Source of the DNA: Vicinamibacteria bacterium
GTDB lineage: Bacteria > Acidobacteriota > Vicinamibacteria > Fen-336
NCBI GenBank assembly: GCA_035570235.1
Contig: DATMML010000059.1
Span: forward strand, 1-58,708
DNA: 58,708 bases
Direction: 5' to 3'
Below the pieces are notes generated by a model. The model was not told the origin of the DNA and did no database searches. It saw nothing but the letters and a program-made list of their open reading frames with translations. Numbering within the stretch: position 1 is the first letter of the stretch; each line of letters begins with the position of its first letter. The position numbers and the translations under genes are program-made. Below are positions 1 to 58,708 of this stretch, one piece after another.

Positions 1-2
1 CC

Positions 3-1196
3 GCGGCCCACGTCTTCACCGAGAACTATCTCTACACCGCCGAGGCTTTCGATCTTTACCTGTCCCGCCTGACCGAAGGCGGGGTCATGAACATGATGCG
101 CCCCGAGTACTCTCCGCCCCGCGAGATGCTGAAGGCCCTCACGACCGCGGTGGGGGCCCTGCGGCGGAGGGGCGCCTCTCGCCCGGCGGACCACATTGTG
201 ATGGTGTCCGCTACGAGCGGAAACTTCGTAGCCATGCTCGTGAAGGGGAGCCCCTTCACGGATCCAGAACTGCAGCGGATCCGAGCCTGGGCAAAGGGCA
301 GCCGTCGGTTCGGGATTGCCGCCGCGCCGCGCTGGGAGCCCGACCGGCCGAGCCTGTTCCAGGAATTCCTGGCTCTCAATCGGCCCGGGGAGGAAGCGGC
401 CTTTGTTTCCGCCTACCCCTTTGATATCGCGCCCGCCACCGACGATCGACCGTTCTTCTTCCGCTATTCCTTCTGGTGGCACCTCTTCCCCAGCGATCCC
501 GCCATCTGGGCCGAGGTCCCTTTGATGGAACTCGGCCTCTGCCTGCTCCTCGCCCTCATCGCGCTTGCGGCCGCTCTTTTCGTCTGGGCACCCCTAAGGC
601 ACCTGGCCCGAATCGAGGGGCGGCGCTCCCCGGTCTCGCGCTACGGCGTCTTCTTCGCGGGGGCCGGGCTCGGTTACATGGCGGTCGAGATTGCCGCCCT
701 CCAGAAGTTCAGCCTGTTCCTGGGCCACCCCAACTACGCCCTCTCCGTGGTACTGGCGGCCCTGCTCTTCTCCAGCGGGATCGGCTCCCAATACTCCGCC
801 GCCATCGTGGGGGCGGCGGGCCACGTGCGCTTCGTGGGCTATGCCGTGGGGGCGCTCATCCTCGCCGAGTATGAGCTCGCCCTGCCCGGAGTGCTCCCGC
901 ATGTGGACTGGCCGTTCCCCCTCCGCTGCGCGATCGTCTGCCTCCTCCTCGCGCCCCTCGGGGCCCTCTTGGGCACCTTCTTGCCCACCGGGCTCGAGCA
1001 CCTGAAGGGCGAGCAGGCCGCGCTTGTGCCCTGGGCCTGGGGCGTTAACGGGACCTTCTCCGTCCTCGCTCCCGTCCTGGCGGTGGCGCTCTCGATGACC
1101 TGGGGAGTCAGCGCGCTGCTGCTCTCGGCGGTGCCCGTCTACCTCGTGGTCGGGTGGTCGCTGCCCCCCGAGCCGACCCGGATCGGCTCGTCCTGA
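3..1196 (+). CDS. Spermidine-synthase-like membrane protein, 5' truncated by window edge
   Basis: The reading frame is open from base 3, so only the last 397 residues are present. The start reads AAHVFTENYLYT, which matches the region after the SAM-binding fold in spermidine-synthase-like proteins (compare SLFTKDFYTVV in the gene at 3642). After about residue 170 the protein becomes strongly hydrophobic with about seven membrane helices, so here the membrane part follows the enzyme-like part, the reverse of the other two family members in the window. Its 3' end overlaps the convergent YfhO gene by 58 bases. Substrate is unknown; true polyamine synthesis is doubtful, see the entry at 3642. I am confident it is a gene and moderately confident of the family. 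Confidence 0.8.
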   Translation, partial: AAHVFTENYLYTAEAFDLYLSRLTEGGVMNMMRPEYSPPREMLKALTTAVGALRRRGASRPADHIVMVSATSGNFVAMLVKGSPFTDPELQRIRAWAKGSRRFGIAAAPRWEPDRPSLFQEFLALNRPGEEAAFVSAYPFDIAPATDDRPFFFRYSFWWHLFPSDPAIWAEVPLMELGLCLLLALIALAAALFVWAPLRHLARIEGRRSPVSRYGVFFAGAGLGYMAVEIAALQKFSLFLGHPNYALSVVLAALLFSSGIGSQYSAAIVGAAGHVRFVGYAVGALILAEYELALPGVLPHVDWPFPLRCAIVCLLLAPLGALLGTFLPTGLEHLKGEQAALVPWAWGVNGTFSVLAPVLAVALSMTWGVSALLLSAVPVYLVVGWSLPPEPTRIGSS

Positions 1197-3529
1197 CTCC
1201 GCCCGCCAGGCCTCCCCCTCGCCCACAGCAGCATCGACGCCAAGGAGGCGCTCAAGGAGAGGGCTAGGGCAAGAGTGGCCCCGGAGGGGTGGTAGCGGAC
1301 CAGATAGACGCGGTCGCCTCCCGGGGTGGGCAGCGCCCAGGCGCGGTCATCGGCTCGGAGCAAGGGGACGGGGACCCCCTCTGAGGTGGCCTTCCAACCG
1401 GGGTGATAGCCGTCCAGGACCAGGATATAGCCGGGCGGGGTGGAGGACCGGATCCTGATCGTGTGGGGATCGATGCGCTCGTAGGCCACGCGCGAGCTCT
1501 CGGGGAAGAGCGGCGACGCTACGGGCAGGGCGGGGGGAGCCGACGCCAGGAGGACGGCCTTCTGGGGATCAAACGCCGGGTCCTCCACGCGCGCGCGCAG
1601 GCGCTTTGTGTCCAGCTCCACCTCGTGGCGGGGCACAAAGAGGGCGCGGGGCAGGGGATCGCGGATCTCGTAGAGCTGCAAAGGCTCCTTGAGCTCCGGA
1701 AAGCGCAGGGTGCGGCGGAGCGACACCAGGTCCGAAGGCAGGGGGGCAAAAGAGAGAACCCAGCGCACGTTGGCCAGGCGGAGCCGGGCATGATGCTGGC
1801 GGAAGAATGAAGGAGACACCTCGGACACAGGAAGCGTCGAGCCTTGGGGGGCCCAGCCCGTGCGGTCGACATCGAAAGCTCCTTCGAGGCCGTCGAGGAC
1901 GTGGGTACGGGGAAGAAGCGACTGGCGGTCCAGGTAGTAGAGCCAAACGTCCGATCCACGAAGTGCGGTCTGGGCATTCCAAGCCAGGCCGGGCGAGTTG
2001 GCGACGCCATAGGAGAACCAGCGATAGAGACCCTCCGCGGAGGCCTCCGCTACCGCCCCCTTCATTTCCGGGCGGAGGTCGTAGAAGGATGCCTCGGTCA
2101 GGGGATTGAGGCTCGCGTTCACGATCAGCAGGTCGAGAACGGCGAATCCGGCCGCGCCCCGTGACCAGCGGCCGCCCAGCCCGAGCAAAAGGCCCGTGCC
2201 CAGGGACAGGAAACCGGTGACCTCGAACGCGACCGGCCAGCCCGTGGCCGCGACGCCGCGCGCAGACGGCCCCGCCAGCAGCGGCGCGAGGGTGCCCAGG
2301 AGGTGCGCGGGGGCGTCCGGAGACCACCGGAGAACGGCCGAAGCCGAGAGCAAGAGCAGGCCGGGGACGAGGAGAAGGGCCCAGTGCAAGCCCCGCGCCC
2401 TTCCCATCACGTCGAGGGCGCGGCCGGCGAGGAGGCTGATGCCCAGGGTGGCCAGGAAAAGGAACTTCACCGGATGGCGGAAGGGCAGAGCGGCGTGAGG
2501 GGGGAGGAGGGCGAGCGGGCCGTAGGCGCCCAGCCCCAAAGCCACGCCCAGCAGCACGAGGAGGTAGAGGCGGGTCGCTCTCCCCGCCCGCGCGGCCAGC
2601 AGGAGCACGGGGGGGCCGAGGTAGAGGCTGAGCAGATAGGGGTAGCCCTGGGTGTAAAAGGGCTGGCCCCAGAAACCCAGGTCGGAGAAGGCGTGAACGT
2701 CACCGAAGAGCTTCGGCAGCACGGCCTCGAGCAAGACCATGGGACCCGCCGAGTAGTGAAGAGCCTCGGCGGCGGTGAAGCCAGCCGCCCGCGCCGTCCC
2801 TTCCAGGACGGTCTGCATCCCCAGGAGGACGGGCGTGGCCATCAGGGCGGCCAGGACCCCCGCCGCCGCCACCCGGCCGAGCCGACGGTCCCGAAGCCAG
2901 CGTCCATCCGGGGCCAGGACGAGGGCCGCGACCGCGGTCTGGAACTGGATCTCTACGGCCAGGGTGCTGGCCTGGAGGGCGGCCAGCGCGGCGAGCACGG
3001 CCACCCTCCTCCAGGAGGGCTCGGCCAGCAGGGAGAGGAAAGCCAGGACAACCCAGGGTGCCCAGGCGGCCGCCTGCAAGAGAGGCACCAGATTCACGCA
3101 GGATAGGACAAACCCGCTCAGGCCGTAGATCGCTCCCGTGGCCCACGCCGACCAGTCACGGGCTCCCAGCCGACGGGCCAGGAGAGAGGCCCCCGCCATG
3201 GCGAGGAAGAGGTGGAGGGGCGGACCGAGGGTGAGGGCGGTGCGGACACCCCCCCCCAGCACGAGGAGGAGGTCTATTGGATAGGTCAGCAGAAACGGCG
3301 CCCCGCCGTCGGAGGTGGGATTCCAGAGAGGCCACACTCCTTGGCTCAGGGAACGGGCCAGGAACACCAAGTTCGGAAAGTAGTAGGTGGAGATGTCCCG
3401 GAAGTAGGGGACCCGATGGGCCAAGCCGCCCCCGAACAACCAGAGCGGAGGTAGCAGGTGCGCGAGAAGGTAGAGGGGACGCCGGCCCAAGCAAAATCCG
3501 TGGGTGCGCGATCGCGGAGCGGACTCCAT
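1139..3529 (-). CDS. YfhO-family membrane protein (GT-C-like glycosyltransferase)
   Basis: 796 residues. The N-terminal loop after the first helix carries FRDISTYYFPN, the acidic R-D motif seen in all four YfhO proteins here. It is followed by a run of about twelve helices and a soluble C-terminal part ending in the family hallmark DGYHPGWKA. In Bacillus subtilis YfhO works with the GT2 enzyme CsbB to attach a sugar from a polyprenyl-phosphate donor to lipoteichoic acid, and a related transferase role is inferred here. I chose the ATG at 3529 because GGAAGGGG lies about 9 bases upstream; the 46 codons further upstream are arginine-rich and unlike a protein. It is divergent from the gene at 3642. 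Acceptor and sugar cannot be told from sequence. Confidence 0.85.
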   Translation of the reverse strand: MESAPRSRTHGFCLGRRPLYLLAHLLPPLWLFGGGLAHRVPYFRDISTYYFPNLVFLARSLSQGVWPLWNPTSDGGAPFLLTYPIDLLLVLGGGVRTALTLGPPLHLFLAMAGASLLARRLGARDWSAWATGAIYGLSGFVLSCVNLVPLLQAAAWAPWVVLAFLSLLAEPSWRRVAVLAALAALQASTLAVEIQFQTAVAALVLAPDGRWLRDRRLGRVAAAGVLAALMATPVLLGMQTVLEGTARAAGFTAAEALHYSAGPMVLLEAVLPKLFGDVHAFSDLGFWGQPFYTQGYPYLLSLYLGPPVLLLAARAGRATRLYLLVLLGVALGLGAYGPLALLPPHAALPFRHPVKFLFLATLGISLLAGRALDVMGRARGLHWALLLVPGLLLLSASAVLRWSPDAPAHLLGTLAPLLAGPSARGVAATGWPVAFEVTGFLSLGTGLLLGLGGRWSRGAAGFAVLDLLIVNASLNPLTEASFYDLRPEMKGAVAEASAEGLYRWFSYGVANSPGLAWNAQTALRGSDVWLYYLDRQSLLPRTHVLDGLEGAFDVDRTGWAPQGSTLPVSEVSPSFFRQHHARLRLANVRWVLSFAPLPSDLVSLRRTLRFPELKEPLQLYEIRDPLPRALFVPRHEVELDTKRLRARVEDPAFDPQKAVLLASAPPALPVASPLFPESSRVAYERIDPHTIRIRSSTPPGYILVLDGYHPGWKATSEGVPVPLLRADDRAWALPTPGGDRVYLVRYHPSGATLALALSLSASLASMLLWARGRPGGRSQDEPIRVGSGGSDHPTTR

Positions 3530-3601
3530 GCTACCACACCCCTTCCCCTTGGAATCGCATGGGAGGCGGCTCCGCGCGCGGCGGCGTCGCCGGAGGAGTC
3601 G

Positions 3602-3630
3602 TTGACAGCACCGGAGGGGAGGGCTAAGGT
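3602..3630 (+). promoter_or_regulatory. Candidate sigma-70-type promoter, nearly leaderless
   Basis: TTGACA at 3602-3607 is a perfect -35. TAAGGT at 3625-3630 follows after 17 bases and fits the loose TAnnnT form of a -10. The predicted start of transcription would be only about five bases before the ATG at 3642. AAGGTG inside the -10 could alternatively serve as a weak ribosome site if transcription starts further upstream. Confidence 0.4.
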
Positions 3631-3641
3631 GCGTCCGCCTG

Positions 3642-6600
3642 ATGCGCTCCTCCCTGGTGCACAGCATCCTCTACGTCGCCTTCTTCGTTTCGGGCGCTAG
3701 CGCTCTCGTCTATCAGGTGGTCTGGTCGAAGTACCTGACCCTCTTCGTGGGCGGCACGTCGTTCGCGCACACGATCGTGCTCGCCACCTTCATGGGGGGG
3801 CTGGCCTTCGGCAACTGGGCCTTCGGCCGCCTCTCTGACCGGGCGGGCATGGACAAGCTCCTTCTCTATGCCCTGCTGGAAACGGGGGTGGGGCTACTCT
3901 GTCTCACCTTTCCCACCCTCTTCGTCTGGCTCTCCGATATCTATCTGGCGGTGGGGAGTCGAACCGGCCTCACATCGCCCCTGAATCCCTTCCTGAAGAC
4001 CGGCCTCACAGTGGCCTCGATGTTTGTCCCCTGTGCGCTTATGGGGGGCACCCTTCCCGTGCTCGTGAAGTACGCGGTGGAATCCTTGGCCGGGCTGGGG
4101 GCGCGTCTCAGCTGGCTCTACTTCATCAACACCGCCGGCGCGGTGGTGGGCTGCGCGCTGGGTGGCTTCTACGTGATCGAGCACCTGGGGCTCGAGTTCG
4201 GAATGGTAGGCACCTCCCTTCTGAACATCGGGATCGGGGGAGTCTGCTACCTTCTCTACAAGCAAGCCCGGGGCCCCAGCGCAACCGCTCCCCCCGCGCC
4301 CTCACCCCCGGAGGCGGGGGAGGTCTACTCCGGGATCCAGGCCCGGACGGCGTTTTGGTGCATCGCCGTGGCGGGTGCGCTGTCGATGCTCTACGAGCTG
4401 GCCTGGGTGCGGATCCTGGTGCTGTCCATCGGGGGGACGGTCCACTCCTTCAGCACCATGCTCATCGGTTTCATCGCGGGCATTGCCCTCGGGGCCGCCC
4501 TGGCGGGCTGGCTGCTCCGAAAAGGCCGCAACGCCCTCGCCCTCTTCGGCCTCTGCGAGCTCGGGATCGCGGGGGCGGTGCTGATCCCCTTGTCCCGCTA
4601 CCAGGCGCTACCCTACGCGTTCTACCGGCTTTCCTCGGCGGTGGCGCGTACGCCCGACACCTATCCCCTCTATCTCCTGCTCGCGGTCGTCTGGGCGGGA
4701 ATCGTCATGCTCGTTCCCGCCACCCTGATGGGGGCCGCTCTACCCCTGGCCACCCGCGTGTGCATCGACCAGTTCCAGACCTTGGGCCGCAAGGTCGGGA
4801 GCGTGTTTTCCGCGAACACCCTCGGCAACGTGGCGGGGGCGGCGGTGACGGGATTTCTGTTGCTGCCCCGCCTCGGCCTCGAGCGCACCCTCATCGTGGG
4901 CTCGCTCCTGTCCGGTTTGCTCGCGGTGATCATCCTTTGGGCCTGGCGTCCGGGGGGGAGAGGGTCCCCATGGAGGGCCCTGGTGGAGGCGGCCCGACCC
5001 GGGTCCGCGCCGGACGGACCTTCCCTGTGGCCCCTCGTCCTGGCCGGAATGATCCTGCTCGGGGCCTTCCGACTGTGGTCCTATCCGAGCTGGGACGCCC
5101 GGCTCATGCAGTTCGGTCTTTACCGCTGGGAGCGCAAGTATGACTTCCCTTCCTGGGAGGCATTCACGGCCAGCCGCGCCGGCGCGCGGGTTCTCTACGC
5201 TCGGGACGGTGCCCATGCCTCGGTGACGGTGGAGAGCGTTTCCGTGCCCGCCGGCCCCCCCGACCTGGTCCTGCGGATCAACGGCAAGCCGGATGCCACC
5301 TCCGTCACCGATCTTCCCAGTCAGTTGCTGGTCGGTCACATCGGCATGTTTCTCCACCCCCATCCCCAGCGGGTGATGGTGGTCGGCCTCGGCAGCGGGG
5401 CCACGGTGGGGGCCGTGCTTCGCCACCCGGGGGTCAGCGTCGATGTCGCGGAGATCTCGCCGGAGGTGGTCGAGGCCGCGGCGCGGTTCGAGCGCATCAA
5501 CGATGGCGCGCTCAGGAACCCTCGCTTTCACCTTTTCCCTCTGGACGCCCGCGAGTTCCTTCTCCTCCAGCGCAACCGCTATGACGTCATCGTGAGCGAG
5601 CCCACCAACGTATGGATCCCGGGAGTGGCGTCCCTCTTTACCAAAGACTTCTACACCGTGGTCCGCGCGCGGCTGGAGCCCGGGGGGCTCTTCGCCCAGT
5701 GGCTCCAACTCTACTCCGGGGATCCCCGCATCGTGGCGACCGTCGTGCGCTCGCTGACCGAGGTCTTCCCCTTCGTGAGCGCGTGGATCGTCAGCGACGC
5801 GGATCTGATCCTCCTCGCCGGCCGGGAGCGGCCCCCCTTCGAGCCCCGGGCCTTCGGGGAGCGCGTGAAGCAGGTGCGGGCGGGATCGGGCTTCTCGTCT
5901 CCCAACGGGATGGTGGCGCTTCTGGACGACCCCCTCGTGATCCTGGCCAGCCAGCTTGCCACCGACCAAGCCCTTCGGCTCCGGTGGCCGGCGGGCAGCG
6001 CGCCCGCTCTTCACGACCTTTTCCCGAGCATGGAGTTTGCGGCCGCGCGGGCTCAGTTTCAGGGCGTCACCTATGCGGTGGAGAACGACCTCGACGAGCG
6101 GCTCCACCGCACGGCACACGAAAGGCTCTTCCTGGAGGAGTATCTGAGCCGCTTTCCGCTGGACGAACCGGAGGAGGCGCGCATCATCACGTCTTTCAGC
6201 CAGCTCTCCCTGGGCTATGCTCATCTCGCGCGATCGCTGGCCGCCAACGCCATCTTGGAGGGCCGGGAAGACCCCGGCCAGGTGCTGCCGTTGGCGGACG
6301 AAGTGGTGGCCAAGGCCTACCTAACCCGGGCCTTGGCCGCCGAGCTCGACCGCCCCTCCTCCGCCGGCCGGGGAAAGCTGTGCGCCGACTACTTGCGTGT
6401 GGCCACGGAGGCTCTCCGGGGGGCGGCCTCGGTGCTCGTTCCCCCCCCCACACGGGACCTCGAAGCGAGGATTGACGCTTGTGCGATCGAGTTCCCGGGC
6501 CGGGCGGAGGAGCTCCACTTGGAGCTGTTCGAGGGCCTGGCCGCGGCGGGGGCCACGGCTCCGGCCCTCGTGCGTTTGAAAACCCTGGATACGGAGGGCG

Positions 6601-6773
6601 TTCTGGATCGGCTGGGCGGCCGGGAGCGCGCTCGGCTTCTCCTCCTCGGGGCCAAGCTGGAGGTCCAGGCGGGTCGGTTGGACCAGGCGCGACGGCTGGC
6701 GGAGCGGGCCGATCGGTCGGATCGCGGCAATCCCGAGGCGTCCCGCCTCCTCAGCGCGCTGGGTTCGCTCTAG
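3642..6773 (+). CDS. Fused membrane transporter-like / spermidine-synthase-like / TPR protein
   Basis: 1043 residues. Residues 1 to about 480 form two sets of hydrophobic helices resembling the membrane half of MFS/spermidine synthase fusions (opening GASALVYQVVWSKYL, repeated as GALSMLYELAWVRIL). A Rossmann methyltransferase-like domain follows, with the SAM-type motif VVGLGSGAT near residue 583 and SEPTNVW near residue 651. In genuine spermidine synthases the latter position reads DSSDP-like with a catalytic aspartate; here it is SEP, so aminopropyl transfer is unlikely. The last 250 residues are alpha-helical and TPR-like. The same architecture recurs at 13124. Role unknown; a membrane-bound SAM-dependent enzyme is the best guess. 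Confidence 0.85.
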   Translation: MRSSLVHSILYVAFFVSGASALVYQVVWSKYLTLFVGGTSFAHTIVLATFMGGLAFGNWAFGRLSDRAGMDKLLLYALLETGVGLLCLTFPTLFVWLSDIYLAVGSRTGLTSPLNPFLKTGLTVASMFVPCALMGGTLPVLVKYAVESLAGLGARLSWLYFINTAGAVVGCALGGFYVIEHLGLEFGMVGTSLLNIGIGGVCYLLYKQARGPSATAPPAPSPPEAGEVYSGIQARTAFWCIAVAGALSMLYELAWVRILVLSIGGTVHSFSTMLIGFIAGIALGAALAGWLLRKGRNALALFGLCELGIAGAVLIPLSRYQALPYAFYRLSSAVARTPDTYPLYLLLAVVWAGIVMLVPATLMGAALPLATRVCIDQFQTLGRKVGSVFSANTLGNVAGAAVTGFLLLPRLGLERTLIVGSLLSGLLAVIILWAWRPGGRGSPWRALVEAARPGSAPDGPSLWPLVLAGMILLGAFRLWSYPSWDARLMQFGLYRWERKYDFPSWEAFTASRAGARVLYARDGAHASVTVESVSVPAGPPDLVLRINGKPDATSVTDLPSQLLVGHIGMFLHPHPQRVMVVGLGSGATVGAVLRHPGVSVDVAEISPEVVEAAARFERINDGALRNPRFHLFPLDAREFLLLQRNRYDVIVSEPTNVWIPGVASLFTKDFYTVVRARLEPGGLFAQWLQLYSGDPRIVATVVRSLTEVFPFVSAWIVSDADLILLAGRERPPFEPRAFGERVKQVRAGSGFSSPNGMVALLDDPLVILASQLATDQALRLRWPAGSAPALHDLFPSMEFAAARAQFQGVTYAVENDLDERLHRTAHERLFLEEYLSRFPLDEPEEARIITSFSQLSLGYAHLARSLAANAILEGREDPGQVLPLADEVVAKAYLTRALAAELDRPSSAGRGKLCADYLRVATEALRGAASVLVPPPTRDLEARIDACAIEFPGRAEELHLELFEGLAAAGATAPALVRLKTLDTEGVLDRLGGRERARLLLLGAKLEVQAGRLDQARRLAERADRSDRGNPEASRLLSALGSL

Positions 6774-6831
6774 GCACCCCGGGGGCGAGGCCGAGCCGCG
6801 GGCCAGCCCTGCCCCTTGGCGCGCCCGCCCA

Positions 6832-7371
6832 TCACTCGAGGGTCCGGAGGGCCTTTGCGGGTATGCCCGCCACCAGCGTGTGCGCCGGCACGTCCGCGGT
6901 CACGACACTGCCCGCGGCCACGAACGAGCCCTCGCCGATGCGGACCCCGGGCAGTACGGTCACGTTGGCGCCGAGGAAAGACCCGCGGCCGATGATGACC
7001 GGCGCCGCCACCGGCGGGAAGTGGCGCTGGAGAGGATGGTCACGGTAGCCCACGTTGGTGTGGGTGAGGATCAGAACCCGCTCGGCCAGGGTGACCTGAT
7101 CCTCCAGGCAGATGCCCTCGGCGAGGTCCAGCAAGCACTCCCCGCCCAGAAAGCAGTCGTCACCCACCGTGAAGCCACGGATCCCGCGACGATAGAGATT
7201 GAAGAAGCGGACGTCGTGCAGGACCACGCGGGCCCCGATTCTTGCCCCCAGAAGGCGGAGCCAGGCGGTTCTAAGGGGGGGAAAGAGGGCCAGTCGGTAG
7301 GGAAGGAAGGCGACACTGAAGAAGGCAAACCGCGTCGCCCGAGCCCAACCGATCTCATCGAGAGCCTTCAA
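6832..7371 (-). CDS. Hexapeptide-repeat acetyltransferase (WcaF/maltose acetyltransferase type)
   Basis: 179 residues with imperfect hexapeptide repeats forming a left-handed beta helix, such as IIGRGSFLGANVTVLPGVRIGEGSFVAAGSVV. The catalytic-type histidine lies in LTHTNVGYRDHP, and the ending VAGIPAKALRTLE is typical of sugar O-acetyltransferases. It probably acetylates a sugar of the glycan made by this cluster, using acetyl-CoA in the cytoplasm. The start is TTG at 7371, overlapping the TGA of the upstream glycosyltransferase gene as TTGA, which implies translational coupling. There is no upstream alternative that avoids the neighbour. Family call firm, substrate unknown. Confidence 0.88.
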   Translation of the reverse strand: MKALDEIGWARATRFAFFSVAFLPYRLALFPPLRTAWLRLLGARIGARVVLHDVRFFNLYRRGIRGFTVGDDCFLGGECLLDLAEGICLEDQVTLAERVLILTHTNVGYRDHPLQRHFPPVAAPVIIGRGSFLGANVTVLPGVRIGEGSFVAAGSVVTADVPAHTLVAGIPAKALRTLE

Positions 7372-8096
7372 TGCCCAGCGCCCCTCAACTCCCGTCGGAA
7401 GGACAGGAGCTTGGCGAAGTATCTAAAGGAATCGTGCAACCCGCGGACGGTCGAGGCCTTGTCGAAGCGCCGGATGTAGGCGCCCGGGATCTCTTCGATC
7501 CGCAGACCCCGCCGCTGAGCACGCACCATGAACTCGGTGTCCCAGAACCATCCCGGGTCCCGAATCTCCTCCAGAACGGGAAGGAGGGCGAGGCGGCGGA
7601 AGAATTTGTAACCCGTCTCCGTATCTCGAACGGAGACGCCGAGCATCCGCCGCACCAGGAAGGAATATCCGCGACTCATGAGGTAGCGGTCCAGGCTGCG
7701 GACCTGGAAGGCGTAGATCCGCCGCACCGTCGCCACGTCGGCGCCCTTTTCGATGGCCCGCACCAGAGAAGGGATGTAGCGCGAGTGAACCTCGAGGTCT
7801 ACGTCGAGGTAGCCCGCGATCTCCCCCCGCGCGGCCCGGAATCCGTCGGTCACCGTGGCGCCCCGGCCCTGGTTGACCTCGTGCAGAAGCACTTGAAACT
7901 GAAGGTCGGAATGATCCTTCACAATCGAATGGATGAGCTCGCGCGTTCCATCCTGGCTGACGTCGTCCACGAAGAGGACTTCATAGGGCTGGCCAAGGCC
8001 ATCCAGAGTGTCGCGAATCTCGATGAAGTTGGCGGCCAGAGTCTCTTGCTCGTTGTAGCAGGCCAGCACCACGCTGATTTTCGGGGAGAGAGCCAT
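7368..8096 (-). CDS. Family 2 glycosyltransferase
   Basis: 242 residues. It opens with ISVVLACYNEQETL, then VLFVDDVSQDGT, then the metal-binding DVD in GYLDVDLEVHSRY, and ETGYKFFRR further on, all classic for DPM1/WcaA-like GT-A enzymes that use nucleotide sugars. There are no C-terminal membrane helices, unlike the GT2 at 31430. The ATG at 8096 was chosen because it begins directly before the conserved core; the open frame upstream overlaps the aminotransferase gene and is arginine/proline-rich. Two bases separate it from the aminotransferase stop and its own stop overlaps the acetyltransferase start, so it sits inside one operon. Donor and acceptor unknown. Confidence 0.9.
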   Translation of the reverse strand: MALSPKISVVLACYNEQETLAANFIEIRDTLDGLGQPYEVLFVDDVSQDGTRELIHSIVKDHSDLQFQVLLHEVNQGRGATVTDGFRAARGEIAGYLDVDLEVHSRYIPSLVRAIEKGADVATVRRIYAFQVRSLDRYLMSRGYSFLVRRMLGVSVRDTETGYKFFRRLALLPVLEEIRDPGWFWDTEFMVRAQRRGLRIEEIPGAYIRRFDKASTVRGLHDSFRYFAKLLSFRRELRGAGH

Positions 8097-8098
8097 GC

Positions 8099-9247
8099 TC
8101 AGGCCGAGCTGGCGACGACGGCGGCGATGACCCGGTCCACGTCCTCGTCCGCCAGGAGGGGGTGAAGGGGCAGCCGCAGGAGGGTGCCGGCTACGCGCTC
8201 CGTGACGGGCAGGTCCCCTCGGTCCAAGCCCAAAGCGCGACCATGGGGCGAAGAGTGGAGGGGCACGTAGTGAAAGGACGCCATCACACCCCCCGCGCGC
8301 AGAGCCTGCAGGCACGCGTCTCGGCTCGCCTCGTCGGGAAAGAGCAGGTAGAAGATGTGATGGTTGCCCTGGCGCTCGGGGACCGGGGTGGGAAGCCGAA
8401 CGCCGTGCGAGCGGGCCCAAGTCTCGAGGCCGGCCTGGTAGCGAGCGGCCACTTTGGCTCGTCGGGCCTGGATCTCGGCGAACTTGTCCAACTGGGCATC
8501 CAGGAGAGCGGCCAGCACCTCGGAGAGGATGTAGCTACTCCCTTCCGCGACCCAGGTGTACTTGTCGACCTCGCCGCGCAGGAAAGCGCTCCGGTTCGTG
8601 CCCTTCTCCCGGATGATCTCCGCCCGCGCCGCCGTCTCGGCCTCGTCGAGGACCAGGGCCCCGCCCTCTCCGCAGGTGATGTTCTTGGTTTCGTGAAAGC
8701 TCAAGCAGCCCGCGTCACCCAGAGTTCCCAAGGCCTTGCCCCGGAATGACGCCCCCAGGGCCTGCGCCGCATCCTCCACCACCCGCAGGCGGTGAGCGCG
8801 GGCAAGGGCGAGAATGGCATCCATATCGGGAGCGACGCCGGCGTAGTGCACGGGAAGGACAGCGGCGGTGCGGGGGCTGAGGCGGCGTTCTAGATCCCCC
8901 GGGTCGAGGCCCAGGGTGCGGTCCTCGATGTCGGCGAACACGGGCCTCGCCCCTACCCGGAGTATGGCGTTGGCGGTGGAGACGAAAGTGAAGGAGGGAC
9001 AGATGACCTCCTGACCGCGACCAATGCCCAAGGCCAGGAGGGCGAGCTCGAGGGCGTGGGTACAGGATGTGGTGAGGAGGACGCGCCGAGCCCCCAAGAG
9101 CCGGGCCAGCCGCTCTTCGACCCGGCGGCAGAACGGCCCGTCACCGGCGATGCGGCCGCCCAAAGCCTGGAGGACGCGCTGCTCCTCGGACTCGTCGAAC
9201 CAAGGAGCGTGGAAGGCCACACCAGAGCCGGAGCGACTCATGTTCAT
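8099..9247 (-). CDS. wecE: WecE-type dTDP-4-amino-4,6-dideoxygalactose transaminase
   Basis: 382 residues, PLP-dependent DegT/DnrJ/EryC1/StrS family. It follows Escherichia coli WecE closely from memory: PSFTFVSTANAILRVGA, PVHYAGVAPDMD, VVEDAAQALGA, FHETKN and REKGTNRS all have direct counterparts. The lysine of FHETKN (about residue 188) is the Schiff-base residue. The reaction would convert dTDP-4-keto-6-deoxyglucose plus glutamate to the 4-amino sugar for a surface glycan. No dTDP-glucose synthesis genes are in the window, so the substrate must come from elsewhere. ATG at 9247 is used; ATG at 9241 is equally possible because a promoter-like sequence lies just upstream. Confidence 0.92.
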   Translation of the reverse strand: MNMSRSGSGVAFHAPWFDESEEQRVLQALGGRIAGDGPFCRRVEERLARLLGARRVLLTTSCTHALELALLALGIGRGQEVICPSFTFVSTANAILRVGARPVFADIEDRTLGLDPGDLERRLSPRTAAVLPVHYAGVAPDMDAILALARAHRLRVVEDAAQALGASFRGKALGTLGDAGCLSFHETKNITCGEGGALVLDEAETAARAEIIREKGTNRSAFLRGEVDKYTWVAEGSSYILSEVLAALLDAQLDKFAEIQARRAKVAARYQAGLETWARSHGVRLPTPVPERQGNHHIFYLLFPDEASRDACLQALRAGGVMASFHYVPLHSSPHGRALGLDRGDLPVTERVAGTLLRLPLHPLLADEDVDRVIAAVVASSA

Positions 9248-9251
9248 TGGT

Positions 9252-9280
9252 ATTCTTGGCGCGCCCCTCCCGCGGGTCAA
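9252..9280 (-). promoter_or_regulatory. Candidate promoter for the aminotransferase gene
   Basis: Read on the minus strand, TTGACC (9280-9275) is followed after 17 bases by AAGAAT (9257-9252). Transcription would start at about the first ATG (9247), which would favour the second ATG at 9241 or leaderless translation. The -10 matches consensus at only four of six bases. Confidence 0.3.
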
Positions 9281-9303
9281 GCGAGGACTTGGGTGTCGCT
9301 TGT

Positions 9304-11103
9304 CTAGGGCGATGGTGACGCGCGCGGCCCCGCAAGATCACGCCGAGCCCGTTCGAGGTTTGCCTCCACCGCGGGGTCGGGCCGGAGGGCAAGGGACAAT
9401 GAGAAATGCCGAATGGCCTCTCCGAAGTCACCGGCGAGGGCGAGGGCTACGCCCAGCTCGCTCTGAGCCACCGCGTTTTCCGGGCGGAGGGCAACCGAGA
9501 GCGAGAGCTCCTGGATGGCCTCCCTTAGCTGCTCCTGATCCAAGGCCAGCGATCCCAGTCCGAGGTGGGCGTCCGCCTGGCGCGGATCGAGCGCAAGGGC
9601 TCGGAGGAACGAGCCGCGGGCTTCTTCGCGACTGCCCGCCGCGGCCAGCGCGCGTCCCAGCCCGACGTGGCGCATCGGATCCCGTGGGCGTCCAAGCAGG
9701 GCGCGGCGCGAGGCGGCGACCGCTCCGGCGGCATCACCCGCCCGGGACATCGCATCCGCCATCTCCGCAAACACGCTCCCGTCGCCGGGATCAAGGGACA
9801 CGGCCGCACGATAGAGCATAACCGCGCGGGCGTTCTCACCGTCATCCATCCGCTCGCGGGCCTGCACCAAGGGGCTCAGTTCGAGGCCCGGCAACGGGCG
9901 CCCGCTGAAACGAACGAACCCCAGAGCCAGGGCCACGCCCAGCCCCAAAGTTCCCGCCGCGAGGGGTAGGAGCGGGCCTCTGTCGTCCCGCCGAGGCTCG
10001 GCGGGATCCGCCCCGCGCTTCGGAAAGAACCGCGGATGCGGGCGTCGCAAGGCTCCGAATCGACGGTTGAGGTCAAGAACCGGGCGCTCGAGCAAGTAGT
10101 GGGAGGCCGCGGCCAGACCGAACATGAGGGCGTGTTGGCGCATCGGGCCCTCACGCACGAGGATGCTGATGCTCACGGAGTGCCACAGGTACAGGCTGTA
10201 AGAGAGCTGGCCGACCCAGACGAGAAGCGGCAGCTCGAGCGCTCGCTTCAGGAGGCCAGGGGTGAGGGCGCCCAAGATAACGAGGACGGCGGCGGCAGCG
10301 CTCACCGAGAAGAGAAGGGGGTGCGCCACGAAGTCCGCGATGTCCCGGGTGAAGGCGAGGTAGGCCAGGACCCCGGCGCCGGCCGCCCCGCCCAACACCG
10401 TCGCCGAGGCCAGACGACCGGAGGGCGGATGGCGGAAGAGCAGCGCCAGCATGCAGCCCATCAGCAACCCGTCCCCCCGCGTGTCGGGGCCGAAATAGAC
10501 GCGAAGCCACAGGCCGGGGTCCCCCGGATGACTGGCTAGGAGTAGGTAGCGGAGCCCGAGGGCGCCGGCCACGAATGCCGCAAGGATCAATGCGATGGCA
10601 TTCCGGGAAAGACGCCGACGGAGGAGCGTCCGCAGACTCAGTGGCCAGAGGAGGTAGAACTGTTCCTCGAGGGCCAGGGACCAGCAGATCGAAACTTCCC
10701 CCAGGGGGTACTCGCGCCCGAAGGCGATGGCCACATTCGAGATGTAGAGGAGGGCCAGGACCGCCCACCGCCCGCTGAGTAGCCCAGACAGCCCTGGCTG
10801 GATCCAGTGGGTCACGGCCCAGACCACGAAGACAAAGAGGCACAGGGCCGGGGCCAGCCGGAGGAAGCGACGGAGGTAGAACCTCGGAAGCTGAATCGAT
10901 CCCGAGGTGGCCCATTCCCGAAGCAGGATGGACGTAATGAGGAAGCCGCTCAAGACGAAGAACACGTCGACGCCGAGAAAGCCCCCCCTGAGCGCGTAGT
11001 CGTGATAGGCGATGACCATCAGGATGGCGATCGCGCGCAGACCGTCCAGCGATGGTCGGTAGTCGCCCCCGGTGGCGGGTCTCGGCCCCGCGCTATCCGA
11101 CAT
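9304..11103 (-). CDS. OafA/YrhL-type acyltransferase with C-terminal TPR domain
   Basis: 599 residues. Residues 15 to about 375 are an acyltransferase-3 domain with about ten helices: YRPSLDGLRAIAILMVIAYH holds the conserved Arg and His, followed by GFLGVDVFFVLSGFLIT and RFYLRRFLRLAPAL. Such enzymes O-acylate surface sugars across the inner membrane. After one more helix near 400, residues about 425 to 590 contain four to five TPR units (for example VSLDPGDGSVFAEMADAM, LALDPRQADAHLGLGSLAL). OafA-like proteins often carry a C-terminal SGNH domain; a TPR tail instead is uncommon and suggests a periplasmic protein partner. It lies between the histidine-rich membrane protein and wecE on the same strand. 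Confidence 0.87.
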   Translation of the reverse strand: MSDSAGPRPATGGDYRPSLDGLRAIAILMVIAYHDYALRGGFLGVDVFFVLSGFLITSILLREWATSGSIQLPRFYLRRFLRLAPALCLFVFVVWAVTHWIQPGLSGLLSGRWAVLALLYISNVAIAFGREYPLGEVSICWSLALEEQFYLLWPLSLRTLLRRRLSRNAIALILAAFVAGALGLRYLLLASHPGDPGLWLRVYFGPDTRGDGLLMGCMLALLFRHPPSGRLASATVLGGAAGAGVLAYLAFTRDIADFVAHPLLFSVSAAAAVLVILGALTPGLLKRALELPLLVWVGQLSYSLYLWHSVSISILVREGPMRQHALMFGLAAASHYLLERPVLDLNRRFGALRRPHPRFFPKRGADPAEPRRDDRGPLLPLAAGTLGLGVALALGFVRFSGRPLPGLELSPLVQARERMDDGENARAVMLYRAAVSLDPGDGSVFAEMADAMSRAGDAAGAVAASRRALLGRPRDPMRHVGLGRALAAAGSREEARGSFLRALALDPRQADAHLGLGSLALDQEQLREAIQELSLSVALRPENAVAQSELGVALALAGDFGEAIRHFSLSLALRPDPAVEANLERARRDLAGPRASPSP

Positions 11104-11130
11104 GGGGCGGGATGCAGAGCGGGAGGGCCG

Positions 11131-12198
11131 TCAAGTCGCCGGCGCGGTCTCCGTGACGATCCGATAATTCGGGTCGCGCCGTAGCCGCCAAATGTAGGCG
11201 TCGACGACGAAGTGATGGATGTTGATCACGGCCGTCACGAGGAGAAGGCTCTCGGCCCACCCGAACCCGGCAGCCACGTAGGCGAACGGCCAGACCTGGA
11301 AGAGGAGAAATCCGAGAAGGAGGCAGGCGAAATAAAACAGGGCGGAGTGGTATGCCCAGCCGTGGAGGTTCCCAGGCAGGCGCTCCCGGTCACGGACGTG
11401 GAAGATGATCACGATCGCCAGGTATTGCAGGCCATGGAAGACCGTGGCCCAGAAGAAGGCGTGGACGTAGTTGAGGGCGATCCACCACACTCCATTCGTG
11501 AGGACGACCAGCAAACTGATCGCGGGAACGGCTCTACCCCGGGAGCCCATGACAACGAACCAGACCGCCGGCAAGGCCAGGCTCGCCGTCGCCAATCCGC
11601 GCACGAGCACCTCGCGCGTGGCCGCCACCGCCGGGGCGCCCAGGGCGGAGGCGGGGACGAACCATTCGATGCCGATACTCGGAGACCCTAGAAAAGAATG
11701 AAGGAACGGGGCGAGGCAAGCCAAGCGCAGCAATATCTTGTCTCCCCCCTCCAGCCGGCAGCCGGACCGATAGCAGTACATCGCGGCCAGGCCGTAGGCC
11801 TGGGCGGCGTAGTGGTACGGCGACCAGGTCAAGTAGAGCGCCTGGAGGTGGCGCCCGAGCAGGGGAGCGAAGGCGATGGTCAGGGTCAGTATTGCCACCG
11901 TCACGATGGGCAGACCCAGGGTCAGAAAGGGCAGGTCCCGGAATGCGCCCGGCTTGGTATAGAGCCGCACCGTCGAGGCCGCGAAATGAGCGGAGTTCGA
12001 GACGAGGACCAGCACCGCGAGCAGGGTCACCGTGGACCCTCCCCACGCGAAGCCGGGGACCCCCCAGAACACCGCCGCCGTCACCAGGAGGCTCAAGCCG
12101 CCCGCGATCACAAGATAGTCAAAAAGAGGATGCACGAAGGTGCGCCCCAACTGGAGGGGCCAGCGCTTCCCCTGACCGGGTTCTATGGCAGTGGCCAT
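11131..12198 (-). CDS. Polytopic membrane protein with conserved-looking histidine motifs, unknown function
   Basis: 355 residues with about eight to nine membrane helices. I do not recognise a named family with certainty. Histidines cluster at membrane edges: SNSAHFAAST, TWSPYHYAAQAYG, NYVHAFFWATVFHGLQYL, and near the end NIHHFVVDAYIWRLRR. That arrangement recalls membrane di-iron or haem enzymes but no known signature matches exactly. Two bases separate its ATG at 12198 from the stop of the TPR gene upstream, so the two are probably co-translated. No Shine-Dalgarno is evident before the ATG. It could also be a structural membrane protein of the glycan export apparatus. Confidence 0.75.
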   Translation of the reverse strand: MATAIEPGQGKRWPLQLGRTFVHPLFDYLVIAGGLSLLVTAAVFWGVPGFAWGGSTVTLLAVLVLVSNSAHFAASTVRLYTKPGAFRDLPFLTLGLPIVTVAILTLTIAFAPLLGRHLQALYLTWSPYHYAAQAYGLAAMYCYRSGCRLEGGDKILLRLACLAPFLHSFLGSPSIGIEWFVPASALGAPAVAATREVLVRGLATASLALPAVWFVVMGSRGRAVPAISLLVVLTNGVWWIALNYVHAFFWATVFHGLQYLAIVIIFHVRDRERLPGNLHGWAYHSALFYFACLLLGFLLFQVWPFAYVAAGFGWAESLLLVTAVINIHHFVVDAYIWRLRRDPNYRIVTETAPAT

Positions 12199-12200
12199 CG

Positions 12201-12863
12201 TTAGGGTTGGGGAGTGGAGAGGGGGCTGGCCGTGCCTTGGAGCCGCCTCGCCCTCGCGCGCTCCAGGTTGGCGCGGATGGCAGGATCGCTAGTCGCGGCT
12301 GCGGCGGTCGCGAAGTGATCGATCGCGAGGTCCAACTGGCCCAGAGAGTCCAGGGCGATGCCGAGGCCGTTGTGGGCGGCCACGTTTCGCGGCTCTCGGG
12401 CGACGGCCTTCGAATAGCGCTCTACGGCTTCGTGCGGGCGATCCCGGTCCAGGGCGATATCGCCCCAAGCGATCCAGGCCTCCGCGAGCCCGGGGTCGAT
12501 TGCGAGGGCGCGCTCAAGAGCCTGCTCCGCGTCATCGTAGCGGCCGGTTTTGGTGAGGAACTGGCCCAATGTGTACCAAGTAGTCGGAGACGAGGGGTCG
12601 ATGAGGGTTGCCATGCGGCCCTGGCCCACCGCGCGGTCGAGCAGGCCGCGCTCGGCTAGGCGGCTCGCTTGAGCGAGCGGGTTGGGCAGAAACTCAGGAA
12701 GACCCCCTGCGGCCACCAACTCACGTGTCCCCACCAAGAATGACCAGCCGAGGGCGGCGAGGCCAAGCACGAAGAGGAGATCGTAGACCCCGTGTCGGTT
12801 GGAGGCGCCCGCTCGCCAAGGCTCGGTCGCGCGCGCCCAAAGGGTCGACCAGGCTAGTCTCAA
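12201..12863 (-). CDS. Membrane-anchored TPR protein
   Basis: 220 residues. One N-terminal helix (LLFVLGLAALGWSFLVG, about residues 29 to 45) is followed by three to four TPR repeats (TTWYTLGQFLTKTGRYDDAE, AWIAWGDIALDRDRPHEAVE, AAHNGLGIALDSLGQLDLAI). The topology suggests a periplasmic scaffold anchored to the inner membrane. The start is TTG at 12863, supported by AAGGGG six bases upstream. A TATACT sequence (12904-12899, minus strand) about 36 bases upstream could be the -10 of the promoter for the whole minus-strand cluster, but I see no good -35. Its last TPR resembles the TPR tail of the acyltransferase at 9304 (both end ANLERARR), suggesting shared origin. Confidence 0.82.
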   Translation of the reverse strand: MRLAWSTLWARATEPWRAGASNRHGVYDLLFVLGLAALGWSFLVGTRELVAAGGLPEFLPNPLAQASRLAERGLLDRAVGQGRMATLIDPSSPTTWYTLGQFLTKTGRYDDAEQALERALAIDPGLAEAWIAWGDIALDRDRPHEAVERYSKAVAREPRNVAAHNGLGIALDSLGQLDLAIDHFATAAAATSDPAIRANLERARARRLQGTASPLSTPQP

Positions 12864-13123
12864 CGAGATCCCCTTAAGTCTACCCGTCTTGCTTTTCGAG
12901 TATATCGTGCTTGAGGGGAAGGCGGGCGCTTGGCCGGCGGTGGTCGGCGGCGCGCACGCGTCCCCGCCGCCTGTGGACCGTCGGACGATGCTAGCGAACT
13001 AAGCGGAGGTTCAGAGAGGCGGGCTCCGGAGAAGATCTGGCGCGCCGCGGTCGCGGATGGGCGCGCGGATCGGGGTCGAGAGCCTCGGCCCGACCATCCG
13101 CAACTGTCCGCTGAAGGACGCGC

Positions 13124-16100
13124 TCAGCGACGGGCGTCCGCCGGACTCCCGCCGCTGTCGGCCGGCAACTCGCGCCGCTCGGTGGGGAGGGGACTCGCTC
13201 CCGGCCCGCTTGCTCCTTGAACGCGGTCGATGGCGAACTTCACAGGCTCATAACGCAGGTACTCCGCGAGGTCGATGCCCGCCTCTCGAGCCAGAGGATC
13301 CCGGGTGGCGGCATAGCAGTCGCGGCGCAGCAGGAGCCAATTCAGGTTCCAGAGGACATGAGGTTCGAGAGGCCGGAGTGCTTCCGCACAGCTGGAGGTC
13401 AGGCTCAGGCGAGAAAGGAGCGCAGCCATGGTCGGCAGGCGGTCGTCTTCGTCGGCATAGAGCGCGAAGGGCTCCCGGACCCTCTGGAACAAACGCGAGG
13501 CAAGAGCGGGATCCTGGCTCCCTACCTCGGTGGCCAACCGCAGGGAGGCGACGGTGAGCACGGGCGACGCCCAGGGGTCTTCATGGAATCGCCCTAGGGC
13601 CGCTTCTAGGGCCCGCGTCGCCTCCTCCCCGCGGCCCTGTCGCGCCAGAAGACGGGCCAGGATGCCATCGGCCTCCACGGGCTGAAAGGCCCGAAGGCCC
13701 GCAATGTAGGGGAGAGCTCCATCGTCTGCCGCCTCCGCCAGGCCGCTCGCCACCAGGGCCAGCTCGTCGGGGGACCGCGGGTCGCGTCCCGTGGCCCGCC
13801 AGGATGCCAGGGCGGAGGTCATGTCACCCCCCTGATAGTGAGCAAGAGCCGTCGCCAAGCGCCGCTGCTCCGCGCTGAGCCGGCCCTGGATGAAGGGAGC
13901 CTGGCCCGGCCGCGGATAGAAGGCGAGCCGAGCGTCTTCCACCCTCTGCCAGTCCACTCCGCCTCCGACCTCGGGCCGATCCTCGTCCCGGGCGCGCGCG
14001 AGGTCTCTGAGCTCGTTGATGCTGAAGAGGCCCGCTCGCCCCACGGTGCGCGCAAAGCCGAACTCGACGTGGTTCAGGTCGTCGGTGTTGATCAGATCGT
14101 GCGCGCCGGCCGCGGCGGAGCGGGCAAAGGAGGAGGTGGCCACGAAGAAGGAAAGCCAGCCCTCCAGGTCGGTGACGCGCCAGGTAGACCGCACGGCCGA
14201 CCGGTAGGGCTCTTGCGCGAGGCGTTGCCGGAGGGAGGCGGCGTCATAGACCAAGGGCTTCTTGGAAGCCACGAGCAGCAAGTCAGCTCCGCCGACCTGC
14301 CAAGTCTCCACCTGGGGGAAGACAGAGGTGAGGGTGGCGTAGATCGTTCGTACGGTTCTGGCGTCCACGTCGTAGGCTTGGACCCACTGGAGAAAGATGC
14401 TCTCCTCGTCCATGCGGCGCGAGATGGCGTCGTAGTACTCCCTCGTGAATAGGCTCGCGATGCCCGCTCGGTACGGGTTCGACGGCTCGGAGAACACGAG
14501 GTCATACTTTTCCCGAGACACGAGGAGGGTCTCGCGAGCGTCGCCAACGGTTATGTGGACCCTGGGATTTGCCATCAGGTCTTGGTTCGCCACGCGGCAG
14601 GCACGGGCCACGTCCAGGAGGCGGGGCTCGAGCTCCACCACGTCGGTTCGCTCCATGCTCGGCACGACAGCCAGCCAGCCGGCGGTCTCGCCCGTTCCGA
14701 GCCCGATGACCATCGATCGCCGGGGGCGGGGATGCAGCAGAGCCCCCACCATGGCGCTCATCACGGTGGTCGGGGCATCGCCCCGCGCGTTGCCGTCGAC
14801 TTTCCCGTTGATCACGAAGGCGAGGCCGGGATTCCCGGCCTCGAGGGCCACGCTGCTCTCGACCCCGTCTGCCTCCCACAGCACCATGCGGCGCTGGTAA
14901 TTGAGCCACCGGTGGAGCTCGTTGGGGGAGTCAAATGTCTGGAGGCTCCGTCCGACGCCGATGCCGCTATGGCGCCACGCCGCCGTGGGGCCCCTTCCCT
15001 GGAGCATCACGCCCACGAGGATGGCGAGGGTCACCGGGATCAGGAGGCGCCGTCGATCGCCTTCCTTTCGCGCCGCGACGCCGACGGCCACGAGGCCGAA
15101 GGCTCCCAAGCCTGCGGCCGTGGCGCGCCAGGCTCCGGGTGCCGAAAGGAGGGGGACCAGCCCGAAGCCGCCGGCTAGAGAGCCGGCAATGGCGCCCATC
15201 GTGTTCCACGCATACGCCAAACCGATCTGCCGGGCGACGTCCTTCTTCCCCTTGCCCAAGAGGGCCACCAGCATCGGAAACTGGATCCCGGCCACGAAGG
15301 CTGCGGGCATCACCACGAGCAGGCAGATCACGCTCCAGGCGAGGACCTGGCCCCAGAACAGGGCCACTGCGCCCAGAGGGCGGAGGAGAAGGGCCAGAAT
15401 AGCCACTCGGTCGCCCAAGGCGTAGGGCAGGGCCAGACAGAGGGCTTCCAGGACGCAGGTGTAGGCAAACCCGACCAGCGTGGCGGGCCCCGCGCGGCCC
15501 AGGAGGGAGTAGGCCGTTCCTCCCAGACCGATGCCGAGGAGAGCCACGGCCAGGATGAGCCCGAAGGTGTAGACGCTACCCCCGAGGATGGGACCGAGCA
15601 TCCGGTACCAGACGAGTTCCATCAGGAAGAACGCGAAGCCGACCACCGCCGCCGCGGTCAGGACGAACCCGACCGGGGCGGGGGGGAGCAGAGGGACCTC
15701 CTCACGCTCGGAAAAGGCGCCCTCGGGCGGTTGCGTCCTGGCCACTTGCCGGGCGAGCACCGCTACCGCCAGGTTGACGAGGCAGGCCAGCCAGAGTGTC
15801 GAGCGGGTGCCGAAGACTTCAAGCATGAGGAAGGTCGCGATGAAGCATCCGGCGACCGCGCCCAGGGTATTCACACCATAGAGCAGGGCCAGGCTCAGGC
15901 GCCCCTCATCCTTGGCAGTGGCAACGCTGCGGGCGGCGGCGGGGAGGGTTCCTCCCATGAGGAGGGTGGGTATGGCGAGCACGAGGCCGGCGAGGGCCAA
16001 TCGGACCGCCGTCCCCCCCCAAACGCTCAGGGCCAAGGTGCCCCCCAGGCGGACGTAGGCCTGGCGGACCAGCCAAAAGAGACCCGGGGTGACGGCGCTG

Positions 16101-16348
16101 GACAGGGCCACGAGGGTCTCTAGGCGGGCATAAAGCCAGAGCGGTCGGGGGTGGCGATCCGCGAGGCGACCCAGAAGCAGGCCCCCCAGCCCCAGGCCCC
16201 CGATGAAGATCGCGAGCACGGCGGCCGAGGCCGCCGTCGACGCCCCAAAGATAAGCCGGAACTCCCGGAGCCAGGCAATCTGATAGACGAGGGCGCACAG
16301 GCCGGACAGGAACAGGAGGGGAGCGACCCGCCAGGCCGCCGAGGTCAT
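13124..16348 (-). CDS. Fused membrane transporter-like / spermidine-synthase-like / TPR protein
   Basis: 1074 residues, the same architecture as the gene at 3642. It opens with LFLSGLCALVYQIAWLREFRL, then about twelve to fourteen helices to about residue 455, then a Rossmann domain with SMVIGLGTGET near residue 546 and SEPSNPYRAGIASLFTREYY near residue 619, where true spermidine synthases have a catalytic aspartate. The C-terminal 300 residues are helical-repeat-like. ATG at 16348; no strong ribosome site. It is divergent from pilB, with 223 bases between them. Function unknown: a membrane-associated SAM-binding protein is as far as the sequence goes. Confidence 0.85.
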   Translation of the reverse strand: MTSAAWRVAPLLFLSGLCALVYQIAWLREFRLIFGASTAASAAVLAIFIGGLGLGGLLLGRLADRHPRPLWLYARLETLVALSSAVTPGLFWLVRQAYVRLGGTLALSVWGGTAVRLALAGLVLAIPTLLMGGTLPAAARSVATAKDEGRLSLALLYGVNTLGAVAGCFIATFLMLEVFGTRSTLWLACLVNLAVAVLARQVARTQPPEGAFSEREEVPLLPPAPVGFVLTAAAVVGFAFFLMELVWYRMLGPILGGSVYTFGLILAVALLGIGLGGTAYSLLGRAGPATLVGFAYTCVLEALCLALPYALGDRVAILALLLRPLGAVALFWGQVLAWSVICLLVVMPAAFVAGIQFPMLVALLGKGKKDVARQIGLAYAWNTMGAIAGSLAGGFGLVPLLSAPGAWRATAAGLGAFGLVAVGVAARKEGDRRRLLIPVTLAILVGVMLQGRGPTAAWRHSGIGVGRSLQTFDSPNELHRWLNYQRRMVLWEADGVESSVALEAGNPGLAFVINGKVDGNARGDAPTTVMSAMVGALLHPRPRRSMVIGLGTGETAGWLAVVPSMERTDVVELEPRLLDVARACRVANQDLMANPRVHITVGDARETLLVSREKYDLVFSEPSNPYRAGIASLFTREYYDAISRRMDEESIFLQWVQAYDVDARTVRTIYATLTSVFPQVETWQVGGADLLLVASKKPLVYDAASLRQRLAQEPYRSAVRSTWRVTDLEGWLSFFVATSSFARSAAAGAHDLINTDDLNHVEFGFARTVGRAGLFSINELRDLARARDEDRPEVGGGVDWQRVEDARLAFYPRPGQAPFIQGRLSAEQRRLATALAHYQGGDMTSALASWRATGRDPRSPDELALVASGLAEAADDGALPYIAGLRAFQPVEADGILARLLARQGRGEEATRALEAALGRFHEDPWASPVLTVASLRLATEVGSQDPALASRLFQRVREPFALYADEDDRLPTMAALLSRLSLTSSCAEALRPLEPHVLWNLNWLLLRRDCYAATRDPLAREAGIDLAEYLRYEPVKFAIDRVQGASGPGASPLPTERRELPADSGGSPADARR

Positions 16349-16495
16349 GCCGGTTGGTCGACGAACATCCTGGCTACCTCACCCACGCTCGGGAAGGGGA
16401 CGGGCGCGAGTAGACTACCACAGAAGCACCCCCGGCCCCGGAAGCCCTAGGGCGCCTCCCGGGCCCTCGAGGCCCGGCGAGGGGCCCGGCAAGAC

Positions 16496-16525
16496 TTGAC
16501 AGGGCGGCAGGCGCGCTGTTAGCAT
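16496..16525 (+). promoter_or_regulatory. Candidate sigma-70-type promoter of the pil operon
   Basis: TTGACA (16496-16501) is a perfect -35, then 18 bases, then TAGCAT (16520-16525) as a four-of-six -10. Transcription would begin near 16532, about 40 bases before the pilB ATG, leaving room for the ribosome site GGAAAGG. This is not a -24/-12 promoter, so the motor genes appear not to depend on sigma-54, unlike the pilins. Confidence 0.55.
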
Positions 16526-16571
16526 CACCCGACTAAGTGCTAGAGACGCTTAGGTTTTCCGGAAAGGTCTG

Positions 16572-18434
16572 ATGCCCGTTAAGCTCGGCGAATTGCTGCT
16601 GAAGGAGAACATGGTCACACCGCAGCAGCTCCAGGAAGCGCTCGGTCACCAGAAAATGAACGGGGGCAAGCTCGGCAAAGCCTTCGTGTCCCTCGGCTAC
16701 GTCAAGGACGAGGAGATCACGAGCCTGCTCTCGCGCCAGTACGGAGTCCCCTCCATCAATCTGGATCATTTCGAGGTGGACCCCGCCATCATAAAGATCA
16801 TTCCTGCGGAGACTTCCCGGAAATACCAGATCCTTCCCCTTTCTCGCTCCGGGGCCACCCTCACCATTGCCATGGCCGACCCCACCAACGTCTTCGCCAT
16901 GGACGACATCAAGTTCATGACGGGGTACAACGTGGAGCCGGTGGTGGCCTCCGAGACCTCCCTCGACGAGGCGATCGAGAAGTATTACGGCTCGACCCGC
17001 TCGCTGGAGCTGCGGCGGGAGGCAGGTGGGGGCGGGGGCGGGGGTGGGGGCGGGGGCGGCGGCTACCCCATGCTGGGCGGGAACACGCCCAGTCTGAAGG
17101 ACGTGATGGACAGCCCCGGCCTCACCATGGACGACATGGCCTCGGTCGGTCTGTCCGAAGTGGACCTCGACTCCATGGCGGATGCGGAGGCGGACGTGGA
17201 GACGGTGAAGACCGAGGACGACGAGATCGACCTCGGGAACCTCGCCAAGTCCTCGGAGGCGGCCCCTGTCATCAAGCTCAGCAACGTTCTCCTCATAGAC
17301 TCCCTGAAGCGGGGGGCTTCGGACATCCACATCGAGCCCTACGAGAAGGAGTTCCGGGTACGGTTCCGGATCGATGGCGTCCTCTACAACGTCATGGCCT
17401 TGCCCATGAAGCTGAAGGATCCCCTGATCTCGCGCATCAAGATCATGGCCAAGCTCGACATCTCGGAGAAGCGCCTGCCCCAGGACGGCCGCATCAAGAT
17501 CAAGATGAAGGTCGAGGACCGGAGCCGGGACTTGGACTTCCGGGTTTCCAGCCTACCCACCCTCTGGGGCGAGAAGATCGTCCTGCGCCTTCTCGACCGC
17601 ACCAAGCTCATGCTGGACATGACCAAGCTGGGCTTCGAAACGGATTCCCTGGACAGGTTCAAGAAGGCCATCGCGAAGCCCTACGGGATCGTGCTCGTCA
17701 CCGGCCCCACCGGATCCGGCAAGACCAACACGCTCTACTCCGCCATCGCCGCCCTGAACAAGCCCGACACCAACATCATGACCGCCGAGGATCCGGTAGA
17801 GTTCAACCTGCCCGGCATCAACCAAGTCCAGATCCGCGACAACATAGGCCTCAACTTCGCCGCCGCCCTGAGGTCCTTCCTCCGCCAGGATCCCAACATC
17901 ATCCTGGTAGGGGAGATCCGGGACTACGAGACGGCGGAGATTGCGGTCAAGGCCGCCCTCACCGGCCACTTGGTGCTCTCCACCCTGCACACCAACGACG
18001 CGCCCTCCACCGTCTCCCGTCTCGTGAACATGGGCATCGAGCCCTTCCTGGTGGGAACGGCGGTGAACCTCATCCAGGCCCAGCGCCTCATCCGCCGGGT
18101 CTGCAACAACTGCAAGGGCGAGGTCACGGACATCCCCTCCAAGACGCTGATCGAAGTGGGCTTCAGCCCCGAGCAGGTGGGTGCCTTCAAGCTGTACAAG
18201 GGCCGGGGATGCGGGGTCTGCAACGGGACGGGCTACAAGGGCCGGGTCGGTCTCTACGAGGTCATGGAGATCTCGGAAGGAATCCGCGACCTCATCATGG
18301 TGGGCGCGACGGCGGTGGAGATCAAGCGCAAGGCCCTCGAGGAGGGGATGCTCACCCTGCGCCAGAGCGGCCTCGAGAAGATCAGAGCCGGGATCACGAC
18401 CATAGAGGAAGTGCTCCGGGAGACCGTGCTCTAA
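16572..18434 (+). CDS. pilB: Type IV pilus extension ATPase PilB
   Basis: 620 residues. The N-terminal MshEN/GspE-N domain (about 1 to 150) opens MPVKLGELLLKENMVTPQQL, usual for this family. A linker follows with thirteen consecutive glycines (152 to 164) and an acidic stretch rich in D and E. The ATPase core has Walker A GPTGSGKTNTLYS, the Asp box around DPNIILVGEIRD, and a His box at ALTGHLVLSTLHTND. A zinc-binding tetracysteine follows: CNNC and CGVCNGTGYKGR. PilB powers pilin polymerisation from the cytoplasmic face with PilC. ATG at 16572 is preceded by GGAAAGG. It is first in pilB-pilT-pilC-pilS. Only the glycine run is unusual. Confidence 0.96.
   Translation: MPVKLGELLLKENMVTPQQLQEALGHQKMNGGKLGKAFVSLGYVKDEEITSLLSRQYGVPSINLDHFEVDPAIIKIIPAETSRKYQILPLSRSGATLTIAMADPTNVFAMDDIKFMTGYNVEPVVASETSLDEAIEKYYGSTRSLELRREAGGGGGGGGGGGGGYPMLGGNTPSLKDVMDSPGLTMDDMASVGLSEVDLDSMADAEADVETVKTEDDEIDLGNLAKSSEAAPVIKLSNVLLIDSLKRGASDIHIEPYEKEFRVRFRIDGVLYNVMALPMKLKDPLISRIKIMAKLDISEKRLPQDGRIKIKMKVEDRSRDLDFRVSSLPTLWGEKIVLRLLDRTKLMLDMTKLGFETDSLDRFKKAIAKPYGIVLVTGPTGSGKTNTLYSAIAALNKPDTNIMTAEDPVEFNLPGINQVQIRDNIGLNFAAALRSFLRQDPNIILVGEIRDYETAEIAVKAALTGHLVLSTLHTNDAPSTVSRLVNMGIEPFLVGTAVNLIQAQRLIRRVCNNCKGEVTDIPSKTLIEVGFSPEQVGAFKLYKGRGCGVCNGTGYKGRVGLYEVMEISEGIRDLIMVGATAVEIKRKALEEGMLTLRQSGLEKIRAGITTIEEVLRETVL
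17025..17063 (+). repeat. G-rich repeat coding a 13-glycine linker in PilB
   Basis: Thirteen glycine codons in a row, with runs of five or six guanines separated by single C or T. On the plus strand this could fold as a G-quadruplex and may slip during replication. A gain or loss of three bases would change linker length without breaking the frame. Confidence 0.85.
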
Positions 18435-18486
18435 CGGGTGTCTCGAAAGGCGCGGTGCCGGCGGCCGCGCACGAGGGGGGTTCATA

Positions 18487-19611
18487 GTGGCGGTCAGTCT
18501 TCATCAGCTGCTCAAGAGCATGACGGAGATGCAAGGGACGGACCTGCACGTGACCACCAACTCACCCCCCCAGATCAGGGTGGACGGCAAGTTGCGGCCC
18601 ATGGACCTCCCTCCCTTGACGGCGGTGGAGACCAAGCAGCTTGCGTACAGCGTGCTCACCGACGCCCAGAAGCATCGTTTTGAGGAGAGCCTAGAACTCG
18701 ACTTCAGCTTCGGCATCAAGGGGCTGGCCCGCTTCCGGGCCAACGTCTTCATGCAGCGGGGCGCGGTGGCCGCCTGCTACCGAACGATCCCCTACGAGAT
18801 CCGCGGCTTCAAGGATTTGGGCCTGCCTCCGGTGGTGGCCGGAATCTGTGACAAGCCGCGCGGTCTCGTGCTCGTGACCGGCCCCACCGGCTCCGGCAAG
18901 TCCACCACCCTTGCCTCCATGCTGGACAAGATCAACGCTGAGCGCCACGAGCACATGATCACCGTGGAAGACCCAATCGAGTACCTCCACGCCCACAAGA
19001 AGTGCCTGGTGAACCAGCGGGAGCTCCACGCGGACACCCACTCCTTTTCCAACGCGTTGCGGGCGGCGCTCCGGGAGGACCCCGACGTGGTCCTGATCGG
19101 TGAGATGCGGGACCTGGAAACCATCGAAGCCGCCCTGCGTATCGCGGAGACCGGCCACCTCACGTTCGCCACCCTGCACACGAACTCCGCGGCCCAGACC
19201 ATCAACCGCATCGTGGACGTCTTTCCCGCCCATCAACAGTCCCAGATCCGAGCCCAGCTCTCGCTGGTCCTGGAAGGAATCATGTGCCAGGCCCTGCTCC
19301 CGAGGGCGAGCGGAACCGGGCGCTGCCTGGCCTTGGAGATCATGATCCCCAACGCCGCCATCCGGAACCTGATCCGGGAAGACAAGATCCACCAGATCTA
19401 CTCCACCATGCAGACGGGCCAAGAGAAGTACGGGATGCAGACCTTCAACCAGAGTCTGGCCAGCCTCTACTTTGCCAAACAGATCAGCCTCCAGACCGCG
19501 CTGGGGATGAGCTCAATGGCGGACGAGCTCCAGGACATGATCAACCGCGGTGCCGGCCTGGCCACGCCCCAAAGCGGGGGCCGTCCACCCGTGCGGCCGG
19601 GGGCCCGATGA
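18487..19611 (+). CDS. pilT: Type IV pilus retraction ATPase PilT
   Basis: 374 residues. It opens LHQLLKSMTEMQGTDLHVT, the usual PilT start. Walker A is GPTGSGKSTTLASML (about residues 134 to 148), the Asp box is DPDVVLIGEMRD, the His box is AETGHLTFATLHTNSA, and the C-terminal AIRNLIREDKIHQIYSTMQ is the PilT-specific AIRNLIRE motif. PilT depolymerises pili, giving twitching motility and DNA uptake. Start is GTG at 18487; 52 bases separate it from pilB. The final 20 residues are a glycine/proline/arginine tail beyond the usual end. It was clearly distinguished from PilU and PilB by length and by the AIRNLIRE motif. Confidence 0.97.
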   Translation: MAVSLHQLLKSMTEMQGTDLHVTTNSPPQIRVDGKLRPMDLPPLTAVETKQLAYSVLTDAQKHRFEESLELDFSFGIKGLARFRANVFMQRGAVAACYRTIPYEIRGFKDLGLPPVVAGICDKPRGLVLVTGPTGSGKSTTLASMLDKINAERHEHMITVEDPIEYLHAHKKCLVNQRELHADTHSFSNALRAALREDPDVVLIGEMRDLETIEAALRIAETGHLTFATLHTNSAAQTINRIVDVFPAHQQSQIRAQLSLVLEGIMCQALLPRASGTGRCLALEIMIPNAAIRNLIREDKIHQIYSTMQTGQEKYGMQTFNQSLASLYFAKQISLQTALGMSSMADELQDMINRGAGLATPQSGGRPPVRPGAR

Positions 19612-19679
19612 GGGCCCGTGGGCCCGCGGTCAATGGCGCGCGACACCCTCAGGGTGCTGCGTCCAGATAGGAGAAGCCG

Positions 19680-20882
19680 ATGCCTGCCTTCGTATGGAAG
19701 GGCAAGACCCGGGAGGGCAAGGTCGTTTCGGGCGAGCGGGTGGCCGACAACAAGGAAGCCGTGTTGGCCCTTCTCCGCCGGGACCAGATCCTGGTCTCCT
19801 CGGTCAAAGAGAAGGGCAAGGAGATGGCGCTCCCCAAGCTGGGGGGCGGTGTCGCCGCCAAAGACCTGGCCATCTTTGTCCGTCAGTTCTCGGTCATGAT
19901 CGACGCCGGGTTGCCCCTGGTGCAGTGCCTGGAGATCCTCGGGAGCCAGCAGGAAAACAAGAACTTCGCCAAGATCCTGCAGACCACGCGCATGGACGTC
20001 GAGGGCGGGTCCACCCTGGCCGACGCCATGCGCAAGCATCCCAAGGCCTTCGATGAGCTCTTCACCAACATGATCGCGGCCGGCGAGGCGGGCGGTATCC
20101 TGGACACCATCCTCAAGCGCCTGGCCACCTACATCGAGAAGGCGGTCAAGCTCAAGAGCCAGGTCAAGGGGGCAATGGTGTATCCCGTCGCCGTGTTGGG
20201 GATTGCCGGCCTTGTGATCGCGGTCATCCTCTGGAAGGTCATCCCCACCTTCGCCTCCATGTTCGAGGGGTTGGGGGCCCAGCTGCCGTTGCCCACCCGG
20301 CTGGTCATCTCCGCGTCCAACTGGTTCGTCCGCCTGCTGCCCTTCCTCGTCCTGGGCATCGTGCTTGCCGTGTTCTTCTTCCGTCGCTACTACGCGACCT
20401 ACGGGGGTCGGCGGACAGTGGACCGTACCCTGCTCCGTCTACCCATCCTGGGGCTGATCCTGCAGAAGATCGCGGTGGCCCGGTTCTGCCGCACCCTGGC
20501 CACCCTCATCTCCTCCGGCGTGCCCATCCTGGACGGACTTGAGATAACGGCCCGGACCTCGGGCAACGCCATAATCGAGGACGCGATCATGGCCGTCCGC
20601 AAGGGGGTGGAAAGCGGCCTCACCGTGGCCCAGCCCCTCAAGGAGAGCGGGGTCTTCCCGCCCATGGTGGTGCAGATGATCGGGGTGGGCGAGCAGACGG
20701 GCGCCCTCGATGCCATGCTCAGCAAGATCGCCGACTTCTACGAGGAAGAGGTGGACCAAGCAGTGGCCAACCTCCTGACCCTCATGGAACCGGTGATGAT
20801 CCTCTTCCTGGGGATCACCGTGGGGGGCATCGTCATCAGCATGTATTTGCCCCTCTTCGACCTCATCAGCAAGCTGAGCTGA
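19680..20882 (+). CDS. pilC: Type IV pilus inner-membrane platform protein PilC
   Basis: 400 residues, the usual length. It has the two T2SS-F repeats typical of PilC/GspF, about residues 68 to 190 (AIFVRQFSVMIDAGLPLVQCL) and 270 to 395 (ARFCRTLATLISSGVPILDGL), each followed by hydrophobic helices (YPVAVLGIAGLVIAVILW; MILFLGITVGGIVISMYLPL). PilC is the membrane platform on which PilB and PilT act. ATG at 19680, preceded by GGAGAAG. The spacing of 68 bases from pilT and 23 bases to pilS fits one transcript. Confidence 0.97.
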   Translation: MPAFVWKGKTREGKVVSGERVADNKEAVLALLRRDQILVSSVKEKGKEMALPKLGGGVAAKDLAIFVRQFSVMIDAGLPLVQCLEILGSQQENKNFAKILQTTRMDVEGGSTLADAMRKHPKAFDELFTNMIAAGEAGGILDTILKRLATYIEKAVKLKSQVKGAMVYPVAVLGIAGLVIAVILWKVIPTFASMFEGLGAQLPLPTRLVISASNWFVRLLPFLVLGIVLAVFFFRRYYATYGGRRTVDRTLLRLPILGLILQKIAVARFCRTLATLISSGVPILDGLEITARTSGNAIIEDAIMAVRKGVESGLTVAQPLKESGVFPPMVVQMIGVGEQTGALDAMLSKIADFYEEEVDQAVANLLTLMEPVMILFLGITVGGIVISMYLPLFDLISKLS

Positions 20883-20905
20883 GCCTCTCCCGCGGTCCTT
20901 CCGGC

Positions 20906-22561
20906 GTGGTGGTGGCCGTGGATAGCTCGATGGAGCTACGGCTCAAGAAGCTCATGGCCTTCCGGCTGGTCATGGTCACCACCCTCCTGCTCATCGCCTC
21001 CTACCTGGAAGCGGTGTCGGAGAACCTCCTCCCCGTCAACCCCCTGTACTTCCTGATCGCGGCCACCTACGTCCTCACCGTTTTCCACGCCCTGGCCCTG
21101 CGCTTCCTGACCGCCCTCAAGCCCCAGGTCTATAGCCAGGTGGTGTCGGACCTCCTGATCATCACCGGGCTCGTCTACACCACGGGGGGAGTGCGGGCGG
21201 GTTTCATACTCCTCTACCCCATCTCCGTGCTCTCCGGCAGCGTCCTTCTCCTCTCCCGACGCGGGGGCCTTCTCCTAGCCCTTCTCGCGACCCTCTTCTA
21301 CGCCGGCACCTTGTGGGCGGTCCGGCTCGGGTTGGTCCCCCCGCAGGGTCTTTCCGACGTCCCCTTCCTTTCCGCTAAGGCGCTCTTCTATTCCATCTTC
21401 GTCACGGGGGTGGCCTGCGGGACGGTGGCCCTCATCGGCTCCTATTTGGCGGAGAGCCTCCGCCATGCGGGAGAGAGGCTCGAGGAGGCGGTGGAGGAGG
21501 TGGCCGACCTCCGCGGGCTGAACGAGGTCATCGTAGACAGCATCCACAGCGGCCTCCTCACCGTGGACGGAGGGGGGCACATTCTGCACGTCAACACTTT
21601 CGGGGAGCACGTGTTGGGGCGGCGGCGGGGGGAGATCCGCGGCCGCCTTCTCCGCGAGATCCTCGGTTCCTGGTTCTTCGATCCCCCCGCCCTCCACGCC
21701 CGCGCCGCCGACCGAAAGCTGGCGCGGCTGGAGTTCGACTACGAGCGTCCGGACGGCACGACGTTTGTCCTCGGGGTATCGGTCTCGCCCCTGTCCTCCG
21801 GGGAGCGGGAGAGCGGGGGCTTTCTACTCGTCTTCCAGGATCTCACCGAGATCAAGCGGCTCGAGCAGGAGGCCCGGATCAATGAAAAACTGGCTGCGGT
21901 CGGGGAAATGGCCGCCCACTTGGCCCATGAGATCCGCAACCCGCTGGGCTCGATCAGCGGCTCGGCCCAGGTTCTGCTGGCGGAGCGGGGGTTTTCTCCC
22001 GAGCAGGAGAGGCTGCTATCCATCATCACCCGTGAGTCCAAGCGCCTCTCGGACGCCCTGAACCAATTTCTCTTCCAGGCCAAGAGCTCCTCGGAGCGCT
22101 CGGGCCCGGTGGACATCCGTCCGGTTGTCGCGGAGGCCGTGACCCTGCTCCGCAACGGTCCGGAGGTCGGTCTCCAGAGGGTGGTGGAGTTCGTCTCGGA
22201 TGAAGGCCCCCTCCTCTGCTTGGCGGACCGCGACCAGATCGCTCAGGTCTTCTGGAACCTCGCACGAAACGGACTCGAAGCGATGCCCGAAGGGGGCGTT
22301 CTGAAGGTGACCCTGCGACGCTCGGAGGACGAGGTCGTCCTCTCCGTACGAGATCAGGGCCGAGGAATGGGCCGGGAGGAGCAGCGACGTTTGTTCCAGC
22401 CCTTCCAGTCCGGAAGCCGGGTGGGCACGGGCCTCGGTCTCGCCATCGTCTATCGGATCGTCCGCGAGCACGGGGGGGACATCGTGGTGCGCAGCTTTCC
22501 CTCCTTCGGGACGGAGGTCGAAGTTCGCCTGCCCCTGGTGTCGGCCACGGTACAGGCTTGA
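20906..22561 (+). CDS. pilS: Sensor histidine kinase PilS
   Basis: 551 residues. Six N-terminal membrane helices (about 20 to 190) match the PilS topology that senses pilin in the inner membrane. A PAS domain (about 205 to 315, GLLTVDGGGHILHVNTFGE) is followed by the phospho-accepting histidine in HLAHEIRNPLGSI (His about 341). The ATPase lobe has N, G1 and G2 boxes: FWNLARNGLEA, DQGRGMG and GTGLGLAIV. GTG at 20906 gives the longest form; ATG at 20930 is an equally plausible start. The stop overlaps the next start as TTGA. It would phosphorylate PilR, although a YfhO-like gene separates the two. Confidence 0.93.
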   Translation: MVVAVDSSMELRLKKLMAFRLVMVTTLLLIASYLEAVSENLLPVNPLYFLIAATYVLTVFHALALRFLTALKPQVYSQVVSDLLIITGLVYTTGGVRAGFILLYPISVLSGSVLLLSRRGGLLLALLATLFYAGTLWAVRLGLVPPQGLSDVPFLSAKALFYSIFVTGVACGTVALIGSYLAESLRHAGERLEEAVEEVADLRGLNEVIVDSIHSGLLTVDGGGHILHVNTFGEHVLGRRRGEIRGRLLREILGSWFFDPPALHARAADRKLARLEFDYERPDGTTFVLGVSVSPLSSGERESGGFLLVFQDLTEIKRLEQEARINEKLAAVGEMAAHLAHEIRNPLGSISGSAQVLLAERGFSPEQERLLSIITRESKRLSDALNQFLFQAKSSSERSGPVDIRPVVAEAVTLLRNGPEVGLQRVVEFVSDEGPLLCLADRDQIAQVFWNLARNGLEAMPEGGVLKVTLRRSEDEVVLSVRDQGRGMGREEQRRLFQPFQSGSRVGTGLGLAIVYRIVREHGGDIVVRSFPSFGTEVEVRLPLVSATVQA

Positions 22562-24987
22562 GGGGAGCGCGGCTTCGCCCGGCGACGGGGGACCTCCTCG
22601 CCGTGGCGGGCCTGCTCCTGGTCGTGGTCGCGGTCTTCTCCCAGGCGGTCTTCACCTCCGCTGTCTTCTATCAGCGCGACATCTATACCTACTGGTATCC
22701 GCACATCGAGGTCTTCGTGCGCGCGGTGTCGGAGGGCGCCTGGCCGCTCTGGAACGCCTACGTCGGGTTCGGCGGTCCTCTTCTGGCCGACGCGAGTGTC
22801 CAGGTCGCTTACCCCCTGACCTGGCTGAACCTCATCATGTTCCCGGCCGCCTACTACAAGCTCTTCGTGCTCCTTCACGTCTGGGCCGCGGGGGTGGGGC
22901 TGTACTTCCTGGGCCGCCGCTGGGGTTGGACGGAGGCCTCCTCATTTCTGGCCGCGACGGTGTGGGCGCTATCGGGGCCTCTCCTGTCCGCGGTCAGCCT
23001 CTTCCACCATTTTGCGGGGGCAGCCTGGATCACCTGGGTGTTGCTGGCCCTGGAAGGGCTGCTCGCCAAGCCCTCGGGGCGGGCCGCGATCCTCCTGGGG
23101 GCGGCGGGAGCGGGCCAGATCCTAGCCGGCTCCGGTGACATGTGCCTGATGACGGGGATGGCGGTCGGCCTGCGGCTCTTGGTCGTCGCGATCCACGACC
23201 CGCGAGCGGCCGTAGCACGGCTCCCGCGGGGAATTCGTCTGGCCGCCCTCTCCGCCGCCCTCGCCCTGAGCCTCAGCGCGATCCAGTGGTGGCCCACGCT
23301 GGAGGTCGTCCGCTCCGGTTCGCGTCCGAAACAGCCCCCCAGCACGAGCATGTACTGGTCTGTGCACCCGGCCACGATCGTGGACATGCTCGTGCCCCGC
23401 CTCGTCAGCGATCTACCCCTCACGCCGGAGCTGCGCGCCGCCCTCTTCGAGTCCCGGGAGCCGTTGCTGGCCTGTCTGTATCTGGGCCTGTCCTCGGCTT
23501 TCCTGGTGGGGGTCGGGCTTCTCTTGGGGGGACCCCTGCGGATTCTCGGCGGACTGGGCTTCGCTTGGTTTCTGGCTGCGGCCCTCGGTCACTACACACC
23601 CTTATATCCGCTCCTTCTTCGGGTGCCCGGCATCGGCCTCCTACGCTATCCGGCGAAATACGCGATTCCCACCGCGCTCTTCTGGGCGCTCTTGGTGGGC
23701 GTGGGGGCGGAAGCCTGGCGCCGTGCATGGACACCGGTGGAGAAGCGTCGCGGCCTCGGATTGGGCAGTCTGTTCTGGCTATTGGGGCTGGCACTTCTCC
23801 TGGCCGCGCTCTGGATCGAGCGCGAACCGGCGCAACTCGATCGGCTCTGGCCATGGAGCTCGGCCATCGCGACGCCGCTTCTCGGGGAGGCCGTGGCTTC
23901 AAAGCTTTTGGGAGCGGGAACCCTTGCCTTTCTGGTCAGCCTCCTGGCGTGGGCCCGGACCCGCCGATCCCTCCCCCCGCAATGGCTGACCGCCGGCTTA
24001 ACGCTCCTGGTTGCGGGTGACCTGGGGTGGGTGGGTCGGAGCGTCAACTCCCTGGGCCCCCCCGAGCTACTCTCCTTCCGACCGCCCCTCGTGGATCGCC
24101 TGCGCGTCGCCCCCGACTACCGGATCTACGTGGCGACCTTTCCCGAAGAGTGCGCGCGGCTGGTCCGTGGCCCCCAGGGGTGGGACCCGAACTGGAGCTG
24201 GGCTCGAGGCACCGAGGAGATGCTTTATCCGCCGATCGGGGCGCGCTGGGGGCTCTTCGGCAGCTACGACGGCGACTTCTCGGGCTTGGCGCCGGCGGCG
24301 TTTTGGCCCGTGACCGCGCTCATGCGCAGCACCGAACTGACGTCGGCGGGACTCCGCCTTCTCCAGATCGGCAACGTGGGGCACGTGGTTTCGGTGGGGG
24401 AACGCGACCTGGCCGGCCTCACGCCCTTGCTCGGGGAGCCCTCGGCCTTTGCGTGTCCCCTGCGGCTCTTTCGCGTACCCGAGCCGCTGCCCCGCGCTTA
24501 TGTGGTGGGGGGCGTGCGATCGCTATCCGACGCGGAGGCGCTGACCCTGCTTCTCGATCCCGCTTTTGACCCCGCCCGAGAGGTCTTGTTGCCTCCGGGG
24601 AACGCGACCTCCGGTGCCACCCCGGGTTCGCAAGGGAGCGCACAGTTCGTCTGGCGCCGGGCGGACGCGCTCGAGCTGGAAGTGGAGGCGAGCGCCCCCG
24701 CCATGCTCGTCCTAGTCGAAGCGTTCGGCCCGGGCTGGCGGGCCACCGTCGATGGGCAGCCGGTGGAGGTCCTGAAGGCAAACCTCCTCTTCCGGGCGGT
24801 TCGGGTCCCCGCCGGCCGGCACCGCGTGGGCTTCCGCTACCGGCCGCCTTCCGTGCTCCGCGGAGCGGCGCTTTCCGTCGCGGGGCTGCTGGCCGGGGTG
24901 ACGGTGTGGCGGGCGCAGGGTCGCGGACGCGGCCCCAGGGTTGAGGCGGGCCCCCTCCTGGGGATAGGATCAGAGCCCCCAGCATGA
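22558..24987 (+). CDS. YfhO-family membrane protein embedded between pilS and pilR
   Basis: 809 residues; GT-C-like. After the first helix it carries YQRDIYTYWYPH, the same acidic R-D loop as the other YfhO proteins in the window. About thirteen helices follow, then a soluble part ending VEAFGPGWRATVDG, the family hallmark. Start is TTG at 22558, overlapping the pilS stop by four bases (TTGA), so translation is probably coupled to the kinase. The next gene, pilR, begins ten bases after its stop. Being locked into the two-component operon suggests a role tied to pili, perhaps pilin or surface glycosylation; this is inference from position only. Confidence 0.88.
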   Translation: MRGARLRPATGDLLAVAGLLLVVVAVFSQAVFTSAVFYQRDIYTYWYPHIEVFVRAVSEGAWPLWNAYVGFGGPLLADASVQVAYPLTWLNLIMFPAAYYKLFVLLHVWAAGVGLYFLGRRWGWTEASSFLAATVWALSGPLLSAVSLFHHFAGAAWITWVLLALEGLLAKPSGRAAILLGAAGAGQILAGSGDMCLMTGMAVGLRLLVVAIHDPRAAVARLPRGIRLAALSAALALSLSAIQWWPTLEVVRSGSRPKQPPSTSMYWSVHPATIVDMLVPRLVSDLPLTPELRAALFESREPLLACLYLGLSSAFLVGVGLLLGGPLRILGGLGFAWFLAAALGHYTPLYPLLLRVPGIGLLRYPAKYAIPTALFWALLVGVGAEAWRRAWTPVEKRRGLGLGSLFWLLGLALLLAALWIEREPAQLDRLWPWSSAIATPLLGEAVASKLLGAGTLAFLVSLLAWARTRRSLPPQWLTAGLTLLVAGDLGWVGRSVNSLGPPELLSFRPPLVDRLRVAPDYRIYVATFPEECARLVRGPQGWDPNWSWARGTEEMLYPPIGARWGLFGSYDGDFSGLAPAAFWPVTALMRSTELTSAGLRLLQIGNVGHVVSVGERDLAGLTPLLGEPSAFACPLRLFRVPEPLPRAYVVGGVRSLSDAEALTLLLDPAFDPAREVLLPPGNATSGATPGSQGSAQFVWRRADALELEVEASAPAMLVLVEAFGPGWRATVDGQPVEVLKANLLFRAVRVPAGRHRVGFRYRPPSVLRGAALSVAGLLAGVTVWRAQGRGRGPRVEAGPLLGIGSEPPA

Positions 24988-24997
24988 GAGCAAAGGC

Positions 24998-26407
24998 GTG
25001 AAGCGCATACTGGTCGTGGATGACGAGCAGTCGATGCGGGAGCTGCTCGCGATCATGTTGCGCCGGGAGGGCTTCGAGGTCGTGCTCGCGGAGAGCCGAA
25101 CCACGGCCGCCTCCGTCCTCGCCCAGGATCCGGTCGACATGGTGATCACGGACATCCGGCTTCCCGACGGCGACGGAATCGAGATCCTGCGGCACGTCAA
25201 AGCGGCGACCCCGGACACGGTTGTGATCGTCATGACCGCCTTCGGCTCGACGGAGGCGGCGGTGGGCGCCATGAAGCTCGGTGCTCACGACTATCTCACC
25301 AAGCCCTTCGACGTCGAGGAGCTGAAGATCGTCGTTCGCAACGCCCTCGACAAACAACGGCTTCAGGAGGAGAACATCCGGCTCCGGGCCGAGCTTCGGA
25401 GCCGCCATGGCCTGGAGCGCATCATCGGCACCTCCCCCGCCCTCGCGGCCGTGCTGGAAATGGCGAAGGCGGTTGCAGGGACCAACTCCACCGTCCTCAT
25501 CACCGGCGAGAGCGGTACCGGCAAGGAGCTGGTAGCCAAGGCCATTCATGCCCTTTCCCCGCGGCGCGACGCGCCTTTCGTCTCCATCAACTGCGGCGCC
25601 CTGCCGGAGGCCCTCCTGGAGAGCGAGCTCTTCGGTCACGTGAAAGGAGCCTTCACCGACGCCCACCAGACTCGCAAGGGCCTCTTCGAGGCGGCCCACC
25701 GCGGCACTCTGTTCCTAGACGAGGTGGGGGAGACCCCCCCCTCGATGCAGGTGAAGCTCCTGCGGGCCTTGCAGGAACGACAGATCCGGAAGGTGGGCGG
25801 CACGGACGAGGTCGAGGTAGACGTGCGCGTCATGGCCGCCACCAACCACTCGCTCGAGGACCTGGTGCGGGAGCGTCGTTTTCGAGAGGACCTCTTCTAT
25901 CGCCTGAACGTCATCCCCCTGCGGATCCCCTCCCTGCGGGAACGCCGCGAAGACATTCCCCTCCTGGCCAACCACTTCCTGAAGCGCTTCAGTCGGGACA
26001 TGGGTAAGCCCGTGACGTCGATCGCGGACGAAGCCATGGCCCTCCTCGCCCGTTACGACTGGCCCGGCAACATTCGCGAGCTCGAGAACGTCATCGAGCG
26101 GGTCGTGGCCCTGGAAACCACGGCTCAGGTCCAGCACGCACGTCTTCTCGACCTGCTTCAACCGCGCTCTCCGAACCTCCCCGCCCAGTCGCTGGGGGAT
26201 GGCTTCAGCCTCGACGACCACCTGCGGTCGATCGAGGCGGACTTGCTGCGGTGCGCCCTGAGCCAGGCGGGGGAAGACCGGGCGCTCGCCGCCAAGCTGC
26301 TCGGAATCACGCGTCGCTCGCTGCGCTATCTGGTAAGCAAGCATGGCCCGGGAACGGCCCCGGTGACAAAAATTGACGCTTCGGGCAAGAAAATGTCGGA
26401 AAGTTGA
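24998..26407 (+). CDS. pilR: Sigma-54-dependent response regulator PilR
   Basis: 469 residues. The receiver domain (about 1 to 118) opens KRILVVDDEQSMRELL, with the phosphorylated Asp in DMVITDIRLPDGDG. The AAA+ domain (about 138 to 370) has Walker A GESGTGKELV and Walker B GTLFLDEVGE. The sigma-54 contact loop reads GAFTDA (217 to 222) rather than the usual GAFTGA. A Fis-type helix-turn-helix ends the protein (AAKLLGITRRSLRYLV). Start is GTG at 24998. It should activate the pilin promoters directly downstream; the activator-like TGTC motif of the first promoter lies inside its own last codons. Confidence 0.94.
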   Translation: MKRILVVDDEQSMRELLAIMLRREGFEVVLAESRTTAASVLAQDPVDMVITDIRLPDGDGIEILRHVKAATPDTVVIVMTAFGSTEAAVGAMKLGAHDYLTKPFDVEELKIVVRNALDKQRLQEENIRLRAELRSRHGLERIIGTSPALAAVLEMAKAVAGTNSTVLITGESGTGKELVAKAIHALSPRRDAPFVSINCGALPEALLESELFGHVKGAFTDAHQTRKGLFEAAHRGTLFLDEVGETPPSMQVKLLRALQERQIRKVGGTDEVEVDVRVMAATNHSLEDLVRERRFREDLFYRLNVIPLRIPSLRERREDIPLLANHFLKRFSRDMGKPVTSIADEAMALLARYDWPGNIRELENVIERVVALETTAQVQHARLLDLLQPRSPNLPAQSLGDGFSLDDHLRSIEADLLRCALSQAGEDRALAAKLLGITRRSLRYLVSKHGPGTAPVTKIDASGKKMSES

Positions 26408-26477
26408 ACCACCGCAACACATCTAGTCCAGTTGATTCAATCACTTACGGGTCCTGCTAGTGGGCACTGTCCTTGCA
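26391..26477 (+). promoter_or_regulatory. Sigma-54 promoter of pilin 1 with IHF-like site and upstream TGTC motif
   Basis: The -24/-12 element is GGGCAC-N5-TTGCA at 26462-26477, one base from the TGGCAC-N5-TTGCA consensus, with GG and GC exactly ten bases apart. An IHF-like site (consensus WATCAA-N4-TTR) lies at 26435-26447, with one mismatch (ATTCAA for AATCAA), inside TTGATTCAA-N2-ACTTACGG. AAAATGTC at 26390-26397, within the end of pilR, resembles the TGTC core of PilR sites in Pseudomonas. Transcription should start near 26488, about 31 bases before the ATG. Confidence 0.82.
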
Positions 26478-26518
26478 GTGTTGGGGGTTGGCTGTTCGCC
26501 ATGTTCGAAAGGAGAACA

Positions 26519-27061
26519 ATGACTAAGAGGGAATCAGGGTTTACCCTGATCGAGCTGTTGATCGTTGTCGCGATTATCGGAATTATCGCGGCGATCGCCA
26601 TCCCCAGCTTGCTCAGGGCTCGCGTATCCGCTAACGAGTCGGCGACGATCGGCGACACACGGACGGTCATCTCCGCTCAGGCGGCTTATCAGTCGTCCAA
26701 CGCGGGGTTCTACGATGGTAAGTTGACGTGTCTGGTGAAGCCCAGCGGCGGTTGCATCCCCAGCTATCCGACCAACGCACCGACGTTCATCGACAGTCAG
26801 ATCGCCGCCGTGACCCCCAAGTCGGGTTACACCCGAAGCTACAACCCGAGCGCAGTGCCGGCTCCATTGCCGCCGACGGCCTCGCCGACAAGCGCGGCCG
26901 CTTACGTCTACGGCTCTACGCCTGTGAGCGTCGGGCAGACGGGCGTTCGAGGTTTCATGGGTGATTCCAGCGGGTTGCTGTGCTACACACCGTCGGGCGG
27001 GATGCCTGGACAGGTGGCCGGCCCCGGGATAGACATCACCACCTGCACGCCCCTCCAGTAA
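26519..27061 (+). CDS. pilA: Type IV pilin 1 (major-pilin-like)
   Basis: 180 residues with a seven-residue leader MTKRESG cut before F by PilD. The mature protein has the invariant Glu5 (FTLIELL) and the N-terminal alpha-1 helix. The globular part has four cysteines (mature positions 64, 72, 148, 169), enough for two disulfides, and a Pro/Ser/Thr-rich segment (APLPPTASPTS) that could be surface exposed or O-glycosylated. ATG at 26519 was chosen because GGAG lies five bases before it and it gives a standard leader; the frame upstream covers the promoter. It is transcribed from the sigma-54 promoter immediately upstream and ends at a strong hairpin. Confidence 0.95.
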   Translation: MTKRESGFTLIELLIVVAIIGIIAAIAIPSLLRARVSANESATIGDTRTVISAQAAYQSSNAGFYDGKLTCLVKPSGGCIPSYPTNAPTFIDSQIAAVTPKSGYTRSYNPSAVPAPLPPTASPTSAAAYVYGSTPVSVGQTGVRGFMGDSSGLLCYTPSGGMPGQVAGPGIDITTCTPLQ

Positions 27062-27085
27062 GCGGGGGCGCTCACCAGTTCACAA

Positions 27086-27115
27086 AGAGGGAGGGGTTCA
27101 GACGCCCCTCCCTCT
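27086..27115 (+). terminator. Hairpin terminator after pilin 1
   Basis: AGAGGGAGGGG (27086-27096) pairs perfectly with CCCCTCCCTCT (27105-27115) around an eight-base loop, 11 base pairs. There is no clear U tract after it, so termination may be incomplete, which matters for pilin 2 downstream. Confidence 0.7.
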
Positions 27116-27158
27116 CATTCGGGCTCGCTAGGCCCAGTTCCGGGCCATGGGGAAGGTT

Positions 27159-27752
27159 ATGTCCTGGCTAGCCGCGGACGACGACGCCCTCCACAATTTC
27201 AAGCTGCGCACCGTCACCGCGGAGACGGGTTTCACCCTCATCGAGCTCTTGATCGTGGTTGCGATCATCGGGATCATCGCGGCAATCGCCATCCCCAGCT
27301 TGCTCCGGGCGCGCGTGTCCGCAAACGAGGCGGCGACGATCGGCGACATCCGGACCGTCATCTCTTCTCAATCGGCTTATCAATCCTCGAATGGCGGCTT
27401 CTACGAGGGCAAGTTGACCTGCCTCGTGCAGCCCAGTGGCGGGTGTATCCCCAGCTATCCGACCAACGCGCCGACGTTCCTGGACAGCCAGATCGCCGCT
27501 TTCACGTTCAAGACCGGTTACACCCGTAGTTTTGTCGCCGGGCCGGTTCCTGCTCCGCTGCCCCCCACCTCCTCACCCTCCAGCTCCACCGGCTTCACCT
27601 ACTTCGGTACTCCGCTCGTCGTCGGTCAGAGTGGGGTACGGGGCTTTGGGGGCGATTCCAGCGGACTGGTGTGCTATACCCCTTCGGGAGCAGCGCCGGC
27701 GGTGCTGGCCAACGGCACGCTTAACGTCGCGAGCTGCATCCCCCTTCAGTAG
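27159..27752 (+). CDS. Type IV pilin 2, diverged, with unusually long leader and no sigma-54 promoter
   Basis: 197 residues from the ATG at 27159 (201 from the ATG at 27147). The leader to the cleavage site ETG/FTLIELL would be 24 or 28 residues and includes MSWLAADDDALHNFK, far longer than the six to eight residues of the other three. The mature part is exactly the same length (173) with all four cysteines conserved, but differs strongly from mature residue about 90 onward (for example FTFKTGYTRSFVAGPV). The gap from the pilin 1 stop contains no -24/-12 element or IHF-like site. GGGGAAGG lies just before the 27159 ATG. It may be read through from pilin 1, act as a minor pilin, or be poorly expressed. 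Confidence 0.85.
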   Translation: MSWLAADDDALHNFKLRTVTAETGFTLIELLIVVAIIGIIAAIAIPSLLRARVSANEAATIGDIRTVISSQSAYQSSNGGFYEGKLTCLVQPSGGCIPSYPTNAPTFLDSQIAAFTFKTGYTRSFVAGPVPAPLPPTSSPSSSTGFTYFGTPLVVGQSGVRGFGGDSSGLVCYTPSGAAPAVLANGTLNVASCIPLQ

Positions 27753-27801
27753 GCCGTCGTCATGCCGCGACTTGGCAGGTGGAGACCCCTGCCCTGGCCA
27801 C

Positions 27802-27889
27802 AAATTGTCATGGCCCTGAGTTCCGAAATTCGGCGCGGCTTCGTTGAATCAACAACTTACGGCTCTGGTTGAGGGGCATTGTCTTTGCA
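27802..27889 (+). promoter_or_regulatory. Sigma-54 promoter of pilin 3 with IHF-like site and upstream TGTC motif
   Basis: The -24/-12 element is GGGCAT-N5-TTGCA at 27874-27889. A perfect IHF-like site, AATCAA-N4-TTA, lies at 27847-27859 within TTGAATCAA-N2-ACTTACGG. AAATTGTC is at 27802-27809. All distances equal those of the pilin 1 promoter: TGTC to the box, box to -24, and -24 to -12. Confidence 0.85.
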
Positions 27890-27935
27890 AAGCGGGAGTT
27901 CGTGCTATGCGGCATTTTCAGAGAAGGAGGTACCA

Positions 27936-28475
27936 GTGAAGAAGGAAACAGGATTCACTCTGATCGAGCTGTTGATCGTTGTCGCGATCATCGGGATTAT
28001 CGCGGCGATCGCCATCCCCAGCTTGCTCAGGGCTCGCGTATCCGCCAACGAGTCGGCGACGATCGGCGACACACGAACGGTCATCTCCGCTCAGGCGGCC
28101 TACCAGTCGTCCAACGCGGGGTTCTACGATGGGAAGTTGACGTGCTTGGTGAAGCCCAGCGGTGGTTGCATCCCTAGCTATCCGACCAACGCGCCAACGT
28201 TCATCGACAGCCAGATCGCCTCCGCAACCCCCAAATCGGGTTACTCACGAAGCTATAACCCAAGCGCGGTGCCGGCTCCTCTGCCCCCGACGGCCTCGCC
28301 GACCAGCGCTGCTGCCTACACGTACGGCGCTACCCCGGTGAACGTCGGGCAGACGGGCGTCCGGGGCTTCATGGGCGATTCGAGCGGCCTGCTGTGCTAC
28401 ACACCGTCGGGCGGGATGCCTGGCCAGTTGGCCGGCCCCGGGATAGACATCACCACCTGCACGCCCCTCCAGTAA
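27936..28475 (+). CDS. pilA: Type IV pilin 3 (near-identical to pilin 1)
   Basis: 179 residues. Start is GTG at 27936, chosen because a perfect AAGGAGG lies five bases upstream and it yields a six-residue leader ending ETG/FTLIELL. The mature part (173 residues) differs from pilin 1 at seven positions by my count, all after residue 88 (for example A to S and V to A at 90-91, V to T and S to A near 123 to 126). The four cysteines and the Pro/Ser/Thr segment are kept. It has its own sigma-54 promoter and ends at a strong hairpin, so it is an independent transcription unit. Confidence 0.95.
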   Translation: MKKETGFTLIELLIVVAIIGIIAAIAIPSLLRARVSANESATIGDTRTVISAQAAYQSSNAGFYDGKLTCLVKPSGGCIPSYPTNAPTFIDSQIASATPKSGYSRSYNPSAVPAPLPPTASPTSAAAYTYGATPVNVGQTGVRGFMGDSSGLLCYTPSGGMPGQLAGPGIDITTCTPLQ

Positions 28476-28496
28476 GCGGGCGCCACCAGTCCAAAA

Positions 28497-28531
28497 AAGG
28501 GAGGGAGGGGGCTCACACCCCTCCCTCCCTT
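28497..28531 (+). terminator. Strong hairpin terminator after pilin 3
   Basis: A 14-base-pair perfect stem, AAGGGAGGGAGGGG (28497-28510) with CCCCTCCCTCCCTT (28518-28531), around a seven-base loop. An A tract precedes the stem and only two T follow. It resembles the pilin 1 terminator, extended by one GGGA unit. Confidence 0.78.
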
Positions 28532-28604
28532 CCAACGCCAGCCCGGCCCACCCAGGGCTGGCTCAGCCAGCCACCGAAAATCGGTGTGTTTACTGCCTCG
28601 TCAA

Positions 28605-28692
28605 AAAATGTCACAATCGTGGCGCCGCTCGCCATATCAGGTCGCTGCGAATCAATGACTTACGGGCATCCTCCGCGGGCATTGTCCTTGCA
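28605..28692 (+). promoter_or_regulatory. Sigma-54 promoter of pilin 4 with IHF-like site and upstream TGTC motif
   Basis: The -24/-12 element is GGGCAT-N5-TTGCA at 28677-28692. A perfect IHF-like site, AATCAA-N4-TTA, lies at 28650-28662, followed in register by ACTTACGG. AAAATGTC is at 28605-28612. Spacings are identical to the other two pilin promoters, although the DNA between the elements is not conserved. Confidence 0.85.
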
Positions 28693-28735
28693 GGAGTCAG
28701 AGGTCGTGCTGGTCGCCAGCCTGAAAAGGAGCGCA

Positions 28736-29281
28736 ATGAGGAAGAAGAGGGAAGCAGGGTTCACCTTGATCGAGCTGTTGATCGTCGTCGCGATTATCGG
28801 AATTATTGCGGCGATCGCCATCCCCAGCTTGCTCAGGGCTCGCGTATCCGCCAACGAGTCGGCGACGATCGGCGACACACGGACGCTCATCTCCGCTCAG
28901 GCGGCTTACCAGTCGTCCAACGCGGGCTTCTACGATGGTAAGTTGACGTGTCTGGTGAAGCCCAGCGGCGGTTGCATCCCCAGCTATCCGAGCAACGCGC
29001 CGACGTTCATCGACAGTCAGATCGCGGCCGTGACCCCCAAGTCGGGTTACACCCGAAGCTATAACCCGAGCGCAGTGCCGGCTCCATTGCCCCCGACGGC
29101 CTCGCCGACAAGCGCTGCCGCTTACGTCTACGGCGCTACGCCTGTGAGCGTCGGGCAGACGGGCGTTCGAGGTTTCATGGGTGATTCCAGCGGGTTGCTG
29201 TGCTACACCCCGTCGGGCGCGATGCCCGGACAGGTGGCCGGCCCCGGGATCAACATCACCACCTGCACGCCCCTCCAGTAA
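28736..29281 (+). CDS. pilA: Type IV pilin 4 (near-identical to pilin 1)
   Basis: 181 residues. ATG at 28736, preceded by AAAAGGAG, gives the leader MRKKREAG cut before FTLIELL. The mature 173 residues differ from pilin 1 at five positions by my count (mature 43 V to L, 78 T to S, 126 S to A, 154 G to A, 165 D to N). Four cysteines are conserved. It has its own complete sigma-54 promoter. No clear terminator follows; only a weak G/C hairpin lies just after the stop. Confidence 0.95.
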   Translation: MRKKREAGFTLIELLIVVAIIGIIAAIAIPSLLRARVSANESATIGDTRTLISAQAAYQSSNAGFYDGKLTCLVKPSGGCIPSYPSNAPTFIDSQIAAVTPKSGYTRSYNPSAVPAPLPPTASPTSAAAYVYGATPVSVGQTGVRGFMGDSSGLLCYTPSGAMPGQVAGPGINITTCTPLQ

Positions 29282-29640
29282 AGAGGGGCGGCGGCCCGGC
29301 CCCGGTCACCGATGGTCGGTTGGTGAGTTATTCCCTGCTTGTTGCGAGCCAACCGCCCTGGTATCGGGAGCTGGGGCGGCTCCGTTCTCGTCCCAAGAAT
29401 TCTTCCGTTGGGGATGGTAGCCCCTCGCGGTCGCCCCCCGTTCCCCGCCACGAGCGGTATCGTGTACCGGGTAGCGTTCTCAGGTACCCTGTCGCCGGAG
29501 AGGCTTTCACCGCGGACTTGTTCAGGCAGCATCGGTTTGGAGCCCCTTTGATCCGGAACGGACGAACGGCCGAGGCTCGTGCGGCCACCTCGCTCGCGCC
29601 CGGAGTTGGGCCCCAATCGGGTTTGGGGAGGCTGGCCGGC
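29282..29640. other. Intergenic stretch with no gene found
   Basis: About 360 bases between pilin 4 and the methyltransferase gene. I see no tRNA-like fold, no -24/-12 promoter and no convincing terminator. A distant inverted repeat (GGTTGG and CCAACC about 30 bases apart) is probably chance. The methyltransferase frame stays open upstream through this stretch, but the translated residues look like non-coding GC-rich sequence. Confidence 0.5.
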
Positions 29641-30570
29641 ATGGCTGAACGGAGGTCGATCGCGAGCATACCCCTCGTTTGCCCAAGCTGCCGGGCCTCT
29701 CTCACCTACCCCCAAGCCGGAGACGTGGAGTGCGGCCACTGCAGGGCCCGTTTCGCGCAGAAGGACGGCATCCTACGCCTCGTTTCGGGGGCCAATGCCA
29801 CTCCGGGCTTTGACCCCCACTACTTCCCGTTGCTCTCCCAAGTAGAAAAGGAGCACTTCTGGTTCGTTGTCCGGCGCGAGGTGATCCTGGATGCCCTGAC
29901 GCGAACCGTCCCCGACCTTCGAAGCCGGCCCCTCTTCGACATCGGTTGCGGAAGCGGGGGCTTGCTGGCTTTCCTCTCCGAGGCCGGGGTCCCCGTTGCG
30001 GGGGCCTGCGATGCCTATCTGGAAGGGCTTCAACTTGCGCGTGAGCGGATCGACCTGCCTTTTTTCCTCGTGGACGAGGGACGGCTCCCTCCGTTGGGGC
30101 CCGGCCAGCCGATGATCGGGATGTTCGACGTCCTCGAGCATATTGATGACGATCAAGGGACCCTGGACTGGGTGGCTTCCGTACTCGAGCCGGGAGGCGC
30201 CCTGGTGCTCACCGTGCCCGCCCACCCCTTCCTTTTCGATGAGACGGATGAGATCGCTCATCATCGCCGCCGCTACCGGCGGCGGGAACTTCGCGAGAAG
30301 CTGGAAAAGGCGGGCCTCCAGACCCAGCTCATCAGTCATTTCATGGCCACCCTCGTCCCCATGCTGGTGGTGCTGCGCTGGCTGGGACGCCGACTCCGGG
30401 GCGGGAGGCAGGCGGTCATGGAGCGGCGGAGTGCGGAGCTCTCCATCGTGCCCGTCCTCAACGACCTGCTGCGCACGATCCTTCGCCTGGAGCGTTACTG
30501 GTTGCGGATGCTTCCCTTGCCCTTCGGGTCGTCTCTGGTGGCGATAGCCACGCGACCTGCCGAACGATGA
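29641..30570 (+). CDS. SAM-dependent methyltransferase with N-terminal zinc ribbon
   Basis: 309 residues. The N-terminus has a Trm112-like zinc ribbon, CPSC and CGHC (about 18 to 45), ending in the typical DGILRLV. A class I methyltransferase domain follows with motif I LFDIGCGSGGLLAFL (about 98 to 112) and the post-motif MFDVLEHIDDD. The region after residue 220 has a hydrophobic helix (FMATLVPMLVVLRWLG), suggesting membrane association. It belongs to the broad group that methylates sugars or lipid carriers in surface-glycan clusters. ATG at 29641; weak ribosome site (GGCTGGCCGGC). The substrate is unknown. Confidence 0.82.
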   Translation: MAERRSIASIPLVCPSCRASLTYPQAGDVECGHCRARFAQKDGILRLVSGANATPGFDPHYFPLLSQVEKEHFWFVVRREVILDALTRTVPDLRSRPLFDIGCGSGGLLAFLSEAGVPVAGACDAYLEGLQLARERIDLPFFLVDEGRLPPLGPGQPMIGMFDVLEHIDDDQGTLDWVASVLEPGGALVLTVPAHPFLFDETDEIAHHRRRYRRRELREKLEKAGLQTQLISHFMATLVPMLVVLRWLGRRLRGGRQAVMERRSAELSIVPVLNDLLRTILRLERYWLRMLPLPFGSSLVAIATRPAER

Positions 30571-30711
30571 CGACCTTGGGGGTCACGAGAGCGGGTTCGG
30601 CGCACGATCTGGGCGTCGGCGAACGGTGGGCCCGGAACCCGCCCGGAGCGGAGCATCCTTCCCCCGCCGCCCGCCCGTCGGGCATTGCGGGCGGAAAGGC
30701 GGCCGGCTAGC

Positions 30712-31437
30712 ATGTCCGCGGGGGGTGGGACCGGCACCTCTGTTAAGTGCGTTATTCTGCAGCCCTCATACATCCCCTGGCGTGGCTACTTCCATCAGAT
30801 TCACAAGGCCAACGTCTTCATGTTCTTCGACGATGTCCAGTATGACCAGCGGGGCTGGCGCAACCGCAACCGGGTCAAGACGGCGAAAGGAGTGCAGTGG
30901 CTCACCGTCCCCGTGCTGAAGCGGGGGCTCCGCGCCGAACAAACCCCGATCCGGGACGTCAGGATGTGCTGGGACCGCCCCTGGGCGCACAGTCACTGGA
31001 CGACCCTCCTCCACGCGTACGGGCGGGCCCCCTACTTCAAGAAATACGCCCCCTTGGTCGAGTCGTTCTACCGTCGGCGCGACGAGTTCCTCGCCGACTT
31101 CACGATCGACACCACCGTAGCCCTGGCTCGGGAGCTGGGCATCCAGCACACGCGCTTCCTACGCTCGACGGAACTCAAGGTTTCCGGCACCAAGACGGAC
31201 CGGCTCCTCGCCCTTCTGAGCGAGGTTGGTGCGGATCACTACATCAGTGGGCCCTCCGCCCGCGACTACATCGACGAAGAGAAGGTGCGGGCCGCCGGCG
31301 TCACTCTGGAGTACATGAGCTACGAGTACCCTGCCTACGAGCAATTGCACCCGCCCTACGACCCCTACGTCTCGTTGCTCGACCTGCTCTTCATGAAGGG
31401 GCCGGAGGCGCCGCGGTACATCTGGGGCGATGAGTGA
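30712..31437 (+). CDS. WbqC-family protein
   Basis: 241 residues. Recognised by the family opening ILQPSYIPWRGYFHQIHKAN, with FFDDVQYDQRGWRNRNRVK, then TVPV and the C-terminal YPAYEQLHPPYDPYVSLLDLLF. WbqC-like proteins are found in O-antigen and sugar-modification loci; their chemistry is not settled. The ATG at 30712 was chosen over a TTG at 30685 because the family core starts shortly after. It overlaps the GT2 gene by eight bases, so the two are coupled. Together with the downstream ATP-grasp enzyme and methyltransferases, it suggests transfer of an amino acid or acyl group to an amino sugar. Confidence 0.88.
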   Translation: MSAGGGTGTSVKCVILQPSYIPWRGYFHQIHKANVFMFFDDVQYDQRGWRNRNRVKTAKGVQWLTVPVLKRGLRAEQTPIRDVRMCWDRPWAHSHWTTLLHAYGRAPYFKKYAPLVESFYRRRDEFLADFTIDTTVALARELGIQHTRFLRSTELKVSGTKTDRLLALLSEVGADHYISGPSARDYIDEEKVRAAGVTLEYMSYEYPAYEQLHPPYDPYVSLLDLLFMKGPEAPRYIWGDE

Positions 31438-32425
31438 GGCGGAATTGACGGAGCCAGAGATCGCCGGCCGCGCTCCGGAGTTGAGCATCGTGACCACCCT
31501 CTACCGCTCCGAGGCGACGGTCACGGAGTTCCACCGCCGGGCGGTGGCCGCGGGGGAGGCTCTCCGCAGGTCCTTCGAGATCGTGTTCGTGGATGACGGC
31601 TCCCCCGATGGGTCCGCCGAGATCGCGAGGGGGATCCAGCGCCTGGACCCCCGGGTGGTCCTGGTGGAGCTCTCGCGCAACTTCGGGCACCACCCGGCCG
31701 CGGTCGCGGGGCTGCGCTACGCGCGGGGAGAGAGGATCTTCATCCTGGACGTCGACCTCGAGGAGCAACCCGAATGGCTCTCCGACTTTGCCGCGGAGTT
31801 CGACCGCCGGGGGGCGGATGTGGTCTTCGGGGTGAGCACCAACCGCAAGGGCAGCGCCTTGAAGAGGTACGCGGGAGCCGTCTTCTGGAAGCTCTTCAAC
31901 GTTCTTTCCGATACCCATGTTCCCGAGAACCCTTGCACGATCAGGCTCATGAGCCGGAAATACGTGGACGCCCTCCTCACCCTTCCGGAGAGAAACCTGT
32001 TCCTGGCCGGTAGCTATGCCTGGCTCGGCTTCACGCAGGTGCCCTATCCGGTCGAAAAGGGCCAGCGATCCACGCCCTCCACATATACGCCCTCCCGCTT
32101 GATCGGCCTCTTCGTGGAAGCCATAACCTCCTTCACCAGCTACCCCCTGCGGCTGATCTTCCTCGTCGGGGTGGGGATCGCGGCCACCGCCCTCCTCGCC
32201 GGCCTGACCCTGACCGCCTGGAAGCTGCTTCGCCCGGAGGCGATCTCCATGGGCTGGCCCTCGCTCATGGTCTCCATCTGGTTCCTGGGGGGCGTCATCA
32301 TCGCTTTCCTGGGGGTCATCGGGCTCTACTTGTCCAAGGTCTTCAACGAGACCAAGAGCCGGCCCCTCTACGTTGTGCGCCGGGTAGAGCGCCAGACGGG
32401 AGCCCCCTCCCCTGGGAAGGGGTGA
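31430..32425 (+). CDS. GT2 polyprenyl-phosphate sugar synthase (CsbB/ArnC/DPM1-like)
   Basis: 331 residues. The GT-A core has LSIVTTLYRSEATV, VFVDDGSPDGS, LSRNFGHHPAAVAGL and the metal-binding DVD in FILDVDLEEQPE. Two C-terminal membrane helices (about 228 to 255 and 275 to 305) place it with enzymes that transfer a sugar from a nucleotide donor to undecaprenyl phosphate. CsbB of Bacillus subtilis has this form and supplies YfhO. Four YfhO-type proteins are in this window, including one at 34897, so it may feed one or more of them. It overlaps the WbqC gene by eight bases and is followed immediately by the next methyltransferase. Confidence 0.9.
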   Translation: MSEAELTEPEIAGRAPELSIVTTLYRSEATVTEFHRRAVAAGEALRRSFEIVFVDDGSPDGSAEIARGIQRLDPRVVLVELSRNFGHHPAAVAGLRYARGERIFILDVDLEEQPEWLSDFAAEFDRRGADVVFGVSTNRKGSALKRYAGAVFWKLFNVLSDTHVPENPCTIRLMSRKYVDALLTLPERNLFLAGSYAWLGFTQVPYPVEKGQRSTPSTYTPSRLIGLFVEAITSFTSYPLRLIFLVGVGIAATALLAGLTLTAWKLLRPEAISMGWPSLMVSIWFLGGVIIAFLGVIGLYLSKVFNETKSRPLYVVRRVERQTGAPSPGKG

Positions 32426-33181
32426 TTGCCGGCGGACATGGGGAAGCACGAGCTCGACCAGTTCGGAGGCGCGTACGGTCCCGCGTTCAGGTTCCACGAA
32501 GAGAACCTCTGGATGCTCTCGTGGTACGCGGAGCGGATGGTGCGGGCGCTGGAGACGCAGAACACGCGTTCCCTCGTCAGCCTGGGCATCGGCCACCAGG
32601 TGGTCAGCGGGGCCATCCTCAAGTCGCTGGGGCGAGGCCTCCGTGAGTACACGATCGTGGAGGGCTCCCCGGCGAGCATCCAAAAGTTTCGGGAGAGCAC
32701 GCCCTTGCCGCCGAACGCGGCCGTGGTCAACGCCCTTTTCGAGGAGTACGAGCCCGCTTCCCCCGTGGACGCGGTGGAGATGGGCTTTGTCCTCGAACAC
32801 GTGGAAGACCCCCTGCTCGTCCTCCGCCGCTACGCGCGCTTTCTGAAGCCGCCCGGCACCATCATCATTGTCGTGCCCAACGCCCGGTCCCTGCATCGGA
32901 TGCTGGGGAACGCGGCCGGTCTCCTCGACGACGTGCACCAGCTGAGCCCCTACGACCTCCAGCTCGGACACCGGCGGTACTTCGATCTCGACTCGATTAC
33001 CGCGCTGGTGAAGGATGCCGGGCTTCGGATACGAAGAACCGAGGGCGTCTTTCTGAAATGTCTGACCACCGCCCAACTGCAGGCCCTGGAGCTCAGCCCG
33101 GAGGTCCGGGAGGCGTTCTTCAGGGTCGGGGTCGCCTATCCCGAGATCTCGAACGCGATCTATCTCGAGACCAGCCTTTGA
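32426..33181 (+). CDS. Class I methyltransferase-like protein
   Basis: 251 residues. Post-motif features are clear: AVEMGFVLEHVEDPLLVL, FLKPPGTIIIVVPNARSLH, then the late HRRYFDLDSITALVKDAGL found in glycan-cluster methyltransferases. Motif I is unusual: SLGIGHQVVS instead of the G-x-G-x-G form, so SAM binding is less certain than in its neighbours. The TTG at 32426, directly after the TGA of the GT2 gene and with GGAAGGGG upstream, gives the longest form; ATG at 32438 is the alternative. It probably modifies the same glycan as the flanking genes. Confidence 0.8.
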   Translation: MPADMGKHELDQFGGAYGPAFRFHEENLWMLSWYAERMVRALETQNTRSLVSLGIGHQVVSGAILKSLGRGLREYTIVEGSPASIQKFRESTPLPPNAAVVNALFEEYEPASPVDAVEMGFVLEHVEDPLLVLRRYARFLKPPGTIIIVVPNARSLHRMLGNAAGLLDDVHQLSPYDLQLGHRRYFDLDSITALVKDAGLRIRRTEGVFLKCLTTAQLQALELSPEVREAFFRVGVAYPEISNAIYLETSL

Positions 33182-33225
33182 AGGAGAGGGGAGGCGGGGG
33201 GGGAGCTCCAGAAGCTGGGGAAGGC

Positions 33226-34908
33226 ATGTTCTCCGCCCTGGTCGTGTCGGGCGGAGGATTCCAGGGCCTGGGCTTGATCCGCTGCCTCCGCGAGTCGGCC
33301 GCCGTCCGGGTTGTGCTCGCGGATTGTTTTGAGGAGAGCATCAGCCGGTATTTTGCGGACAGCTTCCATCCGGTACCGCGGATCGCCGACACCCAGAACT
33401 TCTTGGCCGCGCTCCTCGGCATTTGCGAGAGGGAAGGGGTACGTATCGTCCTTCCCTCCACCCAGCATGAGCTCCTAGCTCTGGCCGAGGGCCGGCAGCC
33501 CTTCGCGGCGCGGGGAGTCTTTGTGGGGGTGTCGGATCCCGGCTTCTTGCGGCTGGCCGGGAACAAGCGCGAGCTCTACGAGTTTCTCGGCGGGGCGGGG
33601 CTGCCCACCCTGCCCGTCGTCGATTTGCGCCGGGAGGCCCGCCCCTTTCCGCTGATCGGGCGGCCGATTGCGGGGTGGGGCAGCCGGGGGACCCTGGTGC
33701 TGCGGTCGGAGCGGGACCTCGAGGGCCGGGAGGTGGACGAGGTCGCAGAGAGCCACCTTTGGCAGCCCTATCTGGAGCGGTTCGAAGAGCTGTCGGTGGA
33801 CTTCGCTCTCGACGGCGCGGGCGAGGACTCTGGATTCGGCGTACGGCGAAGGGCTCGCACTTCGGGGGGGTTCGCGGTGATCAGCGAGACCGCGGAAGAC
33901 CCCGCGGTGGAGACGCTGATGCGGCGGTTCACGGAGCTTGTGAAGACCAAGGGAGCCCGGGGGCTCTTCAACGTCCAGCTCATCCGGGAGCGGGGGAAGC
34001 TCTATTTCTCGGATGTCAACCCGCGGATCGGCACTTCGGCTGTGCACTGGTGTGGGACGGGCTTCAACCCCGCCCTCCATCTTTGCGGTTTCGTGGATCG
34101 TCGGCTCCGGGAAGGCCTGCGCCCGCCCCCGTCTTCGGGCCGGCGGATGGTGCGCTACCTGGATCAGTTCTGGATCGACCCCGTGTCGGCCGCGGTCGAG
34201 CCGGCAAGAGCGGTCGTTTTCGACGTGGACGACACCCTTATCCACCACAAGAGGTGGATCCTCGGCAAGCTGGAGCGCCTCCACGAGGCCTTCCCCGACG
34301 AGCTGCCGGAGCGGGGGCTTTTTCTCTTGGAGGCGGCCCGGCTCGTGGAAGAGGGCCCCCGCGCCCAGCTCTTCGACGAGCTGAAGGCACGCTTCGCGCT
34401 GGGACCCGACCTCACAGCCCAGCTGGTTCAACTCTATCGAGCGAGCGTCCCCCACCATCCTCCGGTTTTCCCGGACGTGGCGCCAACCCTGGCAAGCTTG
34501 AAGCGGAGCGGTCTCAAGCTCGCCGTCCTGACCGACAACCCTCCGGAGTCCCAGCGGCTGAAGCTCGAGGCGTCGGGTCTCTCGGCTTGGTTTGACGTCG
34601 TGGTCTACTCGCGGGAGGCGGGGGCAGAGAAGCCGAGCCCGGAGGGCTTCGCGGTGGTCGCGGAGCGCTTGGGGATCCCGGCCCGGGCCTTGGTCATGGT
34701 GGGGGACAATCCCTACCGGGACGTCCTGGGCGCGGCTCGGGCGGGCTACGGCGCTTGCTACCTGCTGCGCCGGGCGGGCGGATTCTTCAACTTCGATCCT
34801 TCGATCTTCAAAGAGCTCTCCGAGGACGGCCCAGAGTTCCGGGTCATTGACACCCTGCAGGGCCTCCTTCCCTTTCTGGGGGCGTCGCCGGCCGGCCTAT
34901 CGGGATAG
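33226..34908 (+). CDS. ATP-grasp ligase fused to HAD-type phosphatase
   Basis: 560 residues. Residues 1 to about 320 are an ATP-grasp protein of the CarB/PylC type: N-terminal SALVVSGGGFQGLGLIRCL, GNKRELYEFLGGAGLPTLP, and the metal-binding end YFSDVNPRIGTSAVHW. Residues about 328 to 550 are a HAD hydrolase: catalytic VVFDVDDTLIHH, the threonine in LAVLTDNPPES, the lysine in AEKPSPEGF, and MVGDNPYRDV. ATP-grasp enzymes join a carboxylate to an amine through an acyl-phosphate; the HAD part may remove a phosphate from the product. The ATG at 33226 is used; the frame upstream only overlaps the previous gene. Its end overlaps the convergent YfhO gene by 12 bases. Confidence 0.87.
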   Translation: MFSALVVSGGGFQGLGLIRCLRESAAVRVVLADCFEESISRYFADSFHPVPRIADTQNFLAALLGICEREGVRIVLPSTQHELLALAEGRQPFAARGVFVGVSDPGFLRLAGNKRELYEFLGGAGLPTLPVVDLRREARPFPLIGRPIAGWGSRGTLVLRSERDLEGREVDEVAESHLWQPYLERFEELSVDFALDGAGEDSGFGVRRRARTSGGFAVISETAEDPAVETLMRRFTELVKTKGARGLFNVQLIRERGKLYFSDVNPRIGTSAVHWCGTGFNPALHLCGFVDRRLREGLRPPPSSGRRMVRYLDQFWIDPVSAAVEPARAVVFDVDDTLIHHKRWILGKLERLHEAFPDELPERGLFLLEAARLVEEGPRAQLFDELKARFALGPDLTAQLVQLYRASVPHHPPVFPDVAPTLASLKRSGLKLAVLTDNPPESQRLKLEASGLSAWFDVVVYSREAGAEKPSPEGFAVVAERLGIPARALVMVGDNPYRDVLGAARAGYGACYLLRRAGGFFNFDPSIFKELSEDGPEFRVIDTLQGLLPFLGASPAGLSG

Positions 34909-37305
34909 GTCCGGGCGGATCCCCGACGGCGGTCCTGCCTCCGGCGCCGGGGGTCGGGAGGACGATGGCCGCCATCCGAGGAAGGCAATGACCAGGGCCG
35001 CGGCCAGGCCCACCGCCAGCCCCCTCCGGAGAGAGGGGGGCCGATAGGTCATCACCACGTGACTCTGGCCCGCCGGTATGGCCACCGCTCGGTACCGTCC
35101 GTTGGCCCGGAGGACGGGGACCGCAGAGCCGGCCACCGTTGCCGTCCAACCAGGCGCGTATCCATCCCGGACCACGACCATCGTCGGACGGTCGGCCTCG
35201 GTCTCCATGACGATCTGCTCCGAGGATTCCTGGATGGAGAGTATGCGGCCCTCCGCCTGGGGCGTCTCGAGTCCCCTCCCTTCCACCGCTACCGCCCCCT
35301 CGATTTGCAGGCCGGGCCCGCGCGCCCACTGCTCCGCTTCCTCCCGCGTACTCGAGGGATGGACGCGGTGAGCCACGAAGCGCAAGGGGAGAGGGTCCCG
35401 CACCGAGTACAGATGGATCTCCAGGGGCCTAATGGCTTCGGGGGCCAGGAGCGCGCGTGGCTCGAGCGCCGGATGCTCGAGGGGGTCGAGGCTGAGGACG
35501 TGGGCGACTCCCGCCTCTCGCAGCCGGTCGATGATTCCGGGAAGGAAGAAACAGCCTTCGGCCTGAGGTGAGAGAGCCCGGTCCACGGGCACGGACATCG
35601 TGAGATCGGGGCTCAAGGCCGTGGGGACGAGAAGCCGGAGGTTGAAGTTCGGAGTCAGGGTGTCCCGGAGGGTGGCGAAGGTCCAGATTTCGTGGTCCTC
35701 CGGCCTTTCCGCGCGGGCCCGAGGGTAGGCCGGGCTCTCTCCGACGTTGCACGTAAAGAGGCGTCCCCTTGCGCGCAGGAGGGGGGCCAGATCCGCGACC
35801 TGGGCACTCGGCTCGTAGAAGGCGGGCGTGACCATGGGGTTCAGGCCCGCGCCCGTCCGCAGCAGGTCGGCGGCGATGAGGGCGCCCGCGGCCAGGACGC
35901 CCTTAAGGGGGGCCAGCCGCTGGGTCAAGACCAACACGGCCAGGAGACCCGCGGCGAGCGACACCGACCCCCCGAGGGCCGCGTCGTGCAGAATCAGCCG
36001 CAGGCGGTCGACCCGGAGCGCCCAGGCGTAGTCGGGAGGGAAGAAGCCGCCGAGAAACCACCGGGCCCAGTCCGGCCGGGCCCAAGACACCGCGGGCAGG
36101 GCCACAAAAACGACCCCCAGCCCCCCCGCCAGTCCCGCCAGGGCCCGCCAGGCCCGCCGCTCTCCGCGAGCGAGGGCTTCGAGTCCGAGGGCGGTGAGGA
36201 GGGCCACCGCCAGATGAACAGTGAAGAAGGCCTTGCAAGGATAGCGCCCGCGGTGCAGAACGGGTACCGCCTCCACCAGGAGCCGAAGGCCCCCCCAGCG
36301 ACCCAAGCTCACGACGAGGGCCAGAAAGGCCAGGATCAGGATCCGGCCGCGATACGCCCGGCCGCAGAGCCCGCCCACCGCCGCCGCGCAGAGCGTGGCC
36401 AGCCCCAGGTAGAGGCTGAGCAGATAGGGAAACCCGAGGGGAAAGAAGTTCTGCCCCCACCAGTGGTTGGCCAAGTTGCCGAGGTCGCCGTAGAGATTTC
36501 CGATGACGACCTGTACGAGGGTCAGAGGGTGGATCGAGTGGGCGAGCACGACGTCGATCGGGAACCCCGCGCCGCGCGCGCTACCCTTCATCAGGTCGTT
36601 CATCAGCAGGAGGGTCGGTGCGGCCAGACCCCCTCCGAGGATCAGGGCCGATCCGATCCGCAGCCATCCCGGGCGCGGCCGAGAGGAGGCGGCGAGAACA
36701 AGGGCGAAGAGAAGAGCCTGCGCGACGACCTCGAGCGCGGTGGTGGAAAGAATGATGGCCACGAGCAGCGCCGCTCCCGCAACGTGCCGCGCAGAGCCCT
36801 GCGAAGCGCGGAGCAAGGCGAGGATGACAAGCGGAGCCCAGGCCACCGCGAGCAAGTAGGCGTAAAGGTTGAGGGCCGAGAGACAGAAGCCGCCCAGGGC
36901 GTAGACGATGCTGGCGCCGCCGGCTGCCGGTCGGGACAGGCCGAGACCGCGGGCCAGGGCCAGAAAGGCCAGGGCCGCGAGCGGAACATGGAGGGCGAGG
37001 AGCAGGGAGAAGCCGCGTTCGTCGGGGAGGAGGGCTTGGAGGAGGTCGAGGGGATAGGAGAGGGTGGGGACGGTGAGGGGAACTCCTTGGTGCACGAAGG
37101 GGTTCCAGAAGCGCAGCTCCAGGCCGCGTAGGCCCTCCACCGAATAACGGCGCAGGGGAAAGAAATGGAGCGACAGGTCTCGGAAGTAGAAGCTCCGGCC
37201 CGAGAGTACTCCCTGAACGAAGGGGAGAAAGGATACGCCGCCGACCACCGCGGCCGTCCCCACCCTGGAAAGGAGCGTCTCACCCTTGGGGAGTCGTGGA
37301 AGCAT
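34897..37305 (-). CDS. YfhO-family membrane protein (GT-C-like glycosyltransferase)
   Basis: 802 residues. The first loop has YFRDLSLHFFPL, and about twelve helices follow. The soluble C-terminal part ends with the hallmark DGYAPGWTATVAGSAVP. ATG at 37305. It is transcribed towards the glycan-modification group at 29.6-34.9 kb and overlaps the ATP-grasp-HAD gene by 12 bases at its 3' end. By analogy with YfhO of Bacillus subtilis, it could transfer a sugar made by the GT2 at 31430 onto an extracytoplasmic acceptor. Confidence 0.87.
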   Translation of the reverse strand: MLPRLPKGETLLSRVGTAAVVGGVSFLPFVQGVLSGRSFYFRDLSLHFFPLRRYSVEGLRGLELRFWNPFVHQGVPLTVPTLSYPLDLLQALLPDERGFSLLLALHVPLAALAFLALARGLGLSRPAAGGASIVYALGGFCLSALNLYAYLLAVAWAPLVILALLRASQGSARHVAGAALLVAIILSTTALEVVAQALLFALVLAASSRPRPGWLRIGSALILGGGLAAPTLLLMNDLMKGSARGAGFPIDVVLAHSIHPLTLVQVVIGNLYGDLGNLANHWWGQNFFPLGFPYLLSLYLGLATLCAAAVGGLCGRAYRGRILILAFLALVVSLGRWGGLRLLVEAVPVLHRGRYPCKAFFTVHLAVALLTALGLEALARGERRAWRALAGLAGGLGVVFVALPAVSWARPDWARWFLGGFFPPDYAWALRVDRLRLILHDAALGGSVSLAAGLLAVLVLTQRLAPLKGVLAAGALIAADLLRTGAGLNPMVTPAFYEPSAQVADLAPLLRARGRLFTCNVGESPAYPRARAERPEDHEIWTFATLRDTLTPNFNLRLLVPTALSPDLTMSVPVDRALSPQAEGCFFLPGIIDRLREAGVAHVLSLDPLEHPALEPRALLAPEAIRPLEIHLYSVRDPLPLRFVAHRVHPSSTREEAEQWARGPGLQIEGAVAVEGRGLETPQAEGRILSIQESSEQIVMETEADRPTMVVVRDGYAPGWTATVAGSAVPVLRANGRYRAVAIPAGQSHVVMTYRPPSLRRGLAVGLAAALVIAFLGWRPSSSRPPAPEAGPPSGIRPDLSR

Positions 37306-37499
37306 CGATCAAGCCAGAGACCTCCGGGGACTCTTCCGATCCACCGCGGCCAGAGTGACCGTCCGCGGTGACATGTCTCGAGCCACCGGACACTAGGCCA
37401 CGTTACAACGCACACCACATCGCACATGGCCGGAAGCGCGGGCCACCGGTGGCGTGTCAGTCTACCAAACTATGAGACGGTGCCTTGCTGGACGACGGT

Positions 37500-37528
37500 T
37501 TGGCGCCATTCTTCGCTCACGCTATACT
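37500..37528 (+). promoter_or_regulatory. Candidate sigma-70-type promoter of the ABC transporter operon
   Basis: TTGGCG (37500-37505) is followed after 17 bases by TATACT (37523-37528), which matches the -10 consensus at five of six bases. This would give an untranslated leader of about 185 bases containing the hairpin at 37688-37708. Confidence 0.45.
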
Positions 37529-37687
37529 CAGCTCCACGCCTTTTTTTGGAGGCCGAACCTGCTACGGGTGCCGCGCCATCGCCACCACCACCGGCCCGGC
37601 ACACGAAGACTCGTGGGGCCGCGGCCGGACGCACCCGAAGAAACGTCGCGCCGGGCGCGCCATCGGGTCACCCTCCACCCGATCGGC

Positions 37688-37708
37688 CCCCGGCTCCCCT
37701 AGCCGGGG
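37688..37708 (+). other. Hairpin in the leader just before the ABC ATPase ribosome site
   Basis: CCCCGGCT (37688-37695) pairs perfectly with AGCCGGGG (37701-37708) around CCCCT. It ends three bases before GGAAG and eleven before the ATG. There is no following T tract, so it may tune translation rather than terminate transcription. Confidence 0.4.
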
Positions 37709-37718
37709 CCGGAAGACA

Positions 37719-38678
37719 ATGCCCGGGACAACCGTCCTCGAGATCGAAGGCCTGAGCAAATCGTATCGGGTGGGGCACCTTCGTCCGATCTATCGGCCGG
37801 CCCTGTTGGACTTGTCGCTGAAGGTGGAGCAGGGAGAGGTCTTCGGTTATCTCGGACCCAATGGGTCGGGTAAGACCACGACCCTCAAGGTTCTCATGGG
37901 CCTTCTGCACCCCGACCGGGGCTCGGCTTTCATCTTGGGGTCGCCCCTGTCCGAGCGAGCATGGCGTTATCGCGTGGGGTACCTTCCCGAGCACCCGTAT
38001 CTCTACGACTATCTGACCGCGCACGAATACCTCGACTACATCGGGCGTCTCTTCGGCCTCTCCGCCGCCGTCCGGCGGGATCGAGCCCGGCAGCTCCTGG
38101 ACCTTCTCGGCTTGGCGCGCGCGGCCGACCTGCCCCTTCGCCGGTTCTCCAAGGGGATGGTGCAGAAGACGGGCATTGCCCAGGCCCTCATGAACGAGCC
38201 CGACCTCGTTTTCTTGGACGAGCCCATGTCGGGGCTGGACCCCATGGGCCGGAGGCTCGTCCGGGACCTGATCCTGGATCTCAAGCAACGGGGTAAGACG
38301 GTCTTCTTCTCGACCCATATCCTGTCCGACGCGGAGACCCTGTGCGATCGAGTGGCTCTTCTCCGGGGGGGGCGGCTGCTGCGGGAAGGTCGGCTCGACG
38401 AGATACTCGAGCTGACCACTTCCGCAATGGAGGTCCTGGTGACCGGAGTCGACCGCAGCGTCCTGGAGGCGCAGACTGGACTCGTGGCCAAGAGTGCGGT
38501 CGGGGAACGCTGGCGGCTGGAGGTGGCCGAGGACCGGCTGGGGGCGATCGTGGGGGCGGTGGAGCGGTCGGGGGGCAGAATCCTTGGCGTCTCGCCCATC
38601 CGGCAGTCCCTGGAGGAGTACTTCTTCAAGGAGATGGCCGCCGACCACGAGGTGCCGGTAGGAGGGTTCGGGGATTGA
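37719..38678 (+). CDS. ABC transporter ATP-binding protein
   Basis: 319 residues. Walker A GPNGSGKTTTLKVL, Q-loop replaced by a proline/glutamate form YLPEHPYLYDYLT (typical of ABC-2 ATPases), signature RFSKGMVQK, Walker B LVFLDEPMSGLD and the switch histidine in VFFSTHILSD. The long C-terminal extension is usual in ABC-2 exporters of the NatA/CcmA type. ATG at 37719 with GGAAG upstream. Its stop overlaps the permease start as TTGA. The exported substrate is unknown; the downstream helical-repeat and thioredoxin-like genes suggest envelope biogenesis. Confidence 0.93.
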   Translation: MPGTTVLEIEGLSKSYRVGHLRPIYRPALLDLSLKVEQGEVFGYLGPNGSGKTTTLKVLMGLLHPDRGSAFILGSPLSERAWRYRVGYLPEHPYLYDYLTAHEYLDYIGRLFGLSAAVRRDRARQLLDLLGLARAADLPLRRFSKGMVQKTGIAQALMNEPDLVFLDEPMSGLDPMGRRLVRDLILDLKQRGKTVFFSTHILSDAETLCDRVALLRGGRLLREGRLDEILELTTSAMEVLVTGVDRSVLEAQTGLVAKSAVGERWRLEVAEDRLGAIVGAVERSGGRILGVSPIRQSLEEYFFKEMAADHEVPVGGFGD

Positions 38679-39436
38679 ACCGCCTGATCGCCGTCGCCGC
38701 GAACACCTTTCGAGAGACGGTGCGCGAGCGCGTGCTCTACAACCTGGTCTTCTTCGCCATCCTCATGACCCTCTCCGGGCTCCTGCTCGGTGAACTCTCC
38801 ATACGCCAGGACGAGAAGATCATCAAGGACATCGGTCTGGCCGCCATGGACATCTTTGGGACCCTGATTGCCATCTTCATCGGGGTCGGACTCGTGAGCA
38901 AGGAGATCGAGCGTCGGTCGCTCTATCCTCTCCTGGCCAAGCCGCTCAATCGGGATGAACTCTTTCTCGGGAAATTCGTGGGGCTCGGCTTCACCCTCCT
39001 CGTGAACCTGGGAACCATGGCCCTGGGGCTGTACTTGACCCTGCTCCTGACCGGTCGCCGGCCGGAGCCCCGGCTCCTGGAGGCCATCTACCCCATCTAC
39101 CTGGGCCTTCTCCTGGTCACCTCCCTGGCCTTGCTGTTCTCGACCCTGACCTCCTCGACCCTGGCCGCGGTCTGCACCCTGGCCCTGGTGGTCACGGGCC
39201 GCTTCTCCGACGTCATTCGTAACATGAAGGAAGTCGCTCCCGGGGCGCCGACCTGGCTGACGGAGGCGCTGTACTACGGGCTTCCCAATTTTCGGAACTT
39301 CGACTTCAAGGACAGCGTGGCCTACGGCGACCCCGTGCCTCTGGGCGTCCTGGGCTTTGTGACCCTCTATGCCCTGGCCTACATTGGTCTCGTGCTCGGC
39401 CTGGGCCTCAAGGTCTTTCGGTCCCGAGACTTTTGA
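38675..39436 (+). CDS. ABC-2 type transporter permease
   Basis: 253 residues, about six membrane helices. The N-terminus AANTFRETVRERVLYNLVFF and the segment VSKEIERRSLYPLLAKPLNRDELFLGKF are characteristic of the NatB-type ABC-2 permeases that pair with this class of ATPase. Start is TTG at 38675, within the TTGA that ends the ATPase gene. Its own stop again forms TTGA with the next start. It forms the membrane half of the exporter. Confidence 0.9.
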   Translation: MNRLIAVAANTFRETVRERVLYNLVFFAILMTLSGLLLGELSIRQDEKIIKDIGLAAMDIFGTLIAIFIGVGLVSKEIERRSLYPLLAKPLNRDELFLGKFVGLGFTLLVNLGTMALGLYLTLLLTGRRPEPRLLEAIYPIYLGLLLVTSLALLFSTLTSSTLAAVCTLALVVTGRFSDVIRNMKEVAPGAPTWLTEALYYGLPNFRNFDFKDSVAYGDPVPLGVLGFVTLYALAYIGLVLGLGLKVFRSRDF

Positions 39437-40314
39437 AGCTGCGCCTGTATCTCGTTCTCGCCCTCCTGCCCGCGGTCCCGCTGGCCCAGCATCGGCTCGA
39501 CTCCCTCACGGGTGGATTTCGCGCCCAGGAAGAAGTGCTCTACTTGTGGTCGGGCAAGCAGGTGCGCCGCCTTTTTCCGGGATTCGAAGCCCTGGCGGCC
39601 GACATCTACTGGTTGCGGACCGTGCAGTATTTTGGCGGCCAGCACATCTTCGAGCGCGGGAAGCGCTTCGACCTGCTCTACCCGCTCATCGACATCACGA
39701 CCACCCTCGATAAGCGACTGGAGATCGCGTACCACTACGGCGCCATCTTCCTGTCCGAGCCGCCCCCGATGGGGGCGGGCAACCCGCAGCAGGGGATCGC
39801 CGTTCTCGAGCGCGGGACAAAGGCCCTCCCCACCGTCTGGAGGCTGAGCCAGGATCTGGGGTTCTTCTACTTCCTTTACCTGCACGACGCCCACAAAGCC
39901 GCGGACATCCTGGACGAGGCCTCGCACATCCCGGGGGCGCCGTTCTGGTTCCGGACCCTGGCCGCCGATCTCCTCGCGAAGGGAGGGGACCGGGAGACGT
40001 CGCGGCGAATGTGGAAGCAAATGTATGACCAGGCGGAAGAAGGGGTCATCAAATCGAACGCCTTCATCCGCCTCCAGATCCTAGATGCCCTGGACCAGGC
40101 CGATCGCCTGACCGCGATGGTCCAGGAATTCGAGCGACGAGCAGGAAGGCGGCCGCGGTCACTGGGAGAGCTCGGGGCGCTGGGCGTCGAGCCCGCGTCC
40201 CGCCGTGATCCCGCCGGGCTCGCCTTCGATTATGATTCTGAGAAGGGGCAGGTCACTGTCTCTAAAGAGTCCCCCCTCTGGAGGACGGACTTCCAGCCAC
40301 GGAGAACGCCATGA
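39433..40314 (+). CDS. Helical-repeat (TPR-like) exported or anchored protein, unknown function
   Basis: 293 residues; not recognised. An N-terminal hydrophobic segment (LYLVLALLPAVPLA) could be a signal anchor. The rest is helical with TPR-like spacing (YFGGQHIFERGKRFDLLYPLIDITTTLDKR, then IAVLERGTKALPTVWRL), and the C-terminus has a small region resembling that of pilin-like or carboxy-terminal processing partners (RRAGRRPRSLGELGALG). Start is TTG at 39433 overlapping the permease stop (TTGA); its end overlaps the next ATG as ATGA. Tight coupling with the ABC exporter implies a role in the same process. Confidence 0.8.
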   Translation: MKLRLYLVLALLPAVPLAQHRLDSLTGGFRAQEEVLYLWSGKQVRRLFPGFEALAADIYWLRTVQYFGGQHIFERGKRFDLLYPLIDITTTLDKRLEIAYHYGAIFLSEPPPMGAGNPQQGIAVLERGTKALPTVWRLSQDLGFFYFLYLHDAHKAADILDEASHIPGAPFWFRTLAADLLAKGGDRETSRRMWKQMYDQAEEGVIKSNAFIRLQILDALDQADRLTAMVQEFERRAGRRPRSLGELGALGVEPASRRDPAGLAFDYDSEKGQVTVSKESPLWRTDFQPRRTP

Positions 40315-40820
40315 GGACCGCGACCATTTTTGCCTGGGCAGGCCTCACCTTAGCTCTCCTATCGGGGAGCGGGAACGCCCAATTCAGCCCGAGTCCCCCC
40401 GCGTCCGCTCCGCCCTCCGCGCCCTCGGTGGGGGACGTGATCCCCACGTTTTCCGCCGACGGCATCGACGGCTCCACCCAGCTTTTGGACTTCCCCCGGG
40501 GTTCGAGCACGGTCCTGCTTTTCTTCCTGAGCGGATGCCCCAGCTGCCACAAGATGATCCCGGAGTGGAACCGGGCCTTCGAACGCCGGCCGCCCCACCT
40601 GCGGGTTGTGGGCGTGCTCATGGACCAGGAGCCGCCCGGCTTCTTCACCGCCGTCCAGGTTGCCTTCCCCGTCGTCCGCGCGCCCGGGCGCGAGTTTCTC
40701 AAGAGCCTCAAGGTCAATCGGGCACCCCTCACCTTGCGGGTGAGTCAGGGCGGCAAAATAGACGACCTCGCGCTGGGGGTCATCGACCCCATCCGCTTGG
40801 GGGAGTTCTTCCGGCGCTAG
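40311..40820 (+). CDS. Exported thioredoxin-like protein (TlpA/AhpC-TSA type)
   Basis: 169 residues. A signal peptide (ATIFAWAGLTLALLSGSGNA) precedes a Pro/Ser/Ala-rich spacer and a thioredoxin fold with the active-site CPSC in LSGCPSCHKMIPEWN (Cys about 77 and 80), the cis-Pro in NRAPLTLRV, and a short C-terminal end. It should act as a periplasmic thiol oxidoreductase. ATG at 40311 overlaps the previous stop as ATGA. It is last in the ABC operon and converges on a methyltransferase gene with a four-base overlap. Confidence 0.86.
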   Translation: MRTATIFAWAGLTLALLSGSGNAQFSPSPPASAPPSAPSVGDVIPTFSADGIDGSTQLLDFPRGSSTVLLFFLSGCPSCHKMIPEWNRAFERRPPHLRVVGVLMDQEPPGFFTAVQVAFPVVRAPGREFLKSLKVNRAPLTLRVSQGGKIDDLALGVIDPIRLGEFFRR

Positions 40821-41566
40821 GCGGCCGCCCGCTCCCAGACCACGAGCGCGCGCATGCCCGAGAGGGGGGCCACCGCCCGCAGCCCCTCGTCCAGCCGGAG
40901 GAGAAACGGGGTGGCGCGGCGGGGCAGCATCGATCCCTTCTTGAACCCCAGACTCAGCAAGTAGGCAAAGCCGTTCAAGATCCGGAGCCGCGGAGGCCGG
41001 AACCCCAGGCTCAGCCACTCTTTTGGGGAGGTGGTCACCACGAGACGCCGGACCACGGCCGCATCGCCCTGGAAAGCGACCTTGCTCTCTCCTTCCTTGA
41101 GGTGGAAGGGGTCCCAGGGATCAAGCCCCAGGGTGCATCCCTCTTCGTGAAGCCACCGGTAGATGGGAAACGAGAGCGGGGTCACCCAAGGCTCGACCAC
41201 GGCAATGCGCCCGCGGGGGCTCAACACCCGGGCTGCCTCCTGGAAGAACCGGCGGGGCGAGGCCAGGTGGTGAATGAGGTCGAGACCGACCACGCTCCCC
41301 ACCGTGCCCCCGCAAAGCGGCAGCCCCAGGGCGTCGGCGGCCAAGTCATTCCACGGGGCCGGGATAAGGTCGGCGGCGATCCACGCGAGGTCTGGCCTCT
41401 GGCGGCGGGCATACTCGCGGAGGAAGCCGGGCCCGGCCCCGACCTCCAGGGCCCGTCCCGGAGCCAGCTCGGAGAGTAGGGCCTCGAACCACACGCCGTA
41501 CACCTGGGCCAGAACGGGCTTGTCCGCCCACACGCGCCGGTGTTCCTCGAGGCGTTCGCGACTCAC
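40817..41566 (-). CDS. SAM-dependent methyltransferase
   Basis: 249 residues. Motif I is ALEVGAGPGFLREYA (about 36 to 50), the acidic loop follows at AADLI, and SVVGLDLIHHLASPRRFF and LSPRGRIAVVEPW complete a class I fold. It may act on the glycan or lipid product of the YfhO protein encoded directly upstream, with which it shares a GTGA start/stop overlap (GTG at 41566). It is the last gene of the minus-strand cluster that begins at 47231. Confidence 0.85.
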   Translation of the reverse strand: MSRERLEEHRRVWADKPVLAQVYGVWFEALLSELAPGRALEVGAGPGFLREYARRQRPDLAWIAADLIPAPWNDLAADALGLPLCGGTVGSVVGLDLIHHLASPRRFFQEAARVLSPRGRIAVVEPWVTPLSFPIYRWLHEEGCTLGLDPWDPFHLKEGESKVAFQGDAAVVRRLVVTTSPKEWLSLGFRPPRLRILNGFAYLLSLGFKKGSMLPRRATPFLLRLDEGLRAVAPLSGMRALVVWERAAA

Positions 41567-44028
41567 GAGCTGGCCTCTCGGCTGGAGGACTCCCCGCGGA
41601 GAACCACGAGGGCGGCCACGGTGGAGGCGAGGGAGATTCCGGCGAGGAGGATGCCCACCTTAACCGCCCACGGCCGGTAGACAAACTCGATCCGGTGGCG
41701 GCCCCCCGGGGCCTGAACCGCCCGGAAGGACGTGTTCGCGCGCAGGACCCGGGTCGGGCGCCCGTCCAGCCACGCCTGCCACCCGGGATCGTAGGAGTCC
41801 ACGAGCACCACGAAGCCCGGCTCGCTGAGGTCCGCTTCAATGAGGACCCGGTCCGGCCGCTCCTGAACGATGCGGCTCACGCCCGAGAAGGAGGCGAGGG
41901 CCCGGGAGGGGAGGCCCTCCGGCAAGATGACCTCGTGACGGGGATCGAAGCTCGGGTCCAGGAGGGCGGGCAGGCCCTCGGGATCTTGGGTGATCCGCGC
42001 GTTTCCGACCGCGTACGTCCGCGGCAGGGGGTCGGGTACCTGGAACACCCGGATCGGCCCCTTGAAGAGGCCCGGAAAGACGGGCCCCGGCGTCAGGGCT
42101 GCGAAGGCCTCGGGGTGGGAGGCCACCACGTGGGTGACGCTGCCGAGCTCCAAGAGTCGGGTCTGGGCCGCGGTCCCTTCCACCTGTCGAAGGGCGAGGG
42201 TCAAGCGGCGGAGCGGTTCCGGATGCAGCCCCCGGTAGTCAATCTCGAAGCCCGAGCGCAGTCCCCATCGCCCCGCGGTCTGCGGGGCGAGCGCCAACTG
42301 CATCCCCAGCGCGGAGGCGGCGTCCAGAGTCCATCCCGCGGGGACCCGCTCGAGCGCTCGCAGCTCGCTCTCCCTTTCCCCCGGCGCACCGCTCTTCCCA
42401 AGGCTGTAGTCGTACACGTAGACCCGCGTCGCCGACCCTGAGCCCAGAGCGGCCAGGACTTCCGGGCGATGGGTGTAAAGCGCGACCGGCGCGACGGCGA
42501 CGGGATGACGATGATAGAGAGCGAGCTCCGTGACGGCCAGGAGGGCCAGGCCCGCGGCCAGCGCCGGGGGGCGGCGGGGGAACAGGGAGAGGACCACCAA
42601 CACCAGGGCCAGGGCCACGCCCACCGCGAGCTTGGCCTCCGTGGCGGCCAGGGGGGAAGAGGGGGGAAAGGTCAGAGCGGGATCAAGCAGGCGAGCAATC
42701 CAGGCCGCGGACTGGAAGTGCATGCTGAGGACCAGGCCCAGGTCGAGGAGGAGGAAAAGGGCAGCGGGAGCGACGACGAAGAGTGTCCACCGACGGGGAG
42801 AGGCCAGACGTGGGTCGCGCCAGACGTCGTAGCCAAGGCCGGCGAGGAGGGCCCAGGCGAAGGCGGCCACGGTCATGGCCTTGACCGGGTAACGAAGGAT
42901 CTTGAGGGGGGGGAGCAGGGTCAGGGCGATGTCGTAGGCGGGCGTGTGGCGGCCCAGGGCCAGGAGCAGGGTCCCTCCCAGCACGGCGAGAAGAAGCCGG
43001 CGGAGGGAGGGGCGGGCGGCGGCAGCCGCGGCTCCGACCAGCCCCAGGGCGGGCAGCCCCAAGTAGAGGGAGCTGAGGAAGGGCTCGCGGGACTCGAAGA
43101 GGAGGGCCCTCCAGTCGGCCCGAAGGGGGAGGCTGCTCCACAGGCCAGGCACGAGCGTCTCCAGGAGCCCCAGCGGGTGGACCGACCAATAGGTCCGCAC
43201 GGCCAGGGGAAGGCTGCGGCGCGCCGAGCGGGTGAGCACGTCGAGAGCGGGCAGCCACAAGCCCGCGGAGAGGCCGAGGGCGAGGATGTAAGCCATGGCC
43301 GCCCTTATGGCGAGCGCTCGCCGGGAAGACCACGGCCCGCGTAGATGACGGGCCAAAGCGAGGCCGGCCAAGAGGAGGACGGTCATGGCGCACATGTCGG
43401 CGGAGCCGGCGAGGATCTGGGCGGCGAGGGCGAGGCCCAGGTAGAGCACGGGCCGGGCTTGTCCGGACTCGAATGCGATATCGGCGGCGAGGACCACGAC
43501 GGGGATCCAGCAGGCGCCCGCGAAGTGATGCCAGAGATCGATGAGGGAGAGAAATGGCCCCGAGAGCATCCACACCGCGGCGGCCAGAAGCGCGCCCGCC
43601 CGGGAGACCCTCCAATGGCGGCAGAGTGCATAGATGCCCAGGGAAGAGCCGACCACGTGGACCACGGCGAAGGCCGTGTAGTACCACCAGGGCCGAAGGA
43701 GCAGGCTGAGCCAGGTCAAGGGGTAAAGGATCTGCGCCGCGGGGTCGGCGAGAAGGGGCTGACCGAAAGCGGGGCCGGGGTCCCAGAGGGGCCAGGAGCC
43801 CGCCACTACCGCCCGCGCGAAGGCCTCGATCTGGGGATGCCAGACGAGGTGGATGTCCCGCTTATAGAGGACACCGCCCAGGAAAACGGCTTCGCGGAAG
43901 AGCCAGAGGGCAAGGCCAAGAAGGGCCAGCGCGGCCAGGGGTGGGCTCTCCCCGCCCCCTACGACCCCGGGCCGCCTCAAGGTGGCGGCTTCCCCCTCGG
44001 CCCCCCCGACGGGCAGGTCGTCCCTCAC
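41563..44028 (-). CDS. YfhO-family membrane protein (GT-C-like glycosyltransferase)
   Basis: 821 residues from the GTG at 44028. The first loop has YKRDIHLVWHPQ, about thirteen helices follow, and the C-terminal part has the hallmark DSYDPGWQAWLDG. The best ribosome site (GAGGGGGAAG) lies before a TTG at 43980, which would give 805 residues; both are possible. The large open frame further upstream overlaps the methyltransferase gene and was rejected. Among the four YfhO proteins here it is closest to the one within the pil operon (both have the LWHHFAGA or LFHHFAGA motif and an AAQILAGSADMC-type segment). Function inferred as polyprenyl-sugar-dependent transfer to a surface acceptor. Confidence 0.86.
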   Translation of the reverse strand: MRDDLPVGGAEGEAATLRRPGVVGGGESPPLAALALLGLALWLFREAVFLGGVLYKRDIHLVWHPQIEAFARAVVAGSWPLWDPGPAFGQPLLADPAAQILYPLTWLSLLLRPWWYYTAFAVVHVVGSSLGIYALCRHWRVSRAGALLAAAVWMLSGPFLSLIDLWHHFAGACWIPVVVLAADIAFESGQARPVLYLGLALAAQILAGSADMCAMTVLLLAGLALARHLRGPWSSRRALAIRAAMAYILALGLSAGLWLPALDVLTRSARRSLPLAVRTYWSVHPLGLLETLVPGLWSSLPLRADWRALLFESREPFLSSLYLGLPALGLVGAAAAAARPSLRRLLLAVLGGTLLLALGRHTPAYDIALTLLPPLKILRYPVKAMTVAAFAWALLAGLGYDVWRDPRLASPRRWTLFVVAPAALFLLLDLGLVLSMHFQSAAWIARLLDPALTFPPSSPLAATEAKLAVGVALALVLVVLSLFPRRPPALAAGLALLAVTELALYHRHPVAVAPVALYTHRPEVLAALGSGSATRVYVYDYSLGKSGAPGERESELRALERVPAGWTLDAASALGMQLALAPQTAGRWGLRSGFEIDYRGLHPEPLRRLTLALRQVEGTAAQTRLLELGSVTHVVASHPEAFAALTPGPVFPGLFKGPIRVFQVPDPLPRTYAVGNARITQDPEGLPALLDPSFDPRHEVILPEGLPSRALASFSGVSRIVQERPDRVLIEADLSEPGFVVLVDSYDPGWQAWLDGRPTRVLRANTSFRAVQAPGGRHRIEFVYRPWAVKVGILLAGISLASTVAALVVLRGESSSREASS

Positions 44029-44074
44029 GGCCGGCGGGGCAGCTTTGGGCGGTCGGGACCGGGCCCTGCCGCCA

Positions 44075-44830
44075 TCAGCGTTTCCGGGCCCGGAGGAGCA
44101 GCGATCCCGCGACCTCGCGCGCGAGGGGCACGCGTTCGAGAAGAGAACCGAGCCCATCCACCCACCCGAGGCAAGCGGCGGGGGTGGCAGGATGGAGAAA
44201 GTCGAAGGGATCCACCTGGATCTCGGAGAAGCCGCTCCTCTGCAGGCTGGCCCGGGCCCGGAAGCGGGAGAAGGCCATCTCGTCCGGCGAGACCCCGAAG
44301 TATTCCTTGGTGAGCCCGAGGTGAAACATAACCGCCACTTGGGGATTGAGGATGTTGGGTTCGGCGAAGACGGCTCGCCCCCCCGGCTTGAGAACGCGGT
44401 GGGACTCGCGGAGAGCCTGGTCGAGGTCCAGGTGGTGGAGCACGGAGCTGCCGTACACGGCGTCGAAGTGAGCGTCCGGATAGGGCATGGCCTCCGCGTT
44501 GCCCTGGTCCAGGGCGACGTTGGGGCAGCTGGCCAGGCGGGCCCGGGCCTTGGCGAGCAGGTCTTCGGACAGGTCGATGCCCCGGATCTCGGCCCCGCTC
44601 CGCGCGGCCCGCTCCAGGAAGACCCCGGTTCCGCAACCGAGCTCGAGGGCCCGGCGGCCCGGCTCCAGCTGGGCGTGGCGTATGAACAGGGCCGCCCTTC
44701 GTTCCGCACGTCGTCGTCCGGCCGGGCTGTCCCAGTTCCAGATGATCTCCGCCCTCTCCGCGATCTTGCGGTGGTGTTCGATCTCCCGCGCGAGGCGCCC
44801 GTCCGCGTCTTTGCTTGGGCCCACGGGCAA
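44075..44830 (-). CDS. SAM-dependent methyltransferase
   Basis: 251 residues. Motif I ALELGCGTGVFLERAA, then GIDLSEDLLAKARARL, NAEAMPYPDAHFDAVYGSSVLHHLD and VLKPGGRAVFAEPNILNP make a textbook class I (UbiE-like) methyltransferase. Start is TTG at 44830 or GTG at 44824; the two differ by two codons. It follows the methyltransferase-GT2 fusion by a few bases and lies just before the YfhO gene, so all are probably one transcript. Confidence 0.87.
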   Translation of the reverse strand: MPVGPSKDADGRLAREIEHHRKIAERAEIIWNWDSPAGRRRAERRAALFIRHAQLEPGRRALELGCGTGVFLERAARSGAEIRGIDLSEDLLAKARARLASCPNVALDQGNAEAMPYPDAHFDAVYGSSVLHHLDLDQALRESHRVLKPGGRAVFAEPNILNPQVAVMFHLGLTKEYFGVSPDEMAFSRFRARASLQRSGFSEIQVDPFDFLHPATPAACLGWVDGLGSLLERVPLAREVAGSLLLRARKR

Positions 44831-44835
44831 CCCCC

Positions 44836-49731
<4,896 letters not shown>

Positions 49732-49737
49732 CGTCGG

Positions 49738-52700
49738 CTAGGGGTTGATACCCGCGGCCACGACCTGCACCCACTGCCCCCGGACGCGCGCGTTCAGGCT
49801 CGCGTCGTACATCGCCTCCACGGCGACCATAGGCAAGTAGTACTTCCCGAGATAGCTCGCGTTGACCGTGACCTCGACGGTCTTGGTCTCGCCGGCCTTG
49901 AGCCCGAAGTAGGTGTAGACGCGGTCGTCCCGGATGTCCTGAAACTCGAAGGGGGAGGGGGGGCTGCGCCGGAAGGTGTCCAGCCGCTCATTGTGGATCT
50001 CCCACCCGGAGGCGAAAAGGTGGGTGAGCGCCAGCTCCTGGAGGTCGCCCCGCAAGCCCAAGTTCGTGACTTTGGCGACCACCTTGAGATCGGTCCCTTG
50101 CTCGAGACGCGTGGGGTCGAGGGCCGTCCCCGCGGGGGACAGGTAGGAGACCTCGAGCTTGAGGCCGTTGCTGGCCGACGTTTCCTGACCGACCAGGGGC
50201 AGGCCGGAGAGGATCAGACGGGGATAGAGCTGGCCGGGGCCCGTGTTGCGGACCACGAGGGTCGCCTCCGGCTTTCCTCCGGAGACGAGGGCGCGCTGCA
50301 CGAGAGGCGAGCCCGACGTCACCACCACGGGAGCCCCGCCGTTCCAGGCGTAGGAGAACGTGGTTTGAGGGCCGCCCCGGGTGTCGCCGGTGGCCCGCGC
50401 CAGGGCGAGGAGGGCATAGGCCGTCTCCTGGGTGCTCAGCCACTCGTTCTTGCTGAGCGCCTCCGACAGGACTTTGACGAGGGGCCCGATCTGCTCGGCC
50501 AATCCCAGGGTCACGAGGGCCTCCAGGACCATGGCCCGGTCCCTCAGGTCCGAGCCGAAGGTGTAGCCGAGCTCCCGGTAGGGCCGGATGGTCACGCCCG
50601 CGCCCCGGGCCAAGGCCCGCGCCGCCTCTGGCTGCCCGGCCAGCTGATAGGCGGCGGCCAGGCTCCACTTGGCGGTGACCGCCAGCTCGCCCCGCTCGCG
50701 AAGCTGGTTCTGGGCGGCGAGCTCCGGCGCCCCCGCGAGGGCCAGGGTGTAGAGCCGATAAGCCTGGGTCAACTCCGCCTGGCCGGGCCCGGCGACCCAG
50801 CCGCGGCTGCGCCGGCGCTGGAACCCCGTCCACTGATCGAGGACGCCCGCGGGGACGAGATAGCCGGCCTTCTGGGCCTCTAGCATGAAATGCCCCGCGT
50901 AGCTGGTGGCCCAATCGTTGGGGTCGTTGTCCCCCGGCCAGTAACCGAAGCCGCCGACCGAGGTCTGGAACTGCTTGAGCCTCTCAAGGCCTGCCTTCAC
51001 GTTGGCCTCGGTGCGGGCCCGTTTCTCCGGCGACAACTCCAGGAGCTTGCCGAGGAAGAGCTGCGGGAAGACGGCGGAGACTGTCTGTTCGATGCAGCCG
51101 TGGGGATATTGCACGAGATACTCGAGGCGGCGCCCGAGATCCAGGGGGGGCACGCGCGAGACCTCCAGGGTCACCTCGTTGGTCCCGGGCTGGCCGGGAA
51201 GGACGATGGCCGGGCGCCAGGTCTCATCGGGTTTCAGCGTGGAGCCGATGACACTCACCGTGCGCTGGGTCGGCATGCGCACGTCAAGCTCGATGGTCTG
51301 CTGGGCGCGCTCGGCGCCGGCCACGGCGCGGATCACCGCGCTCCCCACCCCCAGGGCCGGCTTGGTGCTGATCCGGAAGGTAACGAGTTCGTCACCCAGG
51401 GCCTTGAATGAGACCTTCTTCGTCGCCGGGCCGGATACCGTGAGGGGGCCGGAGGTCGTGAGGGTCACGGTGACGTCCTTGACGCTCGGCTCCAGGGCGA
51501 AGACGGAAACGGGCAGGGCGGCGTCTTCCTCGGGGCCGAGCACCCGGGGGAGGGTGGCCAGGATCATGAGGGGCCGGCGGACGAAGATGGACTTCTCGGC
51601 CGCCCCGAAGGCGCCCTCGTGCCCGGCCACGACCATCACCCGCACCGCGCCCACGTACTTGGGGATCTCGATGGCGTGGCTGTTCGTGCCCCCGCGGGCC
51701 AGCGGGAAGGGGCCCAGGAAGCGGACCATGGGCGGGAAGCGGTTGGCGCGCTTGGCGCTGGCCGGCGTCCCCTGGTCGCCTCCGCCGATGGCCAGCATCC
51801 GCTCCATGGCCGCCCCGTAGGCTCCGACCACGTGGTCGTAGAGGTCCCAGGTCCTCACGCCCAGGGCCTCGCGAGCATAGAAGTAATCCCACGGGTTCGG
51901 GGTGGAGTAGCGCGTGAGCCCCAGCAGGCCCTCGTCGACGACGGCCAGGGTGTAGGTCATAGCCCGGCCCGTGGCCTCCCGAACCGTGACCGCGGCCGTG
52001 GCCTCCGGAGACCAGACATCGCGGCACTCCAGCACCGGCTTGAGGCGCGTGTCGGAGTTGGTCACCTTCACCGGCGCCACTCCGTAGAGGCGGATGGGGA
52101 GGTCATTCCCGGTCTGGGCATGCGGCTGAAGCAGAGTGACGTGGGCGTAGACGTTGGGGGCCATTTCGGGGGTGGCCAGGAAGGTGAAGCGTGTGTCCGT
52201 GCCCGTAGCCTCGAGCCACGCCATGCGCAGCACCCGCGAGCCCGACTCGAGGCTGACAAGGGCGCGCCCCTTCTTGGGGGTAGGCAGGGCCAGCGTCACC
52301 GTGTCCCCGACGTTGTACTCCTGCTTGTCGGCGGCAAAGGCGAGCACGCTGGCCCCCCCCGCCATCTCTTTCTGCCCGCGGCCAGCCCAGCCTGGCCAAT
52401 CGATGTATACGACCTTGGCCGTGCGGTGCTTCCCTTCGCGGTCCAGGGCGGTGATGAGGTAGCGTCCCCAGTCAGGGTACTTGATCTCGAAACCCCAGCT
52501 CCCGGTGCCGTTCTTGAGCGCGACGACCCCCGATTGCAGGGGCGTCTGGACGCTGGATTCCGCGTAGGTCGTGAGATCCTCTTCCCCCTTCTCCCACCAC
52601 CAGCGCCAGCCCAGCTTGTAGAGCTTGAATTCGACCTCGCCGTCGCCGCTGGGTTGGCCATCGGCGTCCACGGTGACGACGTCAAGCACGTGCCGGGTGT

Positions 52701-55293
52701 CGGTGAGAAGCATGCCGCGCGCCTGATCGCCTTTGGGGGCGCGGATGCCGACGTAGCGTTTGTAGGGGGAGTAGGGAATGCTGAAGCGGTCGAGGCTGAA
52801 GGCCCCCCCCGGCTCGAAGACGCGGGTCACGAAGTTGGCGGTGAGCTTGCCGGGAGCAACGTTCTCGGCCGTGATGGAGGCGTCGACCTTGGCCGCTCCG
52901 GTGTCGTCTAGTTGGCCTTCGAAGACCTTTTGCTTCTCGGTCTCGTACTTGCGGGTGGGGTCGTCAAAGGCATAGTCGGCGAAGCGCGGGAAGCGCGTGG
53001 TGGTGGTGGATAGCGTCAGCTCCACGTCCGCTTTGAGGTTCCGAGCGGGGGCCCCGTGAAGCCAGATGGACTTCAGGACCGCGGACAGGCGCGATCCGGC
53101 GCTCAAGGAGTCCTTTCCGAAGTCCAGGGTTATCTTCAGCCGGTTAGGCATGATGGTCTCGATCTTGAGGGCCCGGTCGAAGGTCGCGCCGCCCACGGTG
53201 ACGCGGCCGGTATAGGTCCCCGTGGGCGCGTCGGGGGCGGTCGCGACCTCAAAGGTGTAGAAACCGTCGGAGGAGCCCGGCCGGGTCTGGGTCTTCACGA
53301 GCTGACCCCGGCTGTTGATCAGCTCAAAACGGGCAGGGTGGGCTCCCGTCAATCGCTTCCCGGGGTCGACGAGGATGAAGCCCAGGTACAGGGTGTCCCC
53401 CGGCCTCCAGACGCCCCGCTCACCGTAGAGGAAACCCTTGAGCCCCTTCGGAGCCTTCGCGCCGGCGACGTCGAAGTGGGCCATGGAGAGGGCGGTGCCG
53501 TCGTCCAGGCGTAGGTACCCGGTCTGGTCGCCGTTGCGAACCACGGCCAGGAAGGGCTTGCGCTCGGTCTTGAGCCGGGCCATCCCGTCGCTACCGGTCT
53601 TGCTTGTGGCCACGACCTGTTGCTGAAAGTCGCGCAGAGTGACCTCGGCCCCGGAGAGGGGTGCCGTGGTCCTAAGGTCGGTGGCGACCAGCGTCAACAG
53701 GTCGTCCTCGCCCCCCTTCGCCAAGAGGCCAATGTCGGACACCAGGACGTTGCGGCCCACCCTGACGTTGTGGTCGTAGAAGGGGCGGTAGTAGGCGGGG
53801 TGACAGGGGTTGTCCCGGTTCTCGTACATGCTGTTCCAGTCCCCCCCCTCCTCCCACGAGTCCCAGAAGCTCGCCTCCTCGGCGTCCGTCGAGGGGGCTC
53901 GGTCCGGAGGCTCGGGGAGGGTCGCGGCGGGACCCTCGCACGGCCAGAGGATGTCGGGGCGCCGGAAGGACAGGGTCAGGTGGTAGAGGCCACCGGGGCT
54001 GGCCTTGGTCAGGGGCGTGAGGTCGAGGCCCACCGACACCGCGCGATTCTCCTTGTCGGGCGTGATGTCCAAAGGAAGAGTCTTCTTCCAGACCGCGCGG
54101 CCCACCCGGTTCAGTTCATGATCCCCGGGCAAGTCGTTGACCTGGAAGAATTGGGGCAGGGCAACGTCGGGCACTCGGATGGCCTCCACGGTCAGCGCGC
54201 GAAGGTTGACGGCCTCGATGGGGATGGTGAGGCCGGTGGAGGTCGGCACGATCACGCCCTTCCCGAGGAAGCGGACCTGTGGCTTCAGGGCCTCGAAGCT
54301 CACGCTCAGCTCGCGCCCCTCCTTCATCCGGTATCCGACGGCGTTGCGGATGCCGGCCGCTACCCGCACGCTCTGGTCCCCGCGGAAGCTGCGGGCGCTG
54401 TAGACGCTCACCACGCTCCCCGAGATGACGAAGCGAAGGTCCTCGTGTTGTCTTATCTGAATGAGGCCGTTGAGGTTCTGGGGAGTCTTGAGCGGGTCCG
54501 TGAACCGCAGCTCGAGGTACTGCTCCTTTCCCTGAACCGCCCGGGCCTGGTCCAGGTTGAAGGTGTTCAGTCCGGGCACGGCCACCTCTTGAGCCTGCCG
54601 CTTCTCGACCCCGATGACGTGCCCATCCCAGCGCAGCTGCAGTTTGGAGGGATCCTCGCCGCGCTGGATGCCTCGGACGACGAAGCCGTGCGTCCTGCGG
54701 TTCGGATCGTGTGTCCACTCGACCTTGAGGGCTTGCTTGTCGTGGGTCACCTGCAGCAACTGCTCAACCCGGGCCGGATCCTCGACGTCGGCGGTGACGA
54801 GCTTGCCCGTCAGCTTCTGCTTCTTGTTGTCCTGGGCGTCGGTCGCCTCCAGCCCGTCAAGGGTCACCTCGAAGGACTGGGCCATGGTCGAGAAGTCGAA
54901 CTCGAAGCGCGGAAGGGGCACCTTGCCCTTGGGGAGCCGCGACAGGTCCAGGGCCGCGGAATAGGACTGCCCGTCGGGGAGCCGATCGGCTGGCCGATAC
55001 TCGATCTGGTTGAGGGCGGTCCAGACCGCCACGCCCTTGATAGCGGGCTCGAACTTGAAGGGCGAGTCCGAGAGGGGAGTGTTGAGCTGGGCGGGGTCGA
55101 CCGCGGCTTCCGCCAGCTGGACCCGGATGGCGCTCTCCCGGGAAATCGCCCCCTGGGTGAAGGCGGCGATCGTCGCGCGCTCCGCCTCGGAAAGCGCGCG
55201 GCGAGTCCCCGGTCTCTTCTGCCCGCGACCGCAACCCCCAAGGCCCAGGAGGACGCAGGACACCACCCAGACGGCTCGTGACGGACCGCGCAT
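49738..55293 (-). CDS. yfhM: Bacterial alpha-2-macroglobulin lipoprotein (YfhM-type)
   Basis: 1851 residues. A lipoprotein signal peptide ends LLGLGGC (lipobox Cys about residue 21). The body contains macroglobulin-like MG domains, a Pro/Ser-rich bait-like segment, and the thioester motif CIEQ in YPHGCIEQTVSAVFPQ with Cys at about residue 1400, followed by helical thioester-domain sequence and a C-terminal MG-type domain. Such proteins trap proteases that reach the periplasm and work with PbpC to repair damage. ATG at 55293. Length is somewhat above the roughly 1650 residues of Escherichia coli YfhM. The thioester is intact, so a functional trap is expected. Confidence 0.95.
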   Translation of the reverse strand: MRGPSRAVWVVSCVLLGLGGCGRGQKRPGTRRALSEAERATIAAFTQGAISRESAIRVQLAEAAVDPAQLNTPLSDSPFKFEPAIKGVAVWTALNQIEYRPADRLPDGQSYSAALDLSRLPKGKVPLPRFEFDFSTMAQSFEVTLDGLEATDAQDNKKQKLTGKLVTADVEDPARVEQLLQVTHDKQALKVEWTHDPNRRTHGFVVRGIQRGEDPSKLQLRWDGHVIGVEKRQAQEVAVPGLNTFNLDQARAVQGKEQYLELRFTDPLKTPQNLNGLIQIRQHEDLRFVISGSVVSVYSARSFRGDQSVRVAAGIRNAVGYRMKEGRELSVSFEALKPQVRFLGKGVIVPTSTGLTIPIEAVNLRALTVEAIRVPDVALPQFFQVNDLPGDHELNRVGRAVWKKTLPLDITPDKENRAVSVGLDLTPLTKASPGGLYHLTLSFRRPDILWPCEGPAATLPEPPDRAPSTDAEEASFWDSWEEGGDWNSMYENRDNPCHPAYYRPFYDHNVRVGRNVLVSDIGLLAKGGEDDLLTLVATDLRTTAPLSGAEVTLRDFQQQVVATSKTGSDGMARLKTERKPFLAVVRNGDQTGYLRLDDGTALSMAHFDVAGAKAPKGLKGFLYGERGVWRPGDTLYLGFILVDPGKRLTGAHPARFELINSRGQLVKTQTRPGSSDGFYTFEVATAPDAPTGTYTGRVTVGGATFDRALKIETIMPNRLKITLDFGKDSLSAGSRLSAVLKSIWLHGAPARNLKADVELTLSTTTTRFPRFADYAFDDPTRKYETEKQKVFEGQLDDTGAAKVDASITAENVAPGKLTANFVTRVFEPGGAFSLDRFSIPYSPYKRYVGIRAPKGDQARGMLLTDTRHVLDVVTVDADGQPSGDGEVEFKLYKLGWRWWWEKGEEDLTTYAESSVQTPLQSGVVALKNGTGSWGFEIKYPDWGRYLITALDREGKHRTAKVVYIDWPGWAGRGQKEMAGGASVLAFAADKQEYNVGDTVTLALPTPKKGRALVSLESGSRVLRMAWLEATGTDTRFTFLATPEMAPNVYAHVTLLQPHAQTGNDLPIRLYGVAPVKVTNSDTRLKPVLECRDVWSPEATAAVTVREATGRAMTYTLAVVDEGLLGLTRYSTPNPWDYFYAREALGVRTWDLYDHVVGAYGAAMERMLAIGGGDQGTPASAKRANRFPPMVRFLGPFPLARGGTNSHAIEIPKYVGAVRVMVVAGHEGAFGAAEKSIFVRRPLMILATLPRVLGPEEDAALPVSVFALEPSVKDVTVTLTTSGPLTVSGPATKKVSFKALGDELVTFRISTKPALGVGSAVIRAVAGAERAQQTIELDVRMPTQRTVSVIGSTLKPDETWRPAIVLPGQPGTNEVTLEVSRVPPLDLGRRLEYLVQYPHGCIEQTVSAVFPQLFLGKLLELSPEKRARTEANVKAGLERLKQFQTSVGGFGYWPGDNDPNDWATSYAGHFMLEAQKAGYLVPAGVLDQWTGFQRRRSRGWVAGPGQAELTQAYRLYTLALAGAPELAAQNQLRERGELAVTAKWSLAAAYQLAGQPEAARALARGAGVTIRPYRELGYTFGSDLRDRAMVLEALVTLGLAEQIGPLVKVLSEALSKNEWLSTQETAYALLALARATGDTRGGPQTTFSYAWNGGAPVVVTSGSPLVQRALVSGGKPEATLVVRNTGPGQLYPRLILSGLPLVGQETSASNGLKLEVSYLSPAGTALDPTRLEQGTDLKVVAKVTNLGLRGDLQELALTHLFASGWEIHNERLDTFRRSPPSPFEFQDIRDDRVYTYFGLKAGETKTVEVTVNASYLGKYYLPMVAVEAMYDASLNARVRGQWVQVVAAGINP

Positions 55294-55577
55294 CGATCAC
55301 CCCCGCGTGCTGTGCCGGTGAGACGGTATTCTCAGCCCGTCATCTCGTGGAAGCAAGATCCGTGCGCTGTGCGTCGCCTGTCCAGGTCGCGGTCGGGAAG
55401 AGGTTAGGGCCTGCGCGCCACCGACTCGTGTCTGCGGTGACACTCGGGGGCGTTCCTGCCCGGACACTCGAGGGTTTTATGGTGGACCCCAGGCTCCGGC
55501 ACGGAATCCACTCGGGGAGGAAGAGGAGCGCTGATCGAGGGGGCAGCGCTCACCGGCCAGAGCATCCGAGGGCTCAA

Positions 55578-57713
55578 CTACTGGAAGAACCAGTAGTAGA
55601 AGGATCCGTAGCGCCCTGAGAAGCGGAGGGCCGTGTGCCCCTCTCCCAGGAAGCTTCCGGGTAGCCGGAACACGTATTCGTTCCAGCCCGGCCGGGTCCG
55701 GATGGCTAGCCGGGCCAGCGTTTGCCCGCCGGATTGGACGATCAGGCCGGCCTCGGGAAACTCGATCTCGTAGGTTCCGCTCCCGGAGGCGCGCATGCTG
55801 GCGGCCTGAACCGCGGAGGCTGTGCGCATCACCACCACCAGGTCCCGGCCGCGTTGGGTGGCGATCTGAAACGATTCCTCACCCATGATGGCCCGGCCCG
55901 CATCCGCCACGATCTCACTGCCTCCGGGCAGGGCATAGGCATCGATCCGCACCGTGCCGTGGAGGCGGATGTTGCCTAGATGGGATGAGAAGCGGTAGCC
56001 GTGGTTGGCTTCGTCGCGAGCGTCGCAGACGTTCAGCCGGTCCGTTTCCTGGAGGCCTGCCACCGCCCGCAGGGTCTCGGGCAGGAAGATGCGCCCGTTC
56101 TTGCCCACGAGGTCGTAGCGCATGCGGAAGATCAACAGCTCGTCGCCGAGGCTGCTCGACTGGTGGAGGGGAGGGCCTTCCACGAGCTCCCGCATGAGCG
56201 CCGATCCCTCCTGGACGGAGCTGGTCGTGATCAGGTAGGGAGGGCGCTCCGAGGCGGGGAGCCGCCCCAAGGCCTCGAAGACCCCGGCCTCTCGCTCCGC
56301 GGTGTGGTTCCCGAAGAACGCGGGGCTTGTGACGCCATGTAGGTTGAGGTTGCGATGCCCGGTGAGGTACTCGAGGCTGGTGGCGATGTTGGCCATGGCC
56401 ACGCCCCTCGGCAGGTTGTGCGTGATCCACTCGGCCGTCATCACGTCCCGCCGGTAGACCTCCCCCGCCATCTCCCCGTAGAGCGCCCCGAAGCGGAGGG
56501 TGGACAGGAGCCCGAGCAGCACGAAGAGGCTGGCTCCGGTGCGGAAGAGGGTGCTCTCGAGGGCGCTATCGCCGCGGGCCAGGAGGCGCACGGCGAGCCC
56601 CAGGCCAACGGCGGTGAGGACCAGGAGGCCCGGGAAAGCCCACATAAGGTAGCGGTTGAAGTGGACCCCCATGAAGATGTTGGGGCCCACGAGGCCAAAG
56701 ACAATGGCAACCACGCCCAGCCACACCCGCACCGGTCGGCGCCACGGCTCTGGAAGGTGGGCCGCGGCGAGGAGGATCAAGAGGAGGGCCAAGGGCGGGA
56801 AGAAAAAGGGAGCCCAGCCCCGGGCGAAGCCGATCGGTGCCTGGGAAGGGTAGAAGCCGAGGAGAAGGCCTCGGATGACATCCACCGCGTACTCGGCGAC
56901 GAGGGCCAGGGCGTCGCTGGTGGTGTAGTTGGCGAGGAGCGACTTGTCGATGACGGAGGTGCCCAGCCAGGACCCGGTGAGCCCTCGTTGGAAGAACAGC
57001 ATGCCGAGGCCGACCGCGGCCGGCAGCCAGGGCAACCAGTTGGGAGGATCCCGTCGGAGGGGGCTCTCCTTCTTGGCGAGGGACGCTTTGACGAGTGACG
57101 CCGAGCCTAGGAGGAGGCCGATGAGCAGCCCCTCCGGGCGAGCCAGAGCCAACAGCGATCCCGCCGCCGCGTAGGATCGCCACCCGCTCCCCGCCCACGC
57201 CCCTAGCCATCTCTCGAACAGCCAAAGGGACAGGAACATGAAGAGGGCGATGTCGGATCCGTAGAGAAAGCCCCAGACGACGGGGCCGCCGAGGGCCACG
57301 AGCAACCCCGCCAGCAGGCCCTCCCGGTTCCCTCCCAGCAGGGCGCCGAGCCTTCGGGCCATGAGGACGGAGCCCAGGTAGAGCCCGGCCCCGGCGGTGA
57401 TCACGAAGGCTATGAGGCCCTCGCCCCGCGCTCCCAGAGCATGGGCGAGGGCCAGGACCGCGGTGTGGAGGAGGCTGGTGGCGCCCGTAGAGGGGGGCTC
57501 GCCCGGGTTGTACTGGAAGGGGTGCCCCCCCGCCATGGCCCCCGCGTACTGGCAGATCACGTAGAGGTCGACGACCTGGGGGACGAAATGGCCGTCGGTG
57601 GCGGCCAGCATGAATCCCACGAACAGGAGGGCCACGACCAGGCTCAAGAGCACGAGGCCGGGCGTTCCCCACGTCGGCTGCGCCTCTGGGGCCGGTGCGC
57701 GGTCGGAGGCCAT
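55578..57713 (-). CDS. Polytopic membrane protein, GT-C-like glycosyltransferase candidate
   Basis: 711 residues. About ten to twelve helices occupy residues 15 to 440, and the C-terminal 270 residues are soluble. After the first helix it has FVPQVVDLYVICQYAGAMAGG, an acidic first loop typical of GT-C enzymes that use polyprenyl-linked sugars. It lacks the PGW hallmark of the YfhO proteins, so it is a different family. The soluble part ends YWFFQ. ATG at 57713, divergent from pilD with 83 bases between. The substrate is unknown. Confidence 0.75.
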   Translation of the reverse strand: MASDRAPAPEAQPTWGTPGLVLLSLVVALLFVGFMLAATDGHFVPQVVDLYVICQYAGAMAGGHPFQYNPGEPPSTGATSLLHTAVLALAHALGARGEGLIAFVITAGAGLYLGSVLMARRLGALLGGNREGLLAGLLVALGGPVVWGFLYGSDIALFMFLSLWLFERWLGAWAGSGWRSYAAAGSLLALARPEGLLIGLLLGSASLVKASLAKKESPLRRDPPNWLPWLPAAVGLGMLFFQRGLTGSWLGTSVIDKSLLANYTTSDALALVAEYAVDVIRGLLLGFYPSQAPIGFARGWAPFFFPPLALLLILLAAAHLPEPWRRPVRVWLGVVAIVFGLVGPNIFMGVHFNRYLMWAFPGLLVLTAVGLGLAVRLLARGDSALESTLFRTGASLFVLLGLLSTLRFGALYGEMAGEVYRRDVMTAEWITHNLPRGVAMANIATSLEYLTGHRNLNLHGVTSPAFFGNHTAEREAGVFEALGRLPASERPPYLITTSSVQEGSALMRELVEGPPLHQSSSLGDELLIFRMRYDLVGKNGRIFLPETLRAVAGLQETDRLNVCDARDEANHGYRFSSHLGNIRLHGTVRIDAYALPGGSEIVADAGRAIMGEESFQIATQRGRDLVVVMRTASAVQAASMRASGSGTYEIEFPEAGLIVQSGGQTLARLAIRTRPGWNEYVFRLPGSFLGEGHTALRFSGRYGSFYYWFFQ

Positions 57714-57750
57714 CGCGTGCGCATCATACTATGCGCGATCCGGCCCCACC

Positions 57751-57780
57751 TTGACTCGGTTGCGCGCTCCGCGCGAAGAT
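57751..57780 (+). promoter_or_regulatory. Weak candidate promoter for pilD
   Basis: TTGACT (57751-57756) is followed after 18 bases by GAAGAT (57775-57780), which matches the -10 consensus at only three positions. Listed because a TTGAC -35 recurs before other starts in this window. Confidence 0.25.
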
Positions 57781-57796
57781 CGCGGGAAGCGTGTTC

Positions 57797-58606
57797 ATGC
57801 TGCTGACCCTCGGCCTGCGGGAGGCGCTCCGCCCGCCCCTCTTCGAGGGAGCGTCTCTCGTCCTGGGCCTCATCGTGGGTAGCTTTGCCAACGTCTGCAT
57901 TCATCGGATCCCGATCGGTCACTCCGTCGTCTCGCCCCCCTCGCGCTGTCCCTCCTGCGGGGCTCTCATCCGGCCCTGGGACAACATCCCCGTCCTCAGC
58001 TATCTGGTGCTGCGCGGGCGCTGCCGGTCCTGCGGGGCCCCCATTTCTCCTCGCTACCCGGCGGTAGAAATGGTCAACGGTCTCGCCTACCTGGGGCTGG
58101 CGTGGCTGGCCGGCCCTTCTCTCCAGACCTTCGTGTCCATGGCCTTGGTGACTGCTCTTCTGGTGCTGAGCCTCATCGACCTCGATCACCACTTGCTCCC
58201 CAATGTGATCACTCTCCCCGGCATTGCCGCCGGCCTCGTTGCCAGCTTCCTGCCCGGGTCTCGCGTGACTCCCCTCGCAGCCGCGGAGGCCGCCCTCGGC
58301 GGGTACCTGGCTCTCTTCGCGGTGGCGCGGGCCTACCGCTGGTTCCGGGGTGTGGAAGGGCTCGGCCAGGGGGACTGGAAGATGGTGGCGATGCTGGGGG
58401 CTTTCTTCGGCTGGCCGAAGTTGCTCCTGACCGTGTTCTTGGCCTGCCTGGCGGGAACGGCGGTGGGCCTGGCCTTCATCGCCTTCCGCGGACGCGACCT
58501 CCGCTACGCCTTGCCCCTGGGAACGTTCCTGGGGGGGGCGGCCATCGTGGTCATCTTCGCGGGCGACCCTCTGCTGGCCTGGTACCAAGGCTTCCTCCAT
58601 GGCTGA
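57797..58606 (+). CDS. pilD: Prepilin peptidase / N-methyltransferase PilD
   Basis: 269 residues. The N-terminal GSFANVCIHRIP motif and two zinc-binding CxxC pairs (CPSC and CRSC) mark the methyltransferase part; the two catalytic aspartates lie in SLIDLDHHLLPN and in the GxGD-type GLGQGDWKM. About seven helices follow. It removes the short leaders of the four pilins and methylates the new N-terminal Phe. ATG at 57797 was preferred over GTG at 57791 because GGGAAG is better spaced. It lies 28 kb from the pilin array. Its end overlaps the next gene by eight bases. Confidence 0.93.
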   Translation: MLLTLGLREALRPPLFEGASLVLGLIVGSFANVCIHRIPIGHSVVSPPSRCPSCGALIRPWDNIPVLSYLVLRGRCRSCGAPISPRYPAVEMVNGLAYLGLAWLAGPSLQTFVSMALVTALLVLSLIDLDHHLLPNVITLPGIAAGLVASFLPGSRVTPLAAAEAALGGYLALFAVARAYRWFRGVEGLGQGDWKMVAMLGAFFGWPKLLLTVFLACLAGTAVGLAFIAFRGRDLRYALPLGTFLGGAAIVVIFAGDPLLAWYQGFLHG

Positions 58607-58708
58607 CGTCCGGCGCCAGTCGCTGCGGCTGGCCGTGGGCCTCGCCCTCCTCGTGGTGGGGTTGGTGGAGATCCAGTCGGTGTTGCAATCCGTGCGGTCG
58701 CAGCGGCG
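58599..58708 (+). CDS. Start of a further gene, cut by the window edge
   Basis: ATG at 58599 overlaps the pilD stop. The visible 36 codons give MADVRRQSLRLAVGLALLVVGLVEIQSVLQS, a positively charged start followed by a probable membrane segment. I cannot name the product. Its overlap with pilD suggests co-translation, so a pilus- or sensor-related membrane protein would be plausible. Confidence 0.55.
   Translation, partial: MADVRRQSLRLAVGLALLVVGLVEIQSVLQSVRSQR

Follow-up and report, generated by a model that had tools for sequence, protein, structure and literature searches.

What does a bacterium make with a ligase and a phosphatase joined in one polypeptide, and what do the neighbouring genes say about the substrate? 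The question is raised by a gene in the DNA analysed here, a stretch of 58,708 nucleotides from a Vicinamibacteria bacterium (referred to below as the window). An earlier note, made from the sequence alone, had read this gene as an ATP-grasp-HAD fusion standing beside a WbqC protein, a CsbB-like GT2 and two methyltransferases, and had proposed that the set forms a compact route for attaching an amino acid or similar group to a sugar, with methylation to follow.

The fused protein and its cassette

The genes to which the argument refers are as follows, by position in the window.

8102-9280, minus strand: RffA/WecE-type dTDP-4-amino-4,6-dideoxygalactose transaminase (NF008687, 457.9 bits against a cut-off of 375)
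22558-24987, plus strand: YfhO-type membrane protein between PilS and PilR (PF09586 on the C-terminal part)
26432-29281, plus strand: four type IV pilin-like genes that immediately precede the cassette (open reading frames; N_methyl PF07963 on the one scanned)
29641-30570, plus strand: MT1, Methyltransf_23-type methyltransferase, the first gene past the last pilin (Pfam; two N-terminal CxxC pairs by eye)
30712-31437, plus strand: WbqC family protein (PF08889, E 5.9e-75, 252.3 bits against a cut-off of 21.3)
31430-32425, plus strand: GT2 polyprenyl-phosphate glycosyltransferase, PgfS/ArnC/sll0501-like (Pfam, E 1e-26; curated models)
32426-33181, plus strand: MT2, Methyltransf_23-type methyltransferase (Pfam)
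33226-34908, plus strand: ATP-grasp-HAD fusion, with PylC-like_N and ATP-grasp_3 (residues 1-281) and a HAD-IA phosphatase (328-510) (Pfam, NCBIfam, PDB relatives, conservation)
34897-37305, minus strand: YfhO-type membrane protein, putative GT-C, convergent with the fusion (PF09586 on the C-terminal part)

The reading frame, coordinates and two domains that had been proposed for the fusion are all borne out by Pfam and the reading frames. It is a single open frame of 560 residues without stops, containing PylC-like_N at residues 10-99 (E 4.5e-12, 46.4 bits against a Pfam cut-off of 27), ATP-grasp_3 at 111-271 (E 1.4e-7, 32.2 bits against 23.2) and a HAD hydrolase at 328-507 (E 1.3e-26, above the Pfam cut-off). 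The HAD half is also matched by TIGR01549 (48.8 bits, cut-off 23.3). The ATP-grasp half falls below the equivalog cut-offs of NF009405 (102.2 against 390 bits) and NF009402 (93.2 against 218 bits), and no Bac_transf (PGT) domain was matched in the fusion by Pfam at E 0.01.

The five-gene set MT1-WbqC-GT2-MT2-fusion occupies 29641-34908, all on the plus strand and tightly packed: MT1 and WbqC are 141 bp apart, WbqC and GT2 overlap by 8 bp, GT2 and MT2 abut, and 44 bp separate MT2 from the fusion, the start codons having been picked by eye. Pfam confirms that WbqC and two methyltransferases adjoin the fusion, the latter matching Methyltransf_23 with E-values of 2.3e-14 and 2.7e-14. The label CsbB-like is a fair one for the GT2, the best curated models being PgfS (174.4 against 500 bits) and ArnC (139.6 against 529 bits), both below cut-off, and the best solved relatives being glycosyltransferase sll0501 and ArnC. 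For WbqC there is no credible solved relative (best E 0.51), and no function was found for it among the titles and abstracts searched. It may be a 'glycine transferase', carrying out glycyl transfer to an amino sugar, an idea that comes from the Pfam note on wbnG.

The genome carries one full-length copy of the fusion, and none was found elsewhere in samples of 60, 396 and 193 genomes, in which the best few candidates per genome were scored (3 in the 396-genome sample, 7 in the 193-genome sample). The viral contigs searched in the follow-up held no relatives. The fusion is thus the sole fused form of the ATP-grasp/HAD pair found in this analysis. A candidate second fusion in Rhizobium gallicum (H2) was rejected, as it consists of two overlapping open reading frames. 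It is worth adding that a different joining may occur at L046:1-2112, where an ATP-grasp lies in a 704-residue frame with a PseG-like start at a contig edge, possibly a PseG-ATP-grasp fusion.

Among the 60 genomes, MT2 has matches at E<=1e-10 in 3 and WbqC in 7, the window's own genome included in both counts, and in one genome (G031) a relative of MT2 (31% identity) adjoins WbqC. The five genes were considered as a conserved unit and rejected as such, the cross-genome searches having used the fusion, MT2, WbqC and one YfhO protein as queries. No second instance of the exact set was met in the data searched; both of its halves are recurrent modules.

Conservation of the two halves

The phosphatase half has the residues expected of an active enzyme. 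In an alignment of 33 HAD sequences, six residues never vary (Asp333, Asp335, Thr337, Lys446, Lys469 and Asp499) and a seventh, Asp494, is found in 32; the window sequence has all of these. Thr436 is present as well, and the DxD, the Thr/Ser, the Lys and the acidic motif IV can all be recognised. One departure is Ser407, where 30 of the 33 relatives have His. Loss of the HAD catalytic residues, which the earlier note had named as a point that would count against its reading, was not found: the motif-I aspartates, Lys469 and Asp499 are in 33 of 33.

The ATP-grasp half is less regular. It has Arg146 at the KP-motif lysine (Lys in 51 of 54 sequences), Asn113 for Asp (52 of 54), Arg185 for Gly (51 of 54) and Gln80 for Asp (48 of 54), the counts being over all 54 ATP-grasp rows, divergent proteins of other loci included. 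Given these substitutions at near-invariant positions, the window ATP-grasp may be altered or weak. A stronger version is that this half is no longer an active ligase, leaving a HAD phosphatase attached to a remnant that binds a sugar or nucleotide. The four substitutions, that of the KP-motif lysine among them, speak for it, as does a long branch in the tree. However, Lys114, Glu188, Arg209, Asn265 and Arg267 are kept, the Asp for Glu at position 263 is a conservative change, and the frame is intact over 281 residues. Moreover, carbamoyl phosphate synthase has arginines at the two ATP-grasp lysine positions. We therefore consider a dead ligase unlikely.

The solved relatives give some indication of the chemistry. 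PDB relatives of the fusion are 2pn1 and 4ygq; the nearest solved chain to the ATP-grasp half is 2pn1, named in its deposition as a large subunit of carbamoyl phosphate synthase, and other solved relatives of the ATP-grasp profile are carbamoyl phosphate synthase, the L-amino acid ligase BL00235 and PylC. Of these, BL00235 and PylC form amides. A single-sequence AlphaFold2 model of the fusion reached a pLDDT of 37.6, and therefore no pocket or fold is claimed for it.

Trees (midpoint-rooted FastTree, with 10 of the 54 ATP-grasp rows dropped as fragments or outliers) place both halves on long branches near L082, the sisters being L093 for the ATP-grasp and L089 for the HAD. As a separate observation, the L093 locus (L093:6488-10809) runs from a DesI/VioA-like aminotransferase to two ATP-grasp-like genes, which differ from each other and enclose an SDR-like open reading frame. 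It is the second ATP-grasp-like gene that pairs with the window ATP-grasp in the tree; the other one and the SDR were identified by eye.

The ATP-grasp/HAD pair in other genomes

A census centred on the ATP-grasp, over 396 genomes of the phylum, found 47 places in 43 genomes, the window's own included; its counts are lower bounds, since a contig or fetch edge cuts some loci short of 6 kb. A same-strand HAD gene lies within 6 kb of the ATP-grasp at 24 of the 46 places outside the window, and HAD was not seen at the other 22. The HAD profile used, which was built from the window HAD and matches in those loci, detects ordinary HADs and defines no subtype. The HAD follows the ATP-grasp directly at 8 of the 46 places, and a DegT-type aminotransferase is present at 24. 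The best match from the class (G471) has an ATP-grasp that overlaps the HAD. As controls, the surroundings of other HAD genes, which are more distant relatives, were inspected: an ATP-grasp was found near none of six (of seven) other HADs of this genome, within 1.5 kb on either side, and near none of 12 weaker HAD loci of named genomes, two of the 12 being short.

Plasmid records extend the pair beyond the phylum. Six loci were read, hand-picked among the matches listed from 297 records matching the fusion query. Priestia, Haloarcula, Palleronia, Ensifer and Rhizobium gallicum have adjacent unfused ATP-grasp and HAD genes, and Segatella has two short glycosyltransferase open reading frames between them. 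The pairs of Priestia, the three Alphaproteobacteria and Haloarcula lie mostly in loci with 4-aminosugar genes.

It could be argued that the two genes were joined by chance or at the assembly level, in one genome assembly, and that the fusion has no functional meaning. It has, after all, been seen only once, with no full-length relative in the three genome samples. However, the unfused plasmid pairs have the same gene order as the fusion and are overlapping or 4 bp apart. Because other phyla keep ATP-grasp and HAD side by side without fusing them, the two partners in the fusion are known ones, and a meaningless joining is very improbable. With HAD near ATP-grasp at more than half of the census places and in the plasmid pairs, the link between ligase and phosphatase that the earlier note had suggested looks functional and not accidental.

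The company kept by the unfused pairs is that of sugar modification. A PF02397 phosphoglycosyltransferase shares the locus with the pair in five cases (L082, L083, L094, L106 and L110), and a PglF-like Polysacc_synt_2 dehydratase is found in L083 and L113, in L083 together with a DegT aminotransferase. The L083 locus (genome G181) is particularly close to the window. Its order is PGT, WbqC, PIG-L, methyltransferase, ATP-grasp, HAD, aminotransferase, dehydratase, which is the window's combination of WbqC, methyltransferase, ATP-grasp and HAD in unfused form. We also note a PIG-L-type deacetylase adjoining WbqC in L083, L117 and L176, and one in the pair locus L082 (by eye). A formyltransferase-like gene lies directly before the pair in the alphaproteobacterial loci L112 (Pfam), L113 (annotation) and L114 (by eye). 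The literature searched, mostly at the level of titles, gave no account of what the pair does.

The recurrent pair is in our view more interesting than the fusion itself, as it recurs in glycan loci of bacteria and one archaeon. The value of the natural fusion is that it ties both activities to one substrate and gives a single protein to assay.

Nonulosonate clusters

Clusters with HAD, NeuB and ATP-grasp, many of them beside flagellin genes, were seen at L040-L045, L047, L095, L096, L099, L100, L107, L152, L154, L157, L167 and L169. Most also have PseG and SpsF-like genes. Some nonulosonate clusters with an ATP-grasp are without HAD (L150, L159, L162).

This raises the question of whether the pair serves nonulosonic (sialic-acid-like) sugars, the ATP-grasp modifying the NeuB product or a precursor and the HAD acting in the same route, with the window copy as a relic or side branch. 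In numbers the case is considerable: NeuB is present at 21 of the 46 census places, 16 of them with the order HAD-NeuB-ATP-grasp, and flagellin genes occur in 10 of the 12 HAD-NeuB-ATP-grasp loci checked (one, L047, outside the census). It does not extend well to the window, however, where no open reading frame matched NeuB, PseG or SpsF profiles at E 1e-3 and where the ATP-grasp is not included in the main nonulosonate clade of the midpoint-rooted tree. Nor is NeuB listed in the Priestia and Ensifer pair loci. We regard this explanation as improbable.

The clusters bear also on what the ATP-grasp might replace. PseH was above its cut-off in none of the 21 genomes with ATP-grasp beside NeuB, and the weak matches in 8 of them lay either at a distance from the cluster or on different contigs. 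The absence has little power because PseH is rare in the phylum (above cut-off in 2 of 396 genomes, G081 and G117, neither on the ATP-grasp list). PglD_N was found near none of the ATP-grasp-HAD pairs of G149, G181, G206, G272, G413, G355, G230 and G406; it occurs in 5 of the 10 genomes searched, the window's own included, away from the pair. These results are weakly consistent with an ATP-grasp in place of PseH or PglD.

WbqC-GT2 cassettes

The other half of the window's set also recurs. Ten annotated plasmid WbqC loci were read of 63 matching records, hand-picked among the matches listed, and a DegT or RffA aminotransferase is present in 8 of the 10 (all except L117 and L172). A WbqC gene followed by a GT2 recurs in G047, Azospirillum, Rhizobium and Peteryoungia. 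A methyltransferase comes next in G047, and in Azospirillum brasilense, Rhizobium Q54 and Peteryoungia the series WbqC, GT2, methyltransferase, acetyltransferase is contiguous; for the first two, Pfam assigns the acetyltransferase to the hexapeptide type. The window GT2 is 41-49% identical to the GT2s of these four series, at L116, L170, L172 and L101. RffA lies nearby in the Azospirillum and two Rhizobium WbqC loci, and the RffAs of L116, L171 and L175 share 46-48% identity with that of the window. MT2 was considered as an orthologue of the cassette methyltransferase and rejected, with no BLASTP match at 1e-3 to the methyltransferases of L116, L170, L171, L172, L175 or L101.

The window thus joins a WbqC-GT2-RffA scheme to an ATP-grasp/HAD module. 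Judged by position only, the module would stand where the acyltransferase stands in the WbqC cassettes.

Pilus genes and the site of the cassette

The cassette lies in a region of pilus genes. T2SSE-type ATPases at 16.6-19.6 kb fit PilB and PilT, and further open reading frames were read by eye as PilC, PilS and PilR. The four pilin-like genes are very alike and in tandem, and 2 or 3 were matched per family genome (n=5). There are four YfhO-like proteins in the window (at 1.2, 22.6, 34.9 and 41.6 kb), that at 34.9 kb overlapping the fusion by 12 bp. A YfhO gene between PilS and PilR is found not only here but also in six family genomes (L193, L194, L195, L200, L215 and L216; inverted in L195, genome G003) of 24 YfhO loci checked for this position, which suggests a pilus-linked glycosyltransferase of this family.

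Of thirteen family genomes, five were read at this junction (G003, G005, G007, G011 and G013), and in all five the ABC gene at 37.5 kb of the window follows pilins. In four of the five it does so directly; in G007 one sulfatase-like open reading frame (by eye; L217:7317-9284) lies between, at the junction where the window has the cassette. None of the five has the genes from MT1 to the fusion at this junction (tblastn, E 1e-8). Conservation of the five-gene neighbourhood in relatives, to which the earlier note had looked for support, is therefore not borne out. Because the junction is without the cassette in five family genomes, the cassette was probably acquired there as a unit, loss in the relatives being also possible. 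Its G+C content (0.673, against 0.675 for the window) does not stand out. The junction may be an insertion-prone site, since G007 has a different open reading frame there.

Such a site allows a reading with the same chemistry and another destination, namely that the product goes onto an exopolysaccharide or lipid-linked surface glycan and that the pilin site is a mere landing place. The different open reading frame in G007 fits this, as do the plasmid loci with WbqC-GT2 or ATP-grasp/HAD, which list sugar genes and no pilin in the stretches read. That the window and the six family genomes have a YfhO-type protein between PilS and PilR argues instead for the pilus. We give this reading a probability a little short of even, which overlaps with that of the explanation preferred below.

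A proposed pathway

The surroundings point to amino-sugar decoration, both through the window RffA and through the aminotransferase, dehydratase and phosphoglycosyltransferase genes beside the unfused pairs. The RffA gene lies 24 kb from the fusion on the opposite strand and is the genome's only match to NF008687 above cut-off; TIGR02379 scores below its cut-off (388.2 against 434.85 bits). With about an even chance of being right, we propose that the fusion acts as a bifunctional enzyme that N-acylates a nucleotide-linked 4-amino-4,6-dideoxysugar, and that its product is loaded onto polyprenyl phosphate and transferred by a YfhO protein, possibly to pilin. RffA would supply the amino sugar, of dTDP-Fuc4N type. 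The ATP-grasp half would activate a carboxylic acid with ATP and form an amide with the sugar amino group, and the HAD half would take a phosphate off the acid before ligation or off the product after it. WbqC and the methyltransferases would decorate that same group, the GT2 would load the sugar onto polyprenyl phosphate, and a YfhO-type GT-C protein would transfer it to an acceptor at the surface, perhaps the type IV pilins encoded next to the cassette. We infer the substrate, the order of the steps, the acyl donor, the acceptor and the joint working of these scattered genes. The earlier reading of a compact aminosugar decoration set is partly supported and appears right in outline; its chemistry, in which an amino acid would be added and then methylated, is predicted from sequence.

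The coupling of a HAD phosphatase to an amide-type ligase in aminosugar loci suggests that the HAD substrate is a phosphorylated acid or amide. Phosphoglycerate as the donor is a guess, with the chances well against it. A broader proposal is that ATP-grasp plus HAD is an acylation module of bacteria and archaea, replacing the CoA-dependent N-acetyltransferases (PglD, PseH) on 4-aminosugars. It would ligate a phosphorylated hydroxy or amino acid (for example 3-phosphoglycerate or phosphoserine) and then dephosphorylate the amide, and the window would hold an acquired copy of the module, next to type IV pilins, in which both parts are one polypeptide. We hold this to be doubtful. Against a general replacement of acetyltransferases, an acyltransferase is listed in the Haloarcula and Palleronia pair loci, and a formyltransferase in those of Palleronia and Ensifer.

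If amides derived from phospho-acids are indeed made on aminosugars, the HAD genes in nonulosonate and PglC/E/F-type loci would gain a role, and there would be a hint at the biosynthesis of the glyceramido-type sugars on pili and flagella. The fusion may help to coat pili with an unusual sugar.

Comparison with known systems

The best NCBIfam match of the N-terminal half is to the PRK12767 'carbamoyl phosphate synthase-like' ATP-grasp proteins (NF009405, 102 bits). Unlike these, the fusion scores far below the cut-off of 390, has an extra HAD domain, and has altered conserved residues. The cassette shares with those of Azospirillum, Rhizobium and Peteryoungia the order WbqC, GT2, and its GT2 is 41-48% identical to theirs. 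Their third-place methyltransferase is, however, of another family than the window's, and their fourth gene is a hexapeptide acyltransferase (by Pfam on two) where the window has the fusion. The polyprenyl-phosphate GT2 with a YfhO-type protein beside it resembles ArnC, PgfS-PgfM1 and CsbB-YfhO, and ArnC, a relative of the GT2, is named for a 4-formamido sugar. The window differs from the ArnC and PgfS systems in that its GT2 is below both cut-offs and in that acid-decoration genes are added.

The sfmABCDE operon of Shewanella is described as having NeuB, a methyltransferase and an ATP-grasp gene together, and as modifying flagellin with a glycan on which methyl groups can occur (PMC3765264). 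Its ATP-grasp is of the ATP-grasp_4 type, and the five genes as described there include neither a HAD nor a WbqC.

The nearest known analogue of the proposed pathway is, by analogy, that of PglB2 and GATDH of Neisseria pilin. The literature describes PglB2 as an ATP-grasp/phosphoglycosyltransferase that makes the glyceramido sugar GATDH of pilin (PMC11130364, PMC6959607, PMC4569582). Neisseria ORF8, which was inserted together with pglB2, may be a candidate HAD. The ATP-grasp of PglB2 is fused to a PGT and that of the window to a HAD, the two being likened by their descriptions; also unlike PglB2, the window cassette, in which no PGT was seen, has the GT2/YfhO pair. The likeness is carried by the loci L110, L094 and L082, where unfused PGT, ATP-grasp and HAD genes stand together.
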